NCBI GenBank assembly: GCA_900756495.1
Contig: CAAEKI010000018.1
Location: 1 to 30,746, forward strand
From: an uncultured Oscillospiraceae bacterium
GTDB lineage: Bacteria > Bacillota > Clostridia > Oscillospirales > Oscillospiraceae
DNA: 30,746 nt
Direction: 5' to 3'
The notes beneath the pieces are model-generated. The model worked only from the letters and a program-made list of their open reading frames with translations. It made no database searches and was not told the origin of the DNA. Positions 1 to 30,746 of this stretch are shown here, in pieces (position 1 is the first letter of the stretch; the number at the start of each line of letters is the position of its first letter). Made by a program: the position numbers and the translations under genes.

Positions 1-53
1 ATTGCATATTGTATCATCAATTTTCAGATTTGTACACTCTTTTTTTAGAAATT

Positions 54-707
54 TCACGCAACTTTCCCAAAGCGCTGCCTGGCCAGCGTGGAGATCTCCT
101 CCGGAAGGTGGGCGTTATCGTTTTCAAAGACTATGGAGGCCCTGCCGCCCTCCACCTCCAGGCAGGTGACGGCGGTATTGTCGCTATGTCCCAGTGCATC
201 CAGCTCACCAGGCTTCAGTCCGCGTACCGCCCCCTGAAGGCAGCGGATGGCAGAGCCGTGGGAGAAAACCGCCACGCTCTGGCCGGGGTGATCCGCCGCG
301 ATCTCCAGTACCGCCCGAAGCACGCGCTCCTGAACCTGCCAGAAGGTCTCGCCGCCCTCCACGGCAAAGGCGGGAGACATGGCGTTAAATATCCGCAGCC
401 GCTCCCCATCCCGCCGGGCCAGATCTCCCCAGGTGCAGTCCTCCCAGATCCCAAGGCCGATCTCCCGCAGATCCGGCCTGGTCCGCAGAGGAAGTCCCTT
501 GGGCTGACAGACTGCCCCGGCGGTGGTCTTGGTGCGGAAGAGGTCACTGGCGTACACCGCGTCAATAGGAATATTTTGGAACCGGTTGGCCAGCGCGGCG
601 ATCTGACGGTAGCCATTGTCGGTGATGAGGCTGTCGTACCACCCGTGAACCCGGCGGTAGAGGTTGCCCTCCGCCTCGGCATGCCGGATGATGTAAATTC
701 TCGTCAT
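54..707 (-). CDS. Histidine phosphatase family protein (phosphoglycerate-mutase-like)
   Basis: This 217-residue protein belongs to the histidine phosphatase superfamily. Near the N-terminus it carries the phospho-acceptor motif IRHAEAEGN (His9), and the second catalytic histidine is in FSHGSAIR. An acidic stretch, LREIGLGIWED, probably supplies the proton donor. No signal peptide is visible, so it should be a cytoplasmic phosphatase. The family includes phosphoglycerate mutases, alpha-ribazole phosphatases and sugar-phosphate phosphatases, and the substrate cannot be read from the sequence. It lies 56 bases after pyrD on the same strand with no clear terminator between, so it may be the last gene of the pyr transcript. 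The ATG at 707 fits the family N-terminus, but the upstream ribosome binding site is weak. Confidence 0.85.
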   Translation of the reverse strand: MTRIYIIRHAEAEGNLYRRVHGWYDSLITDNGYRQIAALANRFQNIPIDAVYASDLFRTKTTAGAVCQPKGLPLRTRPDLREIGLGIWEDCTWGDLARRDGERLRIFNAMSPAFAVEGGETFWQVQERVLRAVLEIAADHPGQSVAVFSHGSAIRCLQGAVRGLKPGELDALGHSDNTAVTCLEVEGGRASIVFENDNAHLPEEISTLARQRFGKVA

Positions 708-763
708 ACAGAATAAACCTGCTCTCTCGGATGTGTAATTGAAGATACTGCCGTAGCCGCCCC

Positions 764-1684
764 CTACCAGGGGCAGACCGCTCCCGTCAGCTTCGATACC
801 CTGTCAAGACCCTGGTCAGAGGCAATCTGCTCCAATTCGTCTCTGACCTTGACAGGCGCGTAGGGGTCGCTGAAACACGCGGTCCCCACCGCTACGGCGG
901 CGGCTCCTGCCAGCATCAGCTGTGCGGCGTCCTCCCCCCTGCTTACGCCGCCCATGCCCAGGATCGGAATCCTGACGCAGTTGGCCACCTCCCATACCAT
1001 CCGTACCGCTATGGGCAGCACAGCGGGCCCGGAGAGGCCGCCGGTATTCATATGCAGGATGGGCCGGCGGGTCTTTACATCAATACGCATACCCCGCAGC
1101 GTGTTGATCAGGGATACGGCGTCAGCCCCCGCCCCCTCCACTGCACGGGCAATCTCGGTAATGTCTGTGACATTCGGGGACAGCTTGACCATAACAGGGA
1201 CGGAGGCGTGCCGCTTTGCCACCTGAGTGACCTCGGCGGCCAACTCGGGCCTGGTTCCATAGGCCAGCCCGCCCGCCTTTACATTGGGACAGGAGATGTT
1301 GACCTCAATCAGATCCACACCGGCGGCGGACAGCTTCTCGCACATCACGCCGTACTCCTCGGGGGTATTGCCGGAAATATTGGCGATCACCTTCAGATCA
1401 TGCTTTCTCAGTTCCGGGAGCTCATGGGCAATAAAGGAATCCACGCCGGGATTCTGGAGCCCCACCGAATTGAGGATACCCATCGGAGTCTCCGCGATAC
1501 GGGGAGGCGGGTTGCCCTCCCTGGGATGGAGCGTCAGCCCTTTGGCGCAGATACCCCCAAGTTCGGCCAGATCATAAAACTGTCCATACTCCCGGCCGAA
1601 GCCGAAGGTACCTGAGGCCACCACAATGGGATTTTTCAACGTCACACCGGCCAGGTTGACAGACATATCCACCGTCTTAGACAT
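764..1684 (-). CDS. pyrD: Dihydroorotate dehydrogenase B, catalytic subunit
   Basis: The 306-residue FMN subunit of the NAD-dependent type 1B enzyme oxidises dihydroorotate to orotate in pyrimidine synthesis. Visible family features are the N-terminal SVNLAGVTLKNPIVVASGTFG region, the NISCPNVKAGG loop with the catalytic Cys typical of class 1B, the VMVKLSPNVTDI strand, and the phosphate-binding end GMGGVSRGEDAAQLMLAGA. The reading frame is open further upstream, but the ATG at 1684 is the better start: a strong GGAGG site lies about 8 bases before it and the protein then begins like its relatives. It overlaps the end of pyrK by 8 bases, which suggests translational coupling of the two subunits. 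The extreme C-terminus (TGAVCPW) looks a little unusual. Confidence 0.96.
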   Translation of the reverse strand: MSKTVDMSVNLAGVTLKNPIVVASGTFGFGREYGQFYDLAELGGICAKGLTLHPREGNPPPRIAETPMGILNSVGLQNPGVDSFIAHELPELRKHDLKVIANISGNTPEEYGVMCEKLSAAGVDLIEVNISCPNVKAGGLAYGTRPELAAEVTQVAKRHASVPVMVKLSPNVTDITEIARAVEGAGADAVSLINTLRGMRIDVKTRRPILHMNTGGLSGPAVLPIAVRMVWEVANCVRIPILGMGGVSRGEDAAQLMLAGAAAVAVGTACFSDPYAPVKVRDELEQIASDQGLDRVSKLTGAVCPW

Positions 1685-2441
1685 TCCAGTCCACCTCCTC
1701 CGCGGAGAACACCGGCCCGTCTTTACAGACATGCTTCATGGTTCCGTCCGCCATCTGCACGGCGCATCCCAAGCAGGCCCCCACGCCGCAGGCCATCCGC
1801 TCTTCCATGGAGACCTGACAGGGGACGCCGTATTGGGCCGCCGTACGGGCCACCGAACGGAGCATCGGCTTAGGCCCACAGGCCAGAATCATCGTAAAGC
1901 TTTTATCCTTTTCAAGCATGCGCCCCATCAGCGCATCTACAAATCCCTGCTCGCCCAGGGTTCCGTCATCACTGCAAAGGGAAATATCTTTACAGTGATT
2001 GCAAAATTCATCCAGCAGCATCGCCCGCTCTGCAGCGCGGAAGCCCAGCACCGCCGAGGCGCTGCCCCCTGCGTATTTGGCACATCCCAGCATAGGGGGC
2101 ACGCCGATTCCTCCCCCCACCAGGAGCGCCCGCGATCCCCGCTCCAGACGAAAGCCGCTGCCCAGGGGGCCCAGCACGTCCAGCTTGTCCCCCACAGCCC
2201 TGCGGGCGAGCCAGGCAGTCCCGTCTCCGCGGACCTCAAAGACAACCCGCACAAGCCCCTCCTCCCAGTCGCAGATAGAAATGGGACGCCGGAGCAGACG
2301 GCTGTGGCCGCATTTGATATGGACAAACTGCCCCGGACCGGCAATGGCAGCCGCGATCCCAGGGGCCTCCAAAGTAAAGGAATAGGCGTAGTCGTTGAGA
2401 CGGACTGCTTCTGCAACAGAACAAGTCTCTTGAATTGGCAT
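1677..2441 (-). CDS. pyrK: Dihydroorotate dehydrogenase B, electron transfer subunit
   Basis: This 254-residue iron-sulfur flavoprotein passes electrons from PyrD's FMN to NAD. The FAD-binding motif RRPISICDWEE and the nucleotide-binding stretch GGGIGVPPML are present. The C-terminal 2Fe-2S cluster cysteines lie in CGVGACLGCAVQ followed by HVCKDGPVF. I chose the ATG at 2441 because AGAGGAAG precedes it and the protein then starts MPIQETCSVAE. The longer frame starts only at a GTG with a poor context. The gene overlaps pyrD, its obligate partner, by 8 bases. The presence of pyrK indicates the heterotetrameric type 1B enzyme of Gram-positive bacteria. Confidence 0.95.
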   Translation of the reverse strand: MPIQETCSVAEAVRLNDYAYSFTLEAPGIAAAIAGPGQFVHIKCGHSRLLRRPISICDWEEGLVRVVFEVRGDGTAWLARRAVGDKLDVLGPLGSGFRLERGSRALLVGGGIGVPPMLGCAKYAGGSASAVLGFRAAERAMLLDEFCNHCKDISLCSDDGTLGEQGFVDALMGRMLEKDKSFTMILACGPKPMLRSVARTAAQYGVPCQVSMEERMACGVGACLGCAVQMADGTMKHVCKDGPVFSAEEVDWNV

Positions 2442-2541
2442 AGACGGTCTTCCTCTCTCTTTTGACTTCGGGTTAACCGGGGCGTTTTCTGCCCTCACTT
2501 CCGTTCAAAGTGCGCTCCAACGCTCCCTGGGAGATCTCTCA

Positions 2542-2706
2542 TCATCCTGACGTCAGCTGCCGGAACAGGCTCTTATCCCGAATAAGCTTTCCGCACTCAT
2601 CCAGAACGGGAGCCGGGGGCCAGTGCAGTTCCAAATCATCTCTGAGCAATGTCTTCCCCCTCAGCTCCCCCTGCTCTACAGCTCTTCCACAAAAGGGACA
2701 GTCCAT
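2542..2706 (-). CDS. Small CxxC protein inside the pyr operon, function unknown
   Basis: This 54-codon frame begins MDCPFCGRAVEQGEL and ends FRQLTSG. It has a CPFC knuckle at residues 3-6 and one further cysteine at residue 38 in LDECGKL. It is supported by a very good ribosome binding site: GGAGG lies about 7 bases before the ATG, overlapping the pyrF stop region, and the gene starts 16 bases after that stop. The N-terminus resembles the CPFCG or CPYCG starts of short zinc-ribbon proteins such as the DUF6487 kind, but the second CxxC of a full ribbon is missing. It might be a truncated zinc ribbon or a metal or redox protein linked to the Fe-S dehydrogenase encoded next. A 100-base gap with no obvious signal separates it from pyrK. 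Confidence 0.7.
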   Translation of the reverse strand: MDCPFCGRAVEQGELRGKTLLRDDLELHWPPAPVLDECGKLIRDKSLFRQLTSG

Positions 2707-2722
2707 TACTTTCCTCCAGACG

Positions 2723-3646
2723 TCATACGATGGTCACATACTGCCTGATGTCATCCCGCATGGCAATTGCAGCGGCGCGGGAGGCCTCCTGGTAGTCAAG
2801 CCCGTCCTTACCCGTCTTCTGCCAGGGGCACATAAGGCCCCGTGAGGAGTTGATAACGGCCCCATGCCCGTATTTGTTGAAGGCATACTGCACATCCTCG
2901 GCCGTACCGCCCTGAGCGCCGTAGCCCGGAACCAAAAAGAAGGTATGCTCCAGGCGCCTGCGCAGCTCCCGCAGATCGGAGGGATAGGTGGCTCCCACCA
3001 CCGCACCGGCACAGGTAAAGCCGTACTTGCCCTCTGTCCCCTTGCCCAGGCGCTGCGTGAGATCCCCCATCACCTTATAGACCACCCGGTCTCCGGCCAC
3101 CATGTCCTGGAGCTCGCCTGAACTGGGATTGGAGGTCTTGACCAGGACAAAGAGGCATTTATCAAAGGTTTTGCAGTCCTCCAGAAAGGGGTTGATGGCG
3201 TCTGAGCCCATGTAGCCGTTCACAGTGACACAGTCGGCGTCAAAGACGGAAAGATCGCTCTCTCCTATCCTGGTCCTGCCCAGCCACCCGTCGCTGTATG
3301 CCTGGGCGGTGGAGCCGATGTCGCCGCGCTTGATGTCGGCAATGACAAACATCCCCTTCTCCCTGGCGTACCGGATGGTGCGATCCAGCGCCGCCATTCC
3401 ATGCCAGCCCAGCCGCTCATAATAGGCGGCCTGCGGCTTCACGGCAGGCACAATGTCACACAGGGCGTCGATCAGCCCGCAGTTAAAGCGGTAAATGGCC
3501 TCAGCCGCCCCCTCCAAGCTCTCGCCATACGCCTCATAGCAGTCCCTGCGGATCTGGGGGGGGACATACTCGGGCTTTGGATCCAGTCCCACCACAGTTG
3601 GATTTTTCATGGTTCTGATTTTATCCTGCAGTACATCAAAGGACAT
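2723..3646 (-). CDS. pyrF: Orotidine 5'-phosphate decarboxylase (long, type 2 form)
   Basis: This 307-residue enzyme decarboxylates OMP to UMP, the last step of de novo UMP synthesis. The N-terminal VGLDPKPEYVPP and the catalytic IADIKRGDIGSTAQAYS stretch, with the Lys and Asp residues of the active site, are clear. The length matches the long OMP decarboxylase subfamily (about 270-310 residues) rather than the short form of about 235. The ATG at 3646 has AAGGAG about 9 bases upstream and overlaps the pyrC stop by 11 bases, so the genes are probably translationally coupled. The stop at 2723 is followed at once by the ribosome binding site of a small CxxC gene. Confidence 0.96.
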   Translation of the reverse strand: MSFDVLQDKIRTMKNPTVVGLDPKPEYVPPQIRRDCYEAYGESLEGAAEAIYRFNCGLIDALCDIVPAVKPQAAYYERLGWHGMAALDRTIRYAREKGMFVIADIKRGDIGSTAQAYSDGWLGRTRIGESDLSVFDADCVTVNGYMGSDAINPFLEDCKTFDKCLFVLVKTSNPSSGELQDMVAGDRVVYKVMGDLTQRLGKGTEGKYGFTCAGAVVGATYPSDLRELRRRLEHTFFLVPGYGAQGGTAEDVQYAFNKYGHGAVINSSRGLMCPWQKTGKDGLDYQEASRAAAIAMRDDIRQYVTIV

Positions 3647-4931
3647 CTCTCTCTGCTCCTTCCTGATAGACGATCTCGCCGCCTACTATCGTATACTTGA
3701 CCTTGCCCTTGAGCCTCCGCCCGGCAAAGGGGGTGTTGCGTCCCTTGGAGGCAAAGCGCTCAGGTTCCACGGTCCACTCCTCCTCCGGGTCAAAGATGAC
3801 CACATCAGCATCAGCCCCAACCGCCAGGCGGCCCCGGTTCTTCCGGAGAATGCAGGCCGGATTGATGGTCATCTTCCTCAAAATATCAGAGAGCCCCATT
3901 TCGCCTGTGTGGTAGAGCTCAGTAAGGGTTACAGCCAAAGCGGTCTCCAGCCCCACCATTCCGCTGGGCGCTTCCGCAAGAGGCCGCGCCTTCTCCTCGG
4001 CGGAGTGAGGGGCGTGGTCTGTGGCAATGGCATCTATGGTACCGTCCTTCAGTCCATCTATAATGGCTTCCACATCGGCACGGGTACGCAGAGGAGGATT
4101 TACCCTTGCCAAAGAGCCTTTGCTCAGGATCTCGTCCTCCGTCAGGGAAAAATACTGCGGGCAGGTCTCGCAGGTAATCTGCACGCCCTTGCGCTTATAG
4201 CGCCGAACCAGGGCCACCGACTTGGCTGTGGAGATATGGCAGATATGAACCGCCGCTCCCGTCTCCTCGGCCAGCATAGCGTCCCGGGCCACCATAATCT
4301 CCTCGGCAATGGCCGGACGGCCGTTGAGGCGGAGCTGACGAGAAACCCGCCCCTCATTGACCGCATAATTCTTCACCATGTCGGCATCCTCGCAGTGGGA
4401 GAGGATCGTGAGTCCCTGACGGTGCGCCAGGATAAGGGCGTCCCGCATCAGATTGGCATTCTGTACCGGCACTCCATCGTCGGAGAGCGCCACTGCTCCG
4501 GCCCCCTTAAGCGCCTCAAAGTCAGTGAGCTGTTCGCCCTTCTGGCCCACCGTTACCGCGCCGATAGGCAGCACCCGCACGCCGCAGGCCGCTCCCGCTT
4601 TTTCCAGCACATAGTCGATGGCCTCCGGGCTGTCGGTGGCAGGTTTGGTGTTCGGCATACAGGCGATGGAGGTAAAACCGCCCCGAGCGGCGGCGGCCGT
4701 CCCGGTCTCAATGGTCTCTTTATACTCAAAACCGGGCTCCCGCAGATGAACATGCATATCCACCAGCCCGGCACACACGGTCATACCGCGGGCGTTGATC
4801 TCCTGTGCCGCAGGATCCCGCAGGTTGCTGCCGATCACAGCCACCTTGCCGTCCTCCAGCAGAATATCCATTACGCCGCCGATTCCCCCCACGGGGTCTA
4901 CCAGTCTTCCCTGGCGTATAAGCAGCTTCAC
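3636..4931 (-). CDS. pyrC: Dihydroorotase
   Basis: This 431-residue zinc amidohydrolase cyclises carbamoyl aspartate to dihydroorotate. Metal-binding and catalytic motifs visible in order are DMHVHLREPG, the TILSHCEDADM histidine, the VHICHISTAKS histidine and the IDAIATDHAPHSAEEK aspartate. The frame is open far upstream, but the likely start is the GTG at 4931: AAAGGAG lies 7 bases before it and the protein then begins VKLLIRQGRLVDPV, as in the family. The GTG choice also leaves room for a leader containing a hairpin and a promoter. It is the first gene of a minus-strand pyr operon. pyrB, pyrE, carAB and pyrR are not in the window. Confidence 0.96.
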   Translation of the reverse strand: MKLLIRQGRLVDPVGGIGGVMDILLEDGKVAVIGSNLRDPAAQEINARGMTVCAGLVDMHVHLREPGFEYKETIETGTAAAARGGFTSIACMPNTKPATDSPEAIDYVLEKAGAACGVRVLPIGAVTVGQKGEQLTDFEALKGAGAVALSDDGVPVQNANLMRDALILAHRQGLTILSHCEDADMVKNYAVNEGRVSRQLRLNGRPAIAEEIMVARDAMLAEETGAAVHICHISTAKSVALVRRYKRKGVQITCETCPQYFSLTEDEILSKGSLARVNPPLRTRADVEAIIDGLKDGTIDAIATDHAPHSAEEKARPLAEAPSGMVGLETALAVTLTELYHTGEMGLSDILRKMTINPACILRKNRGRLAVGADADVVIFDPEEEWTVEPERFASKGRNTPFAGRRLKGKVKYTIVGGEIVYQEGAERDVL

Positions 4932-4957
4932 AATCTCACTCCTTTCGGTATTGGGAC

Positions 4958-4996
4958 ATGGAAAAAGGGCCCGGGTCCTCCCCCGCCCTTTTCCAT
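4958..4996 (-). terminator. Hairpin in the pyr operon leader, possible attenuator
   Basis: On the minus strand ATGGAAAAGGGC can pair with GCCCTTTTTCCAT across a loop of about 14 GC-rich bases. The A and U tracts sit inside the stem, so a shorter GGGC/GCCC hairpin followed by five U residues would resemble an intrinsic terminator. It lies between the predicted promoter and the pyrC ribosome binding site, where many pyrimidine operons have an attenuator. I see no convincing competing antiterminator and no clear PyrR-binding loop, so the regulatory role is inferred. Confidence 0.5.
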
Positions 4997-5022
4997 CCAG
5001 AGTCATTTCATACATCAAGTAC

Positions 5023-5051
5023 ATTATATATGGAATCGCTTTTTTTAGCAA
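5023..5051 (-). promoter_or_regulatory. Predicted promoter of the pyr operon
   Basis: On the minus strand a TTGCTA -35 box (5046-5051) and a perfect TATAAT -10 box (5023-5028) are separated by 17 bases. Transcription should start near 5015, giving a leader of about 85 bases before the pyrC GTG at 4931. The spacing and the -10 match are those of a strong housekeeping promoter. Confidence 0.75.
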
Positions 5052-5128
5052 TGGATTTTTCACGTAAACTGGGCACAATATCGTCAGACGGCTGATGCCG
5101 AATGAATGCAAATGAGGAGGAAGCAGTT

Positions 5129-5305
5129 ATGAGTCACCATCCCTTTTGGAGGGGCGTAGGCCTGGGCGCACTGGCCGGAGCGGCTATCGCCGTAGGCCTG
5201 TCTATGACTCCCAAGGACCGCAATGCCGTAAAGCGCAGCGCCCGCCGGGCCGCCCGTGCCGTGGAGCACGCCGTGGAAGATGTTACCGACAGCATCGGTA
5301 TTTGA
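5129..5305 (+). CDS. Small single-pass membrane protein, YtxH-like
   Basis: This 58-residue protein begins MSHHPFWRGVG. It has one glycine- and alanine-rich hydrophobic segment at about residues 8-24, then a basic helix (KDRNAVKRSARRAARAVEH) and an acidic tail. This layout resembles short YtxH-like envelope proteins, but I cannot assign a function. The ATG at 5129 was chosen because GAGGAGGAAG sits 6-10 bases upstream, while the earlier in-frame ATG at 5102 lacks such a site. It is divergent from the pyr operon and convergent with ribokinase, and a hairpin terminator lies downstream. No convincing promoter was found upstream. Confidence 0.7.
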   Translation: MSHHPFWRGVGLGALAGAAIAVGLSMTPKDRNAVKRSARRAARAVEHAVEDVTDSIGI

Positions 5306-5341
5306 GTGCAACGGCAGGCGCAGTAGCGGCGTCTAGAAAAA

Positions 5342-5386
5342 ATACCGCGGTCAGGAGCCACAAGTTCGGGCTCTTGACCGCGGTAT
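5342..5386. terminator. Hairpin terminator between ribokinase and the small membrane gene
   Basis: An 18-bp stem pairs 5342-5359 with 5369-5386, with one G-T pair and a loop of about 9 bases. On the minus strand it follows the ribokinase stop by 5 bases and ends in a T-rich run (TATTTTTTCT), the usual form of an intrinsic terminator. On the plus strand a weaker T run follows, so it may also stop transcripts of the small membrane gene. The stem shares GCGGTCAG and GAGCC with the hairpin at 15575-15624. Confidence 0.85.
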
Positions 5387-5391
5387 CACTT

Positions 5392-6294
5392 TTACGCCTG
5401 AGACTGCAGCTCACGCCAGGTAGGCAGAGATGGCTGCGCGCCGTGCTTTTGCACCGCATAGGCTGCTGTATCCTGGCCGATCCGGACAGCCTCCTCTATT
5501 GTGTATCCCTGCTCCAGACCATGTGCCAGCCCGCCCAGGAACGCATCTCCTGCCGCAGTGGTGTCCACCGCGGTTACCTTCCGCGCCGGATAAAATGATA
5601 CGCCCTTAGGTCCCGCCAGCATGGCGCCGCGCTCTCCAAGTGTCACGACAACCAGTCCGGCTCCTCCGGCTCGCAATATCCCGGCCGCTTTTTCCAACTC
5701 CGCTTCACTCTCACAGGGCAGTCCCGTCAGCATAGCCAGCTCAATCTGGTTGGGTGCCAGAATATCGGTACAGCGCAGTATTTTCTCGGTCAGCGGCCGG
5801 GCTGGCGCTGGGTTCAGTAGCGTTTTGCACCCTGCCGCTCGGGCGCGGCAGAGTGCGGCTTCTACCACAGGTATCGGCACCTCCAATTGGAACATCATCA
5901 AGGATGCCTCTCTGAAACAGTCAGCCGCCCGGTCCAGGTCCTCCTCTGTCAGCGCAAAGTTGCTGCCCGGCACTACTACGATATTGTTGTGCCCTGCCCT
6001 GTCCACTTGGATCAGCGCAATTCCGCTCTCACACGTCCCGGTGCGCCGGATATAGGCGGTGTCCACACCGTTCTCCCGTAGCCCCTGCTCCAAGGCGTCC
6101 CCAAAGGCGTCTTTACCAAGGCAGCCCACAAAAGCCACCCGGCTGCCCAATCTGGCTGCCGCTACCGCCTGGTTGGCCCCTTTTCCCCCGGGGCTCTGGG
6201 CAAAGGATGTCCCCAGGACAGTCTCACCTACGGCCGGAATCACTGGGACATGTACCGACAGATCCATATTAATGCTGCCCACCACTGCTATCAT
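5392..6294 (-). CDS. rbsK: Ribokinase
   Basis: This 300-residue PfkB-family kinase is expected to convert ribose to ribose 5-phosphate in the cytoplasm. Family marks are the N-terminal VVGSINMDL, the sugar-binding SPGGKGANQAVAAARLG, and the C-terminal DTTAAGDAFLGGL, which holds the anion hole and catalytic Asp. These match ribokinase better than fructokinase or adenosine kinase. The start at 6294 has AAGGAG about 7 bases upstream and begins 3 bases after the stop of the preceding ATPase gene. It is the last gene of the minus-strand transport operon and is followed directly by a terminator. Together with the nucleoside hydrolase at the head of the operon it points to ribose released from a nucleoside as the end product. 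Confidence 0.92.
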   Translation of the reverse strand: MIAVVGSINMDLSVHVPVIPAVGETVLGTSFAQSPGGKGANQAVAAARLGSRVAFVGCLGKDAFGDALEQGLRENGVDTAYIRRTGTCESGIALIQVDRAGHNNIVVVPGSNFALTEEDLDRAADCFREASLMMFQLEVPIPVVEAALCRARAAGCKTLLNPAPARPLTEKILRCTDILAPNQIELAMLTGLPCESEAELEKAAGILRAGGAGLVVVTLGERGAMLAGPKGVSFYPARKVTAVDTTAAGDAFLGGLAHGLEQGYTIEEAVRIGQDTAAYAVQKHGAQPSLPTWRELQSQA

Positions 6295-6297
6295 GGT

Positions 6298-7407
6298 TTA
6301 TTGCTCCTTTTCATCCGCAGGAATGATACGCAGGCCGCTCTCCCCGTCAAACAGGTGGATTCGCTCCGGGCTAATCCGGAAATAAATCTCGTCGTCAGAG
6401 AGCCAGTCGGTCAGGTGTCCGTCCCTCTCAGCTCTGAGGATGGTGTCGCCGGCCCTGATGCTTACAATTGTGGTCTCGCCCAGCGCCTCCACCACGTAGA
6501 CGCTGCCCCTCCGGTAATCTTCCAGAGGCTCATGGGAGATCTCCACGTCATGGGGACGCACGCCGAAGACAACCTGTGCGCCTTCACGGATGTTATCGCC
6601 ATATCGGCGGACCGGTTCAAAAAGCGCCCCATCCTTTACAACCCGCAGTTCTCCATCCTCTCTGCGAATCACGCTTTCAATCAGGTTCATCTGCGGCGTA
6701 CCGATAAAACCCGCCACAAAGAGGTTCACCGGGCGGTAGTAAACTTCGTCGGGCGTGCCGATCTGCTGCATTCGCCCCTGATCCATAATCAGAATGTGGT
6801 CTGCCATTGTCATGGCCTCAATTTGATCGTGGGTCACATAGATGGTTGTCAACCCCAACTGGTCGTGGAGCCGCTTGATGACGCTACGCATATTGCTGCG
6901 CATTCTGGCGTCGAGATGGGATAGCGGCTCATCCATAATGGTCACATCCGGGTTGCGCACCAGAGCTCTGGCGATGGAAACCCGCTGCTTCTGTCCGCTG
7001 GATAGGGCCGCCGGCTGAAAGGTAAGCACATTGGTCAGCCGCAGCTTCCGGGCGATGGCGCACACCTTATCCTTTATCTCCTCCTCGGGCACCCTGTGGA
7101 TACGCAGGGGATAGGCAATGTTGTCAAAAATCGTAAAGTTGGGGTAAAGGCCGTAATTTTCAAAGGACATTGCCACATTTCTCTCCCGTGAGGACAGGTC
7201 GTTGACCCGTTTGCCGCCGATGAGCACGTCCCCCTCCGAGATCTCCTCCAGCCCGGCCAGCATCCGCAGAGAGGAGGTCTTACCGCAGCCTGAGGGGCCC
7301 AGGATGGCGAAAAACTCTCCGCTCCGGCAGACAAAGGACAGTTCCTGTACGGCCCGCACTTTTTTATCGTAGACCTTACATACCTGTCGGAATTCCACCT
7401 CAGCCAT
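6298..7407 (-). CDS. Carbohydrate-type ABC transporter ATPase, first of a pair
   Basis: This 369-residue MalK-like ATPase has Walker A GPSGCGKT (37-44), signature LSSGQ (135-139), Walker B TIMDE (156-160) and the H-loop His193. A C-terminal regulatory OB-type domain follows from about residue 240. Two residues differ from the norm: the Q-loop reads SFENYGLYPN with Glu83 where glutamine is usual, and the signature is LSSGQ rather than LSGGQ. The ATG at 7407 has GGGGGA upstream and gives a family-like MAEVEFRQVCKVY start, so the longer frame was rejected. It overlaps the second ATPase gene by 8 bases. The two ATPases probably form a heterodimer driving the two permeases encoded upstream. Confidence 0.92.
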   Translation of the reverse strand: MAEVEFRQVCKVYDKKVRAVQELSFVCRSGEFFAILGPSGCGKTSSLRMLAGLEEISEGDVLIGGKRVNDLSSRERNVAMSFENYGLYPNFTIFDNIAYPLRIHRVPEEEIKDKVCAIARKLRLTNVLTFQPAALSSGQKQRVSIARALVRNPDVTIMDEPLSHLDARMRSNMRSVIKRLHDQLGLTTIYVTHDQIEAMTMADHILIMDQGRMQQIGTPDEVYYRPVNLFVAGFIGTPQMNLIESVIRREDGELRVVKDGALFEPVRRYGDNIREGAQVVFGVRPHDVEISHEPLEDYRRGSVYVVEALGETTIVSIRAGDTILRAERDGHLTDWLSDDEIYFRISPERIHLFDGESGLRIIPADEKEQ

Positions 7408-8527
7408 TGTATCCCCCACCGTCCCTTCCGTCAATTCTGATCTTCTCCTCTGGATCAAAGAGGCAGATTCTTCCTGGGGCCGGCGTGAGATACACCGTTT
7501 CTCCTCGCTGATATGAACGGTCCCGCGGCAGCTTGACCAGCACCATCGTGTTGGCCACGTTGACCTCCATGATCTGCTTGGCTCCGGTCGGAAGGATCCC
7601 CTCTATGCGGCCCGGCAGGCAGTCTCCCTCCGGTCTCTGCCGATCCAACCGGATTTCAGAGGGACGGATGCCAAGGTCCACCGGACCCAGCCGCTTAGGA
7701 AGCCGAGCCAAGCCCAAGGAGAGCCCCTCGCGGAACTGGACCCGCACCTCATTCCCCGCCGCGGCCAGATCGCCCCGCAGGAAGTTCATGGGCGGCTCAC
7801 CTACTGTGGAGGCTACAAACTCGTGGACGGGATTCTCATAGATCTCCTGGGGAGTACCCTGTTGCATCACGCGGCCGCCGTCGATCACCACAATACGGTC
7901 GGCCATTCCCATCGCCTCCACATAGTCGTGTGTGACATAAATGATGGTAGCCCCCAGATCCTGGTGCAGACGCTTGAGCTCAGCACGCATGCTGTTGCGC
8001 AGCTTGGCGTCCAGATGGGCGATGGGCTCGTCCATTAAAATGACGTTCGGCTCTGGTGAGCGTACCAAGGCCCGCGCCAGGGAGACCCGCTGCCGCTGAC
8101 CGCCGGAGAGCTGGCTGGGTTTCCGATCCAGCAGCCCGTCCAGCCCTACGATCTCCGCCCACTCCATCACAGTACGTTCGATCTCCTCCGCCGTCAGTTT
8201 CTGCTTTCGGGTCGGCGCCTTGAGCGGAAAGGCCAGATTTTCCCGCACAGTGAAGTGGGGATAGAGGGCGTAGCTCTCAAACACCATGGACACGTTGCGC
8301 TTCTGCGGGGGCGCATCGGTCATGTCCACCCCGTCGATCAGCAGTCTGCCCTCTGTCAGCTCCTCCACCCCCGCAATCATCTTCAGTGTGGAGGTCTTAC
8401 CCGCCCCTGACGGACCAAGGATGGCCAGGAATTCCCGATCCCTGCATTCGATGGAGAGGTGCTCCACAGCGGTCACCCTCCCGCCGCGATAACGCTTTGT
8501 GGCGTCTTCCAGGACAATATGCGCCAT
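7400..8527 (-). CDS. Carbohydrate-type ABC transporter ATPase, second of a pair
   Basis: This 375-residue MalK-like ATPase has Walker A GPSGAGKT (38-45), signature LSGGQ (140-144), Walker B VILMDE ending at residue 167 and the H-loop His200. A C-terminal regulatory domain follows. As in its partner, the Q-loop has glutamate (MVFESYALYPH, Glu84) in place of glutamine. The ATG at 8527 is preceded by GGAGGG and starts MAHIVLEDATKRY, as in relatives; the upstream part of the frame would overlap the permease gene. Two different adjacent ATPases also occur in the rhizobial glycerol system GlpSTPQV, whereas most CUT1 operons have one ATPase or none. The pairing suggests a dedicated heterodimer. Confidence 0.92.
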   Translation of the reverse strand: MAHIVLEDATKRYRGGRVTAVEHLSIECRDREFLAILGPSGAGKTSTLKMIAGVEELTEGRLLIDGVDMTDAPPQKRNVSMVFESYALYPHFTVRENLAFPLKAPTRKQKLTAEEIERTVMEWAEIVGLDGLLDRKPSQLSGGQRQRVSLARALVRSPEPNVILMDEPIAHLDAKLRNSMRAELKRLHQDLGATIIYVTHDYVEAMGMADRIVVIDGGRVMQQGTPQEIYENPVHEFVASTVGEPPMNFLRGDLAAAGNEVRVQFREGLSLGLARLPKRLGPVDLGIRPSEIRLDRQRPEGDCLPGRIEGILPTGAKQIMEVNVANTMVLVKLPRDRSYQRGETVYLTPAPGRICLFDPEEKIRIDGRDGGGYNG

Positions 8528-8540
8528 GTCTCTCCCTCCT

Positions 8541-9395
8541 CTACTTGCTGGCGCTGCCGAAGGACAGCCCCTTGACCAGATACTTGTCCATGACAACAGC
8601 AATAATGGTGGGCGGAATAATTGCGACAATCCCCAGGGCGGAGATAATGGACCACTCCGGTTTCATCTGTGCATTCATGCTGGAGATGAGCACCGGGATG
8701 GTCTGCGCCTTCTGAAAGGTCAGAATAAGCGCAAAAAGGAACTCGTTCCATGCAAAGTTGAAAGCCAGAGTAAAGCATGTGGCCAGTCCTGGGGCGGCCA
8801 GAGGCAAGACAATCTTCCGAATCTGGCTGAACTTGGAGTAGCCGTCCACCGCCGCCGCGTGTTCCAGCTCAGGAGGAATCCCCGCGAAGAAATCCTTGAG
8901 CAGGTACACGGTGATGGGCAGATTCATCCATGTGTAGACCAGTATCATGCCCCCCAGTGAATCCAGCAGGTTAATGGATGAGAACATAATAAACAGGGCG
9001 ATGACCGCCACGATGGGGGGCATCATGCGCTGGGAGAGAATGAGAAAGGCCAGTCCTTCGCTGTCCTTGCCCATATAATTGTACTGGTAGCGGGACAGTC
9101 CGTAGGCCGCCATGGCGCCGATGACCAGCGCCAGTACGGAGCTGACCAGGCTGATGATAATGCTGTTTTTCAGCCCCAGAAAGAAGCTGCGGGAGCCCGT
9201 GGTAAACAGATATGTCCAAGCCGAGGTGTTGGGCGTAAAGTCAATGCCCGGAAGATAATAGGGGCCGCCGTAAATATCCACCTGGGACTTAAAGGAGGTA
9301 ATCAGCGTCCAATAGATGGGAAAGGTGACGCAGATAATCCAGATGGTAATCAGGATAACCCGCAGTATGTGCGCTTTCCTTCCACTTTTAATCAT
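8541..9395 (-). CDS. ABC transporter permease, MalG/UgpE type
   Basis: This 284-residue inner-membrane subunit has about six hydrophobic segments, the first at residues 10-31. The ATPase-contacting EAA loop is recognisable as EHAAAVDGYSKF followed by IRKIVLPLAAPG. The length and the N-terminal helix followed by a long outer loop are typical of the MalG half of CUT1 sugar transporters. The start at 9395 overlaps the stop of the other permease gene as ATGA, so the two subunits are probably coupled in translation. It lies 13 bases before the ATPase pair. The substrate is inferred only from the neighbouring enzymes. Confidence 0.92.
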   Translation of the reverse strand: MIKSGRKAHILRVILITIWIICVTFPIYWTLITSFKSQVDIYGGPYYLPGIDFTPNTSAWTYLFTTGSRSFFLGLKNSIIISLVSSVLALVIGAMAAYGLSRYQYNYMGKDSEGLAFLILSQRMMPPIVAVIALFIMFSSINLLDSLGGMILVYTWMNLPITVYLLKDFFAGIPPELEHAAAVDGYSKFSQIRKIVLPLAAPGLATCFTLAFNFAWNEFLFALILTFQKAQTIPVLISSMNAQMKPEWSIISALGIVAIIPPTIIAVVMDKYLVKGLSFGSASK

Positions 9396-10330
9396 TCCTC
9401 TGCCTCCTCGTCCTCATAAACGGAAAAGTCCTCGTCCTCTGTCAGCCGAAGGCTGGCCTGGAGACGCCTGGTCCTTCCCTTCTGAATACTCGTGACCACC
9501 TGGGCAACCGCCAGTACAAATACCAGCATAATTACGCATAGGGCGGCCGATTTACCCAGCGTGAAGTTGCGCAACCCTACCTGATAGGCGTACATGGAGG
9601 CCGACATGCTGGACACGCCGGGGCCACCGGCGGTAATGATGTAAATAGTGTCAAAGATCTTAAAGGTCTCAATGGCTCTCAGTGTAATAGCCACCACAGA
9701 AGCGGGAAGAAGCATCTTGAATATCAGGTCGAAAAAGATGCGCCCCTCCTTGGCGCCATCCACCCGCGCCGATTCCAGCGGCTCCTTGGGCAGGGACTGA
9801 AAGCCCGCCAGCAGGATAAGGGTGATAAAGGGCGTCCACTCCCAGACGTCCACCAGCATCACCGCCAGCAGTGAATAACCCGACTTGGAGATCCAGGGGA
9901 TGCCCGGGATGCCAAACAGGGAGAGAATGTGATTTAAGGGACCATATAGTTCGTTAAACATCTGCTTCCACATAAAGCCGATGACCACGGGAGCCATCAG
10001 CATGGGGAGCAGCATTGCGATGCGGATGAGCTTTTTGCCCCGGATGAGCTTGTTGATGTTATAGGCCAGCACCATAGCCAAAACATATTCCACCGCCACC
10101 GAGACCACCGTAATAACAACGGTATTGAGCATGGTACGCCAGAAAGTGCCGTTCTGAAAAGCCGATATGTAATTTGCAAGCCCCACGAACTGGATATTGC
10201 CTCCTAGCTTCCAGTTGCACAGGCTCATGACAATATTAAAAACCAGCGGAAAGATAGTGATGGCGACAAAGAGAATCAGGGCGGGTGCAATCAAAACGTG
10301 CTTAATTGCGTCCGGCTTTCTTTTTTTCAT
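9392..10330 (-). CDS. ABC transporter permease, MalF/UgpA type
   Basis: This 312-residue permease has about six membrane segments and an EAA loop (PLESARVDGAKEG, then FKMLLPASVVA). It begins MKKRKPDAIKHVLIAPALILF, as is usual for the MalF half of CUT1 transporters without the extra E. coli MalF domain. The C-terminus ends in a strongly acidic tail (DEDFSVYEDEEAEE) that would face the cytoplasm and is not part of the core fold. The ATG at 10330 has AAGGAG about 9 bases upstream. The gene follows the solute-binding protein gene across a 64-base gap that holds a 30-base perfect palindrome. Confidence 0.92.
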   Translation of the reverse strand: MKKRKPDAIKHVLIAPALILFVAITIFPLVFNIVMSLCNWKLGGNIQFVGLANYISAFQNGTFWRTMLNTVVITVVSVAVEYVLAMVLAYNINKLIRGKKLIRIAMLLPMLMAPVVIGFMWKQMFNELYGPLNHILSLFGIPGIPWISKSGYSLLAVMLVDVWEWTPFITLILLAGFQSLPKEPLESARVDGAKEGRIFFDLIFKMLLPASVVAITLRAIETFKIFDTIYIITAGGPGVSSMSASMYAYQVGLRNFTLGKSAALCVIMLVFVLAVAQVVTSIQKGRTRRLQASLRLTEDEDFSVYEDEEAEE

Positions 10331-10350
10331 GGCTGAAAGCTCCTTTGACA

Positions 10351-10380
10351 GGGCCGGGGGCGCTGCAGCGCCCCCGGCCC
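10351..10380 (-). repeat. Perfect 30-base palindrome between the binding protein and permease genes
   Basis: The arm GGGCCGGGGGCGCTG is followed directly by its exact reverse complement, giving a 13-bp stem with a TGCA loop in RNA. No U run follows on the minus strand, so it is not a classical terminator. In other ABC operons a stem-loop at this place protects the binding-protein mRNA and keeps that protein in excess over the membrane subunits. I infer the same role here. Confidence 0.85.
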
Positions 10381-10394
10381 ACTTCCTTTCTGCG

Positions 10395-11948
10395 TCAGTT
10401 TACACCGGTACCGGTCGTGACGTTGGCATAGGTGTTGTGGTAAAACTCCAGCTGGCTCTCCCTTCCCTGTTCGTCGGTAATCTCCTCCCAGGAGTCGTAT
10501 ACATACTGCAGGGCGTGGGGAACGTCCAGATCGCCGGACAGCGCCTGGGATACCCCCAAATCCAGAGCGTCCAGATAGGAGCCCGCCTTGGGAAGCCGCA
10601 TATCCAGCTGCACGTTGGGGTGAGTGTAAGACTCCAGGATGGTATCGATGAACTCTTTGGCGTTGTAGAAATGGATTGCGGAATTCTCCCATGCAGCCGC
10701 GTCAGTCAGATGCTCCAGGCGGTAGGGATTCCGGGCCGTACCGTCGGTAGTGACGGCCGCCAGGGAGTTTTCATCGTTGTCCATCAGGTTTAAAAAATCG
10801 GCGGCTACCTGGGGATTGGCACAGGTTGAGGTCACCGAAGCCGTCCATCCGCTAAAGGCCAAGTAGGGCGCGTACTGGATCTCATCAAATTTATCCCACT
10901 GTTCCGTCTCCGGATTCCAGCACTCATAGGTGCCGGGCACCAGGGCATAGCCTACGTTCTCCTTGACCACAGAGGAATCCGGATTTTGGGCCATGATGCC
11001 GGTGTCGTGCCAGTCGATAGCCATAGCCGCCTCGCCGGCGGCAAAAGCCGCCCGCTCGTCGCCACCGCCGTAGTTGATCATATTGGGCGGTCCGAACTGC
11101 AGGATCCTGGTGTATTCCTCCAGTGCCCGCTCGTAAGCGGGGCTCTTTACCTCCGGCTCCAGTGTCTCATAGTCGAAAAAGGCATAGCCCGGATAGTCAG
11201 GGTGGGCGGCATAGGTAATTGCATGCGTCAGGAAGATATAACCGCCCACATCCTTGGGGGCCATTGCCTCAATGGTGCCATACTCCAGCTCGCCGTCGCC
11301 GTCCCAGTCCCAACCGTTAAAGAATTCAGCCACATCAATGTACTGATCCCAAGTCGTGGGGACTGTCAATTCGTAACCGTACTTCTCTTGGAACATAGCC
11401 TTGTATTCTTCGTTCTCCAGGGCGTCCTTGCGGTAATAGAGAATGATGCTGTCGCCATCCAGGGGCACAGCGTAGCACTTGCCGTCATACATCTGCATGT
11501 CGTAGTATGCGTCGATCAGGGTGTCCCAGTTATCCTTTTCCGTCAGGTATTCATCCAGCGCGATGACGGAATTTCCCTGAATGAATTCAGACAGCCAGTT
11601 AGAGGGATAGATGGCAATGTCATAGGCTGCCGTATTGGTGGCGAAAGAGGTACACAGCTTTTCGTAGAGGGATCCGAAGGGAATCTCCACAACGTTAATG
11701 GTAATCCCCGGGTTATCAGCCTCAAACTGCTCCTTGGCGGTGTATACACTGGATGTGGCAAAACTGCCTACCGCCACATTGATCACCGTTTCCTCATTGC
11801 CGGAACCGCCGCTCTGACTCTGCTGGCCGGACGCCTGCGGGCCTTCAGTTCCTGCACCGCTCCCGGATCCGCTTCCGGAACAGGCGGCCAATCCCATGAT
11901 CAGGGCTCCGGCTAGAAGCAGGGACAGTATTTTCTTGTTCAGTTTCAT
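10395..11948 (-). CDS. Lipoprotein solute-binding protein of the ABC transporter
   Basis: This 517-residue extracellular binding protein of family 1 has a signal peptide MKLNKKILSLLLAGALIMG and a lipobox LAAC with the lipidated Cys at residue 23. A flexible serine- and glycine-rich linker follows. The mature part starts EETVINVAVGSFATSS and continues with the two-lobe pattern of CUT1 sugar-binding proteins, including DNPGITINVVEIPFGSLYEK. The ATG at 11948 was chosen over the one at 11954 because the GGGAGG site lies directly against the latter. It lies 22 bases after the nucleoside hydrolase gene. The ligand is unknown; the context suggests a ribonucleoside or another ribose-bearing molecule. 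At about 495 mature residues it is larger than many family members. Confidence 0.92.
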   Translation of the reverse strand: MKLNKKILSLLLAGALIMGLAACSGSGSGSGAGTEGPQASGQQSQSGGSGNEETVINVAVGSFATSSVYTAKEQFEADNPGITINVVEIPFGSLYEKLCTSFATNTAAYDIAIYPSNWLSEFIQGNSVIALDEYLTEKDNWDTLIDAYYDMQMYDGKCYAVPLDGDSIILYYRKDALENEEYKAMFQEKYGYELTVPTTWDQYIDVAEFFNGWDWDGDGELEYGTIEAMAPKDVGGYIFLTHAITYAAHPDYPGYAFFDYETLEPEVKSPAYERALEEYTRILQFGPPNMINYGGGDERAAFAAGEAAMAIDWHDTGIMAQNPDSSVVKENVGYALVPGTYECWNPETEQWDKFDEIQYAPYLAFSGWTASVTSTCANPQVAADFLNLMDNDENSLAAVTTDGTARNPYRLEHLTDAAAWENSAIHFYNAKEFIDTILESYTHPNVQLDMRLPKAGSYLDALDLGVSQALSGDLDVPHALQYVYDSWEEITDEQGRESQLEFYHNTYANVTTGTGVN

Positions 11949-11970
11949 GTTCATCCTCCCATCTTTTTTC

Positions 11971-12954
11971 TCACTTACAGATCTTCTCTGTAAAGTCTTC
12001 TGTGAAACGGACGTTGTCCACGCCGATGGCCACATTCATGTTGGGTGCCATCTTCTTGGGAATGGTCCTGAGGATGTCGTTGCGGATGAGCATATCGCGA
12101 AGAATCACCGTGGGGACAAATTCGGCGTCCACATGAAGCCTGGCCTCCTTGATAAAGCTGCGATCCAGAGCCACACCGATGGTAAGAGGGTCGTGAAGCC
12201 ACAGTCCTGTAAATTCAGTGGGAATGCCAACGCTGGTGTAAATGAGGTATTCCTGCTCCGGCCAGACTGCAATGATGTCGGAGACCTGCCGTGCAATGGG
12301 GGTATCTGTGCTTTGGATACGCTCCACCTGTTCCTTGCTCAACGGCACCTTCAGCGTCACGTCGATGGGAACCAGGGTGATGTTGATGCCAGACTTCCAT
12401 ACAATCTGGGTGGCGAAGGCGTCGTTGTTCAGATTATATTCCTCCACTGGAGATCGGGCGATTCCCTTTTCATCCACGATGGGGACGATGACTCCGCCCA
12501 TGATGATGAGCTCTTTGGCCAATTCAGCCACCTTAGGCTCTTTCATCAGCGCCGCCGCCACGTTGGTCACGGTGCCGGTGGTGATAATGGTCACCTCACC
12601 GGGATACTGGGTCACAGCTTCAATAATCTTGTCGTCGGCGCACGTCCCATCAGGCTCCAGGGTGGGATCTTCCCAGTCTCCATCCACCAAAATATTCTGC
12701 CCCTCAAAGCCAAACATATAGGCTCCGCCGCTCATTGAGCCGGGAATTCCGGCATAGACGGGGATCTCAGGCCGTCCTGCTACCCGGAGCAGCTTTTTTG
12801 CGATGCGGGCCCGCAGTCGTGTGTCTCCATAAGAGGAATTGACGGCCAGGATATCCAAATCTTCATTCTGAACTGCATAGAGTAGCGCGAATGCATCGTC
12901 ATAATAGGTGCCGTAGTCTGAGTCGATAATGACCTTCTTTTTTTCCCGTTCCAT
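11971..12954 (-). CDS. Nucleoside hydrolase (inosine-uridine-preferring family)
   Basis: This 327-residue protein has the marks of the nucleoside hydrolase family, which splits ribonucleosides into a free base and ribose. The N-terminal calcium and ribose site reads DSDYGTYYDDAFAL (Asp11, Asp13, Asp19, Asp20), compared with the classical DTDPGIDDA. The middle motif TTGTVTNVAAAL, the ribose-binding EYNLNNDAFAT and the C-terminal LHDPLTIG are also present. It has no signal peptide and should act in the cytoplasm on an imported substrate. It is the first gene of the transport operon, with AAGGAGG about 7 bases before the ATG at 12954. The tyrosines in the first motif are unusual, so base or sugar preference may differ from known enzymes. 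Confidence 0.88.
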   Translation of the reverse strand: MEREKKKVIIDSDYGTYYDDAFALLYAVQNEDLDILAVNSSYGDTRLRARIAKKLLRVAGRPEIPVYAGIPGSMSGGAYMFGFEGQNILVDGDWEDPTLEPDGTCADDKIIEAVTQYPGEVTIITTGTVTNVAAALMKEPKVAELAKELIIMGGVIVPIVDEKGIARSPVEEYNLNNDAFATQIVWKSGINITLVPIDVTLKVPLSKEQVERIQSTDTPIARQVSDIIAVWPEQEYLIYTSVGIPTEFTGLWLHDPLTIGVALDRSFIKEARLHVDAEFVPTVILRDMLIRNDILRTIPKKMAPNMNVAIGVDNVRFTEDFTEKICK

Positions 12955-13024
12955 TTCAGTCCTCCTTCTTCACTGTTGCATTGTCCTGTGCGGGTATCTT
13001 CTGGCAGGTCTTTTCTGCACCTCC

Positions 13025-13054
13025 ATTGTACGGTTGCCGCCGCCGCGGCGTAAA
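13025..13054 (-). promoter_or_regulatory. Predicted promoter of the nucleoside hydrolase-transporter operon
   Basis: On the minus strand a TTTACG -35 box (13049-13054) and a TACAAT -10 box (13025-13030) are 18 bases apart. The spacer contains the palindrome CGCCGCGGCG (13041-13050), which overlaps the -35 box and could be an operator. The long spacer and imperfect -35 suggest a promoter that needs an activator, which suits the divergent AraC-type gene. Confidence 0.5.
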
Positions 13055-13075
13055 GGCGCGTTTCTTCATATTGTG

Positions 13076-13130
13076 GTATTGAATTCGCTGTTCCTACGTA
13101 GTCAAATTTTCATTTTATAGTCTTCAATAC
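13076..13130. promoter_or_regulatory. Inverted repeat upstream of the transporter operon, possible operator
   Basis: GTATTGAA at 13076-13083 is the exact reverse complement of TTCAATAC at 13123-13130. The arms are 39 bases apart in the AT-rich part of the divergent intergenic region. They lie upstream of the minus-strand promoter and near the regulator promoter, a position suited to the AraC-type regulator. The function is inferred. Confidence 0.3.
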
Positions 13131-13151
13131 ATGAATCTTCGTCCCGATTCT

Positions 13152-13179
13152 TTTACGGCAATTGTGAATGTGCTACAAT
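13152..13179 (+). promoter_or_regulatory. Predicted promoter of the AraC-type regulator gene
   Basis: TTTACG (13152-13157) and TACAAT (13174-13179) are 16 bases apart; a reading one base upstream, TTTTAC, gives 17. The same two hexamers occur in the opposing promoter at 13025-13054. The -10 box ends 28 bases before the regulator ATG at 13208. Confidence 0.5.
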
Positions 13180-13207
13180 AACAGTGAGATTCAGGGAGGT
13201 GTCGTCT

Positions 13208-15559
13208 ATGGGAATTTTTCAGTTTTTAAAAGGAAACGTCGCTGTGGGCGAGGAGCGGAGGCACGCCCTCCGGATGTTTCTGCTGGCATGCGCTTCGGTT
13301 GTGGCCCTCTGTATAGGCATTTCCCTGCTCTTCTATCAAGTATACAAATCCTCCCTCACCAACGAATCCATCTCAGCCAGCGCCCGCATGCTGGATCGTA
13401 CCGACATGATGATTTCCGAGGCCTTTGGTCAGATTGAAAATATCGCCTACCAGCAGGCGCTGGCAACAGCCCGCCTAATCAACGAGAGCGATCGGGACAT
13501 CGTTCACGACTATTACCGTCTCCAGCGTCTGACTGACAGCCTGATCAACATGAAGAACTCCCACAGCTACATCCATTCGGCCTATGTCTATTTCAATCAG
13601 GGCAGCGTCATCGTCACCTCCTTCATGGGTACCACCTCCTTCCGCCTGTTCTACGACACTGCCTGGCTGGAGGTCTACGGAAAGCACGCCGGAGAAATCG
13701 TCTGGATCAACGGCCGCAAGCCATATAACGCACAGTATGAGGGTTCTCAGGATGTTTTGGCAAAATACCATGACGACACCAGTGATATACTCACCCTGCT
13801 GGTTCCCCTCTCCAATTCTCTGAGGTCCAAAGGGGGCGTTATTGTTATCAACGTCTATGAGCGGGAGATTGCCAAGCTGCTCAGCGAGGGGGCAAACGGC
13901 GCCGAAATGCTTATGATGGATGAAAGCGGCCGTGTTGTCGTCTCGGCAAACAAGGACCTGCTATACACCGCTCTGCCTGAGGCGCTCTTCACCTCTATTT
14001 CCGGTTCGGGCAGCGACAGCGGCAATTTTCACTACCGTGACGAGGCGTCAGGCGGCGAGTATCTCTGTGTCTACGCCCGCTCCCGCTTCAACCAAAACTA
14101 CATTCTGGAGCTGCTCCCCCTCTCCGAGGTCCTGGCCCCTACGGCAGGCCTGCTGCGCAGCATCATCCTGTATGCCCTGCTCTTCCTCATCGCCGCCCTC
14201 GTCCTGGTTATGGTGCTGCTGAACCTCTCCTACCGGCCGGTACGCCAGCTCTACAGGGAACTGGGCAAAAGCGTCTCCGTACCGGTCTCCGACGCCAACC
14301 CGGCTGCCCTCCAGCGCACCATCATGAAACTGATCCAGGACAACCGCACCCTCACCAAGCTTTGGGAGAACAACCGGATGCTTATCAAGCACCGTAACCT
14401 GTCCATCTTGCTCCAAGGAAAAATGAGCGCCTTTGACGACGATCCGAAACGGCTCGAGTTCTTGGAAATCCGCTTTCCATATCGCTATTACGTGTGCTGC
14501 GTTCTCCATCTGGGCGCGGCGCAGCACTCGAATATCATCCTGGACGAGCAGTATGAGCTGGTAAAAATGCAGCTCTTCCCCATGGTCCAGCAGTGTCTTA
14601 CGCCCCCTATCTGGGGTTACACGGTAGACCTGGACGACCTGAATGTAGCCCTCATTCTGAATGTGGCCGACAGTAATCCCGGTCTGATCCTAAATCTGTG
14701 CCAACAGATTCAGAAAATTGCATTGGACTCCAAGATCATCCCCTTTCCCCTGTCCATAGGTATCGGCAGCCATGTTACCGAGCTGGGCGGCATCTCCCTC
14801 TCCTTCCGGCAGGCCTGTTCCGCCGTGCGGTACGCCGCCGGAAACTGTCCCGGTGAAGTCATCAGCTTCTCCAGTATTTCGGTTTCCCCCCTGCCGGTGG
14901 AGTGGAGCGGCTCTCCGGAGGAGAGCGAACTGCTGGACGCCATACGCATCGGCGATCTGGCCGCTGCCCGGTCAAGCCTGGAGCGCTGGTTTGAAAATCT
15001 CCGCCGTGCAGGACTTCCCCTGGCTGTGGTAAAGCAGATTGCATCCAAACAGGCGGGGCAAATACTCGGCCTGCTATCGGAGCTTGGAATCTCCATCGGC
15101 TCCTCCAACCTCACGCTTACCGGCGAACTGCCGCATATGTCCAGCCTGGATGACATCAAAGCCCGCGTTTTGGATCTCTCGGAGCACATCTGTTCCCAAA
15201 TTCAAATTCGACGGGAACATAAAAATGCTGAAACGATGGAAAAGGTCATCGCCTTTCTGCGCCAGAGCTACAACCAGGATATCTCTCTCAACCAAGTGGC
15301 GGAAGACGTCTATATGAGCGTCCCCTATCTCTGTAAGGTGTTCAAGGAGTATACAGGCACAACCTTTACCGACTACCTGACCACCCTTCGCATTGAAGCG
15401 TCCCTTCCCCTGCTGCGGGACAGCAACAGGAAGGTCATGGATATCGCCTCATGTGTCGGCTATTCAAATGTCCAAAGCTACATCCGGGCTTTTAAGAAAA
15501 TCCACAGCATGACCCCGTCCGAATACCGGGAGTCCAATATTCCACACAACCTGAGGTAA
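13208..15559 (+). CDS. Membrane-bound AraC-family transcriptional regulator with extracellular sensor
   Basis: This 783-residue protein has a transmembrane helix at about residues 22-44, an extracellular domain of about 270 residues that looks Cache-like, and a second helix at about 317-338. A large cytoplasmic middle region follows, then a C-terminal AraC-type DNA-binding domain at about 675-776. The two helix-turn-helix units are visible as ISLNQVAEDVYMSVPYLCKVF and KVMDIASCVGYSNVQSYIRAF. This is the architecture of Bacillus YesS and YtdP, which combine sensing and DNA binding in one chain without a histidine kinase. The ATG at 13208 has GGGAGG about 8 bases upstream. It is divergent from the transporter operon and most likely controls it. 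Its signal could be the transported compound or the loaded binding protein. Confidence 0.9.
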   Translation: MGIFQFLKGNVAVGEERRHALRMFLLACASVVALCIGISLLFYQVYKSSLTNESISASARMLDRTDMMISEAFGQIENIAYQQALATARLINESDRDIVHDYYRLQRLTDSLINMKNSHSYIHSAYVYFNQGSVIVTSFMGTTSFRLFYDTAWLEVYGKHAGEIVWINGRKPYNAQYEGSQDVLAKYHDDTSDILTLLVPLSNSLRSKGGVIVINVYEREIAKLLSEGANGAEMLMMDESGRVVVSANKDLLYTALPEALFTSISGSGSDSGNFHYRDEASGGEYLCVYARSRFNQNYILELLPLSEVLAPTAGLLRSIILYALLFLIAALVLVMVLLNLSYRPVRQLYRELGKSVSVPVSDANPAALQRTIMKLIQDNRTLTKLWENNRMLIKHRNLSILLQGKMSAFDDDPKRLEFLEIRFPYRYYVCCVLHLGAAQHSNIILDEQYELVKMQLFPMVQQCLTPPIWGYTVDLDDLNVALILNVADSNPGLILNLCQQIQKIALDSKIIPFPLSIGIGSHVTELGGISLSFRQACSAVRYAAGNCPGEVISFSSISVSPLPVEWSGSPEESELLDAIRIGDLAAARSSLERWFENLRRAGLPLAVVKQIASKQAGQILGLLSELGISIGSSNLTLTGELPHMSSLDDIKARVLDLSEHICSQIQIRREHKNAETMEKVIAFLRQSYNQDISLNQVAEDVYMSVPYLCKVFKEYTGTTFTDYLTTLRIEASLPLLRDSNRKVMDIASCVGYSNVQSYIRAFKKIHSMTPSEYRESNIPHNLR

Positions 15560-15574
15560 CCCGCCGCGGCGCTA

Positions 15575-15624
15575 AAAAACTGCGGTCAGAGAGCCCCAAA
15601 ATGGGCTCTCTGACCGCAGTTTTT
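15575..15624. terminator. Bidirectional terminator between the regulator and the SLH glycoside hydrolase
   Basis: A perfect 22-bp stem pairs 15575-15596 with 15603-15624 around a 6-base loop. The arm begins with five A residues and ends with five T residues, so it gives a U-tailed hairpin in both directions. It separates two convergent genes that stop at 15559 and 15636. Its core resembles the terminator at 5342-5386. Confidence 0.92.
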
Positions 15625-15635
15625 ATCAAGTTGCG

Positions 15636-17501
15636 CTATCGAAGTGCGCTGGCATTGGGGTCATAGGATTGGGAGGCCGCCAGAATCTCCTCGTAGGCCC
15701 AGTGATTCTCCGGCACATCGCTGAAGGGCATGGAGGCCTCAGTGTTCCTGCCGGTCTCGCGCTCCAGAGCCCGGTTAAGTATTTTGACCGCCTCAGCCCG
15801 GGAGATCGGGCTGTCCGGCCGGAAGGAGCCGTCCGGATAACCGGAGATCCATCCCTGCTCCGCTGCGCAGGCGATAGGGGCGGCGGCCCAATGGCCTGCC
15901 GGCACATCGGAAAAGGCGCTCGCTCTTTCTGCCTCCGGCCAGTCGAAGTAGGCCGCTATCAGCTTTACCAGCTCCGACCGGTTCACCGGCGCATCGGGCC
16001 GGAATGTGCCGTCCAGGTAGCCGTCTGCCACGCCATATTCCCAGGCAAAGGCCACATAGGAGGCATACCAGGCGCTGCGGTCCACATCGGAAAAGGGGGC
16101 CGTAGCCTGCCCGGGATAGAGGTTGTTCCCATCCCCGTCCACGCTGAGACGGGAGAGCAGCGTGACCGCCTCTGCACGGCTCAGAGAAGCCTCAGGCCGG
16201 AAGAGCCCGGCATTCCCCTCAATATATGCCTCGTGTCCCTCACGATTCAGGTAGGGACGCGCAGGCGGTTCCGGTCTGGGCGCAGGCTCTTCCACAGCAT
16301 ATGCCGCCTGATAGAGCGCAGTCAGAGCCGGGTTATCCGCTATCAGTTTATAGCGGAAGTGAACCTCACCTGCCACCTGTGGCAGCGTATCGTTCAGCTC
16401 CAGCTGGGCCTCAATCGCCTCTGTACCATACCAGGGGTCCTTGGGATCGCTGCTACCCGCCAGATAGTCGGCCATTCCGATGTACAGGGAAACACCCGTT
16501 CCCTTTACCGTATCCGCCCACCAGCGGGCCACAGTGGCGTAGTCCATCTTTTTATGTCCGATGTACCAGTAAATCTGAGGGCAGATATAGTCAATCCATC
16601 CCTCTTTGACCCACTTGCGGCTGTCGGCGTAGGCGGCGTAATAGCTCTCATAGCCGCCTGTGGTATTGGAGCCCTCAGGACGGCTGCTCCGATCCGCCCA
16701 GACTCCGGAGGGACTAATCCCATAGGAGAGAGCCGGATCGATGGCGTGGAGGCGCTCTCCCAGCTCTTTCACCAGTTTATTGACGTTCTCACGCCGCCAA
16801 TCTCCACGGCTGGAAAAGCCCTTTCCGTATTTGGCATAGGCGTCTTCATCGCGAAAGTCCGATCCGGGATAGAAGTAGTCGTCCAGGTGGATTCCGTCAA
16901 TATCGTAGTTCCGAACCAGCTCCTCCGCACCTTGAATCACCAGTTCCCGCACCTCCGGTAATCCCGGATTGAAATACCGGTCCCCCTGGTACTCCACGAC
17001 CCATTCCGGATGGAGTACCGCCGGGTTGTCAGGGGAGAGCGCTGCATACTCCGCCTCTCCCCCCTTGGTCACCCGAAAGGGGTTGAGCCAGGCGTGGAGC
17101 TCCAGTCCAAGGGCATGGGCCCGCTCCACCCAGTAGGCCAAGGGGTCAAAGCCCTCTGACGGAGCCTTTCCCTGTGTCCCGGTGAGATACTTGCTCCAGG
17201 GAAATATGCGCGAGGGATACAGGGCGTCACTGGAGGGGCGCACCTGCAATATAACCGCATTCATCCCCATCTCCAGGCACTCCTGAAGGATCTCGTCAGC
17301 CTCCTGCTTCAGGGTAGCCGGACTGGTCGTCGCCCTGGAGGGATAGTCCAGATTATATACGGTAGCGACCCACATTCCTCTAAATTCCTTTGCAGCCGCC
17401 GGCGCCGCAGACGCTGCCTGTGAATCAGCCGGGGCGCTGGCCGTCAGCATCAGCAGCAGCGCCAATACTCCGGCGGCAATTTGTCTCATTCCTTTCTGCA
17501 T
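15636..17501 (-). CDS. Secreted GHL10-type glycoside hydrolase with SLH repeats
   Basis: This 621-residue exported protein has a signal peptide at residues 1-30 or so. A GHL10-type (DUF187, YngK-like) catalytic domain follows at about residues 38-400. Marks include FRGMWVATVYNLDYPS, MNAVILQVRPSSDALYPS, AWLNPFRV, NYDIDGIHLDDYFYPG and DYICPQIYWY. The Asp-rich strand and the Glu/Asp-bearing barrel loops suit a hydrolase acting on wall or polysaccharide substrates, but the substrate is not known. From about residue 420 there are S-layer homology units with GYLDGTFRPDAPVNRSE and GYPDGSFRPDSPISRAE. The SLH region begins and ends with half units, so the repeats look cut out of phase. SLH repeats usually attach proteins to pyruvylated wall polymers. 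The ATG at 17501 has GGAGGAG upstream. Confidence 0.9.
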   Translation of the reverse strand: MQKGMRQIAAGVLALLLMLTASAPADSQAASAAPAAAKEFRGMWVATVYNLDYPSRATTSPATLKQEADEILQECLEMGMNAVILQVRPSSDALYPSRIFPWSKYLTGTQGKAPSEGFDPLAYWVERAHALGLELHAWLNPFRVTKGGEAEYAALSPDNPAVLHPEWVVEYQGDRYFNPGLPEVRELVIQGAEELVRNYDIDGIHLDDYFYPGSDFRDEDAYAKYGKGFSSRGDWRRENVNKLVKELGERLHAIDPALSYGISPSGVWADRSSRPEGSNTTGGYESYYAAYADSRKWVKEGWIDYICPQIYWYIGHKKMDYATVARWWADTVKGTGVSLYIGMADYLAGSSDPKDPWYGTEAIEAQLELNDTLPQVAGEVHFRYKLIADNPALTALYQAAYAVEEPAPRPEPPARPYLNREGHEAYIEGNAGLFRPEASLSRAEAVTLLSRLSVDGDGNNLYPGQATAPFSDVDRSAWYASYVAFAWEYGVADGYLDGTFRPDAPVNRSELVKLIAAYFDWPEAERASAFSDVPAGHWAAAPIACAAEQGWISGYPDGSFRPDSPISRAEAVKILNRALERETGRNTEASMPFSDVPENHWAYEEILAASQSYDPNASALR

Positions 17502-17592
17502 GCCGTTTCTCCTCCGCTCTGTTTTCTGTCTTTCTCAGACGAGCCAAAGGCCAAAAAGGTTCCGTGGTACATTCTCCCACACCACAGTGACA

Positions 17593-17618
17593 GGGGGCCG
17601 CCCAGCCGGGCGGCCCCC
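17593..17618 (-). repeat. GC-rich hairpin after the his operon
   Basis: GGGGGCCGCCC at 17593-17603 is the exact reverse complement of 17608-17618, with a 4-base loop. It follows the hisE stop by about 20 bases on the minus strand. No U run follows, so it may be a weak terminator or an RNA 3'-end stabiliser. The first bases after the stem, TGTCA, are the same as after the palindrome at 10351-10380. Confidence 0.65.
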
Positions 17619-17637
17619 GCAATCCTCTTCCAGCGCC

Positions 17638-17964
17638 TCAGGTCTCATGGTCGGAGATGTGCATTTGCTTCAAATTCCCGATCTTCCGGCTCCGGCGGTC
17701 CAGCTCCTCCATCACCGCCTCCATTGGAATCCCCTGGGCGGCCATCATAACGGTCAGGTGATAGATGAGATCGGAGATCTCCCCTACCGTATCGGCCTGC
17801 ACGCCGTTTTTGGCGGCGATGATGGTCTCTGCGCACTCCTCGCCTACCTTTTTGAGGATCTTATCCAGGCCCTTGTCAAAAAGATAGCAGGTGTAAGACC
17901 CCTCCTGGGGGTTGTTCTTTCGGTCCAGCACCACGCTGTACAGGCTTTTTAATGTATCGTTCAT
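17638..17964 (-). CDS. hisE: Phosphoribosyl-ATP pyrophosphatase
   Basis: This 108-residue MazG-like hydrolase removes pyrophosphate from phosphoribosyl-ATP, the second step of histidine synthesis. The acidic metal-binding helix KKVGEECAETIIAAKN and the later EISDLIYHLTVMM helix are typical of HisE. The start at 17964 overlaps the hisI stop as ATGA, so translation is probably coupled. hisI and hisE are separate genes here, while many bacteria fuse them. It is the last gene of the operon and is followed by a GC-rich hairpin. Confidence 0.95.
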   Translation of the reverse strand: MNDTLKSLYSVVLDRKNNPQEGSYTCYLFDKGLDKILKKVGEECAETIIAAKNGVQADTVGEISDLIYHLTVMMAAQGIPMEAVMEELDRRSRKIGNLKQMHISDHET

Positions 17965-18296
17965 GTCCGTTCCTCCATCCGAATGGGATTGAAAAAGCAG
18001 CTCCGGCTGCCAGTGTGACAGGTAGGCCCGTCCGGCTGACAGAGATAGAGCAGGGTATCAGTGTCGCAGTCAGTGCGCATCTCCCGCACATGGAGGTAGT
18101 GCCCCGAGCTCTCACCTTTGTTCCACAGCTTTTGCCGGCTTCGGCTCCAAAACCAGGCGGTTTTTGTTTTTATGGTCAGCTCTACCGCCTCCCGGTTGGT
18201 GAAGCCCAGCATCAGCACCTCCAGGGTGTCCGCATCCTGGATGATGACCGGAATCAGGTCCGATTTTTGAAAGAGCAGGTCCAGATTGAACTCCAT
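17961..18296 (-). CDS. hisI: Phosphoribosyl-AMP cyclohydrolase
   Basis: This 111-residue zinc enzyme opens the adenine ring of phosphoribosyl-AMP, the third step of histidine synthesis. The metal site is seen in EMRTDCDTDTLLYLCQ and in GPTCHTGSRSCFF, which contain the conserved cysteines and aspartates. The substrate strand AWFWSRSRQKLWNKGESSG is complete. It begins 4 bases after the hisF stop, and its ribosome binding site overlaps the hisF end. Its stop overlaps the hisE start. Confidence 0.96.
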   Translation of the reverse strand: MEFNLDLLFQKSDLIPVIIQDADTLEVLMLGFTNREAVELTIKTKTAWFWSRSRQKLWNKGESSGHYLHVREMRTDCDTDTLLYLCQPDGPTCHTGSRSCFFNPIRMEERT

Positions 18297-18300
18297 TGTC

Positions 18301-19056
18301 TCACCTCACAGGGATGTCTCGCCCACGCAGAAAGTCCTTCACCTGGGGCACCGTCAGCTCCCCGAAGTGGAAGAGAGAGGCGGCCAGGGCGGCGTCGCAG
18401 CCGGTCTCCTTAAAAACCTGGGCGAAGTGCTCCAGGCTGCCGCAGCCGCCGGAGGCGATGACCGGGATGCCCACCGCGTCCGTCACGGCCTTCGTCATGG
18501 GCAGATCGAAGCCCGCCTTGGTGCCGTCGGCATCCATAGAGGTGAGGAGGATCTCTCCCGCCCCCAGGGCCTCGCCCTGCTTCACCCAGTCGATGAGGTC
18601 GATACCGGTGGGTCTGCGGCCGCCCGCCACCACAACCTCCCAGTTCCCGCTCTCTCCGGCCCTGGCGTCTACCGCCAGCACCACACACTGGGATCCGAAG
18701 CGCTGAGCCGCCCTGGATATCAGCGAAGGGTCCGCCACGGCGGCCGAGTTCACCGAGATTTTATCGGCTCCCGCCCGCAGCAGGCGCTGAAAGTCCTCCA
18801 GCGTACGGATGCCTCCTCCCACGGTGAGTGGGACGAATACCTGAGCGGCGGTGCGTTCCACCACATCGGCCACAGTGTCCCGGGCGTCGCTGGTGGCGGT
18901 GATGTCCAGGAACACAATCTCATCCGCGCCCTGGTCCGAATAGTATTTAGCCAGCTCCACCGGGTCGCCGGCATCCCGGATATTGACAAAATTGACGCCT
19001 TTGACTACCCGCCCGTCCCGCACGTCCAGGCAGGGGATGATGCGCTTTGCTAACAT
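18301..19056 (-). CDS. hisF: Imidazole glycerol phosphate synthase, cyclase subunit
   Basis: This 251-residue (beta/alpha)8 barrel makes imidazole glycerol phosphate and AICAR using ammonia from HisH. It starts [20 protein letters not shown] with the first catalytic Asp in CLDV; the second lies in VLAVDARAG. Phosphate-binding loops VGGGIRT and ASGGCGS are visible. The ATG at 19056 has GGGAGGG upstream, and the 40 upstream residues of the open frame are not family-like and were dropped. It overlaps the preceding kinase gene by 7 bases, so that kinase gene is embedded between hisA and hisF. Confidence 0.96.
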
Positions 19057-19559
19057 GGCGTTCCCTCCCAATAACGGTCCAGCTGCCGCTGATTCCTGAG
19101 GACGACGATCTTCTCCGGCCACGCCTCTGCAATCCGGCGATAGTGTCTCCGCCTGTCGGACGTCCTCCCCTCCCACAGTACCCAGCGGACAAAGGCCCAG
19201 TCCAGCTTCTCTGTGCAGCCGCCGGCCATATCCGGCCGGGTCCGCCCGCGGAACCGCCGGGCCCGCCTCAGTACCCGGAACAGGCAGTCCCAGCGGCCAA
19301 AATTCAGAAACAAAATCCTATCCGCCTCCGCCAGCCGCCGCTCCTGATAAAAGGCGCCATAGTTGCCGTCGATAATCCAGTCATCCAGCTCCATGAACTT
19401 CTCCACCATCGCCAGCGCCTCTCCCCGGTCCCGTTCCGCCCAGCCGGCGGTAAACTGGACCTGATCCAGGTGGAGCACCGGACAGCCATACCGCCGGCCC
19501 AGCTCTCTGGCGAGAGTCGACTTGCCCGCGCCGCTGTAGCCGATAACAGCGATTTTCAC
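19050..19559 (-). CDS. P-loop kinase of the FlaR / topology-modulation family, inside the his operon
   Basis: This 169-residue adenylate-kinase-like P-loop protein has Walker [10 protein letters not shown] at residues 7-15. The strings [27 protein letters not shown] and [19 protein letters not shown] are typical of the family often labelled topology modulation protein or FlaR. The C-terminal region is rich in Arg and Trp, and the biological substrate of the family is poorly defined. The start is a GTG at 19559 overlapping the hisA stop (GTGA), and the end overlaps hisF by 7 bases. It is therefore fully integrated in the operon, although it is not a known histidine gene. A nucleotide- or PRPP-linked role would fit but is conjecture. 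Confidence 0.85.
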
Positions 19560-20278
19560 AGCTGGGCTCCCGCCTCCGCGGCCGCGGCCGAGAGGTCAAT
19601 GGTTCCCGCATAGTAGGCCTTGCCGATGATCGCGCCATAGAGCCCCATGGCATGGAGGCGCCGGATGTCCTCCAGCACCGACACGCCGCCTGACGCCACA
19701 ATCCGGCCGGAGTATACCTTCTGCAGCTCCTCCAGCCGGACAAAAGAGGGACCGGATAGCATACCGTCGGTATCAATATCTGTAAAAATAATTATCTTTA
19801 CGCCAACCGCATCCATAGACCTGGCAAATGCAAGATAGTCCAAGCCGGAATCCTCTACCCAACCGGCGGTCTTCACCCTACCGTCCTTGGTGTCGATACC
19901 TACGGCAATCCGCTCTCCATACCGCTCTACAGCGGCGCGGAGGAACGCCGGGTCGCTGACGGCGGCCGAGCCGATGACCGCCCGGGTCACCCCCAGGGCG
20001 AAAACCTCCTCTAAATCGGCCATGGAGCGGATACCGCCCCCCAGCTCCACCCGAAGGCCGGAATTCTCGGCCACAGACCGGACAATGGCCCCGTTCTTCC
20101 GCCGTCCGTCCTTTGCCCCGTCCAGGTCCACCATATGGATCCAGCGGGCCCCCGCCTGATAAAAAGCTCCTGCGGTGGCCATCGGATCCTCAGAGACCTG
20201 GTGGACTGTTGCAAAATCGCCTTTGTAAAGGCGGACAACTTTTCCATCTTTCATATCAATGGCGGGCAAAATGATCAT
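19556..20278 (-). CDS. hisA: ProFAR isomerase (HisA)
   Basis: This 240-residue (beta/alpha)8-barrel isomerase converts ProFAR to PRFAR in histidine synthesis. It begins MIILPAIDMKDGKVVRLYKGD with the catalytic Asp8. The second half contains AVGIDTKDGRVKTAGW with the other catalytic Asp and IIFTDIDTDGML. Phosphate loops ELGGGIRS and ASGGVSV are present. The ATG overlaps the hisH stop as ATGA. The product goes to HisH/HisF, whose genes flank it, separated from hisF only by the kinase. Confidence 0.96.
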   Translation of the reverse strand: MIILPAIDMKDGKVVRLYKGDFATVHQVSEDPMATAGAFYQAGARWIHMVDLDGAKDGRRKNGAIVRSVAENSGLRVELGGGIRSMADLEEVFALGVTRAVIGSAAVSDPAFLRAAVERYGERIAVGIDTKDGRVKTAGWVEDSGLDYLAFARSMDAVGVKIIIFTDIDTDGMLSGPSFVRLEELQKVYSGRIVASGGVSVLEDIRRLHAMGLYGAIIGKAYYAGTIDLSAAAAEAGAQL

Positions 20279-20883
20279 TGGCTGAGCCCTCCAAAATTCT
20301 TTAGAATATGCAGTCCAACATCGCCGCTCTTCTCCGGGTGGAACTGGCAGCCGTAAACTCCGTTGCGGGCCACCGCCGCCACCACGGAGGGGCCGTACTC
20401 CGTGCGGGCAATCACATCCCTCTCATCGTCGGCATAGCCGCAGAAAGAGTGGACAAAATAGACGTAGCTCTCCTCCGGCAGCCCGGCAAAGAGCGGAGCG
20501 TCGTTCTGGAGCTTCAAGCTGTTCCAGCCGATGTGAGGAAGTTTCCGTTCCGTCAAAATCCTCCCCACATGGCCATGGACAAGGCCAAGCCCTTCACAGG
20601 GACGCACCTCCTCTCCCCGGTCAAAAAGAAGCTGCATCCCCAGACAGATGCCCAAAACAGGCTTTTTCCCCGCCTGAGAAACCAGTGTCCTGTCCAGGCC
20701 GGTAAGACGCAGCTTTTCCGCTGCATCGGGAAACGCACCCACACCGGGCAGAATGACGGCCCCGGCGCGCTCCACTTCTCCGGCATCACTGGTGATGCGG
20801 GCCTCCAGCCCCAGATATTTCATAGCATTGGTGACGCTCTTCAGATTCCCCACGCCATAGTCCACAATCGCGATATAGCTCAT
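20275..20883 (-). CDS. hisH: Imidazole glycerol phosphate synthase, glutaminase subunit
   Basis: This 202-residue class I glutamine amidotransferase supplies ammonia to HisF. It begins MSYIAIVDYGVGNLKSVTNA. The nucleophile Cys lies in LGICLGMQLLFDRGEE, and the His-Glu pair in QFHPEKSGDVGL completes the triad. The ATG at 20883 was preferred over the longer frame because GAGAGGG precedes it and the N-terminus matches the family. It follows hisB across a 44-base gap, the longest spacing inside the operon. Confidence 0.96.
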   Translation of the reverse strand: MSYIAIVDYGVGNLKSVTNAMKYLGLEARITSDAGEVERAGAVILPGVGAFPDAAEKLRLTGLDRTLVSQAGKKPVLGICLGMQLLFDRGEEVRPCEGLGLVHGHVGRILTERKLPHIGWNSLKLQNDAPLFAGLPEESYVYFVHSFCGYADDERDVIARTEYGPSVVAAVARNGVYGCQFHPEKSGDVGLHILKNFGGLSQ

Positions 20884-20927
20884 ATCAGAGTCCCTCTCAA
20901 ACAAACCACGGAATTAAAACCACCTCT

Positions 20928-21506
20928 TCATTCCAGCATGCCCTTGGTGGAGGTCACCCCGGCGCCCTCTATCTGCAACGCCTCCCGCATGGCAACGCCC
21001 AGAGACTTGAAGAGGGCCTCGGTTATATGGTGGGCGTTTTTCCCATAGATGGCCTTCATATGTAAGGTAATTCCCCCGTTCACGGCCACAGCGCGCATGA
21101 ACTCCTCTGTGAGGCATGCGTCGTAGGAGCCGACGGTCTCCTGGGGCATGTCGGCCTCAAAGACCAGAAAGGGCCGGCCTGAGAAATCCAGTACCGTCCG
21201 GCACAGGGCCTCATCCATGGGGATGCAGGCCGATCCGAAGCGGCGGATCCCACGCTTGTCCCCCAGAGCCTCCCGAAGCGCCTGCCCCAGGACAATGCCC
21301 ACGTCCTCCACCGTGTGATGGGCGTCCACATGGAGATCTCCCCTGGCTGTCAGGTCCAGACCGAACCCGGCGTAGAAAGCCAGGGCGGTAAGCATGTGGT
21401 CAAAAAAGCCCACGCCGGTGTCCGCACGGACCTCTCCCCCGTCCAGGCAGAGGGAGAGCGTAATTTGCGTCTCTTTGGTCTCTCGGTTGATGGATGCAGT
21501 TCTCAT
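20928..21506 (-). CDS. hisB: Imidazoleglycerol-phosphate dehydratase
   Basis: This 192-residue manganese enzyme dehydrates imidazole glycerol phosphate to imidazole acetol phosphate. The repeated metal motifs are seen as DAHHTVEDVGI and NAHHITEALFKS, and FFDHML is also conserved. It is the short monofunctional form, without the N-terminal histidinol-phosphatase domain of E. coli HisB. The ATG at 21506 is chosen over a TTG at 21512 because GGGGG lies about 7 bases upstream of it. It follows hisD by 11 bases. Confidence 0.96.
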   Translation of the reverse strand: MRTASINRETKETQITLSLCLDGGEVRADTGVGFFDHMLTALAFYAGFGLDLTARGDLHVDAHHTVEDVGIVLGQALREALGDKRGIRRFGSACIPMDEALCRTVLDFSGRPFLVFEADMPQETVGSYDACLTEEFMRAVAVNGGITLHMKAIYGKNAHHITEALFKSLGVAMREALQIEGAGVTSTKGMLE

Positions 21507-21517
21507 AGTCAATCCCC

Positions 21518-22795
21518 CTAATCTTCAAACCGAACGCGGATGGAGTTGGCATGGGCTGTGAGCTTCTCCGTCTCCGCCAGTGCGATGATCCGGTCCTTGA
21601 CGGGCGCCAGCGTATCCCGGCTGTACTCAATGACGCTCATGGTCTTGAGGAAGCTGTCCACGCTGAGGGGCGAGAAGAACCGGGCGGTTCCCGAGGTGGG
21701 CAGCACATGGTTGGGGCCGGCCAGGTAGTCCCCCAGCGGCTCCGGCGACCAGGCGCCAAGGAAGACCGCTCCGGCATTTTTGATGGCGGGCAGAAGGTCG
21801 CGGGGCCGGGCCGTCATAATTTCCAGGTGTTCAGGCGCAATCTCATTGGCCAGCTCCGCCGCCTGGTCCAGGCTGGCGCATACCACAGCGCATCCAAAAT
21901 CCCGGAGTGAGCACTCCATAATTTCAGAGCGGCTGAGATAGCCGGTCTGGCGGACAATCTCAGCGTCTACCATCCGTGCCAGCGCGGCGCTGGTGGTAAG
22001 GAGGACGGCGGAGGCCAGCTTGTCGTGCTCAGCCTGGGAGAGAAGATCGGCGGCCACATATTTGGGGTCGGCGCTCTCGTCGGCGATGACCAGCACCTCG
22101 GAGGGACCGGCCACCATGTCGATGTCCAGTGCCCCGTAGGCCATGCGCTTGGCGGCGGCCACATAGGCGTTGCCGGGGCCCACCAGCTTATCCACCCGGG
22201 GAATAAAGCCGGCCCCGTAGGTCAGGGCGGCCACGGCCTGAGCGCCCCCGACGGCAATCACCCGGTCCACCCCGGCAATCTTTGCGGCGGCCAGGACGGC
22301 GGTATTCAGGTTTTCGGTGGGAGGGGTGACCATGACGATCTCCTCCACCCCGGCCACCTTGGCTGGGACCACATTCATCAGCACGGAGGAGGGATAGGCC
22401 GCCGTACCGCCCGGGACATACACCCCCACCCGTGTCAGGCCCCGCACAACACGGCCCACAGCCCCTCCGTCAGGGGAAGTCCACTCCATGGTCCTGGAGA
22501 GCAGCTTCTCGTTGTAGGCCCGGATATTGGCGGCGGCGTGTTCCAGGGCGGCAATGAGACTGGGGGCGCAGGCGGCATAGGCCTCTTCCAGCTCCCCGGA
22601 TGAAATTTCCCGGGGCTCGGCCCGGTCAAACTTTAGGGAATATTCCCTCACAGCCGAAAAGCCATTTTCCTTTACATTCGCTAATATCTCAGCGGCAGTG
22701 CGGTCAATAACCTCATTGGCGCTGGCCGCCCGGGCCCGCATGGCGGCGATAACCTCCCGCTCCCTGCGGCCGTCGGCGCTGACAATGTTGATCAT
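21518..22795 (-). CDS. hisD: Histidinol dehydrogenase
   Basis: This 425-residue zinc enzyme oxidises L-histidinol to histidine in two NAD-dependent steps. Family marks are GVYVPGGTAAYPSSVLM, GGAQAVAALTYG, the GPSEVLVIAD strand, the catalytic region LSQAEHDKLASAVL and the C-terminal EIAPEHLEIM. The ATG at 22795 overlaps the hisZ-hisG stop as ATGA and has GGAGG upstream. It should be translationally coupled to the first enzyme of the pathway, so the first and last enzymes are made from adjacent cistrons. The histidinol-phosphate steps before it need HisC and a phosphatase, which are not in the window. Confidence 0.96.
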   Translation of the reverse strand: MINIVSADGRREREVIAAMRARAASANEVIDRTAAEILANVKENGFSAVREYSLKFDRAEPREISSGELEEAYAACAPSLIAALEHAAANIRAYNEKLLSRTMEWTSPDGGAVGRVVRGLTRVGVYVPGGTAAYPSSVLMNVVPAKVAGVEEIVMVTPPTENLNTAVLAAAKIAGVDRVIAVGGAQAVAALTYGAGFIPRVDKLVGPGNAYVAAAKRMAYGALDIDMVAGPSEVLVIADESADPKYVAADLLSQAEHDKLASAVLLTTSAALARMVDAEIVRQTGYLSRSEIMECSLRDFGCAVVCASLDQAAELANEIAPEHLEIMTARPRDLLPAIKNAGAVFLGAWSPEPLGDYLAGPNHVLPTSGTARFFSPLSVDSFLKTMSVIEYSRDTLAPVKDRIIALAETEKLTAHANSIRVRFED

Positions 22796-24402
22796 GCCTG
22801 TTCCTCCAGTCCCTGCTGGCACTTTCCGATGAAGTCCAGAATCTGATGCTTCTTCAGCTTCATGGCGGCGGTGTTGACCACCAGCCGGGCCGACACGGGG
22901 GCCACGTCCTCAATGGGCACCAGGCCGTTCTCCCGCAGGGTGGCCCCGGTCTCCACAATATCCACGATAGCGTCAGCCAGATCCAGAATCGGGGCCAGCT
23001 CCACGCTGCCCTCAATCTTGATGATCTCCACGTCCATCCCCTTCTCCTCAAAGAAGCGGCGGGCCACATTGGGATACTTGGTGGCGATGCGGCGCGTCTT
23101 GTAGGTGCCATAAAAGTCGGCCCCCTCCTTTACCGCCAGGGCAAAGCGGCAGCGGCCGAAGCCCAGATCCAGCACCTCATAGAAGGGGCTCCCCTGCTCC
23201 AGGATCGTATCCTTGCCCACCACACCCAGATCGCACACCCCGTGCTCCACATAGGTAATGACGTCAGGCGCTTTGGCCAGCACCGCGTCCAGCGGATAAT
23301 TGGGCAGGGCGTGGACCAGACGGCGGCCGGGATTTTTGATGGGCGCACAGTCCAGGCCCACCCGTTCCAGCAGCTCCACCGTCTTGTCCTGGAGGCGCCC
23401 CTTGGTCAGGGCAATGCGCAGTCTTCCCTCCGACTCAGTCGATGTGCTCTGACAGTCGGCCAGGGCGTCCACGTCCACAGCAAATCCGATGGCGGGGGCC
23501 GGGCGGCCGAAAGCGCCCAACAGGTTGTCGTACCGCCCTCCGGAGAGCACGGGGGCGCCTGCTCCCTCCGCATAGCCCCGGAAGACCACCCCGGTATAGT
23601 AGTCAATCTGGTGTACCAGTCCCAAATCAAAGCGGACAAAGTCCCCGTACCCCGCCTCATCCAGCACCTGCCAGAGATCCCGCAGGTATGTCAGCTCAGG
23701 GCGGGTCCCCACCAGGGCCTCGGCCTCGTCCAGCACCTCTGCCCCGCCGAAGAGGTTGGAAAGCCGTGAGAGAAGCTGATAGGCCCGGGCGTCCTGGTAG
23801 GGCTCCAGCAGATCCTTCAGGGCCGCAAAGTGCTTGCCCTCAATGAGGCGGCGCAGGTTTTCCACGCCAGCCGCATCCATTTCCAGTTCATGGGCCAGAG
23901 CCTTGAACAGACCGGCGTGCCCCAGCTCCAGGTGGCAATTGGGGGAGATCTTCCGCAGGGCCTCTACCCCCAGGGAGATAACTTCCAGGTCGGCCTCCCG
24001 GTCCCCAGCCCCCAGAAGCTCAACGCCGCACTGGGCGATCTCACTGGAGCCCCCCTTGTGGGCCGCGCCGGAGCGGAAGACCGTCTCGTTATAGTAGAGC
24101 CGCTGCGGCAGAGGCACGGCTTTGAGCTTCGTCGCCGCCACCCGGGCGATGGGCGTGGTACAGTCGGGCCGCATAACCATAATCTTCCCCGACCGGTCCA
24201 CAATCTTCAGCATGGACTCCTGGGGGATGGGATTGCCGGACTGAATAAAGAGGTCGTAGAACTCCACTTCGGGAGTGGAGATCTCTGCAAACCCCCTGGT
24301 CTGAAAGAGGGCGGTAAGCTGGCTTTGCACCTGACGGCGGGCGCGGCACTCGGCAAAAAGTCTGTCCCTGGTGCCCTCAGGCGTATTGATGATGGTTTTC
24401 AC
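22792..24402 (-). CDS. hisZG: HisZ-HisG fusion: ATP phosphoribosyltransferase with its regulatory subunit
   Basis: This 536-residue single chain joins two normally separate proteins. Residues 1-315 are a HisZ-type, histidyl-tRNA-synthetase-like regulatory domain: MKTIINTPEGTRDRLF, MVMRPDCTTPIARVAA, RLYYNETVFR, IDYYTGVVFRGYAEG and SGGRYDNLLGAFG are visible, and the anticodon domain is absent. A short Ser/Thr/Glu-rich linker (about 317-326) leads to a short-form HisG at 327-536. That part has LRIALTKGRLQ, CDLGVVGKDTILE and the PRPP-binding ADAIVDIVETGATLRENG. The protein makes phosphoribosyl-ATP, the committed histidine step, and should be inhibited by histidine. The start is a GTG at 24402 with AAGGGGAGA upstream. 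Separate hisZ and hisG genes are the usual arrangement; here no stop or frameshift interrupts the frame. Confidence 0.94.
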   Translation of the reverse strand: MKTIINTPEGTRDRLFAECRARRQVQSQLTALFQTRGFAEISTPEVEFYDLFIQSGNPIPQESMLKIVDRSGKIMVMRPDCTTPIARVAATKLKAVPLPQRLYYNETVFRSGAAHKGGSSEIAQCGVELLGAGDREADLEVISLGVEALRKISPNCHLELGHAGLFKALAHELEMDAAGVENLRRLIEGKHFAALKDLLEPYQDARAYQLLSRLSNLFGGAEVLDEAEALVGTRPELTYLRDLWQVLDEAGYGDFVRFDLGLVHQIDYYTGVVFRGYAEGAGAPVLSGGRYDNLLGAFGRPAPAIGFAVDVDALADCQSTSTESEGRLRIALTKGRLQDKTVELLERVGLDCAPIKNPGRRLVHALPNYPLDAVLAKAPDVITYVEHGVCDLGVVGKDTILEQGSPFYEVLDLGFGRCRFALAVKEGADFYGTYKTRRIATKYPNVARRFFEEKGMDVEIIKIEGSVELAPILDLADAIVDIVETGATLRENGLVPIEDVAPVSARLVVNTAAMKLKKHQILDFIGKCQQGLEEQA

Positions 24403-24403
24403 T

Positions 24404-24414
24404 GGGGTCTCCCC
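24404..24414 (-). promoter_or_regulatory. Ribosome binding site of hisZG in a short hairpin
   Basis: On the minus strand GGGGAGACCCC can fold into a 4-bp GC stem with an AGA loop. It contains most of the Shine-Dalgarno sequence AAGGGGAGA before the GTG start. It might dampen translation of the first enzyme, but the stem is small. Confidence 0.35.
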
Positions 24415-24438
24415 TTCTCTTTATCACTTTACCACGCT

Positions 24439-24467
24439 ACTATACTATATTCTCGTGCTGCTGTCAA
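24439..24467 (-). promoter_or_regulatory. Promoter of the his operon
   Basis: On the minus strand a consensus TTGACA -35 box (24462-24467) and a TATAGT -10 box (24439-24444) are 17 bases apart. Transcription should start near 24432, leaving a leader of about 30 bases. That is too short for an attenuator or T-box, and no T-box motif was found in the gap. Confidence 0.85.
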
Positions 24468-24510
24468 GGGCGGCGGTACGGGAAAACAGATGCAGGTGAA
24501 CTGAACTTCG

Positions 24511-24614
24511 TCCGCCTGCGGAGGAACGCTGCAAAACAGCGCTGGAATCTGCGGCGCCGCGGATTTGAGCTGCAGGTTCTCAAATGCGCGCTGCCTGCCG
24601 CAGCGCGCATTTGA
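24511..24614. repeat. Cluster of four hairpins upstream of the his promoter
   Basis: Four inverted repeats stand in a row in the 225-base gap. The strongest is a perfect 15-bp stem, 24580-24594 with 24600-24614, around a 5-base loop. A 10-bp GC-rich palindrome with one T-G pair lies at 24546-24565. Smaller stems lie at 24527-24541 and 24511-24522. The first hairpin follows the SLH-peptidase stop by 13 bases on the minus strand, but no U run follows. It may be a terminator, a structured RNA or a small repeat element. The rest of the gap holds the his promoter. Confidence 0.6.
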
Positions 24615-24627
24615 ATCAAAGTCTTTT

Positions 24628-26901
24628 CTATTCAGCCAGACAGCGGGCAAGCATAACGGCGGCCTCGGCCCGGCTGGCGGCTCCGGACGGATCCAGCCGT
24701 TCTCCCGGCTTTCCGGTGAGAACGCCCTCTTCCACCGCCCAGGCCACCGCGTCGGCCGCCCACTGTGAGACTTCGCTGCTGTCAACATAGGCGTCCAGTA
24801 CTGTGCTGCTTCCCTCCGCCAGCGAAGGCGTACCGGCAAAGCGGTAGAGCATAGCGGCAAATTGTTCCCGGGTCATGGGGGCGTCCGGGTCAAAGCCCGA
24901 GCCTGTTCCCGAGGCCACTCCGGAGGAGGCCGCCCAGTTCACCGCCGTCTCGTACCAAGCTCCGGCGGCTATATCGGCAAAGTCCGTCCGTGCCGGCGCC
25001 TCTGGCGTACCCGCCAGCCGCCACAGCGTGGTAACCAGAGCCGCCCGGGTCATGGGGCCGTCAGGCAGGAAATTCCCGGCCTGATCTCCCTGAAAGAGGC
25101 CGCAGGCCGCGCAGAGGTAGGCATCATCGGCCGCCCAGTGTCCCTCCAGATCGGAGAATGCGGGCAAATCATAGATCTCCCGGTTGGCGTAGTCTCTCAG
25201 ATCTCCGGCAATGGCGGTCACCGCGCCCTCCAGGAAGACGTCGGAGAATCCGGCTGCCTCTACGGCCGCCCGGTATCCCTCCACATTGGTCTGGGCCGCC
25301 AGCGCGAGGTAGGCATCTGCAGCGGCGGGAAAATTCTCTGCAGCACGCGTCAGGATCTCCAACGCAGTGAGCGCAGAGGTGGCATAGCTGATGTAGTAGA
25401 AGGGGCTCTCAAAGGTGTGGGATACCTGCACCCAGTTGTATGCCTCGTCGCTGTCCGCGCCGTAGATATAGCCATACTCCTCAGAGAGACTGCGGAACAG
25501 CCGGTTCATTTCGGATACCGTCATGTCTCCGTCCGCGTAAACCGCCTGCTGGAACTCGTCGTAAAGACAGCCGTCTGTAATCGCATAGACGAGATCCCCC
25601 ACCACAGCGGCGCGATAGGCGTCTCCCCCCGCCTCCCCGGCCAGATCGTCGGCAAAGGCCAGGAAGAGCGTCTCCAGCCCCTGGGAGTGGATCTCAGAGA
25701 CGTCGTAGCACCGGGATGCGCCGCTGAAATTCAGGCAGAAATGGGCGTAATGCCCAAATTCGTGGATCAATGTTTTGACATCGTAGTAATTTCCATAGGG
25801 GGCGTTAAACAGATAGGCCGAGGAAAAAACCGGCAGCTCTGTAGTGAACCCCACATCCAGCTTAGTCTCCAGCGGGCCGATATCACACAGGTTGTTTTCA
25901 CGCATGTAGTCAAAAACTTCGGCATATTCACTGGAAATTTCGCCCACATAGGGTTCCACCGCATCCAGCATCTCGTCCTGTGTCTGGTCCTCAAGACCGG
26001 TGAGAAGCGCGGCGCTCAAGGCCGCGTTGTAGAACCCCGGGACGGCGAGATCCCGCTCCAGCGGGACAATCTCAGCCTTTACCGCCTCAAAAAGTACAGC
26101 GGCGTCTTCCGGCGTGTAATCCCGGCCGTATACCTCCGCATAGGCATAGTCTGTGTAGTTATCATAGCCTTTGGAAAGGGCGTATTCATTGCGCAGCGCA
26201 ACAAGCTCGGCAAAAATAACGGCGGCGGCCTCGTTTCTGGCCTGAGCGATGGCCAGCTCTGCTGCCAACGCCTCCTCCTCGCTCAGCGACTCATCCTCCT
26301 GCAGGGACGCCTCGGTCCAGGTCCTGCCCCCCAGCTCTGTCTCATAGACCTGGGTGACCGCTGTCCAGTATGCGTCCACCAGCTCGCTCTCCCGCTCCAG
26401 CAGCGCCAGCTGCTCCGGGGTATCCGGCTTCACGGCCAGCAGGCTGACCGCTTCTCTCACCCCCAGCTCGCGGGTGAGAACGGGGCCGTATTCGCTGTTG
26501 TTCAGTACCTCCTGGTATCCGGAGAGCCAGCTGTTATAGGCCTGGTTGATCGCTGCGTTCCACTTCACATAGTCCTCCGCACAGGAGGCGGGATCCCGGT
26601 AGTAATCCAGCATGCAGAAGGTATAGGAGTTGTACATCAGCTGATAGGTCATCGTCAGCTCTGCACAGAGATACAGGACCTTCTCCTCATTTCCCTGCTT
26701 TTTGAGCGCGGCAGAGAGGCTTTCGAGGATACGATCCAGTTCCGCCGTATCCGCCGGTTCCCAGTCTTGTGCCTGGGCGGGCACCGGATCGGGAAACTCG
26801 GAAAAGAATTCCGTCTCCCGCGCCTGGGCTGCGGGCAGCAGGAGGGTAAAGACCAGCGACAGGGTCAGAACCAGTGCGGCAGGGCGTCTGAAATGCTTCA
26901 T
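24628..26901 (-). CDS. Secreted M3-type metallopeptidase with C-terminal SLH repeats
   Basis: This 757-residue protein has a signal peptide MKHFRRPAALVLTLSLVF with a likely cleavage after AQA near residue 27. A peptidase region of about 540 residues follows. The zinc motif HEFGH lies at residues 380-384, and Glu403 in VSEIHSQGLE is the probable third ligand. The context LIHEFGHYAHF is typical of the M3 oligopeptidase family. The His384-Glu403 distance is shorter than I recall for that family, so it may be a divergent branch. From about residue 580 three SLH-type units follow (FSDLEGHWAADDAYLCAACG; FADIAAGAWYETAVNWA; YVDSSEVSQWAADAVAWA). M3 enzymes are usually cytoplasmic, so this secreted, wall-anchored form is notable. 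It lies 66 bases after polC and could share its transcript. Confidence 0.88.
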   Translation of the reverse strand: MKHFRRPAALVLTLSLVFTLLLPAAQARETEFFSEFPDPVPAQAQDWEPADTAELDRILESLSAALKKQGNEEKVLYLCAELTMTYQLMYNSYTFCMLDYYRDPASCAEDYVKWNAAINQAYNSWLSGYQEVLNNSEYGPVLTRELGVREAVSLLAVKPDTPEQLALLERESELVDAYWTAVTQVYETELGGRTWTEASLQEDESLSEEEALAAELAIAQARNEAAAVIFAELVALRNEYALSKGYDNYTDYAYAEVYGRDYTPEDAAVLFEAVKAEIVPLERDLAVPGFYNAALSAALLTGLEDQTQDEMLDAVEPYVGEISSEYAEVFDYMRENNLCDIGPLETKLDVGFTTELPVFSSAYLFNAPYGNYYDVKTLIHEFGHYAHFCLNFSGASRCYDVSEIHSQGLETLFLAFADDLAGEAGGDAYRAAVVGDLVYAITDGCLYDEFQQAVYADGDMTVSEMNRLFRSLSEEYGYIYGADSDEAYNWVQVSHTFESPFYYISYATSALTALEILTRAAENFPAAADAYLALAAQTNVEGYRAAVEAAGFSDVFLEGAVTAIAGDLRDYANREIYDLPAFSDLEGHWAADDAYLCAACGLFQGDQAGNFLPDGPMTRAALVTTLWRLAGTPEAPARTDFADIAAGAWYETAVNWAASSGVASGTGSGFDPDAPMTREQFAAMLYRFAGTPSLAEGSSTVLDAYVDSSEVSQWAADAVAWAVEEGVLTGKPGERLDPSGAASRAEAAVMLARCLAE

Positions 26902-26967
26902 GAAAACCTCTCTTTCTAATGGTCGGGGTGAGTAGGGATGGTTGTGGTCCTGGTGCCTGTCCGCAGG

Positions 26968-29900
26968 CTAAAACAGCGTAATCTGGCTGGTATCCGGCAG
27001 GCCGTCCAAGGCTCCGGCGGCCTTGAGCTGCTCAATATGGGTCTTGGATACCTTGGGACAGGCCGCTGAGAACTCCTCGATGGAGATAAACCGCTTTCCC
27101 TCCCGCTGTTCCAGAATCGACCAGGCCGCCGTCTCGCCCAGCCCCGGGATGGAGGTAAAGGGCGGGGTCAGCGCCTTGGCGCTCTCGTCCACCAGAAAAT
27201 GGACGGCATGAGACTGATAGAGATCCACATGGTGGAAGGTAAAGCCCCGCAGGTAAAATTCATAGACAACCTCCAGGGTGGTCAGCATATCCTGCTCTAC
27301 GGCGCTGGCCTCCTTGTCCTTCGCGATGATCTCCTTCATCTTCTTCTGGCAGGTCTCCATTCCACGGCACATACAGGTCTCGTCAAAGGCCTTGGCCCGA
27401 ATGGAGAAGTATGCGGCATAAAAGGCCAGCGGCCGGTGGACCTTGAACCAGGCGATGCGGAAGGCCATCATTACGTAAGCCACGGCATGGGCCTTGGGGA
27501 ACAGATACTTGATCTTCTTGCAGGACTCAATATACCAGTCGGGCACACCGGCCGCCTTCATCTCCTCCTCAGCGCCCTCCGGGAGTCCCCTGCCCTTTCG
27601 GACGGCCTCCATAATTTTGAAGGCCCGCTTTTCATTCATGCCGCAGGCGATCAGGTAGATCATGATATCGTCGCGGCAGCCGATGGCCTGCCCGACCGGG
27701 ATCCCCTGGTTGACGATAAGGTCCTTGGCGTTGCCAAGCCACACGTCGGTGCCGTGGGAGAAGCCGGAGAGGCGGATCAGGATGTCGAATTCATGGGGCT
27801 GGGTGTCCATGAGCATACCCCGGGTAAACTTTGTGTTGAACTCGGGGATGGCCACGGCTCCAGTGGGCCCCAACACCTTATCATCCACATAACCCAGCAC
27901 CTCGGAGGAGGTAAAGATGGACATGGTGTCCTTATCATCCAGAGGGATCTCGCGGGCGTTGACCCCGGTCAAATCCTCCAGCATACGGATCATGGACGGG
28001 TCGTCGTGTCCCAGGATATCCAGCTTCAGCAGGTTGGACTCCATGGAGTGATATTCAAAGTGAGTGGTAATGATGTCGGTGCCCGTGTCGTCCGCAGGGT
28101 GCTGCACGGGGCAGAAGTCGTAGATCTCCCGGTTTTGCGGAATGACTACCATTCCGCCGGGGTGCTGCCCTGTGGTCCGCTTGACGCCGGTGCAGCCCTG
28201 GGCCAGCCGGTTCTCCTCTGCCCGCGGCACCCGGAGGGCGCGCTCGTCCAGATATTTTTTCACATAGCCGAAGGCGGTCTTTTCGGCCACCGTACCAATG
28301 GTCCCCGCCCGGAAGACGTGGGTCTGCCCAAAGAGCTCAAAGGTATAGCGGTGGGCATTTGCCTGGTACTCTCCCGAAAAGTTCAGGTCGATATCCGGCA
28401 CTTTATCTCCTCCAAACCCCAGGAACGTCTCAAAGGGGATATTGAAGCCGTCCTTGGCATAGGGGGTTCCGCAGACCGGGCAGTCCATGTCGGGCATATC
28501 GGCCCCGCAGCCATAGTGGTGCTCGGGGTCCTTGGCATAGTCAAAGTCCGTGTGCTTGCATTTGGGACAGCGGTAGTGCGGCGGCAGGGAGTTGACCTCG
28601 GTAATGCCAGACATGAAAGCCACCAGCGAGGATCCCACACTGCCCCGGGACCCCACCAGATATCCGTGGGCCAGGGAGTCCTGCACCAGCTTCTGCGCAG
28701 ACATATAGATTACATCATATTTGCAGTTGATGATGTCTCCCAGCTCCGTGTTGATGCGGTCCACAACAATCTGGGGCGGATTCTCGCCGTAAAGGTCTTT
28801 TGCTTTCCCCCAAACCAGCCGCTTGAGCTCTCCATCCGAGTCCTCCAGCTTTGGCGCAAAGAGTCCCTTGGGCAGAGGCAGCACGGTCTCGCACCAGTCC
28901 GCCACCAGGTTGGTGTTGCGCACCACCACCTCATAGGCGGTCTTCTTTCCCAAATAGGAGAACTCCTCCAGCATCTCGCCGGTGGTCTTGAAGTAGATGG
29001 GCAGAGGCGAGTCGGCGTCCTCAAAGCCTTTGGATGCCAGAAGGATGTGGCGGTAGATCTCGTCCTCCGGGTCCAGGAAATGTACGTCTCCTGTGGCGCA
29101 GACCGGCTTGTCCAGCGCGCGCCCCAGCTCTACGATGGTGCGGTTGAAGTCCTTCAACTCTTCCTCACTGCGCACAATCCCCTTGCGGAGCATAAAGGCA
29201 TTGTTGCACAGGGGCTGGATCTCCAGGAAGTCGTACCAGGAGGCAATCCGCTTGAGCTCATCGAAGTCCTTATGCTTCACCACCGCCTCAAAGAGCTCCC
29301 CCGCCTCACAGGCCGACCCCAGGATGAGGCCCTCCCGGTTCTGGTTGATGACGCTCTTGGGCATGATGGGGTAGCGCTTGAAATGCTCCAGATGGGACAG
29401 CGAGATCAGCTTGTAGAGATTGCGCAGTCCCAGCTGATTCTTGGCCAGGACAATCAGGTGTTTGGGCTGGCGGCGGGCCTTGCCTCCCCCCCGCAGCTTG
29501 GTCATGGCGGGATTGATCTCCTCCATGCTGCGAATCCCCTGGTCCTCCAGCATTTTAAAGAAGGGCTGGAGCATGTAGGCCACCACGCCTGCGTCGTCGC
29601 TGGCCCGATGGTGGTTGAAGGCGGGGAGATTCAGGTGATTGGCCACAATGTCCAGCTTGTACTTTCCCAGGTCGGGCAGCAGGTTTTGGGCCAGGATCAG
29701 GGTGTCCAGCGAGGGATTGCGGAACGGCCGGCCCATTCTCTGGCACCCCTCGGCAATAAATCCCATATCAAATTCGGCGTTGTGGGCGGCCAGCAGACGA
29801 TCCCCGGCAAAATCCAGGAACGCAGCGATGGCCTCGGCCTGGGAGGGGGCGCCGCGCAGCATGTCGTCGGTAATGCCGGTGAGCTCCACAATCTCCCTGT

Positions 29901-30746
29901 CCAGAGGACGGCCTGGATTTGCAAAGGTATTGAAGGTCTCCGCTATCTGGCCGTTGCGCAGGATGACGGCGCCGATTTCCGTGATTACGTCCCTGCGCTT
30001 GTCCAGGCCGGTGGTCTCAATATCAAAACAGACGATTTCCTGCTGAAAACCGCCCCGCGCATCCCCGTGAATGACCACCCTGTCGTCCACATCGTTGATA
30101 AAATAGGCCTCCACGCCGTAGAGTATTTTGATGTTCTTGGCCGAATGCCATGCGTCCGGAAAGGCCTGGGCCACGCCGTGGTCGGTAATGGCAATGGCCC
30201 TGTGGCCCCATGCCTCGGCCCGCTTGACCACGTTGGCGTCAGGGCCCGCCTTGGGGCTGACAACCGTGAGGGCGTCCATAGACGACATGGTGGTATGCAG
30301 ATGGAGCTCCACCCGCTTCTCAGGCGCGTCGTCCTGCTTGGGCTCCTTTTTGCCCTCCATGACGGCGTAGGGCTCCAGCACCATGTCGCCGGAAAAGCGG
30401 TCGATGTTCAGCTTTCCCTGAATCAGAAGATGCTGGCCCTTTTTGACCCCATCCACAATGGGCTTGCCCTCATCCCCCGGGAAGAATTTACTGACCCGGA
30501 TGGATCCGGTATGGTCGGTGACGTCGAAGGAGACCACCCAGGCCCCCCGCTTTTTCAGTTCCCTGTGGTCGACGAAGAAGACGTCCCCCTCCACCACCAC
30601 CGTCCCCATATCCAGGTCCAGGGTGCTCATGGGTACAGGCTCATTTTTGATCTCGTGCTTTCCGTAGATCATCCGGCCGTGTCCCCCGCTCCCCTTCTTC
30701 GGCTCTGAGGGCTTGACGCGCTTCAGCTTTTGCAGCGCCTCCCTCC
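26968..30746 (-). CDS. polC: DNA polymerase III alpha subunit PolC, 5' end cut by window edge
   Basis: This is the Gram-positive replicative polymerase with a built-in proofreading exonuclease. The frame is open to the right edge (codons up to about 30744), so the N-terminal 200 or so residues are missing; the Met at 30672 is internal. Numbering from that Met, an OB-fold (GTVVVEGDVFFVDHREL) comes first. The first half of the PHP domain (ELHLHTTMSSMDA, AIAITDHGVAQ) is followed by the inserted exonuclease (CFDIETTGLD, AAHNAEFDMGF, HRASDDAG) and then the rest of PHP. The polymerase follows with GSRGSVGSSLVAFMSGI, a zinc knuckle (CPKC ... CPVCG) and the catalytic PDIDLNFSGEYQ. The C-terminus ends DTSQITLF. 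It is much longer than DnaE. No damage is seen. Confidence 0.97.
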   Translation of the reverse strand, partial: REALQKLKRVKPSEPKKGSGGHGRMIYGKHEIKNEPVPMSTLDLDMGTVVVEGDVFFVDHRELKKRGAWVVSFDVTDHTGSIRVSKFFPGDEGKPIVDGVKKGQHLLIQGKLNIDRFSGDMVLEPYAVMEGKKEPKQDDAPEKRVELHLHTTMSSMDALTVVSPKAGPDANVVKRAEAWGHRAIAITDHGVAQAFPDAWHSAKNIKILYGVEAYFINDVDDRVVIHGDARGGFQQEIVCFDIETTGLDKRRDVITEIGAVILRNGQIAETFNTFANPGRPLDREIVELTGITDDMLRGAPSQAEAIAAFLDFAGDRLLAAHNAEFDMGFIAEGCQRMGRPFRNPSLDTLILAQNLLPDLGKYKLDIVANHLNLPAFNHHRASDDAGVVAYMLQPFFKMLEDQGIRSMEEINPAMTKLRGGGKARRQPKHLIVLAKNQLGLRNLYKLISLSHLEHFKRYPIMPKSVINQNREGLILGSACEAGELFEAVVKHKDFDELKRIASWYDFLEIQPLCNNAFMLRKGIVRSEEELKDFNRTIVELGRALDKPVCATGDVHFLDPEDEIYRHILLASKGFEDADSPLPIYFKTTGEMLEEFSYLGKKTAYEVVVRNTNLVADWCETVLPLPKGLFAPKLEDSDGELKRLVWGKAKDLYGENPPQIVVDRINTELGDIINCKYDVIYMSAQKLVQDSLAHGYLVGSRGSVGSSLVAFMSGITEVNSLPPHYRCPKCKHTDFDYAKDPEHHYGCGADMPDMDCPVCGTPYAKDGFNIPFETFLGFGGDKVPDIDLNFSGEYQANAHRYTFELFGQTHVFRAGTIGTVAEKTAFGYVKKYLDERALRVPRAEENRLAQGCTGVKRTTGQHPGGMVVIPQNREIYDFCPVQHPADDTGTDIITTHFEYHSMESNLLKLDILGHDDPSMIRMLEDLTGVNAREIPLDDKDTMSIFTSSEVLGYVDDKVLGPTGAVAIPEFNTKFTRGMLMDTQPHEFDILIRLSGFSHGTDVWLGNAKDLIVNQGIPVGQAIGCRDDIMIYLIACGMNEKRAFKIMEAVRKGRGLPEGAEEEMKAAGVPDWYIESCKKIKYLFPKAHAVAYVMMAFRIAWFKVHRPLAFYAAYFSIRAKAFDETCMCRGMETCQKKMKEIIAKDKEASAVEQDMLTTLEVVYEFYLRGFTFHHVDLYQSHAVHFLVDESAKALTPPFTSIPGLGETAAWSILEQREGKRFISIEEFSAACPKVSKTHIEQLKAAGALDGLPDTSQITLF

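Follow-up and report, generated by a model that had tools for sequence, protein, structure and literature searches.

A CUT1-type importer with paired ATPases encoded together with a nucleoside hydrolase and ribokinase: a putative nucleoside or N-riboside uptake system

Why would an operon that encodes a nucleoside hydrolase (NH) and a ribokinase also encode an ABC importer of the CUT1 type, a class whose classical role is the import of oligosaccharides? The question is raised by a locus in the window, that is, the entire stretch of 30,746 nucleotides from an uncultured Oscillospiraceae bacterium that was analyzed here. The solute-binding protein (SBP) of this importer belongs to a sugar-binding superfamily in which we know of no nucleoside binder. 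Judging from the sequences, the operon probably encodes a CUT1 importer of a ribonucleoside or another N-riboside, with a MalK1/MalK2 heterodimer, that feeds the hydrolase and the ribokinase.

Gene organization of the operon

The operon reads NH, SBP, MalF, MalG, MalK1, MalK2 and ribokinase, followed by a strong terminator, with all genes present as intact open reading frames; the features of the locus are as follows.

13184..15559, plus strand: divergent membrane AraC-type regulator (HTH_AraC, HTH_18 and GGDEF_2 above cutoff)
12955..13183, no strand assigned: shared intergenic region with promoter-like sites at 13054-13025 (minus) and 13152-13179 (plus)
11971..12954, minus strand: nucleoside hydrolase of a distinct clade, PF01156, motif D-x-D-x-G-T-Y-Y-D-D
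10395..11954, minus strand: solute-binding lipoprotein, family 1 (CUT1), SBP_bac_1 94.6 bits, cutoff 26
10351..10380, no strand assigned: 13-bp GC hairpin between the SBP and MalF genes (RNA fold with flanks -36.6 kcal/mol, z -3.61)
9392..10330, minus strand: MalF-like permease, BPD_transp_1 60.3 bits, cutoff 26.4
8541..9395, minus strand: MalG-like permease, BPD_transp_1 60.3 bits, cutoff 26.4
7400..8527, minus strand: MalK1 ATPase, ABC_tran, with Q-loop Glu, signature LSGGQ and the switch His
6298..7407, minus strand: MalK2 ATPase, ABC_tran, with Q-loop Glu and signature LSSGQ; switch His present
5392..6294, minus strand: ribokinase RbsK, TIGR02152 338.1 bits, cutoff 299.65
5325..5400, minus strand: intrinsic terminator after rbsK (folded stretch), hairpin and T tail, -42 kcal/mol, z -8.31

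The original prediction of an operon with this gene content is borne out by open reading frames of the named families separated by short gaps (16, 64, -4, 13, -8 and 3 nt in the order of the genes); because other phyla have the same set of genes, a chance grouping is excluded. The family 1 SBP, the two BPD_transp_1 permeases and the MalK-like ATPases identify the importer as CUT1, and none of the window's proteins reaches a substrate-specific CUT1 equivalog cutoff in NCBIfam. Neither a PF02608 SBP nor PF02653 permeases are found among the window's proteins, so the importer is not of the BMP type. The lipobox of the SBP, identified by eye, is LAAC; an in-frame ATG at 11948 is an alternative start of this gene, the one originally chosen. 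TOBE_2 scores above cutoff in MalK1 only, not in MalK2. The best solved relatives of RbsK are ribokinases, and the protein passes the TIGR02152 equivalog cutoff and falls short of the narrower PRK11142 model (286.1 vs 341 bits). There is no base-salvage gene in the operon. Given the terminator after rbsK, the pyr genes further down probably form a separate unit, and a link between them and the operon was discarded.

A distinct clade of nucleoside hydrolases

The NH is a member of the PF01156 family (182.5 bits against a cutoff of 34.2, over residues 8-318). Residues D11, D13, D19, D20, E172, N174, H254 and D255 are conserved in the window's NH and in 117-120 of 120 relatives; we take the Asp cluster, the E-x-N motif and the His-Asp pair near the C terminus to be the metal and ribose residues of these hydrolases. 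The usual base-side HG motif is missing from the clade, with F, W or Y at the position of F83 and Glu at position 84 in all 120 members, and the metal loop is altered to Tyr-Tyr, each Tyr being present in 117 of the 120. In NCBIfam, the protein falls far short of the equivalog cutoffs of RihA (115.2 vs 433 bits), RihC (84.4 vs 382) and UriH (97.9 vs 450), scores below that of ribosylpyrimidine nucleosidase (78.5 vs 459), and likewise does not reach the RihB-type cutoff. The predicted structure (pLDDT 86.0, pTM 0.89) is of low confidence at residues 160-165, 167-172 and 245-249, near the residues of interest, and we therefore base no argument about the pocket on this model.

Three more distant NHs (L033, L034 and L035) were examined, and all lie in BMP-type operons: a sister NH from Paenibacillus (38% identity) is encoded in the order BMP SBP, ATPase, permease, permease, NH and nucleoside phosphorylase, and two alphaproteobacterial NHs (32-33% identity) are both located within BMP operons. 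In nucleoside salvage, the CUT1 importer thus appears to have taken the place of another type of transporter. The BMP-type importers (BmpA-NupABC, PnrA, NupNOPQ, NupDABC) resemble the system described here in the SBP-dependent import and in the hydrolase or phosphorylase encoded in the same operon, but differ in each transporter component: the window's SBP is SBP_bac_1 rather than PF02608, its permeases are BPD_transp_1 rather than BPD_transp_2, and it has two single-domain MalK ATPases in place of one double-domain ATPase. The account of bifidobacterial nucleoside regulons in PMC4746261 includes rbsK, rihC and rihP/rihT under RbsR2/RbsR3, that is, a hydrolase, a ribokinase and a transporter in one regulon, as in the window's operon; there, rihP, rihT and nupC are described as predicted ribonucleoside transporters, whereas the importer in the window is CUT1.

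Recurrence and coinheritance of the cassette

The NH of this clade occurs together with all five parts of the CUT1 importer in 11 of 18 further loci, from several phyla, and ribokinase is present in 8 of these 11 (RbsK was not found in the fetched flanks of L001, L007 and L032). One locus, L018, was excluded from the counts, its match spanning residues 203-323 only (40%); additional genome searches for cassettes yielded one further locus, L032. Conversely, a search of 18 genomes with the SBP gave 10 matches at E < 1e-180, all inside an NH cassette, and among the metagenome matches listed, 13 contig sizes were common to the NH and the SBP, compared to 0.88 on average, and never more than 4, in 400 shifted controls. 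Across 12 loci, the tree distances of the NH correlate with those of the SBP (r 0.83), MalF (0.84), MalG (0.77), MalK1 (0.73) and MalK2 (0.74), values that none of 2000 shuffles attained; for the NH and RbsK, r is 0.61 (9 loci, p 0.0045). These observations support the conclusion that the NH, the CUT1 importer and ribokinase are one inherited unit in several phyla, and a lack of conservation between hydrolase and transporter, which would have spoken against the original prediction, was not observed.

The clade NH is not exclusive to the CUT1 importer, a point originally overlooked: in 7 of the 18 loci this importer is missing, with CUT2-type parts in three and no recognized importer in four. 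The one CUT2-type SBP that was scored against NCBIfam, from L017, is RhaS/LsrB-like, below cutoff. The weaker SBP relatives in genomes G002, G003 and G005 (L036-L041) have no adjoining tandem ATPase pair of the cassette kind.

Predicted pathway and the nature of the cargo

Taken together, the unit of NH, CUT1 importer and ribokinase and the distant NHs in BMP-type nucleoside operons make a nucleoside or N-riboside the likely cargo, for which CUT1 is likely to be an unusual carrier. We infer the cargo, regulation and flux of the pathway to be as follows. The lipoprotein SBP, MalF, MalG and the MalK1/MalK2 heterodimer would import a ribonucleoside or an N-riboside closely resembling one; in the cytoplasm, the hydrolase would split it into base and ribofuranose; ribokinase would convert the ribose to ribose 5-phosphate for central metabolism; the freed base would be salvaged or excreted; and the membrane AraC-type protein would sense an outside ligand and switch the operon. 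Of the original proposal that a ribonucleoside is imported and split and its ribose phosphorylated, the conserved gene unit holds, and the identity of the cargo stays a prediction.

It is rather unlikely, but conceivable, that the imported compound is a non-standard riboside, be it a nucleoside with a modified base, another N-riboside or a conjugate of nucleoside and sugar, for which CUT1 is used because BMP-type importers refuse it. The missing HG motif, the Tyr-Tyr metal loop, the scores far under the RihA, RihC and UriH cutoffs and the sparse distribution are in line with such a cargo. However, no particular substrate can be read from the altered pocket residues, the 38% identical sister NH retains the context of a BMP importer and a phosphorylase, and the window's operon contains no modifying enzyme (kinase, deaminase or glycosidase). 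An unusual, modified nucleoside as the cargo is accordingly a speculation with which the altered base-side residues are compatible and which they do not demonstrate.

It appears still less probable that free D-ribose, or some other pentose, is what the importer takes up, with the NH recycling nucleosides from elsewhere or from inside the cell and ribokinase as the sole shared step. The comparison that favors this explanation is with CUT1 systems of rhizobia and roseobacters (pRL8 and others), in which the closest of the plasmid-borne SBP relatives (35-37% identity) adjoin RbsK and/or RbsD with no NH match, resembling a free-pentose system; unlike the cassettes, these systems have one UgpC-type ATPase with the Q-loop Gln. 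The plasmid loci L042-L045 were set aside as ordinary single-ATPase CUT1 systems. Against free pentose, the SBP accompanies the NH in all 10 genomes that encode the clade SBP, the NH and transporter trees are congruent, and RbsD, although useful for free ribose, has no match in any of the 12 CUT1 cassettes. Ribofuranose is the form used by RbsK, and the lack of RbsD in the cassettes, compared to its presence beside SBP relatives without an NH (RbsD adjoins three of four such relatives, and RbsK two), fits delivery of ribofuranose by the NH; this argument is weakened by an RbsD-like gene (31.5%, 1e-22) in L016, where the clade NH is combined with a CUT2 importer.

Import of an O-riboside or a ribose-containing oligosaccharide, with an NH-family enzyme cutting the O-glycosidic bond, would suit the classical CUT1 role and the GMC oxidoreductase genes that adjoin the clade NH in L015, along with a Gluconate_2-dh3 subunit, and in L016. 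It nevertheless seems highly improbable: N-ribohydrolases use Asp, Asn, Glu and His residues for catalysis, which persist in at least 117 of 120 NHs of this clade, and relatives of the NH are found in nucleoside operons.

Paired ATPases with unusual motifs

The maltose transporter serves as the model of a CUT1 importer with two equal ATP sites. In the cassettes, the paralogues MalK1 and MalK2 always come as a pair and carry unusual motifs, a feature missed in the original prediction, and they probably assemble as a heterodimer. Glu replaces the Q-loop Gln in all 24 cassette ATPases, compared to 4 of 74 among the controls. In 8 of the 12 cassettes, MalK1 lacks the switch His and MalK2 lacks the signature Gln, which together would damage one composite ATP site. 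The degenerate site is not found in the window's pair, which keeps the switch His and the signature Gln, with only the Q-loop Gln altered to Glu.

A parallel is the glycerol importer GlpSTPQV of Rhizobium, also a CUT1 system with two different ATPases: GlpS retains LSGGQ without the switch His, and GlpT retains the His together with LTADQ, which matches the division seen in the 8 cassettes. GlpS and GlpT nevertheless keep the Q-loop Gln and do not group with the cassette ATPases in the tree; GlpV aligns with the SBP over 154 residues only (32%, 1e-14), and the window encodes no GlpU or glpDK, so the system is not a GlpSTPQV importer. According to a review (PMC7756269), the ABC exporters TM287/288 and TmrAB likewise combine two types of nucleotide-binding domain with one altered composite site; these are exporters, whereas the cassette systems are CUT1 importers in which MalK1 and MalK2 both retain the Walker B Glu. 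We found no description of a CUT1 nucleoside importer or of a degenerate-site CUT1 importer in the open-licence PMC literature, which is weak evidence of absence.

We tentatively raise the possibility that the cassettes represent an undescribed class of CUT1 nucleoside or N-riboside importers, spread between phyla with a dedicated NH clade, with an obligate MalK1/MalK2 heterodimer, Glu Q-loops and one ATP site disabled in most lineages. If so, nucleoside scavenging would be a further task of a class of transporters held to be dedicated to sugars and polyols, and many "multiple sugar transport" annotations in the SBP clade would be wrong in substrate. Together with GlpS/GlpT, one-site motors would have evolved more than once among CUT1 importers, and natural importers of both kinds would allow two-site and one-site motors to be compared, making the number of ATP sites needed a testable matter.

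Regulator and control elements

The membrane AraC-type regulator predicted to face the operon is encoded there on the plus strand, with AraC-type helix-turn-helix domains that pass their cutoffs; its match to dCache_1 stays under the cutoff of that family (30.9 vs 45). Over positions 4900-13400, promoter-like patterns (9, vs 5.2, sd 2.2, in shuffled sequence) are not clearly above chance, and terminator-like patterns (8 vs 7.0, sd 2.7) are near expectation. An AraC-type regulator likewise faces the cassette in L001 and L032, and a CTP synthase gene adjoins L001, an anecdotal observation.

Gene organization of the operon

The operon and an internal RNA feature have the following positions in the window:

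12954-5392, minus strand: seven tightly packed genes, for a nucleoside hydrolase (NH), a solute-binding lipoprotein (SBP), the permeases MalF and MalG, the ATPases MalK1 and MalK2, and ribokinase (RbsK) (open reading frames and family matches)
10351-10380: 13-bp hairpin of very high GC content, lying between the genes for the SBP and MalF (RNA folding, z -3.61)

The original prediction of this gene set and of a facing AraC-type regulator was correct: the open reading frames and family assignments agree, and the analysis made refinements solely to the start positions and the terminator. The intergenic gaps from NH to RbsK are 16, 64, -4, 13, -8 and 3 nt, and 3' of rbsK lies a hairpin with a T tail (-42 kcal/mol, z -8.31; none of 200 shuffles was equally stable). 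The hairpin following the SBP gene perhaps plays a role in differential mRNA stability. The AraC-type regulator is divergently oriented and shows a weak dCache_1 match; elsewhere, a similar regulator faces the cassette (NH plus the five-part CUT1 importer) only in L001 and L032, and LacI-type genes are found nearby in L002, L003, L004, L011 and L017, all five Pfam-confirmed among those tested. Elsewhere in the window, by eye, 22792-24402 resembles a HisZ-HisG fusion surrounded by his genes, and two open reading frames (15636-17501 and 24628-26901) contain signal peptides and C-terminal SLH-like repeats.

Recurrence of the hydrolase-CUT1 cassette

A profile built from 23 NHs identified 18 loci in genome contigs; L018, a partial and distant match, was excluded from the counts and L032, from a Chloroflexota genome, was added, for a total of 18 loci with a clade NH. 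NH, SBP, MalF, MalG, MalK1 and MalK2 are all present in 11 of the 18 loci (L001, L002, L004-L011 and L032); RbsK is encoded in 8 of these 11 (L002, L004, L005, L006, L008-L011), and no RbsK gene was detected within the retrieved flanking sequence of L001, L007 or L032. Host taxa comprise Clostridia, Paenibacillus, Chloroflexota, Rhizobacter, Georgenia, Micromonospora and Propionibacteriaceae. Of the suggested conservation of the hydrolase-CUT1-ribokinase order, the set recurs but the order is not constant: NH may open or close the cassette. This variation argues for selection on the set rather than a single recent transfer.

The SBP clade was detected (E <1e-180) in 10 of the 18 genomes searched, always within an NH cassette; weaker matches (E 1e-42 to 1e-58) occur at 6 places outside the cassette, in three of the 18 genomes. 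In metagenome protein lists, 13 contig sizes are common to the NH and SBP matches (400 shifted controls: mean 0.88, maximum 4). In their pairwise tree distances, NH and each importer protein are correlated: r is 0.83 for SBP, 0.84 for MalF, 0.77 for MalG, 0.73 for MalK1 and 0.74 for MalK2 (12 loci; 0 of 2000 label shuffles as high). For NH and RbsK, r is 0.61 (p 0.0045; 9 loci). The cassette is rare: with centre genomes included, a clade NH is present in 1/200, 3/400, 1/346, 2/246 and 1/291 genomes searched, the 246-genome set additionally containing one sister NH, and in 2/150, 1/111, 1/87, 1/5 and 1/71 genomes of further sets.

This CUT1 importer is absent at 7 of the 18 loci. L017 encodes RbsK, LacI, a double ATPase, two BPD_transp_2 permeases, a PF13407 SBP and NH. 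In L015 (7528-9974) and L016 (7352-9001), the clade NH adjoins a CUT2-type (PF13407) SBP and a GMC oxidoreductase, a context that possibly reflects riboside or sugar oxidation; L015 also encodes an ATPase, a permease and a Gluconate_2-dh3 subunit, and the other recognised partners in L016 are RbsK and an RbsD-like gene. The only partners in L003 are RbsK and LacI, and no recognised partner was found in the neighbourhoods of L012, L013 and L014, L012 having a GntR and a DctP protein nearby. With other importers, or none recognised, at these seven loci, NH appears to be the older constant and the importer exchangeable.

The hydrolase and the predicted cargo

Each residue of the catalytic and metal-binding set of NH is retained in no fewer than 117 of the 120 relatives, the gaps being due to fragments. 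Compared with canonical enzymes, the loop of the first motif has two additional residues, and it carries Tyr-Tyr (117/120 at each position); the sister NH of L033 has an equally long loop but D-I instead of Tyr-Tyr, and the BMP-linked alphaproteobacterial NHs have the short form. In place of a base-side HG motif, the clade has F, W or Y at position 83 and Glu at position 84, each in 120/120; the alignment here is uncertain by two columns for distant enzymes. The window NH scores far under the equivalog cutoffs. The clade NH is likely to have a distinct specificity.

In Paenibacillus, the sister NH (L033, 38% identity) belongs to an operon encoding a BMP-type SBP, an ATPase, two permeases, NH and PNP_UDP_1, and the best two of 199 plasmid matches (32-33% identity) both follow complete BMP importers. 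BMP importers have been shown by experiment to transport nucleosides, and a regulon combining hydrolase, ribokinase and transporter has been described in bifidobacteria (PMC4746261). In its predicted working the window system resembles BMP importers, but it lies outside that family and is a CUT1 importer with a paired motor.

Alongside the nearest plasmid relatives of the SBP (35-37%; best four of 794 records), no NH match was found; RbsK adjoins two of these four and RbsD three, L019 having a 65-residue PfkB fragment and L022 lacking a kinase match. Neither the window nor any of the other 11 CUT1 cassettes yielded an RbsD match. Whereas RbsD turns the pyranose form of ribose into the furanose, a hydrolase releases furanose ribose directly; the lack of an RbsD match in the 12 cassettes therefore fits riboside import, but L016, which combines NH, a CUT2-type SBP and an RbsD-like gene, runs counter to this in the wider NH set. 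The CUT1-NH-RbsK set forms an inherited unit, and we infer that it most likely serves to import a nucleoside or another N-riboside.

The two ATPases

The Gln position of the Q-loop is Glu in MalK1 and MalK2 of all 12 cassettes (24/24). As controls, 16 of the same genomes gave 120 MalK-like places, of which 100 remained once the 20 cassette genes were set aside; among the best 74 of these 100, the Q-loop residue is Gln in 70 and Glu in 4, and the switch His is present in 74/74. Among the best 120 of 8000 scored MalK1-like metagenome proteins, the Q-loop residue is Glu in 119, LSGGQ is intact in 119, and the switch position is Pro in 88 and His in 32. In 8 of the 12 cassettes (L004-L011), MalK1 has Pro at the switch His and MalK2 has M, V or F at the signature Gln; in the other 4 (window, L001, L002 and L032) both residues are intact, and the mixed state occurs in none of the 12. 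The Walker/switch face of MalK1 and the signature of MalK2 form one composite ATP site, so that in these eight cassettes one site is hit twice and the other spared. The changes are few, amounting to 3 Fitch changes on a tree of 148 tips; accordingly, the eight altered loci do not represent eight independent events.

The same division is seen in GlpS and GlpT of the Rhizobium glycerol importer (L141, 15753-17909; pRL9): GlpS has T for the switch His together with LSGGQ, and GlpT has His and an altered signature, LTADQ. This known importer probably has a one-site motor. However, GlpS and GlpT retain the Q-loop Gln and do not cluster with MalK1 and MalK2 in the tree. MalK2 forms a clade (support 0.87), and MalK1 does so (0.92) solely when the group also takes in one sequence from Rhizobacter and two from Pseudonocardia. 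The duplication therefore predates the cassette, and the asymmetric split has also arisen outside it. The four Glu-containing controls are two tandem pairs from Pseudonocardia associated with a different enzyme set; in these two genomes (L138 and L139), the tandem ATPases with Q-loop Glu belong to another CUT1 system, and a 2-hydroxyacid dehydrogenase gene lies 3' of the system in L139 and adjoins it in L138.
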